From: Xestospongia muta
Taxonomy: Eukaryota; Porifera; Demospongiae; Haplosclerida; Petrosiidae
Assembly (NCBI GenBank): GCA_963693285.1
Contig: OY848917.1
Location: 17,655,245 to 17,719,244, forward strand
Length of the DNA: 64,000 nucleotides
Reading direction: 5' to 3'
The translations under genes and the position numbers were made by a program. Positions 1 to 64,000 of this stretch are shown in pieces. A model generated the notes under the pieces. The model made no database searches. It saw only the letters and a list, made by a program, of their open reading frames with translations, and was not told where the DNA came from. The stretch's first letter is position 1; each line of letters begins with the position of its first letter.

Positions 1-785
1 GCATCATTTGTGGCCAATAATGTTGGTTAGAATGTGTGGTTTCTGACAGGTATCATCTACTGGGAGAATTGTCCATACTTACTGATGCTATTAGAACATG
101 TAATTTCTGAAATGTACAAGAATTGAATTGAGTCTTATAAAATGAAAGGTAATTAAGAATTAATGTATGCGTATTTGTAGAAGTTACTATATCAGACCTC
201 TTCAATGAATATGGTAAAATGTTATATAGACTTTATTAAGTGTTAATATCTTGTTAGTATTATAAAGTATGTGTGTTAATAATTTAAATTGTTATATATA
301 TATTCACACACATGTACAGTTAAGTATTGTGCCATGCTAGTAGCATAAGTAGTTATGGTTTAGACCGAAGTGTCTGTCTAGCAGTATAATTGCTGTGTGA
401 AACTGGTTAATAATTTCCTTAGGGTAAGTATGTCATCTAACATTTCAGACACATGCACACAAGGAAGACATAATACCATAAAAATTCAAAGTGTTAGCGA
501 AAAAGTCAGACTTAACAAACTGGCATCACAGCACTGTATCCAAATATAGTGCAGACATTAGCAGATACTGGCTGTAACATCACTTTGAGCTTCCATGGTA
601 TCAAACCACTACATTATAATCCAACCTGCATGAAAGTATTGCTTATATGGTATGCTGTGATATAAACAACTCTTGAGTCTGTGACTCTCAGGCTTGTTTT
701 ATGTCATAGCATACTGTATCTACAATATAGTCGTAACAGTTGGACTATGACTAATATTTACGAGCCACTAACACTATACACTAAC
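1..785 (-). other. Intron (or 3' flank) of the left ankyrin gene, with a dispersed repeat
   Basis: I see no coding exon here. If GTTAG at 781-785 (read on the minus strand) is used as a donor, this stretch is the intron leading to a Death-domain exon beyond the window. About 370-470 resembles 62480-62570 and, more weakly, 62880-62950 (shared blocks such as GCTGTGTGAAAC and CATCTAACATTTCAGAC). The intron sequence is therefore shared between the two paralogous genes at either end of the window. Confidence 0.5.
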
Positions 786-2527
786 CTATAAAGAGGTCTT
801 TTGATATACTTTCTATTTTGTCTTCACTTAATGGAGGATATGCAAGATCCTAGGAAAAAATGAAGTATGAATGTGATGTATGATACAATACAGATAGAAT
901 GTTAGCTAATTTTTCAGATAAAAATTTAAAAACTATCTAATATGCTGAGTTTGCAGGGACTGCCTGCCATACATTTGACACCATTCATATGTGAGACTGG
1001 TATTTCTATAATACAAAATGGCATGTGGTTATCAACTGTTGTGGATTATATTGTGATGTAATACTACTTCAATACTTTGCACAACATCTTTATTTGTCAA
1101 ACTAATCATTTTGTATAAAAAAGGCTATCAATGACAAGGTAAAAAATTTTGGCTATCGATGATAGCACTGGTCTATTAAGCTAGACCCTCATGTTCTTTA
1201 CTGTAAAGAAGAGAGGTCACAATCGAGTTTATTTCTTTGACCAATCAGATTACACTACCCACATTACAGATAGCATGCATGGGTAGTAAGAAGTAGTACT
1301 TTGTTATAGATGTAATTTTGGGCTCACTAATATCTTGCAAGTACAAAGTGATAGATATTTGATACTTGATATAAAGGGGAAAATGCATGTCTAGAGATCT
1401 TTCAATTGGAACATGTGAACTGTAAAATGTTCTAAGGTAGAAAACATCCATTGAATGGTATGTTGTGGGGCTTTTTTGTTTTTGTTTTTGTAATTAGTTA
1501 AGTTCTGATGTGGCCATTGCTAAATCCTTCTTGTGCATCAACAAAGAGGAGGGTCTACCTTAAGACACTATGAAAACACTAAATAAATCATTAATCATTG
1601 TAACTGAAGTAACTCAATTTATAAAGCAGTAGGAAAATAAGGTAAACATCAACAATATGAACATTGAATTATAACATTTAACACCTAACATAACTTAAAT
1701 GCTATCAAGGATCATAAAAATATAATATATAGCATAGTTTTGTAATATATATGTTCAATGATAACATGTTTTATAATAGCACAATTGATATGTACACTGA
1801 TCTCTATTGTAATCTAAGAATGACTCATGCAGACAAGAAAATTTTTTATGCATCACATAACGTGACTCTTGAGATAAAAGGTATATATGGATTGGAGCTA
1901 ATACAAGCTTTATTCCATTAAACTATTAGAAAGTCAATCTCATCAGTATAAAAAATTTACCCAGTAAATATTGTTGATGAGATTGACTTTATCTTTTTAT
2001 AATTCTCATCTACTAACGTACTTTGCAGATTTTTTAATAACATTTCATAAATGTAACACAATGTTTCTCAGTGGTTATATGTCAAATCATTGTGCCAATA
2101 CTTTCTATGATTTTTTTGAGTGAGCTGGTTAAAACATTTTAGGATGTAGTAAACTATAAAATCCATGTCACAGCTTACTTGATTAGCGATATCAGGATTA
2201 GCATTAGCTTTAAGAAGGAGCTGAACACATTCATTATTGCCTTTCTCTGAAGCAATGTACAAAGCAGTTTTGCCATTCTATGTATATGTAAAAGGACATA
2301 TAACAAATGAATGTTAGTATATATGACATAAAGTGACTGAATAAAATTTAGAACATTTCCTTTTAACTATAACCAATTATGAAAGAGATGTTCTTTAACA
2401 TGGTATTAAATAAATATTAGATGACTCATTAATAAATCCACATGTTTTTCTATTCGTTGCTAAACGTTGGTAGCTGCTAATGCTTCAGTTACCAAGTTAT
2501 AGCAGTTCAAAAACAACCCCGGTAACA

Positions 2528-2584
<57 letters not shown>

Positions 2585-5500
2585 ACAGACTACAGTACCC
2601 TCGCTATGCACCCATGCACATTGAGGTTAATAATGTTACTATCAATTGAGTGTGTGTGTATATGTATGAGTAAGCAACTAAAAATAGTGAACTAACTGGT
2701 AGCCAAATACTCCAAACCCATCAGTCATATGGATGTCCTGTCTTTTATTACTAGTAGGTTTGAGATAATTAGAAATGTATCCTCTCCTTATAATGCACCA
2801 AACAACACTTGATTAAGATCAGGGATCAATAGGAAAAATAACCACTTTTAAATTGTGTAAAAATCACTATTTATTATTGTTAAATCACTTAAAAAAATAA
2901 GACATCCAAAATCAGACACCTCATTTAATTTAAACACATAACTTTCAATATTTAATACATTTTTTATTTACTTGTATATCATTTAATTATATAAATTATG
3001 AGCTAGCCAATACTTGTCAGAATAATTATGTAAATATTCCCAAAAATTCATTAAATGCAGAGAAGATGATAGAAACATCTCAAACACTCCCAAAGTAGGA
3101 ATAGAAGTAAGGAAATCCCTACATGGTTGCCACAATATCAAGGGCATAACATTTATTTTGTTGCAATAGTTGTAATGGTATCTTAAGAAAAATGTCTCAT
3201 TAGAAGACAAGTAAAGAGTAATTAGTTGTTTGTTTCTAGAAGGCATCAATTATCACAAGTACAGGATTATTATTTATATCATATAGTACATATAAATGTC
3301 CATTGTAATGTAAATCAGGTGTCCTTGCATCATGAATGTTAGAGAATTAGAAATAGTTAACAAATACCAGACCAGAGCTACATCCAGTACCAGCCTATAC
3401 CTAAACACTTCTCTTAAAGCTATCATGACAATAAATGACCTCATTAATTCTCTCAGTAATAATATTGATGACAGCTGGTATTTTCAGAAAATGATCTATT
3501 CTGCTTAGCACGTTATGCAAGCATGGCTGTCCTGTAATCATTTTCTACCATGTGTTATATATATTTGTGTGTGTGTACGTGTAACAGGTTATGTTTGTTT
3601 TTGTCATTTTAATATATTGCTGTATGGGACTTTCAAGAGCGACAAACGAATGTAAATTGCATCCCTTGACCGCTGACACATATAGCGAGCAATGACTTTC
3701 ATTAACCCTGTGGTATGACAATGTATGTGACTAATAATGCTTGAAGCTTCTAACTAGCCTATTCTTTTGTATTTCAAGCTTCTATAGCTTTCATTTTCCA
3801 TTGACAAGTCAATGTTTCATTGTGAAGTCAGTATTTTCTAAATACCTAGAAATAACAATCACTAGGATTGTAGAACTAAAACTCTCATGTTTACTAAAGG
3901 CATAGAATGAATGCGTGACTTTATATCCTTACTTTGTATTCATCAACATATAGTGTCAATAACACATTATATAATAAGTATTATAAATAGCTATGATTAC
4001 ATTTGTATACTAATATTTCACTGACCTTGTCTGGAACATTCACTTTCACACCAGCATCTAGAAGGACTTGAACAACCTTATCATGACCTTCATAACATGA
4101 TATATGGAGAACATTTTGGCCATCCTACATTACAATAAAACAAAATACATGTAACAATGAAAACAATTTATAAAGTCAATCATTATGCTTAGACAGTCGA
4201 TAAACAATATATGAAAAAAATGTCAAAGGAAAAGACATAATCATACTTCAGTATATGACAGAAGAATATAGGTGATTTATTAATATTTCATAGCAAAATT
4301 AAAAATAACTTCTACAATAATAAATTTGTTACATTTAGAGTCATTTTAGTATTCAGTAACACATAAAATTGATATAACATGAAATGATGTAATAATAAAG
4401 ACAACTCATAATAAATTTAATATAACTTGAAATAATTGTAAAGATGTATCTAAAGAAGGTCATTATCTATCATCAATCGTCACAAAAATTTCTAAACAAT
4501 TTATGGTATAATAATCCCTACATAGTAACCACAGTAAAGTCTCATTAAACATATATATATAGGGCCTTATGTAATGGCTACTATGTAGAGATTTTAATAC
4601 TACCATTCCTACTGTGGTCAGATGTTTTATATCACCACCACTACATTTCATGAATTTATTGTTAATTTTAATGTACTTGTTTACAATGCTTTATTAGAAA
4701 ACAATTCTTTTTATAAGCATATTATTATAAATTGAATGTGTGTGTGTATGAGTAGGCACTAAAATAGTGAACTAACTGGTAGCCAAATACTCCAAACCCA
4801 TCAGTCACATGGATGTCCTGTCTTTTATTACTAGTAGGTTTGAGATAATTAGAAATGTATCCTCTCCTTATAATGCACCAAGAAACACTTGATTAAGATC
4901 AGGGATCAATAGGAAAAATGACAACTGACCACCCTCTATCTTCTTTCTCATAAATAATAAAAAAATTAATTCATTTTAAACAAAATGGTGCCTATTGGGA
5001 GGCTACTTTTAAATTGTGTAAAAATCACCATTTATTATTGTTAAATCACTTAAAATAATAAGATGTCCAAAATCAGACACCTCATTTAATTTAAAAACAT
5101 AACTTTCAATAAAAAATCTTTAAAAGCCTTCTACTTTAAAGCATTCATATTTAATACATTTTTTATTTACTTGTATATCATTTAATGATATAAATTATTT
5201 ATTAGCCAATACTTATCAGAATAATTATATAAAATATTCCCAAAAACTTATTAAATGCAGAGAAGATGATAGAAACATCTCAAACACTCTTAAAGTAGGT
5301 ATAGCAGTAAGGAAATCCCTACATGGTTGCCACAATATCAAGGGCATAACATTTATTTTGTTGCAATAGTTGTAAAAGTATCTTAAGGAAAATGTCCCAT
5401 TAGAAGTCAAGTATGTTCAACATAACAAAAAAATATAACATAATTTTGTATTTCGGGTACATTTATGTGGCTATTATGTAGGGATGTCCATACTGTCATT

Positions 5501-8500
5501 CCTAGTTTGGATTTTCTTGACCACCTTTCCCACATTAATGAATTTTACTAAATTTCATTTACTTGTTTGTGTTATTTTTACTTGAATCATAAATTAGCTA
5601 AAATATGTTCATAATTAATGTCTATTTTTGTTTACAATTATAGGTTAGATGAGTATACTCAGATATACTAGACAACAGAGCATTGCTATAATTTATAATA
5701 TGTATTGAATAATCTATGCATCAGAAAGTAGAATTTATGTATGGATGTGTAATTACACCAATAACAAATAAAGTAGAAATAGCCAATTGAATTAGTAATG
5801 TTCTGTAAATATACCAGTTTCTTGATTGCTAAAAGATACGACTAATCTGATCTCCGTAAAACATAAAATAATAGATTACTGGCAAACCTCAAGTTGACAC
5901 CACTTAAAAGAGGTCAATAAAATTGATCTCCCATTTCCCTCATGAATATGATCGTAACTTATAAAAGTGGATACTTCATGTGAAAACATACCTTGCAGTG
6001 TAAGCATAGTTTTCTAGCCTACTCTCTTATAGTTATCATGGTCTAAACAGATTAAAGAACAAAAAACATTGTGTTATCTCTACATAGGCAATGCTACTGT
6101 CTGTTTGACTAAAGAAAGCCAATTTTCAACAGTTATTTATGTGAATTGATCAGGACAAATGGTGGAACAAGTAACCATCTTAACTAGGAACAAATAAGAA
6201 AAGATAAGGGTATAATAAATAAAAAATAATAGTAAAAACTGTAGTTCCAAAATTAACATTTGCAGAGAAATTTAACAAAGAAATATGCAAATAATTAATA
6301 AATATTACAAACTGGATGTAATAAAAGCAAATATAAATTACAAGACAGAGATAGAAAAACATTGTGGGAGGGAGGGAGGGGGCAAAGCAGATGCAGCCAC
6401 ATATCAAATAAAAATAATTGCTTTGAATCACCTAACTGATAAAATCTGTTGAATGCAACTAAAAATTACACTGAAATTATTGAGGCTGATGACTATTCTA
6501 TTAAGCAAACATCATACCAAAATAGAACATGTAGCTCTTATGTCATTTCATCAATAAAATATCATCATGTCTGTACTTCCATGTAAGTCTCATTATATTA
6601 TTCACAAGTATATAACAATAACCAACATTATCTCTGTATGACAATTATTACATCAGACAAACTGTAGCTCTTCAACATTCTGTACATCATATATGACATT
6701 TTCTTAAAAAGACTATTTCAATTTTTCTTGTAATAGTAAAAAACTAATGCTTATTTTAGGAAATTATTATATTTAGTTATAAGACAATATTTCAAACTTC
6801 ATTATATTAGTAAAACAACCAATGGTTGTCATCAGGGAAAGGAGCTCTATTTTATCTTCAGTTATTCAACTTTTCTCATATAACCTAAGTACATGAACAC
6901 TTACTCTGTTGACAAGGTCTAGATTGGCTCCTTTCTGTGCTAAAATTAAAACAACATCTTTGTGTCTGTTCTTTGCAGCTAACATGACTGGAGTAAATCC
7001 CTCCTAAATATATTATAATAACCACATTAACATGAACCAGGAGAACATCATAATATCAGTACATTATCTATACTAACACTGTTATATATGAGTACACTAG
7101 TAACAAAAACAAGAGAATAAACAAAATGACAAAATTGCATTCAATACACTTAGAATTTTTACATTATAATATATCACACTTACGTCCTATTATATTGCAA
7201 AAGACACATTCAGATGACAAGTAATGACAGCATCATAAATGTAGAAACAAAAACAATAGAGTAAACAAAATGACATAATTGCATTATATGAATACACTAG
7301 TAACATTATACATTAACACGAACCAAGAGAATATATCATAACCACATTAATATCAAGCAAGACAACATTGTACATTATCCATACTAGTACTATCATAATT
7401 ATAGATATATTTATACTAATAAGTACACTAGAAGTTTACACAACATAATGTCTAGTCAAAGAAAGTATCAGTCATATCAACTACTTTTATGTTAAAAAAC
7501 ACTCTCAATAACTCTTTAATAATGGGATCAATACAAATAATACTGTTAAATATATAAATAAATGTAGTCTTTACAAATATTTTACATATATATCAGCATA
7601 TTTTAAATGACACATTCAGATAACAAGTAATTATGTGTGGAAATAAAAAAAATAGTAAAAAATGACAAAATTGTGTTCATTACACTTAGAATTTACATTG
7701 TAACATATTACACTTACCTCCTATTATATTGTAAAGAACACATTCAAATGATGTGTAATGACAGCATCATAAATGTGTTAACAAAATACAATAAAATGAA
7801 CAAAATGACAAAATTGTATTCATTAGAATTAATAATTTACATTACAATATATCACACTTACCCACTATTATATTGTAAAGGACATACATTTAGATGACAA
7901 GTATTGACAACACCATAAATGTGGAAACAAAAAAATAGAGTCAACAAAATGACAAAATTCCATCCAAAACAATTAGAATTTACATTACAATATATCATAC
8001 TTACCGACTATTATATTGTAAAGAACACATTCAGATGATGAGTAATGATAGCACCATAAATGTGGAAACAAAAAACAATAGAATGAACAAAATGACAAAG
8101 TTGTATTCAATACACATAGAATTAACATAAAAATATATCATACTTACTCGCTATTATATTGTAAAGGACACATTCAGATGATGAATAATGATAATATCAT
8201 AATTGTGAAAACAAAAGCAATATAGTAAACAAAATGACAAAATTACATTCATTACAATTAGAAATTACATTAGAATATATAACACGTACCGACTATTATA
8301 TTGCAAAGGACACATTCACATAAGAAGTATTGACATCATCATAAATGTAGAAACAAAAACAATAGAGCGAACAAAATGACAAAATTCCATCCAATGCAAT
8401 TAGAATTTACATTACAATATATCACACTTACTGCCTATTATATTGTAAAGAACACATTCAGATGATGAGTAATGATAGCACCATAAATGTAGAAACAAAA

Positions 8501-11500
8501 ACAATAGAGTGAACAAAATGACAAAATTACATTCAATACAATTAGAAATTACATTAGAATATATCACACTTACCGACTATTATATTGCAAAGGACACATT
8601 CACATAAGAAGTATTGACATCATCATAAATGTAGAAACAAAAAAAGAGAGTAAACAAAATGACAAAATTACATTCATTACAATTTGAAATTACATCACAT
8701 TATATCACACTTACCTCCTATTATATTGCAAATGACACATTCATATGAGAAGAATTAACATCATTATAAATGTAGAAACAAAAACAATAGAGTGAACAAA
8801 ATGACAAAATTCCATCCAATACAATTAGAATTTACAATACAATATATCACACTTACTGCCTATTATATTGTAAAGAACACATTCATATGATGAGTAATGA
8901 TAGCACCATAAATGTGGAAACAAAAAACAATAGAATGAACAAAATGACAAAGTTGTATTTAATACACATAGAATTAACATTAAAATATATCACACTTACT
9001 CGCTATTATATTGTAAAGGACACATTCAGATGATAAATAATGATTGTATCATAATTGTGAAAACAAAACAATATAGTGAACAAAATGACAAAATTACATT
9101 CATTACAATTAGAAATTACATTAGAATATATCACACTTACCGACTATTATATTGCAAAGGACACATTCACATAAGAAGTATTGACATCATCATAAATGTA
9201 GAAACAAAAAAACAATAGAATAAACAAAATGACAAAATTGCATTCAATATGCTTAGAATTTACATTACAATATATCACACTTACTTGCTATTATATTGCA
9301 AAGGACACATTCCCATAAAAAGTATTGACATTCATAAATGTAGAAACAAAAACAATAGAGTGAACAAAATGACAAAATTACATTCATTACGATTTAAATT
9401 TACATTACAATATATCACATTTACTCGCTATTATATCGTAAAGGACGCATTCAGATGATAAGTAATGACAGCACCAAAATGTGGAAACAAAAAAACAATA
9501 GAATGAACAAAATGACAAAATTGCATTCAATACACTTAGAATTTACATTACAATATATCACACTTACTTGCTATTTTATTGCGAAGAACACATTCCCATA
9601 AAAAGTATTGATATCATCATAAATGTAGAAACAAAAACAATAAAGTGAACAAAATGACAAAATTCCATCCAATATAATTAGAATTTACATTACAATATAT
9701 CACGCTTACCAACTATTATATTGTAAAAGACGCATTCAGATGATAAGTAATGACAGCATCATAAATGTGGAAACAAAAAAACAATAGAATGAACAAAATG
9801 ACAAAATTGCATTCAATATGCTTAGAATTTACATTACAATATATCACACTTACTTGCTATTATATTGTAAAGGACACATTCCCATAAAAAGTATTGACAT
9901 TCATAAATGTAGAAACAAAAACAATAGAGTGAACAAAATGACAAAATTACATTCATTACGATTTAAATTTACATTACAATATATCACACTTACTCGCTAT
10001 TATATCGTAAAGGACGCATTCAGATGATAAGTAATGACAGCACCAAAATGTGGAAACAAAAAAAACAATAGAATGAACAAAATGACAAAATTGCATTGAA
10101 TACACTTAAAATTTACATTACAATATATCACACTTACTTGCTGTTTTATTGCGAAGAACACATTCCCATAAGAAGTATTGATATCATCATAAATGTAGAA
10201 ACAAAAACAATAGAGTGAGCAAAATGATAATATTTCAATAATTACAATTTTAATTTACATTACAATATATCACACTTACCCACTATTATATTGCAAAGGA
10301 CACATTCATATGAGAAGTATTAACATCATCATAAATGTAGAAACAAAAACAACAGAATAAACAAAATGACAAAATTGCATTCAATACATTTAGAATTTAC
10401 AATACAATATATCATACTTACCCACTATTATATTGTAAAGGACACATTCAGATGATAAGTAATGACAGTACCATAAATGTGGAGACAAAAAAAATAGAAT
10501 GAACAAAATGTCAAAATTGCATTCAATACACTTAGAATTTACATTACAATATATTATACTTACCAACTATTATATTGTAAAGAACACATTCAGATGATGA
10601 GTAATGATAGCACCATAAATGTGGAGACAAAAAAATAGAAGAACAAAATGTCAAAATTGCATTCAATACACTTAGAATTAACATTACAATATATCATACT
10701 TACCAACTATTATATTGTAAAGAGCACATTCAGATGATGAGTAATGACAACACCATAAATGTGGAAACAAAACAATAGAGTGAACAAAACGACAAAATTA
10801 CATTCATTACAATTTAAATTTAAATGACAATATATCACACTTACCAACTATTATATTTTAGAGGACACATTCACATAAGAAATATTGACATCATCATAAA
10901 CGTAGAAACAAAAACAATAGATTGAACAAAGTGACAAAATTGCATTCAATACACATAGAATTAACATTAAAATTAATCACACTTACCTCCTATTATATTG
11001 CAAAGGACACATTGAGAGGATGAGCATTGACAACAGCATAAACATGAAAACAAAACAATACAGTGAACAAAATGACAAAATTGCATCCAATACAATTAGA
11101 ATTTATATTACAATATATCACACTTACCACCTATTATATTTTAGAAGACACATTCATATGATAAATAATGATAGCACCATAAATGTGGAAACAAAAAAAC
11201 AATAGAATGAACAAAATGACAAAATTGCATTCAATACAAACAATAGAGTGAGCATACTGAAATAATTCTATTCATTACAATTAGAATTTACATTACAATA
11301 TATCACACCCTTACTAACTATTATATTGCAAAGAATACATTTAAATAAGTAGTATTGACATCATCATAAATGTAGAAACAAAAACAATAGATTGAACAAA
11401 GTGACAAAATTGCATTCAATACACATAGAATTAACATTAAAATACATCACACTTATGATCTATTATATTGCAAAGGACACATTCAGAAGATGAGCAATGA

Positions 11501-14500
11501 CAACAGCTTAAACATGAAAACAAAACAATAGAGTGAACAAAATGACAAAATTGCATACAATACAATTAGAATTTACATTACAATATATCACACTTACCAA
11601 CTATTACATTGCAAAGGACACATTCAAATGATAAATAATGACAACATCATAAATGTGGAAACAAAAACAATAGAGTGAACAAAATGACAAAATTCCATTC
11701 ATTACAATTTAAATTTAAATTACAATATATCACACTTACCAACTTTTATATTTTAGAGGACACATTCAGATGATAAGTAATGACAGCACCATAAATGTGG
11801 AAACAAAAAACAATGGAATGAACAAATTGACAAAATTGCATTCAACACACTTAGAATTTACATTACAATATATCATACTTACCCGCTATTATATTGTAAG
11901 GGACACATTCAGATGATAAATAATGACAACACCATAAATGTGGAAATAAAAACAATAGAGTAAGCAAACTGAAAAAATTCGATTCAATAAAATTTGAATT
12001 TTCATTACAATATATCACACTTACCAACTATTATATTGTAAGAGGACACATTCAGATGATGAGCAATGACAGTACCATAAATGTGTAAACAAAAACGATA
12101 GAATGAACAAAATGCCAAAATTGCATCCAATACAATTAGAATTTATATTACAATATATCACACTTACCAACTATTTTATTTTAGAGGACACATTCATATG
12201 ATGAGTAATGATAGCACCATAAATGTGGAAACAAAAAAACAATAGAATGAACAAAATGACAAAATTGCATTCAATACAAACAATAGAGTGAGGATACTGA
12301 AATAATTCTATTCATTACAATTTAAATTTACATTACAATATATCAAACCCTTACCAACTATTATAGTGCAAAGAATACATTTAAATAAGAAGTATTGACA
12401 TCATCATAAATGTAGAAAAAAAAACAATAGATTGAACAAAGTGTGACAAAATTGCATTCAATACGCATAGAATTAACATTAAAATATATCACACTTATGA
12501 TCTATTATATTGCAAAGGACACATTCAGAGGATGAGCAATGACAACACCATAAATGTGGAAACAAAACAATAGAGTGAACAAAATAACAAAATTGCATCC
12601 AATACAATTAGAATTTACATTACAATATATCACACTTACCAACTATTACATTGCAAAGGACACATTCAAATGATAAATAATGACAACATCATAAATGTGG
12701 AAACAAAAACAATAGAGTGAACAAAATGACAAAATTCCATCCAATACAATTAGAATTTACATTACAATATATCACACTTACTAACTATTATAGTGCAAAG
12801 GACACATTCAAATGATAAATAATGACAACACCATAAATGTGGAAACAAAACAATAGAGTGAACAAAATGACAAAATTGCATCCAATACAATTAGAATTTA
12901 CATTACAATATATCACACTTACCGACTATTATATTGCAAAGGACACATTCAAATGATAAATAATGACAGTATTATAAATGTGGAAACAAAAAACAATAGA
13001 ATGAACAAAATGACAAAATTCCATCCAATACAATTAGAATTTACATTACAATATAGCACACTTACCAACTATTATATTGCAAAGGACACATTCAAATGAT
13101 AAATAATGACAACATCATAAATGTGGAAACAAAAACAATAGAGTGAACAAAATGACAAAATTCCATCCAATACAATTAGAATTTACATTACAATATATTA
13201 CACTTACCCACTATTACATTGTAAAGGACATATTCAAATGATTAATAATGACAGTATTATAAATGTGGAAACAAAAAACAATAGAATGAACAAAATGACA
13301 AAATTGATTCATTCCAATTTAAATTTACATTATAATATATCACACTTACCAACTATTATAATTTAGAGGACATATTCAAATAATTAATAATGACAGTACC
13401 ATAAATATGGAAACGAAAAACATAGAATGAAGATAATGACAAAATTGGAGTTAATACACATAGAATTTACATTAAAATATATCACACTTACCCCCTATTA
13501 TATTGTAAGGGACACATTCAGATGATAAATAATGACAACACCATAAATGTGGAAATAAAAAACAGTAGAATGAACAAAATGACAAAATTGCATTTAATAC
13601 ACTTAGAATTAACATTAAAATATATCACACTTACCCCCTATTACATTGTAAAGGACATATTCAAATGAGAAGTATTGACATCACAATAAATGTAGAAACA
13701 AAAACAATATAGTGAACAAAATGACAAAATTCTATTCAATACAATTAGAATTTACATAACAATATATCACACTTACCCACTATTATATTTTAGAGGACAC
13801 ATTTAAATGATAGAATAATGATAGCACCATAAATGTGGAAACAAAAACAATAAAATGAAGAAAATGACAAAATTGCATTTAATACACTTAGAATTTACAT
13901 TACAATATATCAGACTCATCAACTATTATATTGTAAAGTACATATTCAGATGAATAAATAATGACAACACCATAAATGTGGAAACAAAAACAATCGAGTG
14001 AGTAAAATGACAAAATTGATTCATTTCAATTAAAATCTACATTACAATATATCACACTTACCCACTATTACATTGTAAAGGACATATTCAAATGATTAAT
14101 AATGACAGTACCATAAATATGGAAACGAAAAACATAGAATGAAGATAATGACAAAATTGGAGTTAATACACATAGAATTTACATTTAAATATATCACACT
14201 TACCCCCTATTATATTGTAAAGGACACATTCAGATGATAAATAATGACAACACCATAAATGTGGAAATAAAAAACAGTAGAATGAACAAAATGACAAAAT
14301 TGCATTTAATACTCTTAGAATTAACATTAAAATATATCACACTTACCCACTATTACATTGTAAAGGACATATTCAGATGAGAAGTAATGACAGCACCAAA
14401 AATGTGGAAACAAAAAACAATAAAATGAACAAAGTGACAAAATTACATTCATTACAATTTAAATTTACATTACAATATATCACACTTACCCACTATTACA

Positions 14501-17500
14501 TTGTAAAGGACATATTCAAATGATTAATAATGACAGTACCATAAATATGGAAACGAAAAACATAGAATGAAGATAATGACAAAATTGGAGTTAATACACA
14601 TAGAATTTACATTCAAATATATCACACTTACCCCCTATTATATTGTAAGGGACACATTCAGATGATAAATAATGACAACACCATAAATGTGGAAATAAAA
14701 AACAGTAGAATGAACAAAATGACAAAATTGCATTTAATACTCTTAGAATTAACATTAAAATATATCACACTTACCCACTATTACATTATAAAGGACATAT
14801 TCAGATGAGAAGTATTGACATCACCATAAATGTAGAAACAAAAACAATATAGTGAACAAAATGACAAAATTCCATTCAATACAATTAGAATTTACATAAC
14901 AATATATCACACTTACCAACTATTATATTTTAGAGAACACATTCAAATGATAGAGTAATGATAGCACCATAAATGTGGAAACAAAAACAATAAAATGAAG
15001 AAAATGACAAAATTGCATTTAATACACTTAGAATTCACATTACAATATATCAGACTCATTAACTATTATATTGTAAAGTACATATTCAGATGAATAAATA
15101 ATGACAACACCATAAATGTGGAAACAAAAACAATAGAGTGAGTAAAATGACAAAATTGATTCATTTCAATTTAAATTTACATTACAATATATCACACTTA
15201 CCCACTATTATATTTTAGAGGACATATTCAGATGATAAGTAATGACAGTATCATAAATGTGGAAACAAAAAACAATAGAGTGAACAAAATGACAAAATTG
15301 CATTATATAACACTTACTAACTATTATATTGCAAAGAACACATTCAGAGGATGAGCAATGACAACAGCATAAACATGGAAAAAACAATAGAGTGATCAAA
15401 ATGACAAAATTCCATCCAATACAATTAGACTTTATATTACAATTAGACTTTATATTACAAAATATCACACTTACCAACTATTATATTGTAAAGGACACAA
15501 TCAGATGAGTAATGACAGTACCATAAACGTGTAAACAAAAACGATAGAATGAACAAAATGGCAAAATTGCATCCAATACAATTAGAATTTATATTATAAT
15601 ATATCACACTTACCAACTATTATATTTTATAGAACACGTTCAGATGATAAATAATGACAGCAGCATAAATGTGGAAACAAAAAACAATGAAATTAAAAAA
15701 TGACAAAAATTGCATTTAATACACATAGAAATTACATTACAATATATCACACTTACCCCCTATTATATTGTAAAGGACACATTCAGATGACAAGTAATGA
15801 CAGCATCATAAATGTGGAAACAAAAAAACAATAGAATGAACAAAATGGCAAAATTGCATTCATTACAATTTCAATTTTCATTATAATATATCACACTTAC
15901 CGCCTATTATATTGTAAAGGACATATTCAGATGATAAGTAATGACAGCATCATAAACGTGGAAACAAAAAAACAATAGAATGAACAAAATGGCAAAATTG
16001 CATTATATAACACTTACTAACTATTATATTGCAAAGAACACATTCAGAGGATGAGCAATGACAACAGCATAAACATGGAAAAAAAATAGAGTGATCAAAA
16101 TGACAAAATTCCATCCAATACAATTAGACTTTATATTACAATTAGACTTTATATTACAAAATATCACACTTACCAACTATTATATTGTAAAGGACACAAT
16201 CAGATGATGAGTAATGACAGTACCATAAATGTGTAAACAAAAACGATAGAATGAACAAAATGGCAAAATTGCATCAATACAATTAGAATTTATATTATAA
16301 TATATCACACTTACCAACTATTATATTTTATAGAACACGTTCAGATGATAAATAATGACAGCAGCATAAATGTGGAAACAAAAAACAATAAAATTAAAAA
16401 ATGACAAAAATTACATTTAATACACATAGAAATTACATTACAATATATCACACTTACCACCTATTATATTGTAAAGGACACATTCAGATGACAAGTAATG
16501 ACAGCATCATAAATGTGGAAACAAAAAAACAATAGAATGAACAAAATGGCAAAATTGCATTCATTACAATTTCAATTTTCATTATAATATATCACACTTA
16601 CCGCCTATTATATTGTAAAGGACATATTCAGATGATAAGTAATGACAGCATCATAAACGTGGAAACAAAAAAACAATAGAATGAACAAAATGGCAAAATT
16701 GCATTCATTACAATTTCAATTTTCATTACAATATATAACACTTACCCACTATTATATTGTAAAGGACACATTCAGATGATAAGTAATGACAGCATCATAA
16801 ATGTGGAAACAAAAAACAATAGAGTGAACAAAATGACAAAATTGCATTCAATACACATAGAATTAACATTAAAATATATCACACTTACCAACTATTATAT
16901 TGTAAAGGACATATTCAGATGATAAATAATGACAGTACCATAAATGTGGAAACAAAAAAACAATAGAATGAAAAAATGAGAAAATTGCATTTAATACACA
17001 TAGAAATTACATTACAATATATCACACTTACCACCTATTATATTGTAAAGGACACATTCAGATTACAAGTAATGACAGCATCATAAATGTGGAAACAAAA
17101 AACAATAGAATGAACAAAATGGCAAAATTGCATTCATTACAATTTCAATTTTCATTACAATATATAACACTTACCCACTATTATATTGTAAAAGACACAA
17201 TCAGATGATAAGTAATGACAGCATCATAAATGTGGAAACAAAAAACAATAGAGTGAACAAAATGACAAAATTACATTCAATACACATAGAATTAACATTA
17301 AAATATATCACACTTACCAACTATTATATTGTAAAGGACATATTCAGATGATAAATAATGACAGTACCATAAATGTGTAAACAAAAAAACAATAGAATGG
17401 AAAAATGAGAAAATTGCATTTAATACACATAGAAATTACATTACAATATATCACACTTACCACCTATTATATTGTAAAGGACACATTCAGATGACAAGTA

Positions 17501-20500
17501 ATGACAGCATCATAAATGTGGAAACAAAAAACAATAGAATGAACAAAATTGCAAAATTGCATTCATTACAATTTCAATTTTCATTACAATATATAACACT
17601 TACCACCTATTATATTGTAAAAGACACAATCAGATGATAAGTAATGACAGCATCATAAATGTGGAAACAAAAAACAATAGAGTGAACAAAATGACAAAAT
17701 TGCATTCAATACACATAGAATTAACATTAAAATATATCACACTTACCCACTATTATATTGTAAAGGACATATTCAGATGATAAATAATGACAGTACCATA
17801 AATGTGGAAACAAAAAACAATAGATAAAAAAAATACCAAAATTGCATTCATTACAATTTGAATTTTCATTACAATATATAACACTTACCGCCTATTATAT
17901 TGTAAAGGACACATTCAGATGATAAGTAATGACAACATCATAAATGTGGAAAAAAATAGAGTGAACAAAATGACAAAATTACATTCAATACACATAGAAT
18001 TAACATTAAAATATATCACACTTACTCGCTATTATATTGTAAAGGACATATTCAGATGATAAATAATGACAGTACCATAAATGTGGAAACAAAAACAATA
18101 GAATGAGCAAACTGACAAAATTGCATTTAATACAATTAGATTTACATTACAATATATCACACTTACCATCTATTATATTGTAAAGGACATATTCAGATGA
18201 TAAATAATGACAGTACCATAAATGTGGAAACAAAAAACAATAGAATGAACAAAATGGCAAAATTGCATTCATTACAATTTGAATTTTTATTACAATATAT
18301 CATGCTTACCAGCTATTTTATTGTAAAGGACATATTCAGATGACAAATAATCACAGCATCATAAATGTAGAAACAAAAACAATAGAATGAACAAAATGGC
18401 ATCATTACAATTTGAATTTACATTATATCACACTTACCGACTATTATATTGTAAAGGTTACATTCAAATCACAAGTAATGACAGCATCATAAATGTGGAA
18501 ACAAAAAATAATAGAATCAACAAAATGGCAAAATTGCATTCATTACAATTTAAATTTTCATTACAATATATCGCACTTACCGCCTATTATATTATAAAGG
18601 ACACATTCAGATGACAAGTAATGACAGCATCATAAACATGGAAACAAAAAACAATAGAGTGAATAAAATGACAAAATTGAATTCAATACACATAGAATTA
18701 ACATTAAAATATTTCACACTTACCAACTATTATATTGTAAAGGACACATTCAGATGATAAATAATGACAGCACCATAAATGTGGAAACAAAAACAATAGA
18801 GTGAGCAAACTGACAAAATTGCATTTAATACAATTAGATTTACATTACAATATATCAGTATTACTCGCTATTATATTGTATAGGACATATTCAGATGATA
18901 AATAATGACAGTACCATAAATGTGGAAACAAAAAACAATAGAGTGAGCAAATGACAAAATTGTGTTTAATATAATTAGAATTTATATTACAATATATCAC
19001 ACTTACCAACTATTATATTGTAAAGTACACATTCAGATGACAAGTAATGACAGCATTATAAATGTGGAAAGAAAAAACAATAGAATGAACAAAATGACAA
19101 AATTGTATTCATTACAATTTGAATTTTCATTACAATATATCATGCTTACCTCCTATTATATTGTAAAGGACACATTCAGATGACAAGTAATGACAGCATT
19201 ATAAATGTGGAAACAAAAAACAATAGAATGAACAAAATGATAAAATTGTATTTATTACAATTTGAATTTTCATTGTAATATATCTAACTTACCGACTATT
19301 ATATTGTGAAAGACATATTCAGATTACAAGGAATGACATCACCATAATGTGGAAACAAAAAACAATAGAATAAACAAAATGACAAAATTGCATTCAATAG
19401 ACTTAGAATATTTACATTACAATATATCACACTTACCTCCTATTATATTGTAAAGGACGCATTCAGATGACAAGTAAAGACAGCATCATAAATATGGAAA
19501 CAAAAAAAATTAACAAAATGACATTTAATACACTTAGAATATTTACATTACAATATATCACACTTACCCGCTATTATATTGCAAAGGACACATTCAGATG
19601 ACAAGTAATGACAGCATGGAAACAAAAAACAATAGAATGAACAAAATGACAAAACGACATTCAATACATTTAGAATTTACATTACTATATATCACACTTA
19701 CCATCTATTATATTGTAAAGGACACATTCAGATGACAAGTAAAGAGAGCAACATAAATGTGGAAACAAAAAACAATTGAGTGTACAAAATGACAAAATTG
19801 GAATCAATACACTTAGAATTTACATTACAATATATCACACTTACACGCTATTATATTGTAAAGACACATTCAGATGAAGAGTAACAACAGCATCATAAAT
19901 GCGGAAACAAAAAACAATAGTGTGAACAAATATGACAAAATTGTATTTAATACACTTAGAATATTTACATTATAACATATCACACTTACCTCCTATTATA
20001 TTGCAAAGGACATATTCAGATGACAAGTAATGACAGCATCATAAATGTGGAAACAAAAAACAACAGAATGAACATAATGACAAAATTGCATTCTCTATAA
20101 GATAAATATAAATATAATGTATGACATATTTTTATATTTGTAATATAAGCACTGAATATTAATATAAATTAAAATATAAATTTGAAAATAAATATTCTGT
20201 TCAAATATTTCATTGCGTCTATGTACAATGTAGGAATATCCATACTACCATTCCTACATATTTTGGACTTGTTTCAGATGTTTTTATTGCTATCCTTACA
20301 TTAAATGAACTTTAGATCTTTTATTTACACTTCTTTGTCTTATTTTTTATTTAAATTATATACTAGCTAAAGATGTTCACAATGTCTTTTTTCATTGTTA
20401 TTATTATACATGTAGGTTGGATGAATGTACTTAGGATATACTATACAACAGAGCATTGCTAGTTAATACAGAAATAGCACTAGCAATGTACTCTAAGTAT

Positions 20501-22566
20501 GCATATTTCTTTACTGATAAAAGCAAAATAAACTAATCTCCTTAAGTTAAACAATGGTTACTGAAGAAGGAACTCGAGTACACTCAACATAGAACAGGCC
20601 TTGTGGTAGAATCAAATACTAACTCATTGAACTTTCTTTATATTTATGACCTCTGTTACATCCTCATAAATATGATTGTAACTAATTAATAAATACAAAT
20701 AAATTGGATTCTTACACAGAGACTACTTCCTAGCTCTTTATAAAAAATACTTTCATTGTTAAGTGTTAGAAATAAGACTTCTAAAACTATGTACCTTATG
20801 TAAAATCACAATGTTTTGCAAAACATAATTGTTAATAATCTTTTCTACTTATTGTGACACAAATAAAAATCTGATAGACTTGTTTAAGTCAGACACAGTA
20901 GTTGTTTATCGTTATAATCTTTATGTTATGTCTTTACTAAAAGTTACGATCTATTCACACAGCTTAAAGATTTGACTTCATTCTCATGATATCAATTACC
21001 TCAATAACAACATTGATATTAGCATTATGGTCGACTAATATTTCAACAATATCTCTATCTCCTTGAGAACTTGCATAATGAAGAGCTGTCCATCCTCTCT
21101 ATTTGAAAAACACACAAACTATCAATTGTAAAATTAGACCACTAACACTCTACAATAACAGTACATACACACAACTTGTCTTTACATTGTTAGTCTATTA
21201 AATATTATCAAGTCAGCCAGTACTTCCATATGACTCTATTATCATATTATTTATAACTCTACTACAATAACCAACATTATCTCATCTGACAATTACTGTA
21301 TCTGACAAATTATTAGCAGTTTGCACAATAAAAACAAAGAAGGCTGACTTTTTAATCTCAATTTTATGTCATTCTAATGTTTCTATATTAGCAAGGTTAA
21401 CAATAGTAATAGATATACCAATACGTTTGAGCATATACTGGTACTATAATCATACTAAGTTTCAGAAATATACTGGTAGTCAGAGACACAATACTTCTAG
21501 TTTTAAACATCCAATTTTAAAAGAAAAACTAAAAACATAACATAACAAAGTCATGCTTCATACAATGTTCTTCACTATTATTTATGTGTCAGCACCTGAA
21601 CTGATTACTGGAATATTTATGTAAAAAGTGATGTTTATCTATTATTATTATTTATATTATTTACCATAACAACCTAAATGTAATATAATAACCAAATTAA
21701 TATGAAATAGACTTACAACGTCTGTAGCATTTACATCAGCTCCTCTAACTAGAGCATCTTTTACTCCTAACAAGTCTCCTTTCTGAGCAGATTCAATTAG
21801 ACTGTTATTCTATTATAAAAACAAAAATATTAAATGCATTAATAAATGTACGACAGGATTTACATAAATCTAAAAAGACTTTAAAATAAATATTGCCCAG
21901 CAACTTCTTAGTTAATTTATTTTAATGATTTCTTGTAGTCTAATAATTTCTACAAAACATTGAACAGTATACCTAGTCATGTAGTAGTGAAAAGTTTGGG
22001 TATAATATCAATAGGAACATCTTTAATATAGTGCTAAAGGTTATCTGATTCAGAGATATATCTTGGACTAAAAGCAAACTAATTTACATCATTACATTAT
22101 CTTGTAATGTCCTTTAACATATTAAAAACTTGAGACAATATTTTACAAGTATTCATATGAATAATGCTCCATAAATGTTCAATGACTTATGCAGTATGTG
22201 TATGAATATTGAGTATATAAACTATAAAAAGAGCAATAAACAGTATCTTAAAACAACAATTAATGAAACATAACAAAAAAACAGAATTTGCAATAACCAT
22301 AGACAGTAATCATGAACTCATATTTATATACAATCATAAACCACTCATCAATAGTACTAACACTACACTACCATGAATTTTCATGAATTAAAAGTTCTAT
22401 GCGATTCCTATCTAGCATATAGATATCAGTGTATTTGAAATAACTATTAACTCATTTATGATTATATATATTCATCAAAACAAGCTTTATACATGTATAT
22501 ACATACATACATAAATATATGCATATATACATATATATATATATATATATTTATTTATTTATTTAT

Positions 22567-22617
<51 letters not shown>

Positions 22618-23601
22618 TGAGGCTAACCTCACTTCTTCCACAATGTTTTATTACATATAAACCACACACAGTATGAACATTTAGATTTGATTCATTTGGG
22701 ACAATTATTACACATTACAGTATGAGATCTTGCAATGCGCATTAGATACACAGAGCATTTGTGTTTGCAGTAAAATTTGACAAAACTATATTTTATTAGA
22801 CTGCTATATATTCATCACTAGTTTCATAGTCTTCTAATATAATACTATATGTCTTAATCTATATATGAGAACATAGCCACCCTGACAGGTCACTGATAGT
22901 TGAGAACTATTATATAACAAAAAGTTTTCTTGACAAACATTAAACTTTACATACAGCTGTAGGCATCAATTTTGAGCAAAAATCATAAATTTTAACAGTA
23001 TACACATACCATACACAAAAGTATGACAGTATTGTATTGTACAGCTGATAAATTTATAAGAATAGTATGTTTTGAAAGTATTTGCCTTGATTCTTTCACA
23101 AAGGACAAATTCTGACATCTAATCTAATTACTATGATAGCTATAGCAACAACTAAAATTGAAAAGGAAGTTAGCCTGTGGTAGACCTATTGTACCCTATC
23201 AAGCAGGAATGACAAACTTTCCATTCACTTGTAGGTTACATACATGTATGGATTATAGTGACTGAAGATGACTACTACCTTTTATCAGCAGAACATTATA
23301 TAACCAAACAGACTAAACTACACAAGCTCTACATAATTATCTTAATATCAAATTAATATTGGATATTAAGAGTTATGGGATGTTATACATTGGATATATA
23401 AGTCCATTAGTCAGTAAATACATGAGTCACCTCACAATGGGGTGTGTAACAATAGTTACAGAATAGAATATTAATTAGACTGGACAGCTAAATACAACTA
23501 TTAATATATGCAGATCACTACATAGAGTGACCCATTCATTATATAATATGCCTTATATAGTAATAGAATTATGATATACTTACCAATTTCTTCTGGTCCA
23601 T
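786..23601 (-). CDS. Ankyrin-repeat protein gene, probably ending in a Death domain outside the window
   Basis: Coding exons in transcript order: 23584-23601 (MDQKKL), 21717-21809, 21000-21098, 6905-7003, 4026-4124, 2179-2277 and 786-849. All have GT/AG borders, and all junctions are phase 0 up to the last exon, which ends in phase 1. The four 99-nt exons each encode one 33-residue ankyrin repeat (for example GWTALHYA, GFTPVMLAA, GKTALYIA, followed by VQLLL- or VEILV-type helices). The 93-nt exon is a capping repeat starting NNSLIESAQKG. Ankyrin stacks bind protein partners and have no catalysis. The 64-nt exon (DLAYPPLSEDKIE...) matches, in length, phase and sequence, the exon that precedes a Death domain at 63003-63066. 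I therefore infer an ankyrin-linker-Death adaptor whose last exon lies left of base 1. If GTTAG at 781-785 is not spliced, the frame stops at once at TAG. No COR-like exon is visible between 849 and 2179, unlike in the right-hand paralogue. Function is unknown; innate-immune or apoptotic scaffolding is inference. Confidence 0.75.
1930..1990. repeat. Perfect 16-bp inverted repeat (hairpin) in an ankyrin-gene intron
   Basis: AAAGTCAATCTCATCA at 1930-1945 is the exact reverse complement of 1975-1990, with a 29-base AT-rich loop. It lies about 190 bp downstream (in gene sense) of the ankyrin exon at 2179-2277. It could be a foldback element remnant. Confidence 0.6.
2529..2582. repeat. (AC)n microsatellite
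   Basis: An uninterrupted AC dinucleotide run of about 27 units in an intron of the ankyrin gene. The short open frame across it (poly Thr-His) is an artefact of the repeat. Confidence 0.95.
2640..3255. repeat. Intronic direct repeat, copy 1 (copy 2 at 4730-5420)
   Basis: The segment from the GTGTGTGTATATG run through to the minus-strand open frame ending near 3249 recurs at 4730-5420 with scattered substitutions and an extra ~90-bp block at about 4920-5010. Both copies keep an open minus-strand frame containing CNKINVMPLILWQPCRDFLT. I recognise no family. A duplicated piece of intron or an old dispersed repeat is the simplest reading. Confidence 0.7.
4730..5420. repeat. Intronic direct repeat, copy 2
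   Basis: Partner of 2640-3255, separated from it by the intron stretch and ankyrin exon 4026-4124. The arrangement fits duplication of an intron-exon unit during growth of the ankyrin repeat array. Confidence 0.7.
5430..6660. repeat. Segment duplicated on both sides of the satellite array
   Basis: About 5430-6030 resembles 20190-20800 (shared CATACT..CATTCCTA and CAACAGAGCATTGCTA blocks), and 6560-6660 resembles 21200-21320 (shared CAATAACCAACATTATCT). The offset is 14.6-14.8 kb, the same as between ankyrin exons 6905-7003 and 21717-21809. The intron context of these exons therefore descends from one duplicated ancestor, with the satellite expanded between the copies. No coding exon was seen here apart from ankyrin exon 6905-7003 just beyond. 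Confidence 0.6.
7095..20092 (-). repeat. Tandem array of about 88 units of ~142 bp, each resembling a mini-intron on the minus strand
   Basis: I counted about 88 copies of the core CTTAC-NNN-CTATTATATTG (plus strand) spaced about 138-186 bp apart, mostly 140-144. The first copy is at about 7181 and the last at about 19986. The array is interrupted at about 7290-7600 by a duplicated piece of flanking intron. On the minus strand, the sense of the host gene, every unit reads CAATATAATAG-NNN-GTAAGTG: a branch/acceptor-like end, three bases, then a near-consensus 5' splice site. Each ~139-bp stretch between cores thus starts GTAAG and ends TAG like an intron. Only a few units have lost the donor (about 11450, 12490, 13915, 15055). 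The three central bases vary widely between units. The array fills most of the intron between ankyrin exons 21000-21098 and 6905-7003. Plus-strand open frames inside it are translations of the repeat, not genes. Confidence 0.95.
22495..22616. repeat. (TA)n and TTTA low-complexity tract
   Basis: Alternating TA with a short TTTATTTATTTA interruption, in the first intron of the ankyrin gene. Confidence 0.9.
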
Positions 23602-24499
23602 GACAACAGCTCAAATACGAAAACGCACAAACAACAATTTATCGAAAAGTGACAATTTCCGCAATAAGGCACTTGACAGTGAAACCCATCTACTAAATTA
23701 TAATGACGTCATTGTAATTTAATTAGGTCGTACTCATGAATTTGTTTAAGACTTTAGTGTCAAATGCTTTATGAGGTCACTAATATGATGTATGTGAAAA
23801 ACAAATTAATGTGGTCTCAAGCACCAAAAATTAATAATAATATTCATATATGACATGGTTCAGGAAAAATGGCTTGTGAGTTGGAGAAAGTGAATGTTAG
23901 TCAAACTGTGCAACAATTACTGGCATCATATTAAGAGAGCAACAATCTAGAGAAATTATATTTCCTGGTCTATCATACAGATAGATTTCATCGAACACTT
24001 ACGTCCCTTGAGACCTGTAGTAGTCACGTTTTGGTACTATTTAGTGTCAATTTGACCTTACTTCAAGATATTAACAGTTCACAAGATAAAGAAAGTGGAT
24101 ATAAGTATGTACCACAACTATCACGTATAGAGAACCATAGAGGCTTTCCAAGATTAGAAATTAAACAAAGTTCATCAGTGACTTATTATGCACATTTATT
24201 GTGTTTGTATGATGTAAACTTGATCTTGGGTTATTATTTACAATTTTACCATGTTCTTGTATTTTGATTTAAAAGAAAAAAGTTATCAACTCTTTAGTGA
24301 TAAGGTTAAATGATGAAAAGTAAGTCAATTATTAAACATTAACAAAGAATTCTTGAGATCCAAAAATTGTCAAATCCATCTCGTTTGAATAAATTGAAGT
24401 CTGTTTGTAAATTAGATGTGAGCTAAAAAGTAAGAAAACACACTGAAACTGGTGAACCATCATGATTGGTAAATTTTATGCTTGCCTAATAATTCCAGC
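23602..24499. other. 5' flank of the ankyrin gene with an unassigned open frame at 24031-24267
   Basis: The segment runs from the ankyrin start codon (ATG at 23599-23601 on the minus strand) to the transposon. Its proximal part, to about 23720, is duplicated at about 33880-33950. It contains a TGACGTCA-like palindrome (AATGACGTCATTG near 23700), a possible CREB/ATF-type element of the promoter; this is inference. A plus-strand frame at 24031-24267 (78 residues; contains GYKYVPQLSRIENHRGFPR) and a 21-codon frame starting at 23871 are open. I recognise neither and no splice partners are evident. Confidence 0.4.
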
Positions 24500-24997
24500 C
24501 TAAGGATCAGTGTATATTTCCGCCATTTCATATTCTGAAAATCGATTTCCGCCATTACGCGCCGAAATCTTCCTAAGAAATGAAAATTCAAAAAACCAAA
24601 AAACCAATATTTTTTCGATTGAGTTAGGTCAGAGCGGTTGACTATTATCAATAAAATAGGACTTTGTCCTGCTTGTGTTCCCAATTCGTCTCTCTATCTC
24701 TGATCTTTGACACTCTGACGTTAATCGCAGTGAGGTTTGACCCGTTCTTGCATTGTTACTCACTCTCAAGAATTGGTCCTACAGGCTCTAACCTGGTAGG
24801 TATTTTGTCTCAAAGTTGACTTTTGTCAGTTTGTCTAATACATTATATATATGGTATAAATTACGTCTCTACCTGTATACCCTTTCTTTCAAATTTTGTA
24901 TAGTATACCTCTTCATATTTAAAGTATAAGTATATATATATAATCAGGCAAATCAGATTACTATTGTGCAATATTATATCTTAACATCAGTTAAATC

Positions 24998-26677
24998 ATG
25001 TCGGTGCGATTGATTGATATTGAAGACTTGGTTATACTGAAAATTGAACAAGAACAATGGACTCACAAAGACTTGTCAGAGTACTTAAAAAAAAGATTTC
25101 CAAACATCAAGGGGGCTAGCATACGATCTATTGAGAGGTTTTGCAACTTAAAAAATATTCACAAAACCTCCAGGCCAACTTATCTTCAGCTAAATAATGC
25201 TGTTAGCAGGGCAGTTCATAAGGTGAATTATTTAATCAAGGGATAAGCTTGCAATTGCTTTCTTATATTATGCAAAGGTTGGACCTGTCTATGGTCGAAA
25301 GACAATAACTGGCTTTTTGGCATCGGAAGGAATGCGTGCTTCTGAGGTCCGTGTAGGAAAAGTTTTAAAAGATATTACTCCTGTTTATCATCAAGCAAGA
25401 CGAAAAGACACAGCGAGGAAGTTGAATCCTATTCCATATATAGCTCAATATTTTGGGCAAAAATTACACATCGATCAAAATGAGAAGTTAGTCAGATATG
25501 GAGTAACTCACATTTGTTGCGTCGATGGATTTAGTAGGAAAATTGTCGGTTTTGCTAGTATGCCTTTAAAGAACAACTTGGAGATCTATGAACATGTCTT
25601 TAGGTAAGATCACAAGAAAATGCCATATAAGATTGGCAGGATGATTTGGTAAATTTGCCAATTACTTGAAGACATACATGTAATCATGCATGCATGTATG
25701 AAAAGTGATAAATCAATCTTCAATCCACCAAAAAGTACTTACAAAATTTACTTCTAAATAACCTATTACTATACAGTAAACTTTCTATATTGAAATACAT
25801 CAAATGCCTTATAGACATTCAGATGAAAGCATTGCATGCATTAAGTGATATAATGCATGTGATATAGCTAGTTATAGGACCTTATAGGAATCATCATATC
25901 AGGTTTCTTTTTATGTAGACCTCTGCTATTGAATTTTGGTATTTGGGATCAAGTGCGTGTTGATAAGGGAAAGGAATGGTATCTTTTGTTGTTTATTCAA
26001 GAAAAACTCAGCCACATCAGATATGACAAAGGGAAAGCTCCACACTTACAGACACCTTCAACGATGGTAAGTTGCATGCAATCAAGTAAATTTCTTATAA
26101 TCTACTCTTAATTGCAGAATCATGTGGTTGAGAGAATGTGGGAAGAATTTAATTCAAGGGTAAATTATCCCATCAAGCAATGTTTAACAGAAATGGAGAA
26201 TGACCATGTAATAGATATGGTTAATGACACACATAAATTTTGTGTGTCTTGGGTAACTATTAGAGTTGCAAATGTTGGGACAACAATTGTTATAAAATCT
26301 TGGAATAATCATCGTATTCCGAGTAAGTTTCACAACATGTATCTTAGTTGATTTGTCTTACAGAAAAGGGTATACCTGACATACTTATGAAGAAAAAGAA
26401 TCACATGGTTCCTGTTATGCCCACTCTGATTCCAGTAGTCAGTGACGCTGTTCGAGAATATGAGGCTCTGGGTGGCTCACTAACAAGATCCAGTTCTTTT
26501 GGTATTGATCCTTTGGAATCAAGTCCTGTTCTAAAGGAGAGAAGGCAAGAGCTATTTCATTCACAATATCCACAGTTTGACCCTGTATTTTACAGCTGTG
26601 TTAATGATAAAAGTCATATCTTTCGCAAATGTGTGCTATACTTCATTTACATAACAGAATATCTTTCACAATATTAG
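24998..26677 (+). CDS. DDE integrase-like transposase, left arm copy
   Basis: Five exons with consistent phases: 24998-25222, 25278-25603, 25919-26066, 26118-26322 and 26364-26677, giving about 405 residues. The first exon is a small helical region rich in charged residues and is probably DNA-binding. The integrase fold follows, with the first acidic residue in HIDQNEKL (about D141), the second in VRVDKG (about D199) and the glutamate in NHVVERMWEEF (about E238). It also has the family's CVDGFSRKIVGF strand and a RVNYPIK segment after the glutamate. These residues are expected to bind the two metal ions for strand cleavage and transfer at the element ends. The start ATG is the first in the open frame and lies about 490 bp inside the terminus. 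No stop or frameshift was seen, so the gene looks intact and recently active. An identical mirror copy lies in the other arm. Confidence 0.85.
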
Positions 26678-27422
26678 CATGATGTTTTCTTGCTGTAATT
26701 GTCTGTTGAAGTTCAAAGTTCATTAATAAGAACCCGAGTTATTTTACGCAAGCGCAGTTAGTACACGTTGCCACGTTCCTGCTATCTTCCGATTACATGG
26801 TATCAGACTTGATCTCACCTACTTTGATCTTTTTTGACTCATCAAGGCTATCTCACATCGTCTGGGCAGTATATTGTGAGCCAAAACACATTTCACTCAA
26901 TAAACTATCCTGGTGTTTCTCTCTAAGTTGACTGTTATTATAATACGTCGTCATCGGTTGGTCTCGATCGAAAACTGTTCGATTTGGATTAAAACGTGTC
27001 TGTAAACTCTCTTGTGAGTTAATCTAACAAGCTTAAACTTAGTCTCAGGCAGGATCAAGTTGTAATATTATAGTCAGTTTATCTAATTGTTAGCTAGTGT
27101 TAGCCCCCCATAAGGGACCATTGACCTAATTTTGGCATTTTGGTATAACCAACAGACTAGCGACTGTATCTCTCTCCAGTTGAGTTTTGACAGTCCAATT
27201 GTCACAAGACTTAGCCAATCTAGTTTGCCCTGCTTTTGTGGTGTAATGTAATTTATTGTTTCTCGATATAGTCAACTCACTGGTACTCTTTCTCTCCCTG
27301 TCAGTTTGTCTAGGAACACCCTAGTTTGACCAGTGCTGTCTTTCTCTCTGGAGTTGTATGCCATTGATCCACCTTGCTTTGGTGTACATTCTCTATCATT
27401 TTGTTGTTTGTCCACTCCAAGA
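26678..27422. other. Non-coding spacer of the left arm with repeated short motifs
   Basis: No coding exon found. Variants of GTCAGTTTGTCTA occur near 24826, 27072 and 27301, and variants of AGTTGACTTTTGTCAG near 24815, 26935 and 27178, so these motifs recur in both the subterminal part and this spacer. They may be transposase-binding or promoter sites for the accessory gene (inference). The mirror image is at 29815-30559. Confidence 0.5.
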
Positions 27423-28265
27423 ATGAGTCGTATCCCAACCCCTCCTCAATCACAGACTGTCACATTTGTCCGTGACCAACAACGCTTTGAAATAGACTTG
27501 TCAACTCGACAAATTTCCTCAAGAATGTTGTTGAGAATGTTTAATGTGAGTGCTAATTGTTTTATTTATTATTCAGTGTTCGAATTGTTGTAGGTGGATC
27601 CTGCAAATGTGTGGTTAAGAGAAGATTTTAGTGCACAGGCTTTCCTACCTGATGACGAAGGGATCTTCCACTTTCATAATCTTCAGTTCTCACCATTTAT
27701 CACGATGTTTGTCGAGGGCTCTGATGCTTCTGGAAGTGCTGGTTCCTCTTCAACTCCAACAGTTCATCCTAATAGCTCTGTACAAGATGGCCATCCTCGT
27801 TTTCGGTGAGTATTAACAGTGAAGTTGTTCTTTACTGTTCTTAGATGTTCATAGTCAGATTATCTGATATTGTTATAATTGTGTGATCAATTAATTGTAA
27901 TTTAACTGTCCTATAATTATTACATCATGTCTACAATATGTAAATAGTAGGCCACAAATTACTGTTTTGTATTCATATCTTCTTTTAGGCAAGCTTACAT
28001 AACACTTCCTGTAGGCCTACTGCATGTGATGTATGCATGTTTGCAGTGCAAGTTGTGTCATACTATTCCAATAAAACCACCTGTGATGATGGCTGATTGT
28101 TGTAAAATAATAATTGGGTGTGGAAATTGTGTGGACAGATTGTATGTCTCAAGGCATGTTGATGTACCTTGCCTGATGTGCAAATCAAGTTGCCCACATT
28201 CAAATTATTTGCGTATCAATGGTATTGATGAACTTTTAAATGTACTCTCAGACATAAAAAGTTAA
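27423..28265 (+). CDS. Transposon accessory protein, left variant with short RING-like C-terminus
   Basis: Exons 27423-27545, 27594-27805 and 27989-28265 join in phase to give about 203 residues. The first two exons, shared with the right-hand gene, encode MSRIPTPPQS..., a QRFEIDLSTRQIS segment and a FVEGSDASG low-complexity tail. The last exon encodes a cysteine-rich C-terminus with CKLC, CCKIIIGCGNC and CLMC pairs, in the order expected of a RING/U-box-like zinc fold. Compared with the right variant it lacks the exon starting RMKKVGRKPE and the KRKR-containing linker. Family role is unknown. Zinc binding and a possible ubiquitin-ligase or DNA-targeting role are inference. Confidence 0.65.
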
Positions 28266-28475
28266 TTTTTAATGTTATCATTTTTTGTCAACCCTGTACA
28301 TGTAAGACTTTTTCAACAAATTCTTTAATTTGAGAAATGTTAATTATAATGAATACTTTCACTTCTAAACAATAATGAATGTTCTAACCCTTAAGAGAGT
28401 TAGGGTTTGTACTTGAGATAAATGGTGATCTGGTAAGTAATAATTATGAGAAAGTTGTCAATTCATTGAGTAGTT
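28266..28475. other. Convergent 3' spacer between the two accessory genes
   Basis: The gap between the stop codon of the left variant (ends 28265) and that of the right variant (ends 28476 on the minus strand). No features beyond AT-rich sequence. Confidence 0.6.
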
Positions 28476-29814
28476 TTACTCATCAAAGAGGCATTGGACT
28501 TGTGTAACAAAATCATCTAGTCCATGTAATCGACTTGTCTGAGCATATCCACGGTCAACATTACAAATAGGGCAAGGTTTCTTCATAAGTTCTTCATAAC
28601 TCCCACTTATTCTATACCAAGTATTCACACACTGTTCACATCCTATTATATTCTTGCAGCATCCTGCCATTACTAAGGGAGGTTTCATGGGTGTCTCAAA
28701 GCATATCTTGCAATTAAATGTGCTCTGGAAAACAGTTTTAAGAGCTATAGGAATCTTTAAATCTTTTGTGACAGTAAATAAAAGGTTGAGTTTGTCTCTT
28801 ATTTCAGAGAGATATGTGTTCACAGGTTCATCATCATCCTCAGTTTCAACTCGTTTTCGCTTATTACTGACAGTGGGAGTTGTAATATCTGACTTGGGAA
28901 TTGCATAAAATTTCCTAGCATTCTGTTTCCAAAAGTCTAAACCTTTTCAAATAATAAGAAAAAAATAGTAATTAGAGTTGCAGCACATTCTGTTAAGCAA
29001 AATACAAATTGGCATTTGGAAAACAAATAGGCATATTGCAACTGGTGGCCACTATAATGGTATATAAGAAGCAAAGTAACCAAAGGCCAGCCCAGTTACA
29101 CCACAAGTCCAACCTCAATGCAAACAATGTTATATTCAAATTCACATTAATTACCTCTAGTAGCACTGCAATCTGCCACTTTGTGGCCATCTGCTGATAC
29201 AAGTGAATAAGTTGATCCCCATATTTCTTTTATTTGGCTATTGACATAGTCCACATTTGCTTTTTCTGAAGTTATTTCAATAAAAGCTTCAACACTCATT
29301 TCAAACTCAGGTTTTCTCCCTACTTTTTTCATTCTGGCCCTAGTGATTTTCAGTAGATGTCTGTTTTTGCTTCCAACTACAGATCTAATTATGTACCAAT
29401 AACATTAAATAATTTCACTGTTAACACTCACCGAAAACGAGGATGGCCATCTAGTACAGAGCTATTAGGACGAACTGTTGGAGTTGAAGAGGAACCAGAA
29501 CTTCCGGAAGCATCAGAGCCCTCGACAAACATCGTGATAAATGGTGAGAACTGAAGATTATGAAAGTGGAAGATCCCTTCGTCATCAGGTAGGAAAGCCT
29601 GTGCACTAAAATCTTCTCTTAACCACACATTTGCAGGATCCACCTACAACAATTCGAACACTGAATAATAAATAAAACAATTAGCACTCACATTAAACAT
29701 TCTCAACAACATTCTTGAAGAAATTTGTCGAGTTGACAAGTCTATTTCAAAGCGTTGTTGGTCACGGACAAATGTGACAGTCTGTGATTGAGGAGGGGTT
29801 GGGATACGACTCAT
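28476..29814 (-). CDS. Transposon accessory protein, right variant with long RING-like C-terminus
   Basis: Exons in transcript order: 29692-29814, 29432-29643, 29155-29333 and 28476-28936. Phases fit at every junction, giving about 324 residues. The N-terminal two exons mirror the left gene with a few substitutions at the end (SSG for SAG, R for H, L for Q). They are followed by an exon of its own (MKKVGRKPEFEMSVEAF) and a last exon with a basic KRKR stretch, a possible nuclear signal. The last exon then has CKICFETPMKPP, CCKNIIGCEQC and CPIC, a RING-like cysteine pattern. The last exon aligns only partly with the left variant's last exon, far below the identity of the arms. The gene therefore shares a constant N-terminus and has a divergent C-terminus. 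Its biochemical role is not known to me. Confidence 0.7.
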
Positions 29815-32733
29815 TCTTGGAGTGGACAAACAACAAAATGATAGAGAATGTACACCAAAGCAAGGTGGATCAATGGCATACAACTCCAGAGAGAAAGACA
29901 GCACTGGTCAAACTAGGGTGTTCCTAGACAAACTGACAGGGAGAGAAAGAGTACCAGTGAGTTGACTATATCGAGAAACAATAAATTACATTACACCACA
30001 AAAGCAGGGCAAACTAGATTGGCTAAGTCTTGTGACAATTGGACTGTCAAAACTCAACTGGAGAGAGATACAGTCGCTAGTCTGTTGGTTATACCAAAAT
30101 GCCAAAATTAGGTCAATGGTCCCTTATGGGGGGCTAACACTAGCTAACAATTAGATAAACTGACTATAATATTACAACTTGATCCTGCCTGAGACTAAGT
30201 TTAAGCTTGTTAGATTAACTCACAAGAGAGTTTACAGACACGTTTTAATCCAAATCGAACAGTTTTCGATCGAGACCAACCGATGACGACGTATTATAAT
30301 AACAGTCAACTTAGAGAGAAACACCAGGATAGTTTATTGAGTGAAATGTGTTTTGGCTCACAATATACTGCCCAGACGATGTGAGATAGCCTTGATGAGT
30401 CAAAAAAGATCAAAGTAGGTGAGATCAAGTCTGATACCATGTAATCGGAAGATAGCAGGAACGTGGCAACGTGTACTAACTGCGCTTGCGTAAAATAACT
30501 CGGGTTCTTATTAATGAACTTTGAACTTCAACAGACAATTACAGCAAGAAAACATCATGCTAATATTGTGAAAGATATTCTGTTATGTAAATGAAGTATA
30601 GCACACATTTGCGAAAGATATGACTTTTATCATTAACACAGCTGTAAAATACAGGGTCAAACTGTGGATATTGTGAATGAAATAGCTCTTGCCTTCTCTC
30701 CTTTAGAACAGGACTTGATTCCAAAGGATCAATACCAAAAGAACTGGATCTTGTTAGTGAGCCACCCAGAGCCTCATATTCTCGAACAGCGTCACTGACT
30801 ACTGGAATCAGAGTGGGCATAACAGGAACCATGTGATTCTTTTTCTTCATAAGTATGTCAGGTATACCCTTTTCTGTAAGACAAATCAACTAAGATACAT
30901 GTTGTGAAACTTACTCGGAATACGATGATTATTCCAAGATTTTATAACAATTGTTGTCCCAACATTTGCAACTCTAATAGTTACCCAAGACACACAAAAT
31001 TTATGTGTGTCATTAACCATATCTATTACATGGTCATTCTCCATTTCTGTTAAACATTGCTTGATGGGATAATTTACCCTTGAATTAAATTCTTCCCACA
31101 TTCTCTCAACCACATGATTCTGCAATTAAGAGTAGATTATAAGAAATTTACTTGATTGCATGCAACTTACCATCGTTGAAGGTGTCTGTAAGTGTGGAGC
31201 TTTCCCTTTGTCATATCTGATGTGGCTGAGTTTTTCTTGAATAAACAACAAAAGATACCATTCCTTTCCCTTATCAACACGCACTTGATCCCAAATACCA
31301 AAATTCAATAGCAGAGGTCTACATAAAAAGAAACCTGATATGATGATTCCTATAAGGTCCTATAACTAGCTATATCACATGCATTATATCACTTAATGCA
31401 TGCAATGCTTTCATCTGAATGTCTATAAGGCATTTGATGTATTTCAATATAGAAAGTTTACTGTATAGTAATAGGTTATTTAGAAGTAAATTTTGTAAGT
31501 ACTTTTTGGTGGATTGAAGATTGATTTATCACTTTTCATACATGCATGCATGATTACATGTATGTCTTCAAGTAATTGGCAAATTTACCAAATCATCCTG
31601 CCAATCTTATATGGCATTTTCTTGTGATCTTACCTAAAGACATGTTCATAGATCTCCAAGTTGTTCTTTAAAGGCATACTAGCAAAACCGACAATTTTCC
31701 TACTAAATCCATCGACGCAACAAATGTGAGTTACTCCATATCTGACTAACTTCTCATTTTGATCGATGTGTAATTTTTGCCCAAAATATTGAGCTATATA
31801 TGGAATAGGATTCAACTTCCTCGCTGTGTCTTTTCGTCTTGCTTGATGATAAACAGGAGTAATATCTTTTAAAACTTTTCCTACACGGACCTCAGAAGCA
31901 CGCATTCCTTCCGATGCCAAAAAGCCAGTTATTGTCTTTCGACCATAGACAGGTCCAACCTTTGCATAATATAAGAAAGCAATTGCAAGCTTATCCCTTG
32001 ATTAAATAATTCACCTTATGAACTGCCCTGCTAACAGCATTATTTAGCTGAAGATAAGTTGGCCTGGAGGTTTTGTGAATATTTTTTAAGTTGCAAAACC
32101 TCTCAATAGATCGTATGCTAGCCCCCTTGATGTTTGGAAATCTTTTTTTTAAGTACTCTGACAAGTCTTTGTGAGTCCATTGTTCTTGTTCAATTTTCAG
32201 TATAACCAAGTCTTCAATATCAATCAATCGCACCGACATGATTTAACTGATGTTAAGATATAATATTGCACAATAGTAATCTGATTTGCCTGATTATATA
32301 TATATACTTATACTTTAAATATGAAGAGGTATACTATACAAAATTTGAAAGAAAGGGTATACAGGTAGAGACGTAATTTATACCATATATATAATGTATT
32401 AGACAAACTGACAAAAGTCAACTTTGAGACAAAATACCTACCAGGTTAGAGCCTGTAGGACCAATTCTTGAGAGTGAGTAACAATGCAAGAACGGGTCAA
32501 ACCTCACTGCGATTAACGTCAGAGTGTCAAAGATCAGAGATAGAGAGACGAATTGGGAACACAAGCAGGACAAAGTCCTATTTTATTGATAATAGTCAAC
32601 CGCTCTGACCTAACTCAATCGAAAAAATATTGGTTTTTTGGTTTTTTGAATTTTCATTTCTTAGGAAGATTTCGGCGCGTAATGGCGGAAATCGATTTTC
32701 AGAATATGAAATGGCGGAAATATACACTGATCC
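29507..32733 (-). repeat. Right inverted-repeat arm of the transposon
   Basis: Reverse complement of 24504-27730. Mirror checks at several exon boundaries, the first intron and the outer 200 bp showed no difference. Confidence 0.9.
30560..32239 (-). CDS. DDE integrase-like transposase, right arm copy
   Basis: Mirror of the left-arm gene: exons 32015-32239, 31634-31959, 31171-31318, 30915-31119 and 30560-30873. The predicted protein is identical in every exon, with the same acidic triad (HIDQNEKL, VRVDKG, VERMWEEF). Two divergently placed identical transposase genes in one element are unusual. They could arise from capture of an inverted second copy between a shared pair of ends. Confidence 0.85.
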
Positions 32734-32844
32734 CTAAGACTAGGACTGATTCACACTCAGTTAAATGAACCATAATATCTGTCAAGGTTGGAGAGCATTC
32801 TTCCTGATGGACTGTTAAAAAAACATGGAATGACATTCTTGGTC

Positions 32845-33235
32845 ATGATCAAACAGTTGTACCTCTAGTCAGACTCTTCCCTTAAAGACTGACACTACTG
32901 CTATAGCTAAGTCTTGGTCATTTCTGTTTTTACTGCACTTACTGTAGTGATCCTACTCCTCATCCAGGGTTTAGAAGAAAAGGACGTCCTATCCAATTAA
33001 GAGTTAACCAATTTAACATTGATTTTTTCACAGCAATCATGGTAATATACCACTATGATGATAGTATTCAGCCTGGAAAAATCAAATTGTCTATGAGTGG
33101 AGAAAAACCATCATGCATATAAGGAATGGAATGTTAAGCAAAGTTGTTCATTAGTCTCTAATGTTTCACAGATCAAAATGAAAAAATATTTTAGTCAGTT
33201 ACATCACTAAGACTTTGTAATTGGATAGAGGAAGA
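32845..33235 (+). pseudogene. Argonaute exon-1 fragment (pseudogene 1)
   Basis: The segment matches the 3' part of Argonaute A exon 1 and the start of its intron 1: TCTAGTCAGACT..CCCTTAAAGACTGA, GGACGTCCTATCCAATTAAG, CCACTATGATGATAGTATTCAGCC. Frame is lost by small indels and stops, and the region encoding KCPRQINRQVV is missing. It is closest to the neighbouring copy at 34730-35110, so the two are duplicates of each other. Confidence 0.75.
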
Positions 33236-33369
33236 GTTCAACTATCTAATGATATTAAAAGAAAATATTGAAAGTCAACAACACAAGTGAATCACTATTC
33301 AAGATGAAAGTTTGTCCAGATACTCTCGCATTTACTCTATTGCACACCTGATTTGTAATGCTTTGAATG

Positions 33370-33900
33370 AATTGCAACATTAGTAATGCTTTCACACGGG
33401 GTAAATTCTGAAGTCTAATCCAATTATTATGATTGCTGGAGCAGCAAGCAACTTTTAAAAAGAAAACTTTGCCTGTGGCAGACCTGTTTACCCTACGAAA
33501 CAAAAATGAGAATCATTCCATTCACCTGGAAGGTTACATATGTGTGTGCAAAAGCTCTTAGAGAGACTGAAGCATACTCCCTTCTTTTGACAGAACGCCA
33601 AATCAGCAAAAAGTTAAATCTACTAACACAAAAATGTACTTTACAGTCACTTCACAATGAGTCTGCAACAATGTACAGAAATTGAATATTAATAACACTG
33701 GACTATTAGACAAAACAATAGCAAGCAGTAATATCATTCAAACCAGTAATATCATATCATCCCATGCACTACCGATAGTTTTGACAGAGTATTATATAGC
33801 CATAGGTCTACAATGGACTTACCAATTTCGGCTGGTCTGTGATGACAATTTAAATGCGTAAAGAACAATAATCGACAAGTGTTGTCGGTGAGTTGACAAT
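33370..33900 (-). pseudogene. Duplicated 5' end of the ankyrin gene, start codon lost
   Basis: Resembles 23080-23640 along its length (shared blocks include GCCTGTGGTAGACCT-like and CCATTCACTTGTAGGTTACAT-like sequence). The counterpart of the first coding exon, near 33829-33846, keeps the GAAATTG-GTAAG donor end, but ATGGACCAG has become ACAGACCAG, so the initiator is gone. It abuts the Argonaute pseudogene on the opposite strand, head to head. Confidence 0.7.
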
Positions 33901-33984
33901 TTCCTCATTCATCATGAACGTCATGATATTTATTATAGTGGACGAGTGTTACTGTGAAGTTCCGCAGGGATGCCTTTAGATGTA

Positions 33985-36470
33985 ATTAAACATCTATGCA
34001 AACAGTTGTAATAGAGGAGACAGAGAAAAAGACAAGAACAGGGACATGGACTTGGACAAGATTACAGTCAAGAGGTTAGGAAAACTAGATGTTTCTCGGC
34101 ATCATTTGTCATATGACATCACTGTATACTATGACCACAGATACATGTATCTACATATATGTAGAATTTCATGTCCAGTAAAATATCATAACGTATTTGT
34201 GATGAATGCAGAAATTGTCAACTAATAACCCTTTTTTCATTGCAAAATGAATGCCCAATAGCTACTGCTAGTTTAAAGGGCACAAACTGAATAGAACAAT
34301 AATAAACAAAATAGTATTAACGTATTGGATATAGTATGATATTTCTTGGTATCACTTTTCCAATGATGACATCACTATATTATATATGACCACAGATACA
34401 TGTATCTACATACTTATGTAGTAGTTACTGATACCAAAAAGCACCTGGAAGTCAGACTAGAGGTAGGGAACAAGGAATATCTGTCCATTATCAGACAAGA
34501 AGACCTAGTTCATATCAAGATTACCAGTCAAGATCTTCTTCCCAACAAGACAGAAGAGAAACAAGAGGTGGATATAGTGCTTGTCAAAGCTCAAGTAGAT
34601 TTAGACCAATTAGTGAGCAACCATGAAGAAATCGATTGTACCTATCTACATATTAAAAACGAAGACCACTAGATCCAACTGTATCAGTCCCTCCTATTGG
34701 CACCAGACCAAGTGAAACAAGGCAACAACGTCATTAAGTCAACTGGTACCTCTAGTCAGACTCTTCCCTTAAAGACTGAAACTACTTCTATATCTCAGCC
34801 TTGGTCATTTCTGTTTTTACTACAATTAATGTAGTGACTCTCCTCCTCATCCGAGGTTTTGAACAAAGGGACATCTTATCCAATTAAGAGCTAACCACTT
34901 TAACATTGATCTTCCTCATGGCAATATACCACAATGACATTAGCATTCAGCTTGGAAATATCAAATTGTCTATGAGTGGAGAACGACCATTTTGCATGTA
35001 AAGAATGGAATATTAAGCAAAGTTGTTTATTAGTCTCATAATGTATTCATAGATCAAAATGAAAAAATTCTCCTTTTGGTTAGTTGCATTGGTAAGACTT
35101 TGTAATTAGATAAAGTATACTAAGCATACTCCAAGTATATATACCATATAGAGTAAATTTCTGAGGTGTATACTACAAAAATATTGTCTCTCAAAAAGTT
35201 AGCACTACACAGTAATCAATAAGCTTTCATAGTGAGTTTGTAATCTTAAATTTTATGATGACATCAAAAGTACTGGATATATGATGTTAATATCAATTTG
35301 TTTTCCTTCTTAGAGCAAACTAAAAGCAACACTTCAAACTGAGAGAGAAGGAATGATAGTTTACAATAAGTGAATATAAGTACTTAGATTATATTATTAT
35401 AATATATTAATATTACCTCAGCAGTACAAACTACTTATAACATCACATCTACATATATATCTATATTAGTGTGATATGTTTGTACTACATGTAATATGAA
35501 GTGTTAGTATATTATACAAGATATTTTGTTCACAGTACACTTCAATGTTATAGGTATCACTTAAACTTGTTGCTACCATATCACTAGATGTTCTACATCA
35601 GTTATCAGTTATGAAGACAACTACATTAGATCAAACAGAATCTGCTATTAATGCAATAGATGTTATATTAAGATGGATACCATCAATGAAAATAATTAAT
35701 AGTAATACTTTAATGTTGTATAGCATGGAAATACATATAGTAATGTTTGATGATTAACAATTTAAGTTAACAAAAGATCTCGTGTTATTACTTACACAGA
35801 GGAAAGCTGCTCTGTCTGCTTGCTTGGATATAGTACATATCAGTTTACTTACTTAATACTGCAATACAAGTATTTCACAAAATATGTGAAAACTGAATTA
35901 TGGAAATTACTTTACAGACAGGAACCAACCTGAAAACTAAATTACACAAACATTTCTGAAATGAATTATTGTCATTGAAAGAAATGCTTCTATGATACAT
36001 TTGTACAACAGTAGAATAATTTAATGAGAAATTAACATTATGCACATATACATGTAAATGTACTGTTTATGTACATGTTACTAGGATACTCAAAAAACAA
36101 TATTGAAACTATCTAGCATATTTTGGATAAGGTATAATTAGAAATACATAATTTTTAATTTGATTAAAAGTTACTCCACTACAGATGGATAGATGACAAT
36201 ACATTTGTTTGATTGTCATGAGCAGTTATACATTTATTATCACCTATATATATATATATATATATATATAATATGTAAGGATGACAATTAAATGATTGTC
36301 TTTTTATTTTAATACAGGTTTACAAGTAATGGTAGAAGTTTCTTTACTCAACCTAGAGTTATTGAGTGCTCTCAACTTAGTGGTGGAAGAGAAATATGGT
36401 ATGGTTACTATTAAATTGTATGTCCTACCATGCAGTCATGCAATGATACTGAATTTAGATTATGTTGACT
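33985..36470 (+). pseudogene. Argonaute 5' half, exons 1-4 (pseudogene 2)
   Basis: Tandem copy of Argonaute A. The exon-1 counterpart is split between about 33985-34085 and 34430-35000, with frameshifts. Exon 2 is near 35314-35380, exon 3 near 35554-35690 and exon 4 at about 36318-36465. Exon 3 here reads ACA GAA TCT where Argonaute A has a stop, but its donor (AGGTAAAG in A) has become AAAATAAT. Exon 4 carries an in-frame TAA after GGREIWYGYY. There is no downstream PAZ, MID or PIWI sequence before Argonaute A, so this is a truncated duplicate. The 90-residue open frame at 34400-34672 is a shifted reading of exon 1. Confidence 0.8.
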
Positions 36471-37240
36471 AAACCTTAAATTATCATAAATAAAATATAA
36501 ACCATTTCATTTAAGTAGACCAAACTTTGGCAGAAAAAATGTTCTTATCTGCATGAAATTAATAATGCTAAAAATTTGGTCTTTGCCATCAAGCTATTCT
36601 CAGTTCCCAGGCTATAGTTTCTTGCAGAAAATTTTTAAATTCAGCTTCCTATACCAACTTGATTACAGTATTGTCTTATTTATTCCCAAGAATATATCCT
36701 CCATTGTTCAGCTTCTTCCCACCTTTATTATTTCAACCGTCTAAATTTTAAAATCAAATTTTTAATGCCTATTCTTCTAGTCATTCTCCTCTAATACTTT
36801 CTCCCTGTTGAACTTATATGTTGAAGACTCTAATTTTTCTGTCTTTATAATTCTGCCAGATATTTCGATTTTTTAAAAAAATACATTGTTATTTTAGTTA
36901 AGGTCTACACATGATCCCAAATAATGTTGAAATGACAGAGATTATTGCGATTATTTATTCCACTAGATTCCGTAATAGGTATCCCAACATTTAACATTAT
37001 TAGTAGTTATTAAAATCTGAACTTTTCTGAAATAATACAGATATAATGAGAGTAGCCACACATTAAGCCACTAATAATGCATTGATACCATCATCATTTA
37101 TTACTTTCAATATTGTAGATATTATTGTCACCCCTCAAAGTATTTACATTGGAATTTCTACCAACTATAAGTAGTGGAGATATAACAGGAACAAACATCA
37201 ACAAGTGCCTGTCCAAAGTTACTTCTAAATAATAATAAAT
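36471..37240. other. Intergenic, nothing recognised
   Basis: AT-rich spacer between the truncated Argonaute pseudogene and the duplicated promoter segment. The small open frame at 36553-36744 has no recognisable features. Confidence 0.4.
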
Positions 37241-37249
37241 TAATAGTTC

Positions 37250-37610
37250 TTTTAATAAATAAAAAGTAATGGGAAATAAACTTCCTGTTTTCACTGTTTG
37301 AATAACACCTGTGTTTTTGTAACTAACAGTCAATTTATATTCAAATATAGTCATTTTACCCAATAATTCTTTTCCCAACATTATTTACCTCAAAGATGTT
37401 TCTGTTCATTACTATTGTGCTGTGGAGCTCCTTGCTACATGCCCACACAATGTTTCAAGTCTGACAGTTTTATTGTACCTACTCTTGACCTTATTGTGAT
37501 GAACTGAGATAGACAGCTATCTATAATCGAGACTCAAAATACCTTATGTTAATATTATTAATATTCTCTTGTCAACAGCTCCACTATTTCAACTAGCGCA
37601 ATAGGGGGAG
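37250..37610. repeat. Upstream copy of the Argonaute A 5' flank
   Basis: Matches 37930-38330 at about a 670-bp offset (shared blocks such as GCTACATGCC, GTGATGAACTGAGAT, CAGCTATCTATAATCGAG, and AACTAGYGCAATRGGGG in both). The downstream copy has an extra ~45-bp insert near 38230. The intervening 37620-37720 is AATAATAGTTCTTTTA-type low complexity. Confidence 0.8.
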
Positions 37611-37929
37611 GGGACGTTACTGTAACTAAAATAATAGTTCTTTAAATAATAATAAATAATAGTTCTTTTAATAATAATAAAATAATAATTTTTTTAATAA
37701 TAATAAATTAATAGTTCTTTTAATGAGATCAATTTCATATTGAGAAAATTTTTATATTCTTGACAAAAGAACCTTCACTATGAAATCAAACCATTGTAGT
37801 GAGACTGATTGTCTGGAGAGTGGATATTCAAGATAATGTAAGTAGATTTCTAGTTTAGTTTTTTCTATATAGACAATATGAGTTCATCTGACAATGATAT
37901 TTTTCATCAGTTTTTCCTTCAAATATATA

Positions 37930-38378
37930 AATAAAAAGTAATGGGAAAAGATTCCTGTTTTCACCATGTTTGAATGACATCTGTTTTTTTGTAACTAACA
38001 GTAAATTTATATCCAAATATAGTCATTTTATTCACATTATTTATCTCAAATATGTTTCTGTTCATTACTATTGAGCTGTGGAACTCCTTGCTACATGCCA
38101 TCACAATGTTTCGTGTCTGACAATTTTATTGTACCGACTCTTGACCCCATTGTGATGAACTGAGATGGGCAGCTATCTATAATCGAGTCTCAATATACCT
38201 TATGTTAATATTATTAATATTCTCTACTCAGGCTCAGGAATTGAGGCTAACTTCAGCTACGTATATTCTCTTGTCAAAAACTCCACTATTGCAACTAGTG
38301 CAATGGGGGAGGGTGCGTTACTGTAAGGGAGGGACTGCTTATTAATGCTGATTATGCACACTACAATTACGCACAAAC
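37930..38378 (+). promoter_or_regulatory. 5' flank and leader of Argonaute A (downstream copy of the duplicated segment)
   Basis: This segment directly precedes the ATG at 38379 and is the second copy of the tandem duplication. The promoter of Argonaute A is therefore likely within it. No clear TATA box can be singled out in such AT-rich sequence. Confidence 0.4.
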
Positions 38379-41300
38379 ATGGCAGATAGTGGCAATAGAG
38401 GAGGCAGAAAGAAAGGACAAGGACGGGGACGTGGACGTGGACAAAGTTCTAGTCAAGTAGCTGGAAGAACTAGAGGTAGAGGACGAGGAGGATCTAACCA
38501 TTATTATACAAGACAACCCGGTTTACATCAAAATGACCAATCAAGACCTTCCTCCCAGCAAGACAGTAGAGGAACAAGAGGTAGTGATAGTGCCAGTCAA
38601 AGCTCAAGCATTGATAGAACAGTTAGTGAACAACCATCAAGAAATCAGTCATACCCAAATACACATTCACAACAAAGAACACTGGAGCCAGCTATACCAA
38701 TCCCTCCTACTGACACCAGACCAAGTGGGACAAGAAGACAACATATCAGTCAGACAGTCAGTACCTCTAGTCAGACTTCTCCCTTAAAGACTGACACTAC
38801 AGGTGCTACTCTTACTGTAACTCAACCTCAGTCATCTCCAGTCTCTACTACACTTACTGTACATGACCCTCCTCCTCGTCCAGGGTTTGGAACAAAGGGA
38901 CGTCCTATCCAATTAAGAACTAACCACTTTAAAATTGATCTTCCTCGTAGCAATATATACCACTATGATGTTAGTATTCAGCCTGGAAAATGTCCTCGTC
39001 AAATAAATCGTCAAGTTGTAAAACAGATAGAAACCAAGTACAAAGATAAATTAGCAGGATGTAAATTAGCCTATGATGGTGTGGCAAATTTGTATACCTC
39101 AAAGCCACTCCCATCAGTCAATGGACAAAGTAAAGTGAGTTATTATATTTGTGTGTTAAATAATTACTTTTTATTAACTAAATGACAAAAAATATATTGA
39201 GCTAATCTAACAGTCTGTAAATAGAGAAAGATCATGTTACATATGAAAAATGGAATATAAGTCTGTTTACTGGAATATGTTCTCATACTAAAATGAAAAA
39301 GATTTCTTCACTTTGGCCTAGGGACAAAACAAGATTTAAAAGCAACTATGACATATATAACTTACATTTGAGATTTAGTTATTTGCATTTTATTTTAGTT
39401 GTCAAGTTTGTAATCTTATAAATTTTCTGTAAACATTAAAGACCCATAGTAAACTTGTCTAATAATTTTTGTTTATCTCTTAGAGTGAACTGAAAATAAC
39501 ACTTCAAATTGAGAGAGAGAAGGAAAGAGAGTTTACATTAAGTGGATATAAAGTACTTAGATTATATTATTATAATATATTAATGTTACCTCACCAATAC
39601 AAACTACTTATAACATCACATCTACAAATATATCTATATTAGGATGATATGTTTGTACTACATGTAATATGAAGTGTTAGTATATCATACAAGATATTTT
39701 GTTCACAGTACACTTCAATGTTATAGGTATCACTTAAACTTGTTGCTACCATATCACTAGATGTTCTACATCAGTTATCAGTTATGAAGACAACTACATT
39801 AGATCAAACATAATCTGCTATTAATGCAATAGATGTTATATTAAGATGGATACCATCATTGAGGTAAAGGAAAGTTAGTAATAGAGAAATACTTTTAAAT
39901 GTCATATGATAAAGTGATATTTGAAGATTAACAAGTTAACATTAGATCTTGTGTTGTTAATATTACTTATATAGGAAAGTTTACTCTATCTCCTTGTTTG
40001 GTTGTAATGTGTCAATGATATTAGTATACTTTCAAGTACTGTTAATATCATTGCAAGTATTTCTTGCTGAAATATATTTTTCACAAAATAACAAAATATG
40101 TGAATATTAAATTAACTTAGCAATATGACAGAGAGAATCAACCTGAAAACAAAGTCACACATAATAAGTTACTATTGTGATTAAAAATCAACAATTAGAA
40201 TAATGAGATGTTATGTACCTGTACATTATACAAGTACACTTGAATTTAAGATACAATTTAAGGTACAATTTAAAGTACAATATATTGTGAAAAACTACTT
40301 CACTACAAATAGATGAATGACAGTACATTTTGTTTGATTGTCATGAGCAGTTATACATTTACTATCATCTAATATGTAAGGATGAATATTATATGATTAT
40401 CATTTTATTTACTACAGGTTTACAAGTGTTAATAGTTTTTTTACTCAACCTAGAGCTACTGAGTGTACTCCACTTGGTGGTGGGAGAGAAGTATGGTATG
40501 ATTATTATCAAAGTGTACGTCCTACCATGTGGTCAATGACACTGAATTTAGATTGTAAGTTTATGTTGATTAAACCCTATAAATTATCATCTATAAAATA
40601 CTAATCATTTTACTTAAGTAGACAAAACACAACAGTGGTAGAAAAATGATCTTTGTTTCAAAATTAATATTGTCAGTAGAAGAATGTATACAATTGATAG
40701 ATGTCAATAATAACAAAACATGTAATCCCAAAACAATAACAGGACTTTATAACATGTTATGTTAACTAGACATTATTATGTACATGTAAATGATGTATTG
40801 TCTACTTTTATAGTGTCAGCTACTGCCTTTTATAAAGAACAAAGTGTTTTAAACTTTCTTTCTGAAATTATCAGTGGTAGATGTGGTGGTGGATGTGGGG
40901 TGGGGGTGGGCGTGGTCGAGAAGGAAGTAGAGGTAGGGGTGGGTATAGAGATGGATGAGGTGGAGCTAGAGGAGGATTTGAACCAAGTATTCTATCATCT
41001 TTATCAGATTCTGAAAGACGTCAGTTTGCAAAAGAAATTAAAGGTTAACAACAACATTAATATAGTATTATTATAACACCCAGTATTGGTCCTATTTATA
41101 CATCATTGGAAGTTGACTAACACTATTAATATCATTGAGATCATTAGTACTGTAACATTTAGCAGGTTAAACATCCTTTTATCAAACATTTACCAAATAA
41201 AATAAGCAAGCAAAACTTTACAATTTACCATATTATTGAATGTGTTCACTCATTGTGTTCTAGGACTAAAGGTGGAAGTAACACATCTTTCTTATCCTCG

Positions 41301-44060
41301 GAAATATAAAGTTAAAGATGTGACTCATGAACCAGCTTCAAAACTAAGGTATCTATTATATATCATAGCTAAAGTACTATATGTCATAGCAATCATTGAA
41401 GAAGGCAACTAGTAAATGTGATTTGTAAGGATCGTAATTATAAAACTTATCCTAAGATTATTTTAGTCGTAGATTGCTAAGCATGAGTTAGAAAAGCTAT
41501 ATTACTACTAAAAGATGTTTATGGAAGTCTGAGCTTTGGTGGTCAGTCACACCCAATTTGAAGCACACTATTAGTAATAATTAAATTCATAGGTTGTAAT
41601 ATTGCATTGGGAGTTGCTTTATAAGTGTTAATTTAATTTGCTAAGCTCAAAAGTTGCAAACAACTTTATTACAAAACATGGCCTAAAACAATTTGGACCA
41701 CCTGTCTCACATAGTGTGTCAGTTGAAATTCCTAAGTTTATATAGTTCATACTAAAGGGTTAAATTAAAATGTATAGAATTACACAAAGTAATTCTAACA
41801 AACAAGTTAATAATAATGGTCCTTATGACCAGGAGTACATGAGCATTGTGAAGTGATGCAAACGAGTGTCCAAATCCTTTAACTAACTGTTGTCAAATCA
41901 AGGCTTAGAAGGTGTTTTGCATTTTAATAGTTTGTGGTCTGTAACATCTTAGTAAATTGCACTTTAAATTGATAAAATTTAGTATAAGTATACGAAGCAA
42001 CAACAACAGCTGAGACCAGGGTACTCCTGTTCAAGCTAGAGATCTCATTGTTATATTCACATACAAGGTAACTCAAAAGTGTGCTGGTGTTCTACATGAA
42101 CAAGCCAAAGTTTCTATTTCTTGTACCACACAACAAGGAAACCAAAACGTTCGTTACCCTTGTAATAGATGCAAAAATGTGGCAGAAAGCTCTCTGTAAG
42201 AACTCTAGTAACTTCTCTAGCCTGAGATTCATGTTCATGTAGAGCCAGAGAACTCGTTTTGTTGAATATAGAGATATATGTTGTTCAACTGTTTCCACAT
42301 TTTAAAGGCAAAAGCCTCCATAGCCTCCAAATCCAATTGTTTTAAATGTTTCTCAATGTACATAACTTCTTTCTTTCTTAGTTTCTTCATTTTACTCACC
42401 ATTGCTGATTGTAATAATATTCATTACTCCATCATGTACTTAACAGTAATTATGCTATGTAAGTGTATTTTCCTTATATGGAATAATCATTAACTGTATT
42501 TCAACAATGGTTAGAATACAAATATAGTGCGAGTTGGAGGCTCCTTTGCAATCCTCATGTACTCCCGTTGTGACTGACGTAGATAGAGTTATATTTTTAC
42601 ATAGAGATTTGTTTGTCTTTTACAGTTTTGATTTTGAAGGTAGACAGTGTACTGTACAAAATTACTTCAAAGAAGTTCACAAGAAACCTCTGAGTTATCC
42701 TAATCTACCTTGTCTTCATATGGATGGTAAAAATCCATCAATATATATACCACTTGAGGTATGTTATAATAATGTACTGTAAAATAAATTGATTTGTTTT
42801 AGGTTTGTAAGATATTAGGTCAGAACTGTACGAGAAAACTCACTGGTGACCAGACAAGTGAAATGATAAAAGCTACAGCAAGACCAGCTTATGAAAGAGA
42901 GAGAGAGATCAAGGAAAGGGTATGTTTTATTTTAGTTACATAAAAACTTGAAACAATTATGACTTAAGATTGTTTGAAGATTCTGTTGACATGTCATTAC
43001 TTTAAATGTGATATAGTAGCTATAATTTGATTATACAATAACAGAATAAAACCAGATATATATTTAACATACAATGTACATAGGTAACTACTTGATACAT
43101 GACCTAAAATAGGACCATGTGGAAAACAAGCCTGTAGAATTTCTGTATTTATAATAATGTAATTTTGTTAGAATTGTTAGTATTATTATGTATTGTATTG
43201 TGTACCTCAGGTTAAAGAGGCTAATTTTGCTGGAGATGAATGTCTTCGTGATTTTGGTATCAAGATACATCGAGATATGATGTCAATTGATGGAAGAGTC
43301 CTTGATCCACCAAAATTAGAGTATAAAGACAAGAAAAATGTCACCCCAGATAGAGGACAATGGGATATGAGAGGAAATCATTTCTTTAAAGGAATTAACA
43401 TTACCTGTTGGGGTATTATTGTAATTCCAAATCAAAGATTCTTTCATGAAGATGCAGTCCAGTAAGTGTAACATAATTACTTGAGTCACTTACTTATAGT
43501 TATAGAACCAATGAAACAAACAAACAATGGCTTGTATGTAGTTGTTGTTTTGTCTTGTGTTTGTCCCAGTTTACTAGTTCATACTACTTTGTAAATGTTT
43601 TTGATTTATCTTTTCTCAGTAAACAATTTCTGACATCCCAGTAAATTCATAGAGGTTGCAATATGCTTTGGGAGTTGGTATATGAGTGTTAATTTGATTC
43701 AAGCAATTACTGACATGACAACTACATGTAGCTGTCTAATTTAAGAAACTGACCCAAACATGTTTGACAATGCATTCTTCATATAATTATGATGTATAAT
43801 TAAATGTTTAAATGTTTTGTTTAGTACTTTTGCTCATGAACTGTCAAAAGCCAGCAGAGAGAAGGGTATGGAAATGACTGACAGACCAGCAAAAGTCTAT
43901 TATATCAGACATGATGAAGATTTAGAAACTGTGGTCAGACTATTTCAAGAAAAGATTAGTGGTCTTCAACTTTTAGTGGTTATTTTGGATGGTACTCGTG
44001 GAATTAGTTATAGTAAGTAAATTGGTTAGTTAACTAACTTACTAGACTTAATACATTAAT

Positions 44061-44229
44061 ACTGACACTGACTATAGAGAACCTATAATGTATTACTGAG
44101 ACTGACTATAGAGAACCTATAATGTATTACTGAGACTGACTATAGAGAACCTATAATGTATTACTGACACTGACTATAGAGAACCTATAATCTATTACTG
44201 ACACTGACTATAGAGAACCTATAATATAT
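44061..44229. repeat. 34-bp tandem repeat, five copies
   Basis: Unit ACTGAGACTGACTATAGAGA plus ACCTATAATGTATT, nearly identical in each copy, inside the intron between Argonaute A exons 10 and 11. Confidence 0.9.
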
Positions 44230-44370
44230 GTTACCTTATAATTTTCCTGATTGATAGGACAATGTAGTATTTTAACTTAGACAAATGTTTTTATCATATA
44301 ATTATTATGTCATAAAAATGTGTTATAAGATTAACCTTTAATTACTTTCATCCTACACAATTTTTGAATT

Positions 44371-44373
<3 letters not shown>

Positions 44374-44409
<36 letters not shown>

Positions 44410-44434
44410 CACACACACACACGCACACACACAC
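44374..44434. repeat. (TC)n followed by (CA)n microsatellite
   Basis: A pyrimidine-rich CT run and then a CA run, 50-110 bp before the acceptor of Argonaute A exon 11 at 44484. The tract may act as an extended polypyrimidine region, and length changes could affect splicing there (inference). Confidence 0.9.
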
Positions 44435-47206
44435 ATGTACATTCATATACACACATGCGCGCATGCATGCACATAACACACAGATCAAGTGAAGAGAGTA
44501 TGTGATAATTTAGTTGGTGTACGTACTCAGTGTGTTCAGGTCAAAAATGCACAAAATTCTACTATGAAAAATTTGTGTCTTAAAATTAACTCAAAATTAG
44601 GAGGCACAAATTCTGTTGTTCTTAATGAGTAAGTGTTGAAGACATTTATCTATAGAGTTTATATCTAAATGTTACTTTTAGGCTACATATTTTTGAAAAA
44701 CCTATAATTATAATGGGAGCTGATGTCACTCATCCAGCTCCTGGAGATACAAGAAGTCCCTCACTAGCAGCAGTAAGATACATTGTGATATTGTTCTTAA
44801 GATACCAATCTCCCTCTAGCTTACTGCCAGCTTTGATAGACATGCAATGGAATACAAAGCACAAGTAAAAGTACTCAAACATCGACAGGTACATCATAAT
44901 ATATTATATATTTGACATATGTACATCAGTACATATCACTAGTACTGTAGTCATTTATACATTATAGGACACAAACCTAAACCACTTGTAGTATACAGTG
45001 ATCCTATGAACATTTTATAGTATTTTTCTAACAGTACTGATATTTACTATGTTGGTTTTTTACTTTAGGAAGTATTTGAGATGGAACAACTTGCTGAGAT
45101 GATAAAAGGAATGTTATTGAAGTTCTACTTAAAGTATAACAAACAATATAAACCAGAACGTATTATCTTTTATAGAGATGGTGTCAGTGAAGGCCAATTT
45201 AAAAAGGTGCCTATAAAACATCTATTGAAATGTCACTAAACTATGCATATATTAGAAGATAGGTTTTACCACGCAGATTAACTGACAGTACAGGTTACAA
45301 TATTTACTTTGTGTGTATCTAAAATGTAGACACATAGGTTATTTTTAGGTTCTCTCTCCTCATTTTCCATTGTTATTTAAACAGTTATTCCTGCATTGTT
45401 CTAATTTGTAGACAAATAACAAAACTGATCTCTTATTTGCTTTAACAAGACAATTTGTGATAATGAGTGGTTAAAATTGTATTTAAAAAACTGAATTTCT
45501 TATTAGGTTATTGAACAAGAGATTGCAGCCATACAGAAAGCTTGTCGAGACCTAGAACCAGGTTATCAGCCTGGTATCACATTTTTGGTTGTCCAAAAAC
45601 GCCATCATACAAGATTATTCTGTGCTAACAGAGAAGATCAGGTTACTTCTTAATAATATACTTATGTGTGTTTAGTAGTGACTGTAAATGAAGTACTCTT
45701 CAAATATTGTTCATAATGCTAATTAGCAGCTCATGATGATCCTTTACGAAATGTTTCCATTCTAATGCATCATTCTGTAATAACTGAGATATTTAAGCAT
45801 TAATAACTTTTATTTATGCCTCTAATAATGTTTTCCATACACAATGCAACTTGTTGAATGAATCACTTACAAGGAAATCACTCTGTGTGTATTAAGTTGT
45901 TGCTGATTACAAACAAGTCACTAATATTAGACATGAACCCATACTGTACTGTTTTCATATGTAACTACATGTACATATAATAGTATGTGTATCCACATAT
46001 ACTAGTATACTTTTAGTCAAAAAAATAATGATAGGATCTGTAAATGATATAACCTATTTGTCATTTATTTAGCATGGCAAGGGAGGTAATGTACCAGCTG
46101 GTACTACTGTTGACAGACATATTACACATCCTACTGAATTTGACTTCTTCCTATGTTCTCATGCTGGAATACAGGTATATTAGATATGTTATGTAGGCCA
46201 TACAACCACATACACTAACATGTAACATTAGACTGAAGATGAAATGTGAAAGGTGTTATAATAAACTTTGTTACATAGAAACAAATGTTGAAAGTGAAAC
46301 TACTATTAAATATTGTATATGTAGAACTAAAGTATAGTTGCAACCATCTTTGTCAGCCATTTAATATTATCACAGTAGTGTTAGTCACAAATTAGCTTCA
46401 TACCAATACAACATATACATTAATACATAAGTAATAAAGTGTTAACCCGAACAACACATTTCCATGGTAATTACCTTATTCATAATATATCATACATTAT
46501 AGGGTACTAGTAAACCTTGTCATTATCATGTGTTATAGGATGATAACAACTTCACTGCTGATGATCTTCAAACATTAACTTACCAACTTTGTCATTGCTA
46601 TGTTCGATGTAATCGTAGTGTGTCCTATCCAGCACCTACTTATTATTCACATCTTGTTGCTTTTAGAGCAAGATATACTTTACAAGACTGGGAGGAAAGG
46701 AAAAGGTAACCAGTTAAATATAATTAACATAAATGTCTTGTTGTTTATGTTATATTGCTATGATTGCAGTAGTTTGATTTTACAATTCTAGTATTTAAAA
46801 AATATTGATCATTCTAATCAAACCATTAATATTAGCAGAGTATGGACATTAATTTAACACTTTACAATTATAGTCACTGAGCAATGCAATGATGGCAAAT
46901 GTAACTTTGTTTTATTTTGATGTTCACTAACTTCAAATCCATTCTAGTATACTCGCATTTCGCTAATCATAATGACTAGTACCAATAGCATTCTTTTTGG
47001 AGTATCCCTGATAATTTATTGTTAATTTTAAAATATAATTGTACTTTCAGTAGATTTATTATTAGTCATTCTCTTTATTCAGTGGCAGTAGTGATAGTGC
47101 TAGTTCTGTCAGCTACTCAATTGAAGATCTTGTTAGAGTAATTCCTGATTTACAAAGAGCAATAGAAGTCAATGAATACTTGAAAGACACGATGTACATT
47201 GTATGA

Positions 47207-48062
47207 TGTTCAGAGCTATAATTGAATTGTTTCATATTTTATCACAGCTATAATTCTATCAATTCATTAACAATCTACTATTGTTATATATTATTGTTAT
47301 TATATTAAACATGTACTGATATAAGTAATGTCCTTACAAATATTGTATCATATTCATGTTTTAAGAAATGTTTTAATTATCTATTAATGTATAAGAATTT
47401 CAATCATGACACGTTCCAACAAACAGGTCCAGTCAAAATCTAAATGTTATCAATATTATAAGAAATGTATTTTTCTAATGATATCAATTTGATATTTCAT
47501 GTACTATAGATCAGTAGTTGTACTTTCTTCATAACTAGGTGTGTGTGTAACTGACAGCTTAGATTTCTTTACAGTATCATTCTGTTTAGATTGTTACAAG
47601 TATATTTAGATACAATCTTATAAGACAAACTTAATTGTTAAGGTGTCCTGACTCTTAATTACATAACAATCTGGCAATAAGTCCTGGTAATGTGGTAATA
47701 AATGGTTTCTGCAATGTAAGGCTTCCTGTCAGATGACAAACTGTATACACTGAAACCTTAACACTGTTATTAAAATAGTTAACTGTGACTGTATTAATTA
47801 GTAGCAAAATGAGAGTATGATGATGTTACAAAAAACAATTAGCAGTATTATTTTATTATAAGTTACAACAGGTTGAGATCTATGTCTTTAAGTTTGTTTC
47901 AACATGATTTGATGAAGAAGATAGAGATACCGATTGTTACATTCTGTACCTGTGATTACACTATTGCTATTTCTATTGCATTCTTTGTATTGGACTGATA
48001 TAAGCCATCTCTACATTTACTTCATTTCTTAGAAAATATTCTTTTTGCTAGCATGTCTTCAG
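47207..48062. other. Intergenic between Argonaute A and the small MGCG gene
   Basis: No exon recognised. A possible poly(A) signal (AATAAA in GTAATAAATGG near 47697) lies about 490 bp past the Argonaute A stop. The TGTCTTCAG directly before 48063 could be a splice acceptor for an untranslated first exon of the small gene. Confidence 0.4.
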
Positions 48063-48224
48063 ATGGGGTGTGGTACTTCCAAATTATCTCAAGTTCATGA
48101 GTCTGTTATTACAATAATACCTCATTCTGATGATCATTACCCATTAAATGATGAGTTGGAATTAGAAGAACAAAGTGATGTCACCAGTAAAATGTCAACT
48201 AATGATGATGGAGTTGATAATTAA
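48063..48224 (+). CDS. Small acidic protein with N-terminal MGCGTSK lipidation motif
   Basis: A 53-residue open frame in one exon. It begins MGCGTSK, a good N-myristoylation context (Gly2, Ser6, Lys7) with Cys3 available for palmitoylation. The rest is rich in Asp, Glu, Ser and Thr (ELELEEQSD, STNDDG) and has no membrane segment. Such proteins usually sit on the inner face of the plasma membrane. I do not recognise the family. AATAAA at 48305-48310, 80 bp past the stop, supports a real transcript end. The sequence TCTTCAG just before the ATG suggests the coding exon may follow a spliced leader or untranslated exon. Being short, it could be a chance frame, but start context, composition and poly(A) signal argue for a gene. 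Confidence 0.5.
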   Translation: MGCGTSKLSQVHESVITIIPHSDDHYPLNDELELEEQSDVTSKMSTNDDGVDN

Positions 48225-48609
48225 TTAGAAAAGAAGTCAGTCCATGTAATATACCTTTAACTAATATACTGACATTGACAAAATAATGTTGTAATATGAT
48301 AGTCAATAAAGATATAGTGTTGACAGGTAATCTATGTTTATCTAAGTATTATGTGATTGAACTATACATATACTGATCATTTTCTACCTACTTATTTCTT
48401 CTTCTAACTACATAAAAATCTCATAAGTATCACCTAAATACTGGCTTCCATACACCTTAGAATTTACCTTACTAACAGTTACTGTTGGTTATGAAGATGT
48501 TAGAAATACTATGTGGCAAAGTTTATAGTGAGTGGCCATGGTTATATATGTTCTTGTATATTACTATATAGTCTTATATTAGATGTAATATTAATATCCC
48601 TCCATATAG
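48225..48609. other. Spacer before Argonaute B, possibly holding its first exon
   Basis: No certain exon. The sequence near 48490-48525, followed by GTGAGTGG, could be a short upstream coding exon of Argonaute B, but I cannot confirm the frame. Confidence 0.3.
48305..48310 (+). terminator. Poly(A) signal of the small MGCG gene
   Basis: AATAAA 80 bp after the stop codon at 48222-48224. Confidence 0.5.
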
Positions 48610-48633
48610 ATTCTATATTTAACAATACGACAA

Positions 48634-51600
48634 ATGGAAGATTCTAGACATGTACAGTCTTATAGTATACATCCTTCCAATACTAGACTAGAAAAGTATC
48701 TGAACATGCTCCTCAAGTCAAATAGTGAACATGAGAACATAAACAAATATCCTAAACCAGTGGCCTTTGATGTTCCTCTTAATAATGGTATTAGTAGTAT
48801 TGAGAGAAAACCCTTTCCAAGAAGACTAGAGGTGAGCCTTATATTAGTCTATGTTAGTCCTTTTGTAGGTACTTTATTAATCTTATGTTGCACCATTCAT
48901 ATTGTTATATTTACTTTAGAAACTAGAGAATAGTCCAGTAATTACAAAGGAACAAATAGATCACAGTTTCAGAGAGAAAACAAAAGGTATTACAAATATA
49001 AAGTCAACTTGTCACTGACAGATATAAAATATTATATTTATTATTGGGCACTATATGGAAGTATTAGATTGTTTAACAGAAACAGCTTCATTGAAACATT
49101 AGACCATACATAATTAATTCAAGTCAATGTATTGTGTTTGTAGATCACTATTAAGAAAACTGAACCTGGTGAAATCAGCCTGGACATTTTACAACAAGTT
49201 CTGTCAGGAAGACTTTCTGCTGATGCTAATATTAAAGACTTCCAAGAAGCCATTCAGGTTTTAGACATCATTATGAAACAATTACCATATATGAGGTAAT
49301 ATATTGTAATATGTAATAGACAAACTTAGTTGCCTTGTATAACATTGAGGTTCATTAAGAATTAATGCTAAGTAACATAAGATCTTATTATTTTAACATG
49401 TTATATTTTCTGGTGCATTTTGCATGCTAGCAGTCTTGTGATTGTTTTAGACTACATGTCATAAGTCAGACAATATTGTACTACATCTCTTCCCCAACTG
49501 CTAATTTAATGAATGTGATTAATAAGGCAAGCTGTCTACATTCTACATGTGCACTTAATCTTCAATTGAAACAAATTGTTCTGTGCTTTCACAAAATGAA
49601 TACCTTCAAAACAATCACAGGAGGATTTTAGTCACAAACTCATTTATTTTAAGTGTGATATGATCATTGATTATGTAAGTGACTTAATGAGGTTATATCA
49701 TTTATTTTATTGGACAGACATACAAGTGTTGGACGATCTTATTTCACAGCAAGAAGTTTAGCCACATCTTTAAGTGGAGGTAAAATAGTTTGGTTTGGTT
49801 ACTTTCAAAGTGTACGACCTGTTAAATGGAAGATGGCATTAAATGTCAACAGTAAGTTATAAATTTATTACTTAAAAATAATGTGTCATAATTATTTTAA
49901 CTGAGCAGTTTAAATTTAGTATTAATTATGGAGATATAACTGATTTCTAATATTTTTAAAAATTTTACCTATCCAACAACCTTTAGTTGTCTGTTGTAAT
50001 ATATTAGGTAATCTGATTTATAATGTTATTTGCTCTCTTAACTAGTTTCTGCAAAGGCCTTTTACAAAGAACAATCTGTTTTGGAATTTATGGAAGAAGT
50101 ATTAAGACCAAAAAATCTTCATAGATTAGATGACAGCCAGAGATTAAAATTCCTTTCTGAGATTAAAGGTATAAATAACACAATTAGTGTAAGATCATTT
50201 GTTATAAATCTCACCAAGTTATTGTACAAATAACACATTCAATAGAGGTCACTGATGCCTAAGTTCTAACTAATGATAAACGAAACATTCCAATTTTTCA
50301 CAGCCCCCTTAATAATTAATCTATAATGTTGTTTGTCACTATTTTATCAATAAACATCAACAATAAATTTATTTGGTAATTCACCTGTGATATACTCTAA
50401 CTCAAGAGACTACCTGATACCTACCAACCTGCTGGATAATTAAATTTTAACCAACAGTACAGTTAGTATAGTAGTTACTAATAATCAGCAAACAAAGAAA
50501 TCATTCAATAGACAATAAACAATACTAGTCAGCTACTGTAGAGGACTGTACATCACTGGACTGGTTTACTGTGCTTATCAAGTAGACAAAACAAACCATA
50601 TAGGGTTCTAGGCTACATTATTGACCACAAATGATAGAGATGATCTGATTGGCCAATTATACCTCTAAATTATAGTACAGAAATTAATTAATTAGTCTTG
50701 ATAGTTTCATTTAAAGTGTGTGATAATGTAAATTGTATAGCTTTCTGTCATATTTTAATATAGGTGTCAAAGTGAAGACAACACATACAGGATATAAGAA
50801 AGTGGTTCGTGGTCTTTCACTTAAACCTGCTTCAGAGCAATCGTAAGCTAGAACATAGTTGATTGCTACAATTCATTTAGATTTAATTATTTTAATATTA
50901 AAAATTATAGTAACAAAGCACATGGAATGTTTTCATTAAAAGATATTCCCTTGGACATAATTGTATATAACAACAATGATGAACACAAGTTTGAAAAAGC
51001 TTGTGAGACTCTATTTTTAAAGACAGATGATTTAAACTTGGATATGTTACTGTTTATCTCTACATTTTGAAGTTTGTGTAGATTTCCATTAAAACTAACA
51101 AATTTATTGCTGTGTGCACTAGAACATCATAACTGGTTTTGAGTAATTGATTTTTCTTTTTCCATAACCTAAAAAGTCTCTTATATTAACAACACCACAG
51201 AGCCTAGTCTGGTATACCCCAACCCTCACACTAAATCCTGTTTACCCAATCAGATTAATTATAAGATTCCTTGATATATGATGTCATCTATTCAAAATAG
51301 TGAAGAATATATAACTATAAGCAGAGGTAGAGTGCCTTACTCTATTGCTAGAATAAAATCATAGCTTAAGTATCTTTTATTAACATGTATTGCTGTGTTG
51401 ACTAGAGCATATGGGAAGAGGTTAATAATAATTTTTGTGGTAAAATGCATGTATTATGATATCTACAACATTCCATTTACAGTAGTCCCTCTTCTGTTTA
51501 GTGTGAGGGTCTGGCTGTGCCAGACTACATAGCACCTGCAAACTCTAGACAATTACATCAATTTACATGTATGTACCTTTTACTTTAATATTTAAATATT

Positions 51601-54600
51601 AGCATTAACTTAATTAAATCATATGACAATCTCTTCTCTTGTAGCTTTCCCATTGGTGATAGCAAAGATCTTGTCACAGTTGAAAAATACTTTAAAGACA
51701 AATATAAAATCGTTTTACACTACCCTGGGTTGCCATGTTTACGATTTGGAGAGAAGGAGAAGCACTATTACATACCTATTGAGGTAATCATACATTTAAC
51801 TGTAGCTATGTATAGTCAATGATGATCTCACCTCTCTTTATCTTTCAATTTATCTACACTCTGATATAGCTCTGTGATATTGTAGCTGGTCAACATGTCA
51901 TGAAACGATTGAAGGAGTTTGAACAGTCTAAAATGGTTAAAAACACTGCACTTTCAGCACCTGAGACTGAGCAGAGAATTCTTAAAGAGGTAGTTTAAAT
52001 ATTTAGGTCATAATAAATCAACACAACTAAGTGGTCCTATTATTATATCTTTTATTACAACTAACAGTTACATTGTACATTATAGGTTGAACAAGCAGAA
52101 TATAACAAAGATCCTTTCCTGAAAGAGTTTGGTATTAATGTCTTAACACAAATGATGGAATTTGAAGGACGTGTGTTACCTCCTCAAATATTACAATTTA
52201 AAGATGTAAGATATAATACTTTGTATTTATAATTAAATGGGTGAAATCATATCTGGGAGTGGAAAAATTGTCAAATAATTTGGCAGTCACTATTTTACTT
52301 TACTTAAGAGTTTTCATTTTAGGGAAAACTAGAGCCTCACAAAGGTACCTGGAAGATGGATTATCAAAAGTTTTATCTTGGTGCTACAATTAATAGGTGG
52401 GGTGTCATTGTTATAAATCCTTCCCAAATGATTATTGAAAAAGCTAGGTAAGTTTCTATGATATAATAATATGCAAAGTTTAGAAATTGTTTTTTTCTCT
52501 ACTGCCAAACATTTCGTTAATAACTATGGTAGTCATAGTTGTTTATAAATAGAAGTCAAAGTTTAAATGATATGACTCTGATATAAATTTAATGTAAGTA
52601 CATTATCATTATAAGTGTTTTATTGTTATAGGAACTTTGCTACTGGTTTTAAAAGGGTTGCTGAGGAGCTAGGAATGTCTATTACAAACAGTCCTATTGT
52701 TACCTCATGTAGAGGCACTATGGAAGATGTTAAAACTACTTACAGGAATAAATTGAATGCTTCAGACTTTGTGTTTGCTATTGTTGACTATAAAGGCTGT
52801 CCAGAATATGGTAATTATAATAAATGATATGAATGTTTAGTAATAGTTGAAGTGTTATTCAAATGAAATTAATGCACAAGAAGGACAATTGAAGTAGTAT
52901 TAACTCTCAAACAGTATTCTAATAAACCATTTCTTTGATTTCAATAGAGGCCATTTTATGTTAAACTTTTCATTTTAAGAATTATACAGTATTGAACATT
53001 TGAACCTCAGTATAATTATCATACTGGTGTATTGCTCAGCTCTATAACTAAGGTGAACTCAACTGTTTTATCATCCATTAGAAACCTCATATGCTTTAAT
53101 TTACATGATACACAAATTGAAACAAGACTTCAACTGATTTCTTGTTTTGTTTGCGCTCCAACTTTTTTGTATTATTGCTTTTAGAACTAAAACTTAAAAC
53201 TGGTGCTGTTTTTAGTAAGTAATTTAGCTTGAAACAAAACCTACTACTTTCAGTGACAAAGCACATTCTATATTCATATTGAATGTTATCTGTATTATGC
53301 CCAAACTATAGAAGAAAGGAATAATTACATTTGCTATTAAAAAGATGAAATCAAAACAACGATACAATCATAAAGTGCAAAATATTGAGGACTGCCTTTA
53401 ATAGGCCCACATATCAAACAATAAACAAACTTAAGATTGTACATACATTGACTTGAATTTATGTATGTAATATACTGCACTATAATATACTGTTTGGTGT
53501 TCTCTTTTTTGTTAGGTGTTATAAAGCAATTTGGTGATAAAATGTGTGGTATTCCAACTCAATGTGTACTGAAGTCCACTTTAGACAAGTCAGGACGAGC
53601 TACATTAGTTAACATTTGTCTCAAAGTTAATGCTAAACTTGGTGGAGTAAACCTTATTATACCATGCAGGTAACTAGTTTGTATTAAGTTGATCATCACT
53701 TTATTACATAACCTCATAACAATTGCTATATCATATAACATTATGGTCATGTACCCTTAATGTATTCCAACTCAGTATTTTGTTAATAATTGACTTTATG
53801 TATACTTTATGATTCACACACTATATAAATCATTATGTAATTACCAATTGTCAGTCATACAAACTTGTGACATGTATTGTCATTGATAGACCACAGCTAT
53901 TTAAAAAGCCAGTTCTAATAATGGGAGCTGATGTGACACATCCCTCACCAGCAGACAAAACATCACGCTCCATTGCAGCTGTAAGTACTTATAATATTAC
54001 AATGATAATGACATTACAATATTAGGTTGTTGGAAGCATTGATCTTGAAGGATGTCGTTACTGTTCTTCTAATATAGTACTAAGACACAGACAGGTATTA
54101 CATAATTATATTATTAGTGATTTTATATTGATGTTGTAGGAAGTAATGGAAGTTAAACAAATGGGACCTAAAGTGATGTATTTCTTGAATCTCTTTTATA
54201 TAACTACTGGATTCAAACCTCAAGCCATTCTATTTTTCCGAGATGGAGTTAGTGAAGGACAGTTTGATGCAGTAAGTTTTGAAATACCTCAAATAGTGTA
54301 AATATACAAAATTAATGGTTCATTAACAGCAGTGTTTATTACAATGCTATGATATGACAAACAAAGGTGTTGTATGTAGTATATTCTACATGTCTGTTTT
54401 GTGAACCAGAAAGATCAAATTTTAGATCCACAAAAAACATATGTATATTGTATGTAGCAGTTCTGTATTATTATTGACTTCCTCTAGTTTATTATTGTTT
54501 ACTGTATTGTGCTTTATAATTTATTATGCTTACTACTAGGTCAGATTAAATGAAATAGGTGCCATTCAAGAAGCCTGCCAAAGGATGGAAGCTGGTTACC

Positions 54601-55732
54601 ATCCTCCAATAACATTTCTAACTGTTCAAAAGAGACACCATATTCGCTTATTTGCCCAAAATAAAAGAGATCAGGTAAGAATTATAATTTAATATTAAAT
54701 ACTACTCTACACCTGATTAATTCTATATACCTTGTCAGCATTAATTTTAATATTAAATTATTCACAAGATGTATTTAATATGATGAACAATATTATAAAC
54801 ACAGATTGGTAAAAGTGGCAATGTACCTGCTGGGACTGTAGTTGATACAGATATTACTAATCCTGTGAACTGTGACTTCTTACTGGTCTCTCGTACTGGT
54901 ATTCAGGTATAATATTATTGCTACCAATGATATTTAATTAATGTGATAATTCCATACAGTGTACATATTAAGATCATTATTCTAATCAACATAGTATAAT
55001 GATATACTCCTGATTATATACACTGTTATATTGATTAGATACTCCATTATTGTTAAAGATATCAACTAAATAATTAATGCATACATTCAGTAAACATATA
55101 ATCAAGATTACATTTTTAAATGTGTGATATACACTTTCAAAGTTAACTGTTAGGAAATTGAAAGACATATTGGCACTTCATATAGTACTCACCTACAGGA
55201 ATTCACTACTATAAAAACTCACATGGCCCCAAGCTTATGCACATTCCATGAAGCAATGAAACAAAATAAACATGATGTTCTTTATATCACATTATTAAAA
55301 CTACTAGTTTAGTACATGCTATAGCTATTAAGTCCTCCATTTAAAAAAATTATCTATTCTCATATGTTTTTAGGGTACAAGTCGTCCTTGTAAATATAAG
55401 AAACTTTGGGATGATAATAACATATCTATGGATGATATTGAGATCTTGTCATATCAACTTTGCCATGTTTATTCTAGAAGCCTAAACAGTGTTTCTATTC
55501 CTGCTCCAACTTACTATGCACACCATAGTGCTTTGAAAGCTCGTCAACGCCTTGATCAAATTTTACAAAGGTATATAGTCTGTACATAATGTTTAGTTGT
55601 TATTGTTATTGTTCTAGTGAGTCAGAAAGCACTGCAAGTGAGTCTTCTGTTACTTGTCAACTTTCTTCAGAAGAAATGGAAGCAGCTATTGAAGTAGCTG
55701 ACCCAATGAAAACCAAAATGCACTTTTTGTGA
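48634..55732 (+). CDS. Argonaute B (AGO clade), probably slicer-competent
   Basis: Nineteen exons: 48634-48831, 48920-48986, 49144-49295, 49718-49851, 50046-50168, 50764-50842, 51645-51783, 51870-51989, 52086-52205, 52323-52447, 52632-52810, 53516-53669, 53890-53980, 54026-54094, 54140-54271, 54540-54674, 54805-54906, 55374-55570 and 55618-55732. The protein is AGO type, not PIWI type (MGADVTHP rather than a GxDV-CHD motif). The tetrad is D 53930-53932, E 54140-54142, D 54242-54244 and H 55521-55523. The 5'-phosphate pocket residues are kept ([23 protein letters not shown]), and the Trp lost in copy A is intact (KLWDDN). The N domain is divergent; the first exon may extend back to 48610 after an acceptor at 48608-48609. 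Exon 2 ends in phase 1 but exon 3 is open only in phase 0, so that junction is misassigned or damaged. PIWI-half exon sizes (91, 69, 135, 102) match copy A, showing tandem duplication. Expected role: small-RNA-guided target cleavage. Confidence 0.85.
51205..51527. mobile_element. MITE-like element in an Argonaute B intron
   Basis: Imperfect terminal inverted repeats of about 30 bp: TAGTCTGGTATACCCCAACC.. at 51205 and its complement ..GTCTGGCTGTGCCAGACTA ending at 51527, both continuing into CTCACACTAAA / TTTAGTGTGAG. It is 323 bp long with no coding capacity. A TA dinucleotide sits at each end, which may be the target duplication. Confidence 0.65.
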
Positions 55733-55844
55733 CTATATTTTTATGATCAAAGTGAACTATATTCACCTTAATATGAAATGAACATATAAACTGACATATA
55801 CTTTTATGCATCTTGTCATTTATATGTTCTCTTATGTCCCTTTT

Positions 55845-55850
55845 AATAAA
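55845..55850 (+). terminator. Poly(A) signal of Argonaute B
   Basis: AATAAA 113 bp after the TGA at 55730-55732. Confidence 0.6.
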
Positions 55851-56307
55851 ATGTCAATATTTTGTATCATTTAATTAGCTACTATAATATTACAGGATAA
55901 ATTGCACAAAGCTAGTTCTAATTTTAGTTGTGTGAGATACATGGTGTTATTATTAAATATTTTGATTTGATGCATATGATTATATGAAAATTGCAAAGAT
56001 TTGACAAAATACATTATGTCATTGTTAAGATCAATGTTTATTGTGAATGCATGTTATTTTATTTGTTGATTATTTAATGAGGAAGCACTGGTAGAAATAA
56101 ATGAATATACATACATACATGTTGATGTACAAAACAATGGGAAATATATTAACTAAAAGTTTCCATGAACAAATAGCAGCAAAACCAACTTAAATACAAG
56201 TGTAAGGAGTGAGGAACATTGATACTGAAAGAACAGACCTAGTAACAAGTAATTAATACAATCATGGAATATATTACTGAAATAAACACTAATTAACAAG
56301 TTTATAC

Positions 56308-56346
56308 ATTGTCACTTAATTATATATAATATAATTAAGTGACAAT
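56308..56346. repeat. Perfect 17-bp palindrome with 5-base loop
   Basis: ATTGTCACTTAATTATA at 56308-56324 and its exact complement at 56330-56346, followed by an (ATT)n run. Probably a foldback remnant. Confidence 0.8.
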
Positions 56347-56356
56347 TATTATTGCA

Positions 56357-56410
<54 letters not shown>
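56357..56410. repeat. (ATT)n microsatellite
   Basis: About 18 ATT trinucleotides directly after the palindrome. Confidence 0.9.
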
Positions 56411-56412
<2 letters not shown>

Positions 56413-58384
56413 GATTATAGGTATGACATTAATGATGTTACTGAAAGTATAGTTTCATATTTATAATGTCTGTAATGTATGTTTAATCTATATTTAAACA
56501 CTGTGTCTTGTCCAAGTGAAAGGCTCCATAAAGTAATAGAACAAGTACCATGTTCCTCACTCATATACTGTGGATCAATATTCTAATACACTATTATGCA
56601 TTCATAAATACATATATTGTATACATAATATGTAATATATTTACAAGGTGAGGTCATAACTATATGTATGGTCACAACTAAACCTACAAATGACTTGCAC
56701 ATCAATAAAAGATGAGAGTCTAATGACATAGCTAGCTTATTTGGTAAATTTATAGTTTTGCTTAAGAGATACTGGTTCTAAACCTAATTGTCAAGCTTAT
56801 AACTGCCTGGATAAAAAGTCAAAAACATTCCAATGATATCAGATATACAAGACTACCTCTGTTTATGTTAGCTATAAATCTCTACTGTCTATCATAGCTG
56901 TTACTTTAATTTGTTTTATTAACCATGCATGCTATCACCATGCCTTTGAATGCTTTCAGATTTTACACTTAGTTTTTTCACCAATGCACAACAAATGTAT
57001 AATGGTCAGTGTTACTTATTTCATAGATAGTAGTCACTTGGATGGACAAGGCCTAATTAATCTTGTCTATTGGTGGGGGTTGGGTCACTTATTGTAATAT
57101 TATCCTGAACAATAAAAGTTGTGAGTTCATTGACTGGTAGATATCAAATTATTAAATTGTAAACCTCTCATGTCTGCTCTATTTGCTTAAAAACATACAA
57201 AGAATGTTACTACAATTGTTATCTAATTATCAAGTCAGGTGAATTTCAATTTTGATGTAAACACAATGCATTTAAGGAAATCTATATTTAATTGTTGTTA
57301 CTACATAATATAATTAAATATCATCAGTGACAAATGTCAATGGATTACAAACGAGCACTTTAATTTATGAATAAAAACAATTACACAAAATTTAGAGGAT
57401 ATACCTACAATAAAACAGAAAAAAACATTGTAAAATCTGTTAACACATCAATTGAAAATGTTTACAATTATTTGTTATAACACATGATAAATATATATAG
57501 AAATAACTGTGTATCTTTTTGACAAGCATAATATTATTTGTCTATATACAATGATATGGTGTAACATCAGTGTGACACATTAATACCATACTTAATGAAA
57601 AACCTACTAGTCAAGTCAGATGACTATAACAAATAATAATAACCTTAGTGACAAAGTCACCTCAGTGACTTTTATATCAATCATTTCTATAATTACATAC
57701 TAGTACATCATATCTAAAAACAGAATAATTAATTATACCTCCTACATTTGGCAGTCCTTACTGAGTTGCATGAGATCCAGTAGATATTTAGCCCCCATCT
57801 AGAAAATCTTGACGTGTATAAACAATATAAGTTAAGTCATTCACTAACTGTACAAGTCTATGGCTTTGCATAAATACTAATTCCAAACATCATTACAACT
57901 ATTAATTCTAATAAATTTATTAAGTCAGTTTTGTCTTTAACAGTTGTAGAGATAGCACAGTGAAGCATACATGATTCTATCTATACTTTATTGTTCTGAC
58001 AATACAAGGTCAATCTGCCACATAGACAGGAATATAAACTGGCTTTATGATGTGTCTATTATTATATAATAACATTTAACACCTTAGATTATAATGTGAT
58101 ATGGGGATTGTGCAGTAAAGTAGTGTCAGAGAATAAAAATATACCTGGTTGTAAGAGATGCTGTCAAATATCAGTAGCTAGTGACTTGGTTCAAAGAGGT
58201 CCTCCTATAATCGTAATGATGTTTTCCAAGTATCTGGGATAGTTTGGTTATGAGCTAACTCTGAAGTATTATTGACAACTTTACTTCATTTGATAAACTT
58301 GTAGTAAGCAAGCCATCAAGAGCAAGTATATTAATTATAAAAGAGAAAATCTGCTGCTGTTAACGTTATAAAGCAAAATGTGTA

Positions 58385-59160
58385 ATTAGTAATCTTTTTT
58401 GAGACAAGACACCAGTACTAGACTAGTGTGCTATATTAAAAGCAAAACAGGCTGTAGAAAGTGATGAAATGGGATGTCTCAATAGATTTACAAATTAGTT
58501 AGCTTCTATACCACTTTCATACACTACAAGTTAACCATCTGCACTAAACTAGCACTAAAGTTTATTGGTAAGTCATAAAAATCCATCAATTTCATAACAG
58601 CATATACTTTTTGTGTAAGGCCTTTACAAAGATCCTATAACAGAATGTAGTATAAGTACATATTATAGTATAAATATTATGCTGCACTGAATGTGGCAGA
58701 AGTATGGTGCTGCACAACTAGAATGTGGTATAATACATGACAATCAACTTACTGTATGCTAAAGCTAATGTATACTTATCAATGGATTACCTCCAGCAAA
58801 AACACTAAGTTAATTACTATGGAATACAAACTACAACAAAAATAGACATCAAATTCTTGATTATTGCACTGCCTAAATTTATGATTTTACCAGAAATGAA
58901 TTTGATGTATATTTTTGTTATAGTTTGTATTCCATAGAAGGACATCTTTCCACTGCATTGAAAATAGTGATCTTGAAGTGGTAGCTTAGCATTGAAGTGC
59001 TCTTGTCACTGAAGGAGAAATGCAATAAAAAGGGTCATGAACTCCCACAATCTGTACAATGGCCAGCTTCTTGGTGTTGTTGTCATCAATAACGTTACAT
59101 TTTGCAAGCACTGATCAAGCATTATCCTTTATATTATAAAGTATGAAAAACATACAGACA
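58385..59160 (-). pseudogene. Decayed copy of the COR-like exon region and its downstream intron
   Basis: 58385-58600 matches 62590-62790 (GGGATGTC, TGCACTAAA..AGCACTAA blocks). About 58785-59160 matches 63292-63580 of the intact exon. On the minus strand the copy begins LYNIKD like the intact gene but then meets an in-frame TGA and frameshifts. The GT donor counterpart and the linker exon are not preserved. It is a truncated tandem duplicate. Confidence 0.75.
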
Positions 59161-60407
59161 AGATAAAACAATATTTACCACTACAAAAACTGTGTCTACA
59201 AAACTGATGCTGTTCCAAACATAAGGAACCTTGGTTGTCTGGAAAGGACTTACCTAGCATAAGGTCAACCACATAATAAGTATACAACTAACATAAACAA
59301 TGAAATAACTATGTAACGTTCAGTAATTAAGTGCATATGCTGTACACTTGTATCTCTTAATATAAGGCTGGATATATTACATGTATCATATCCAACATTA
59401 AGATAGGTCCTTGTTGAATATGTATAGTCTAATCTCATACCCAGACCAATGCTGTTTCCCTATTGTTTGAAGGTCTGGGTATGAGCCTACGTTCTGTCTG
59501 GTGTTCTTGTTGGTGATTGTTACAAAATCAGTAATGGCCATGGGTAACCTCTTTCATCTGAGCATAGATAATTGGAGACAATCAGTATTAAAATGTATGT
59601 CAAACGCATTAAAAGTTATAATATATTAATTTTATGTGACTTGTTTTTTTATTCATGTAGACTAGTTCAGTGATATATCTGAGTACAACATTGCCAACAG
59701 CTAGGAAGAAAATTTTAAAAGTATTAATAGTCTAAAGTGACTATCATGATAGTTATAATAATTATTAGTCAACATTTTCATGAGACAATTGTCTCATTAA
59801 AGAATATTTATTTGGTACTATTAATGAGTAATTACATGCAGTATGTGGGCTTTCTCTCAAGCCAGCAGCTTTATCTAGCTTATGTGGATTATAAAAATTT
59901 ATAGTAATTAGAATCCATCCTAAATTTGAATAAACCATATATTAATAACATCACCAGACATACAGAGCTATGTGTATAAGACAATTTATTACAAAACACT
60001 AAACTTTTACTAGTAAATAAATGGTCATTAGATTTTGATTTACAACAAAAGAATAACATTCATTGTGGTTTGTGACTAGTATAAACAGCATTATCATTTA
60101 TATTACAAGCTGTTATTCAAATATATTGATTAGAAGGAAAGTATGCTAGCATTTTATTTTCATCTGCTAATAAAAGATATTAGGGAAAGTGGAAGAGGAA
60201 GTAAAATACTTTCAGGTAGTTGTTAATTATTAATACAGCTCCTATTGTAACCACATTTAGACCATATATGCACATGTTTATCCAATTTTTTTAACAATGG
60301 ATTTTTTTACAGAAACCAATACAAAATTGACCATCTCTCTCTTTTTTTATTAATAACCCTATCATCAGAAAACAACAGAAACAAAGTAAATAATGAAAAT
60401 AGAAAAG
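59161..60407. other. Intergenic, one hairpin, no gene recognised
   Basis: No coding exon found. A 14-bp perfect inverted repeat, CTCATACCCAGACC (59434-59447) and its complement (59472-59485), encloses a 24-base loop. It is precursor-like or a foldback remnant. Confidence 0.5.
59434..59485. repeat. 14-bp perfect hairpin
   Basis: CTCATACCCAGACC / GGTCTGGGTATGAG with a 24-base loop; flanks are not paired. Confidence 0.75.
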
Positions 60408-60583
60408 GGTGGGTCTTGGTGTAACTTGACTGATGATGTAACAACATGTCCTATGATGACATCACTATGTGTCAGAGAGTTAATAATGTTAGGTCTGGTT
60501 TAGGTGATGTCATTATTATGATGACATTACTATGTGCCATTTCATTATGACGTCATCATAGACAAGTTACACCAAGAACCACC
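60408..60583. mobile_element. 176-bp MITE-like foldback element
   Basis: The ends GGTGGGTCTTGGTGTAACTT.. and ..AAGTTACACCAAGAACCACC are inverted repeats of 21 bp with one mismatch. The interior carries repeated GATGACATCA/TGACGTCATC-like words. No coding capacity. Confidence 0.75.
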
Positions 60584-60839
60584 TGGTATAGTGAAATTCA
60601 TTATTAGGTACATGTAATTATATTGTGAACTTCCTAAAGCCACTGAGTGATAAAACCAATAACAATTGTGTATAATCATGTGTTTGATATTTATTTGTTC
60701 CTTTCTTTGTTTTCTTAGACTGATTGTGCTTACATTGGTGGTAAGATATTGGCAAAAAATACATTAACATGTTCACGGACACAAAGATCAAGTAAATAGT
60801 CTAGTCAATGGAACAAGAATCATTGAGATAATAAACTAC

Positions 60840-60845
60840 TTTATT
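60840..60845 (-). terminator. Poly(A) signal of the Death-domain gene
   Basis: AATAAA on the minus strand about 235 bp past the stop codon at 61080-61082. Confidence 0.5.
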
Positions 60846-61079
60846 AGATTATTGACTTTTTAAGTTATTACATACAAGACAATTGCAACTAAATTTATCT
60901 AGTGGTCATTTTGTAATTGAAGTACACACTCCTCCCTGGTACCCTCCCACTTTTAATAATATTACAAAAAAGTAAATGGAGCAAGAAGGGAAGTTACATA
61001 ATAATATTTGTATTATGTAAAAAGAATTTCAAACTATAAAGCACTAACAATATATATATAAGACAGTTTAGTTAGTTAA

Positions 61080-63883
61080 TTATTGATGTCTGGGGAGACC
61101 TAGATGGTCACGTATTTCATTAGCTCTTGCTAAGTTATCAATGATCCTTTCCTCAATAGCAGAAATCACTGTCTTCCATGTAACAGGTGATGGCTGTGAA
61201 GTCAACCAGGTGTGGATCACTAGAATGAGTTTAAATTTAATTGCTTCTGGACTGTTTTGTAAACCACTCAAATCATTAAAGGAAACTCTTAAAGCTGTGC
61301 CAATAACATACCACTGGTGATCGATATCAGCTAATAAATCGAGTAGATCGTGTTCATCAGGGGCAGTATTTAAAATATCTGGAGTACTTGCATAAAAAAA
61401 TAAAGGTTTGAAGACGGTAGCTCGAAGTCATTGTAACATCAATAATTCAATATTTCATTTAGACACATCTTCCAAAACTAAATAATAACATATCAAACAA
61501 GCAGGAGTACTGGTACATTTATTAACCATTTCTGCAGACAACATCTTCCTTTACAGGAACTTTGAAAATAATCAGGCTAATATCTGTGGTAGAAAACAAT
61601 GTATAAGGACAAACATATATATCTTCGGTAAACATACATAGCTGTAAATACAGAAATACATCTGAAAATATATTAACATTTTCTTTGAAAATAATATGAT
61701 GTAGGAAAAGTTTATATACTAATAATCCAAACACAAACAAAGTAGCAATGATAGGAATATACATAACTAGCAAAACATAGATACACAAAAGACTAGATTG
61801 ATGAGTCCAGCTTTGATCTCATTTAGTTTCTAACTGTCATTGCCAAAATAAGATGAACTTTAGCATTAGTATTGTACACATACAAAGCTTCTAATTTATC
61901 TTTTTGTCTAATTTACTTTGATGCTGCTTCAGATGTCTTATAAACAAATTTTGTACTCTTAATAATAGTTTCAAATCCTTGTGCTATGCCACTATGTAGA
62001 AATAATGCTATTTTATTGCCACAACTTTCATTGTGCTCTTGTTTTTAATTGGATTGATAACAATTAAAATAATTACTACATCATGTCAATTTTTAGGAAA
62101 AAGAATTTATGTGTAATCAAGCCAAAAATAGCTAATTTGACTTGTAATGTACTGTAAGTACACTTGTTTCCAATCAATAGAGGACAAAACAAATGCGATG
62201 CTAAATATTTCCTATAAACATATTTAACATTTCACAACAGCTTTAGTGTGCTTTAGAAAAAAAATTGCCAAGAAAAAATTTAGGCCATGGAATAATTTGA
62301 AATGGATTTGCAAGTTCAGGAACTTTCTATAGTACCATCAAAGATTATGACAACTGTAAAGTTAATATAAAATTGTTTGAAAACAAATATATTGTAACAT
62401 ACACATTGTCTACTGAACTTTTAGTTTACATTTATTTAAAATTTGGGAGAGAGTTGCATCGATTATAATTAATTATCTCACTATAAAATTGCTGTGTGAA
62501 ACAGGTTAATAATTAAGCTAAGGTTAGTGTGTCATCTAACATTTCAGACACATGTACATAAGAATTAAAAATAGTTGTTACAAAGCAAAATAAACAATTA
62601 ATAATCTTTCTTTGAGGCAAGACACTGCTATTAGTGTGCTTTATTAAAAAGCAAACAGATACATTGTAGAAAGTGAAATGGGATGTCCAAACGGATTTCC
62701 AAATTAGCTAACTTTCTACAACACTCTCAGACATTATAAGTTAGCTGTCTGCACTAAAGTAGCACTAATTTTTAAAAAAGTCCATCAATTTCATAATAGC
62801 ATACATGTTGCGGATAAGGACCTTTATCAAGCTTACATTAAATAAACACTAGGAAGTTATTTGTAGTAAATTGCCTTGATATAAAATTGCTTAGTAAAAC
62901 TGGTTTCACACTCATCTAGAGTAGGTGTGTGATCTAACTTTTCAGGGACTAATTGGATATGTTATTTAATAAAACAAGGAGACACTAATATTGTACACTA
63001 ACCATTAAGGCATTCGTCAGATATAATTTCTATATCATCTTCATTCAATGGAGGATCAGCAAGATCCTATAGAACAGTACAGAATGTGATATAAGTATGA
63101 TAAGGTACAGAATGTAGTGTAAGTATGAAATGATACAGAATGTGGTCAAGTATGATATAGTACAGAATGTAGTGAAAGTATGATATGGTACAGAATGTGA
63201 TATAAGTGTGAGACAATAAAGAATGTTGTGTAAATGTGATACATGGCAAATCAATATTTTTTATAAGCTCAAATTAACTTATACTTACCAAAGGATTATG
63301 CCCAGCAAACACACTGAACTGACAAAAACGTTCCTTTATTGACATTGGGCTTGATAAAGATGAGAAATATGAGCACTTATTCACTATGTGTTGAAATTGG
63401 TGATCTGGAAGTGGCAGCTTAGCACTGAAAAGTGCTTTTGTGATTGAAGGAGCAATGCAAAGAAAAGGATCATGAGCTCCCACAATCTGTTCAATGCCCA
63501 CCCTCTTATTATTGTTGTTGTCACTAACAACACGCTTTCTAAGCACTGATCGAGTGATGTCTTTTATATTATAAAGTGTGTGTTCACTAACAAGAAGGCT
63601 ATGAGCTTTTGTTACATCACTAGGAGCAATGAGGTACTCCTCACACTCAAATGAGTGCATCTGACTCTTCAATGTTAATATGACTTGAACAACATTGTTG
63701 AAAAGTTTGTGGCTTTTCTTGTTGTCTTTCATTGATGTAATTACTGTAACACAACGATAGTGTTCAGTTAGTTCAACAATAACATCAACATCATCATTCT
63801 CCCAATAAATGCCAGTCATCCATACATCACAACGACGAGTTAACATTATATGTGAATCATTAGCACAAATTTTACCAGCTGTA
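61080..63883 (-). CDS. 3' part of a COR-like / Death-domain protein gene (5' end beyond the window)
   Basis: Exons in transcript order: 63289-63883 (acceptor CCGCAG preceded by a long pyrimidine tract), 63003-63066 (64 nt, linker) and 61080-61378 (final). Junction phases fit exactly: phase 0, then a G|AT split codon. The last exon encodes a Death domain: about 98 residues with DEHDLLDLLADIDHQWYVIG, an LSGLQNSPEAIKFKLILVI helix pair and a TWKTVISAIEE helix. Death domains mediate homotypic assembly in apoptosis and innate immune signalling. The 595-nt exon (about 198 residues; HIMLTRRCDVWMTGIYWEN, VDVIVELTEHYRC, HNPL) resembles the back half of a COR region of Roco GTPases, by pattern only. That would give a DAPK1-like order if ankyrin exons lie to the right. 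It is a paralogue of the gene at 786-23601. Confidence 0.7.
61379..63002 (-). other. Last intron of the Death-domain gene
   Basis: 1.6-kb intron. 62480-62800 contains repeat blocks shared with 370-470 and 58385-58600. The hydrophobic 88-residue frame at 61522-61788 is AT-driven and has no splice context or homology that I recognise. Confidence 0.55.
63080..63245. repeat. 28-bp tandem repeat, about six degenerate copies
   Basis: Units of the form CAGAATGTRRTRTAAGTATG followed by ATAYGGTA, directly before the acceptor of the linker exon (gene sense). A similar remnant lies at about 58630-58740 and a shorter one near 860-890, at the same position in the paralogues. Confidence 0.85.
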
Positions 63884-64000
63884 CTGCGGCATGGAAAACA
63901 AAAAATATAGGAAAGGCTAAAAAGAAGAAGGTGAAGAAATCGTGTTGAGAGGAATTGGTTAGGATTAGGACACCAGAGGCACCATCCCAACCCATTTTCT

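Follow-up and report, generated by a model that had tools for sequence, protein, structure and literature searches.

A tandem array of predicted single-codon exons in an ankyrin-repeat gene of the sponge Xestospongia muta

RESULTS

The array and its host gene

We analysed a 64,000-nucleotide stretch of the Xestospongia muta genome (contig OY848917.1; hereafter, the window). It carries a tandem array that we read, from the sequence, as a row of predicted exons of one codon each, spliced serially and likely translated into a loop of ~84 residues between two ankyrin repeats; we assign this reading a probability of about 0.82. It is favoured because stop codons are avoided, the splice words are spaced by 3 nt, the intron is in phase 0 and the array lies in the sense orientation. 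Two further reasons are that few codons are used per amino acid and that triplets at changed donors are nearly fixed. The features of the window, in transcription order, are:

23584..23601, minus strand: possible first coding exon, MDQKKL (read by eye; start codon predicted)
21717..21809, minus strand: host-gene ankyrin exon, upstream, NNSLIESAQKGDLLGVKDALVRGADVNATDV (read by eye; Ank domains on the joined exons)
21000..21098, minus strand: phase-0 ankyrin exon e1 of 99 nt, preceding the array, RGWTALHYASSQGDRDIVEILVDHNANINVVIE; ends ...GTTATTGAG, after which the predicted array product begins GAGCGTATGCGGGAGTCGGAG...
7095..20093, minus strand: tandem array of ~142-bp units; 88 cores, 84 with both AG and GT intact and 4 with GT lost; TRF period 143, 87.3 copies over 7636-20093
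19990..19992, minus strand: GAG, first codon unit, predicted 3-nt exon (core 19983-20000)
7184..7186, minus strand: GAC, last codon unit, predicted 3-nt exon (core 7177-7194)
6905..7003, minus strand: phase-0 ankyrin exon e2 of 99 nt, following the array, EGFTPVMLAAKNRHKDVVLILAQKGANLDLVNR; starts GAGGGATTTACT, before which the predicted array product ends ...TGGGAGGAC
4026..4124, minus strand: host-gene ankyrin exon, downstream, DGQNVLHISCYEGHDKVVQVLLDAGVKVNVPDK
2179..2277, minus strand: host-gene ankyrin exon, further downstream, NGKTALYIASEKGNNECVQLLLKANANPDIANQ

Each array unit is a candidate short intron, and the triplet stands between an acceptor word, TATAATAG, and a donor word, GTAAGTG. 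Cores of the form TATAATAG-N3-GTAAGTG, with up to 3 mismatches allowed, lie on the minus strand between positions 7177 and 20000 and are 141-144 bp apart in 71 of 87 intervals. These counts bear out the preliminary description, made from the same DNA, of about 88 tandem AG-N3-GTAAG units with intact words in about 84; its figure of at least 16 triplet forms agrees with the 17 counted here. It had also described all three bases as hypervariable. In an alignment of 80 units (8 of the 88 were left out, either because their length fell outside 125-150 bp or because no core followed), no other column reached the entropy of triplet positions 2 and 1 (1.84 and 1.66 bits; median 0.26), while position 3 was unexceptional at 0.92 bits. 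Strictly, therefore, hypervariability in the window array applies to two bases of the triplet and not to three.

The host is an ankyrin-repeat protein gene. Its joined exons match the Pfam families Ank_2 (E 1.2e-36) and Ank (1.2e-36), and e1 and e2 each encode 33 residues, the length of one ankyrin repeat. A search with a model of the window gene that included the array matched 73 proteins; no homologue covering the array was found, as judged by the displayed names and Pfam entries (all ankyrin) rather than by residue-by-residue coverage. Five array peptides were also searched for in the genome as a copy without introns; none was found, an empty answer to which we attach no weight.

Position, strand and spacing of genome-wide copies

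Exact 25-mers of the core were found 3,186 times in the genome, compared with 0 for a reversed control pattern, which places the array far beyond chance. Of 858 matched units, 852 have acceptor and donor words exactly 3 nt apart; this count left out 66 donor words that had no acceptor word in a range of 60 nt (units with a changed acceptor in some cases, chance matches in many). At one locus, L013, two units have 2 nt instead of 3. At a ratchet point of recursive splicing the acceptor adjoins the donor directly and zero nucleotides are kept in the mRNA. The array resembles such points in that the acceptor word almost touches the donor word, which could allow the removal of a long intron in steps; it is unlike them in having one codon between the words. 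Ratchet points, one suggestion of the preliminary description, were rejected in the form that retains no bases, on the basis of this spacing.

Host exons were located in 11 of 25 fetched stretches; L001-L008 overlap L009 and were excluded from the tallies. Matches to e1 and e2 in the fetched loci lay on the array strand in 67 of 67 cases and collapse to 33 exon copies, 32 of which have AG and GT at codon boundaries. In the stretches that could be placed, cores were present in all eight e1-to-e2 introns and absent from 12 of 14 e2-to-e1 introns. Array donors resemble those of the e2 exons. Where an ankyrin exon is listed no more than 12 kb from a site, the site shares the strand of that exon (37 of 37); 28 more sites have no listed exon nearby. 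The preliminary description had proposed checking whether copies of the unit keep the splice-sense orientation, and they do wherever this could be tested, at all 33 exon copies and all 37 sites. The remaining 14 of the 25 stretches, including L011 and L012, whose arrays have several kb of flank, showed no ankyrin exon. L034-L036, scanned for ankyrin exons alone, gave two weak short matches, neither convincing.

Avoidance of stop codons

Among the 3,186 exact cores TAA and TGA are absent and TAG occurs once, and triplets one base away from a stop are common (TGG 221, CAG and GAG together 484). This near absence of stops suggests that the triplet is likely a one-codon exon and that the row likely encodes a variable loop of the protein, residue by residue. 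TRN triplets also create an overlapping donor-like GTRNGT, and it is solely the rarity of TAG relative to TGG that distinguishes stop avoidance from avoidance of such sites.

Shuffling within arrays (928 units, 25 stretches) gave 64.5 ± 5.6 expected stops versus 1 observed, although the units are related by duplication and the counts are therefore not independent. When just the 233 distinct array-codon combinations were shuffled, 16.1 ± 3.0 stops were expected, with a minimum of 7 in 2000 shuffles. Some sense codons were depleted as well (observed/expected: GTA 0/14.7, CTA 3/26.1, CAT 3/25.4, GTT 2/17.6, TAT 1/16.2), so that shuffling exaggerates the stop-specific share of the deficit. Codons per amino acid came to 1.218 in the arrays compared with 1.465 ± 0.026 after shuffling, i.e. 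few codons per residue. The codon tallies and the shuffling left out units that mismatched at more than 2 of the 14 flank letters; the ratio and the stop shuffling also left out units without AG or GT (GTAA for the stop shuffling). CpG decay was rejected as the source of triplet diversity, since it would fit the rare third-base C (14/3,186) but not the lack of TGA beside common CGA and CAA.

Variation of triplets and introns

Triplets are variable beside intact donors and near-fixed beside changed ones. Within the arrays of seven loci, 119 intact units contain 18 different triplets, whereas the 97 changed-donor units contain GAT (89), CTT (7) and AAT (1). In the array at L030 nearly all triplets are TTG and several sites are damaged. 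A non-coding satellite whose conserved blocks bind protein or serve as decoy or ratchet splice sites, leaving the triplet free, would also fit the high copy number, the homogenised units and the conservation on either side of the triplet. A free triplet, however, should include stops and should not become fixed at lost donors, and splicing at decoy or ratchet sites would leave the triplets in the mRNA anyway. We regard this alternative as very improbable. An ordinary neutral satellite, with columns alike and no coding constraint, was rejected because of the single stop and because variation occurs only beside intact donors. A bound-motif satellite and arrays of tRNA anticodons were also considered and rejected.

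L015/L016 have a higher-order unit of 475 bp, and the two columns of highest entropy among its 475 are triplet columns. Aligned duplicates at these loci differ in 12 of 96 triplet bases compared with 1.3% of intron bases, and triplet bases changed in 19 of 45 cases in L010 and 18 of 51 in L028. Unit-level alignment showed the whole codon series preserved in some duplicates and triplets changing more than introns in others; because of this mixed outcome, slow codon turnover is not claimed. Aligned blocks contain 17 synonymous and 990 nonsynonymous differences, in mixed registers that preclude a rate test.

In 21 of the 126 nearest pairs, the intron flanks match without a difference over 130 nt and surround different triplets. 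This fits the favoured reading and would also be consistent with an introner-like mobile mini-intron, another suggestion of the preliminary description, inserted between successive codons of a pre-existing coding sequence. The array is similar to introners in its near-identical introns and many copies, and target-site repeats of 3-9 bp are frequent in introners, according to the portion of PMC9860276 used here. Introners insert at unrelated positions in many genes; unlike them, our units are arranged in tandem and, in the stretches that could be placed (14 of 25 could not), are confined to a single intron that is homologous among ankyrin paralogues. Since the visible arrays occupy this one intron, a mobile intron need not be invoked. 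The two triplets that flank a unit are usually not the same, unlike a target-site duplication, an explanation that we do not favour, and multi-unit blocks are tandem copies. We therefore give mobile insertion very little credence.

A closer relative of the favoured reading is that the single-codon exons exist but are used optionally: in most transcripts e1 would be joined straight to e2, and alternative splicing would include the codons in subsets. With 33 residues in each of e1 and e2, normal ankyrin spacing would be kept even without the array, stop codons would still be selected against, and isolated alternatively spliced 3-nt exons are known (PMC8042270, in the part drawn on). Weak inclusion, however, poorly explains both the scarcity of stops and the codon differences retained between identical introns, and we consider optional use unlikely. 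Among the four readings offered in the preliminary description, the chain of 3-nt micro-exons thus gained support, and the ratchet points and the mobile mini-intron did not.

DISCUSSION

Splicing and translation of the triplets are predictions made from genomic DNA. In the serial single-codon reading, each ~139-nt unit would be recognised as an ordinary short intron, and its removal would lengthen the growing exon by the next codon, exposing a fresh donor right behind it. With a donor directly behind each joined codon, splicing could advance codon by codon. The predicted product of the window row has charged ends flanking two hydrophobic, membrane-like stretches. Such arrays may have originated by tandem duplication of a 3-nt exon plus its flanking half-introns. 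Unequal exchange between the repeated introns would then gain, lose and reshuffle single codons; recombination would keep the introns alike, and selection acting at the protein level would hold the codons distinct.

The nearest known systems differ in important ways. Schistosoma micro-exon genes (MEGs), in the portion of PMC10526429 consulted, have 10-20 exons of 6-81 bp (or 3-81), mostly 15 bp. Many tiny exons, mostly multiples of 3, far longer introns and variable products are features that the predicted array would share with them; of a row of very short exons, the sponge sequence shows the 3-nt spacing between intact words. Unlike MEGs, the array has up to 84 successive 3-nt units and near-identical tandem introns, and resides in sponge ankyrin genes; its host exons match ankyrin Pfam families and not the secreted-protein family of the Schistosoma MEGs, and COX1 marks the genome as that of a demosponge, so that the likeness is one of working and not of membership. 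Ncam and Drosophila TnT contain isolated 3-nt microexons, likewise of exactly one codon, which the part of PMC8042270 drawn on describes as single microexons in otherwise ordinary genes; the sponge triplets stand in long tandem rows, between splice words that are intact. Aphid bicycle genes are also a rapidly evolving family known by exon structure, but in the part of PMC9168663 used here they are not evidently built of tandem single-codon units. No array of 3-nt exons was found in the literature searched, which excluded most subscription papers and preprints.

If the prediction is correct, a stretch of protein would have a separate exon for each amino acid, dozens consecutively, an arrangement of which we found no description in that literature. 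It would test the lower limit of exon length and the extent of serial splicing. According to published abstracts, exons this short trouble common aligners and gene predictors, and comparable genes may therefore hide in other genomes. Recombination between introns would provide a route to grow or edit a protein residue by residue, since near-identical introns could act as tracks along which single residues are inserted, deleted or reshuffled with the reading frame intact. We see an even chance that the sponge composes hypervariable ankyrin loops in this way, one codon per exon and thousands of residues in all over an expanded family of ankyrin genes, its intron tracks allowing codon-by-codon diversification in the germ line, possibly for recognition of microbes or self.

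The window array and its host gene

The window's minus strand, which is the sense strand of the ankyrin gene, carries 88 cores of the form TATAATAG-N3-GTAAGTG within 7177-20000 when up to three mismatches are allowed. The distance between adjacent cores was 141-144 bp in 71 of 87 cases, and TRF gave a period of 143 with 87.3 copies. COX1 on the assembly's mitochondrial contig matches a Demospongiae cluster (representative I6LIL5_XESMU) at 100% identity over 522 residues, placing the animal among the demosponges and probably near Xestospongia muta. The array fills one intron of a gene whose ankyrin exons are phase-0 and, when joined, match Pfam Ank_2 at 1.2e-36.

21000-21098, minus strand: exon e1, after which the array intron starts
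6905-7003, minus strand: exon e2, before which the array intron ends
4026-4124 and 2179-2277, minus strand: further exons beyond e2; the gene continues through both

AG and GT were both present in 84 of the 88 cores, confirming the layout claimed in the preliminary description, a fixed AG-N3-GTAAG core around a hypervariable triplet. The per-column entropy comparison that it proposed was run on 80 aligned units. Positions 2 and 1 of the triplet exceeded every other column (1.84 and 1.66 bits; median 0.26), while position 3, at 0.92 bits, was not remarkable; hypervariability in the window array is thus limited to two of the three bases.

Elsewhere in the window, identical 123-aa reading frames at 25236-25607 (+) and 31630-32001 (-) score 23 bits against an integrase core (PF24764), below the cut-off of 26, and could be the inverted termini of a mobile element. 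An Argonaute N-terminal domain (ArgoN, E 4.7e-21) preceded by an RG-rich stretch lies at 38352-39182 (+). A 34-bp tandem repeat (five copies, 97% match) whose sequence has no relation to that of the array lies at 44060-44229.

Genome-wide copies and their placement near ankyrin exons

The exact 25-mer TATAATAGNNNGTAAGTGTGATATA occurs 3,186 times in the genome (941 + 2245), whereas a reversed control pattern gave no copies. We sampled 20 stretches of 10 kb and seven shorter ones (given L numbers below). An acceptor word lies no more than 60 nt upstream of 858 donor words, leaving aside 66 further donor words with none at that distance, and the gap was exactly 3 nt in 852 of the 858. The exceptions were two gaps of 2 nt (one L013 sequence, twice), one of 5 and three of 31-43. 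In L030 (contig C4, 3979000-3983499) almost all triplets are TTG, with one TTC, and several splice words are damaged; this is a uniform relative of the variable arrays that is perhaps decaying.

Searching the fetched loci with the e1 and e2 peptides by tblastn yielded 67 hits, all of them on the array strand. These collapse to 33 exon copies, spread over 11 of 25 stretches. AG precedes and GT follows 32 of the copies precisely at the codon boundaries; the exception is an L009 copy with AT. Cores were present in all eight complete e1-to-e2 introns (2 to 84 each). Among 14 complete e2-to-e1 introns, 12 were core-free and two had one core each; the far end of the window entry in this set is another ankyrin exon matched by e1. 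When 65 array sites from the match listings were compared with 300 listed ankyrin exons (the best 150 of 2,946 and the best 150 of 4,244 candidates), 37 had a listed exon within 12 kb, always on the same strand, and 28 had none. The preliminary description had asked whether copies throughout the genome keep the sense of the gene; they do so in 33/33 exon copies and 37/37 sites with a listed exon nearby. At 15.776-15.778 Mb of contig C1, a minus-strand core accompanies a minus-strand ankyrin exon amid plus-strand neighbours, as if the two had been inverted together.

With the same peptides, an ankyrin exon was not found in 14 of 25 stretches; several of these are array-filled, and two others are the paralogues L011 and L012, which have several kb of flank. 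A 147-aa reading frame with no Pfam match lies at L011:9494-9937 (-), on the strand opposite to the 12-unit array and ∼2.5 kb past it. Reading frames upstream of the same-strand array in L027 (6826-9615, -) include a membrane-spanning-like stretch, and three that were tested had no Pfam match. Ankyrin exons of 33 residues are also very strongly expanded on contig C1, at ∼7-35 Mb: two 33-mers gave 2,946 and 4,244 first-look candidates, and those listed are mostly on C1.

Stop codons are rare among the triplets

Only one stop, a TAG, occurs among the 3,186 exact cores (TAA and TGA, 0), while one-base neighbours of stops are common (CAG and GAG, 484; TGG, 221). Other counts were 7 for TAT, TAC, TGT and TGC summed, 14 for third-base C and 118 for first-base A. 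Shuffling each position within stretches (928 units, 25 stretches) predicted 64.5 ± 5.6 stops, and one was observed, a TAG in L029, where several splice words are also damaged. Shuffling only the 233 distinct stretch-codon combinations predicted 16.1 ± 3.0 stops and never fewer than 7 in 2000 shuffles. All these counts are non-independent since units are related by duplication. The shuffles overstate the stop-specific part, since some sense codons are depleted too (observed/expected: GTA 0/14.7, CTA 3/26.1, CAT 3/25.4, GTT 2/17.6, TAT 1/16.2). Triplets with T then A or G may be disfavoured by splicing itself, because a donor-like GTRNGT then overlaps the acceptor; this cannot explain TAG (1) versus TGG (221). 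The absence of AGA and AGG (3.1 and 5.1 expected) would be consistent with a second AG being avoided. Overall we regard the coding-like constraint on the triplet as strong, and we infer that the codon row is spliced and translated.

Triplets vary in intact units and are nearly fixed in changed ones

At seven loci, intact cores adjoin cores with the donor NTAATTTTG. A neutral satellite would show equal triplet variation in both, or more in the changed units. Instead, 18 triplets occur among the 119 intact units (1.5-2.4 bits per locus), and the 97 changed units are nearly uniform (GAT 89, CTT 7, AAT 1; 0-0.28 bits per locus). In L023, GT is gone from 12 of 14 changed units and all 14 have GAT. 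Outside L023 many changed units keep GTAATT, which may still work because it is e1's own donor; 'changed' is thus safer than 'dead' for these units. Column entropies were also ranked for the 475-bp higher-order unit of L015/L016 (38 units). Of its 475 columns, triplet positions 1 and 2 came first and second (1.81 and 1.47 bits; median 0). The most frequent bases there are T at position 1, A and T equally at position 2, and G at position 3, so TAG is an expected combination; none was found.

Codon use and predicted peptides

Across 21 stretches (856 units), 212 distinct codons serve 174 array-amino-acid combinations, or 1.218 codons each, compared with 1.465 ± 0.026 after position shuffling. 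The serine codon varies by array (TCA in L010, TCT in L031, mostly TCG in L028 and L032). Homogenization of the silent base while the amino acid is held would give this result, which would also follow from one founder unit per amino acid per array.

Translated in order, the triplets resemble protein sequence. L014 includes ...LQEKQRQELQRQFQRKEELQRQFQRK..., L021 reads SQLPPLPPLK, repeated, and L017 reads TSMEQPPPP, repeated. L019 gives EQWKEDLRRELRLEEERLELKRQRQEE, ankyrin exons, EE, ankyrin exons and WKGWKEQEDLRLKRERDKHLWLFDRKR, with the outer runs cut at the stretch ends; a weak AGT core from an e2-to-e1 intron is omitted. The window gives ERMRESELRLASLMRAWVVLWVLWAVLLLAGLLLWLWGWWGWWGGLWLSLLLLLRLLLVELLLWWQRQLQRQSRAESASRSWED (four units lacking GT omitted). 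Its residues 16 to 54 are without charge, and the best 19-residue mean hydropathy is 2.71 (P = 0.0018 versus residue shuffles), a value that is only suggestive because neighbouring units are related.

Proposed mechanism and origin

Judged by sequence, the units resemble normal short introns; the donor is similar to that of e2 (GTAAGTGTT) and the acceptor to those of ankyrin exons. Donor and acceptor complexes cannot both fit on three bases at once, which argues that the units are recognized by intron definition and removed one after another. With every removal the upstream exon would gain one codon and the next donor would be exposed.

Tandem duplication of a 3-nt exon plus half-introns is the probable source of the units. 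At the small end of the duplication series stand L026, where each intron has a single intact unit and a single changed one, and L019, with two. Among nearest units with 130 identical flanking bases, the triplet differs in 21 of 126, and we therefore conclude that introns are homogenized more than codons. Some aligned duplicate blocks keep the codon series (triplet bases changed: L025 0/21, L021 1/45, L014 2/87, L011/L012 1/36). In others triplets change more than introns (L017 6/72, L015/L016 12/96, L022 15/81, L028 18/51, L010 19/45), partly because the alignment of units may be out of register.

Component parts of such a system are already known. Schistosoma MEGs contain 10-20 exons, which measure 6-81 bp and are mostly 15 bp long (PMC10526429), single 3-nt exons are on record in Ncam and Drosophila TnT (PMC8042270), and introners occur dispersed, with target-site duplications in some of them (PMC9860276). 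The literature searched yielded no description of an array of single-codon exons. A row of dozens of them, with near-identical recombining introns, is as far as we found undescribed.

The e1/e2 junction falls at the turn between ankyrin repeats. Such turns tolerate insertions and often bind ligands, and we speculate that the predicted loops may have a role in recognition.
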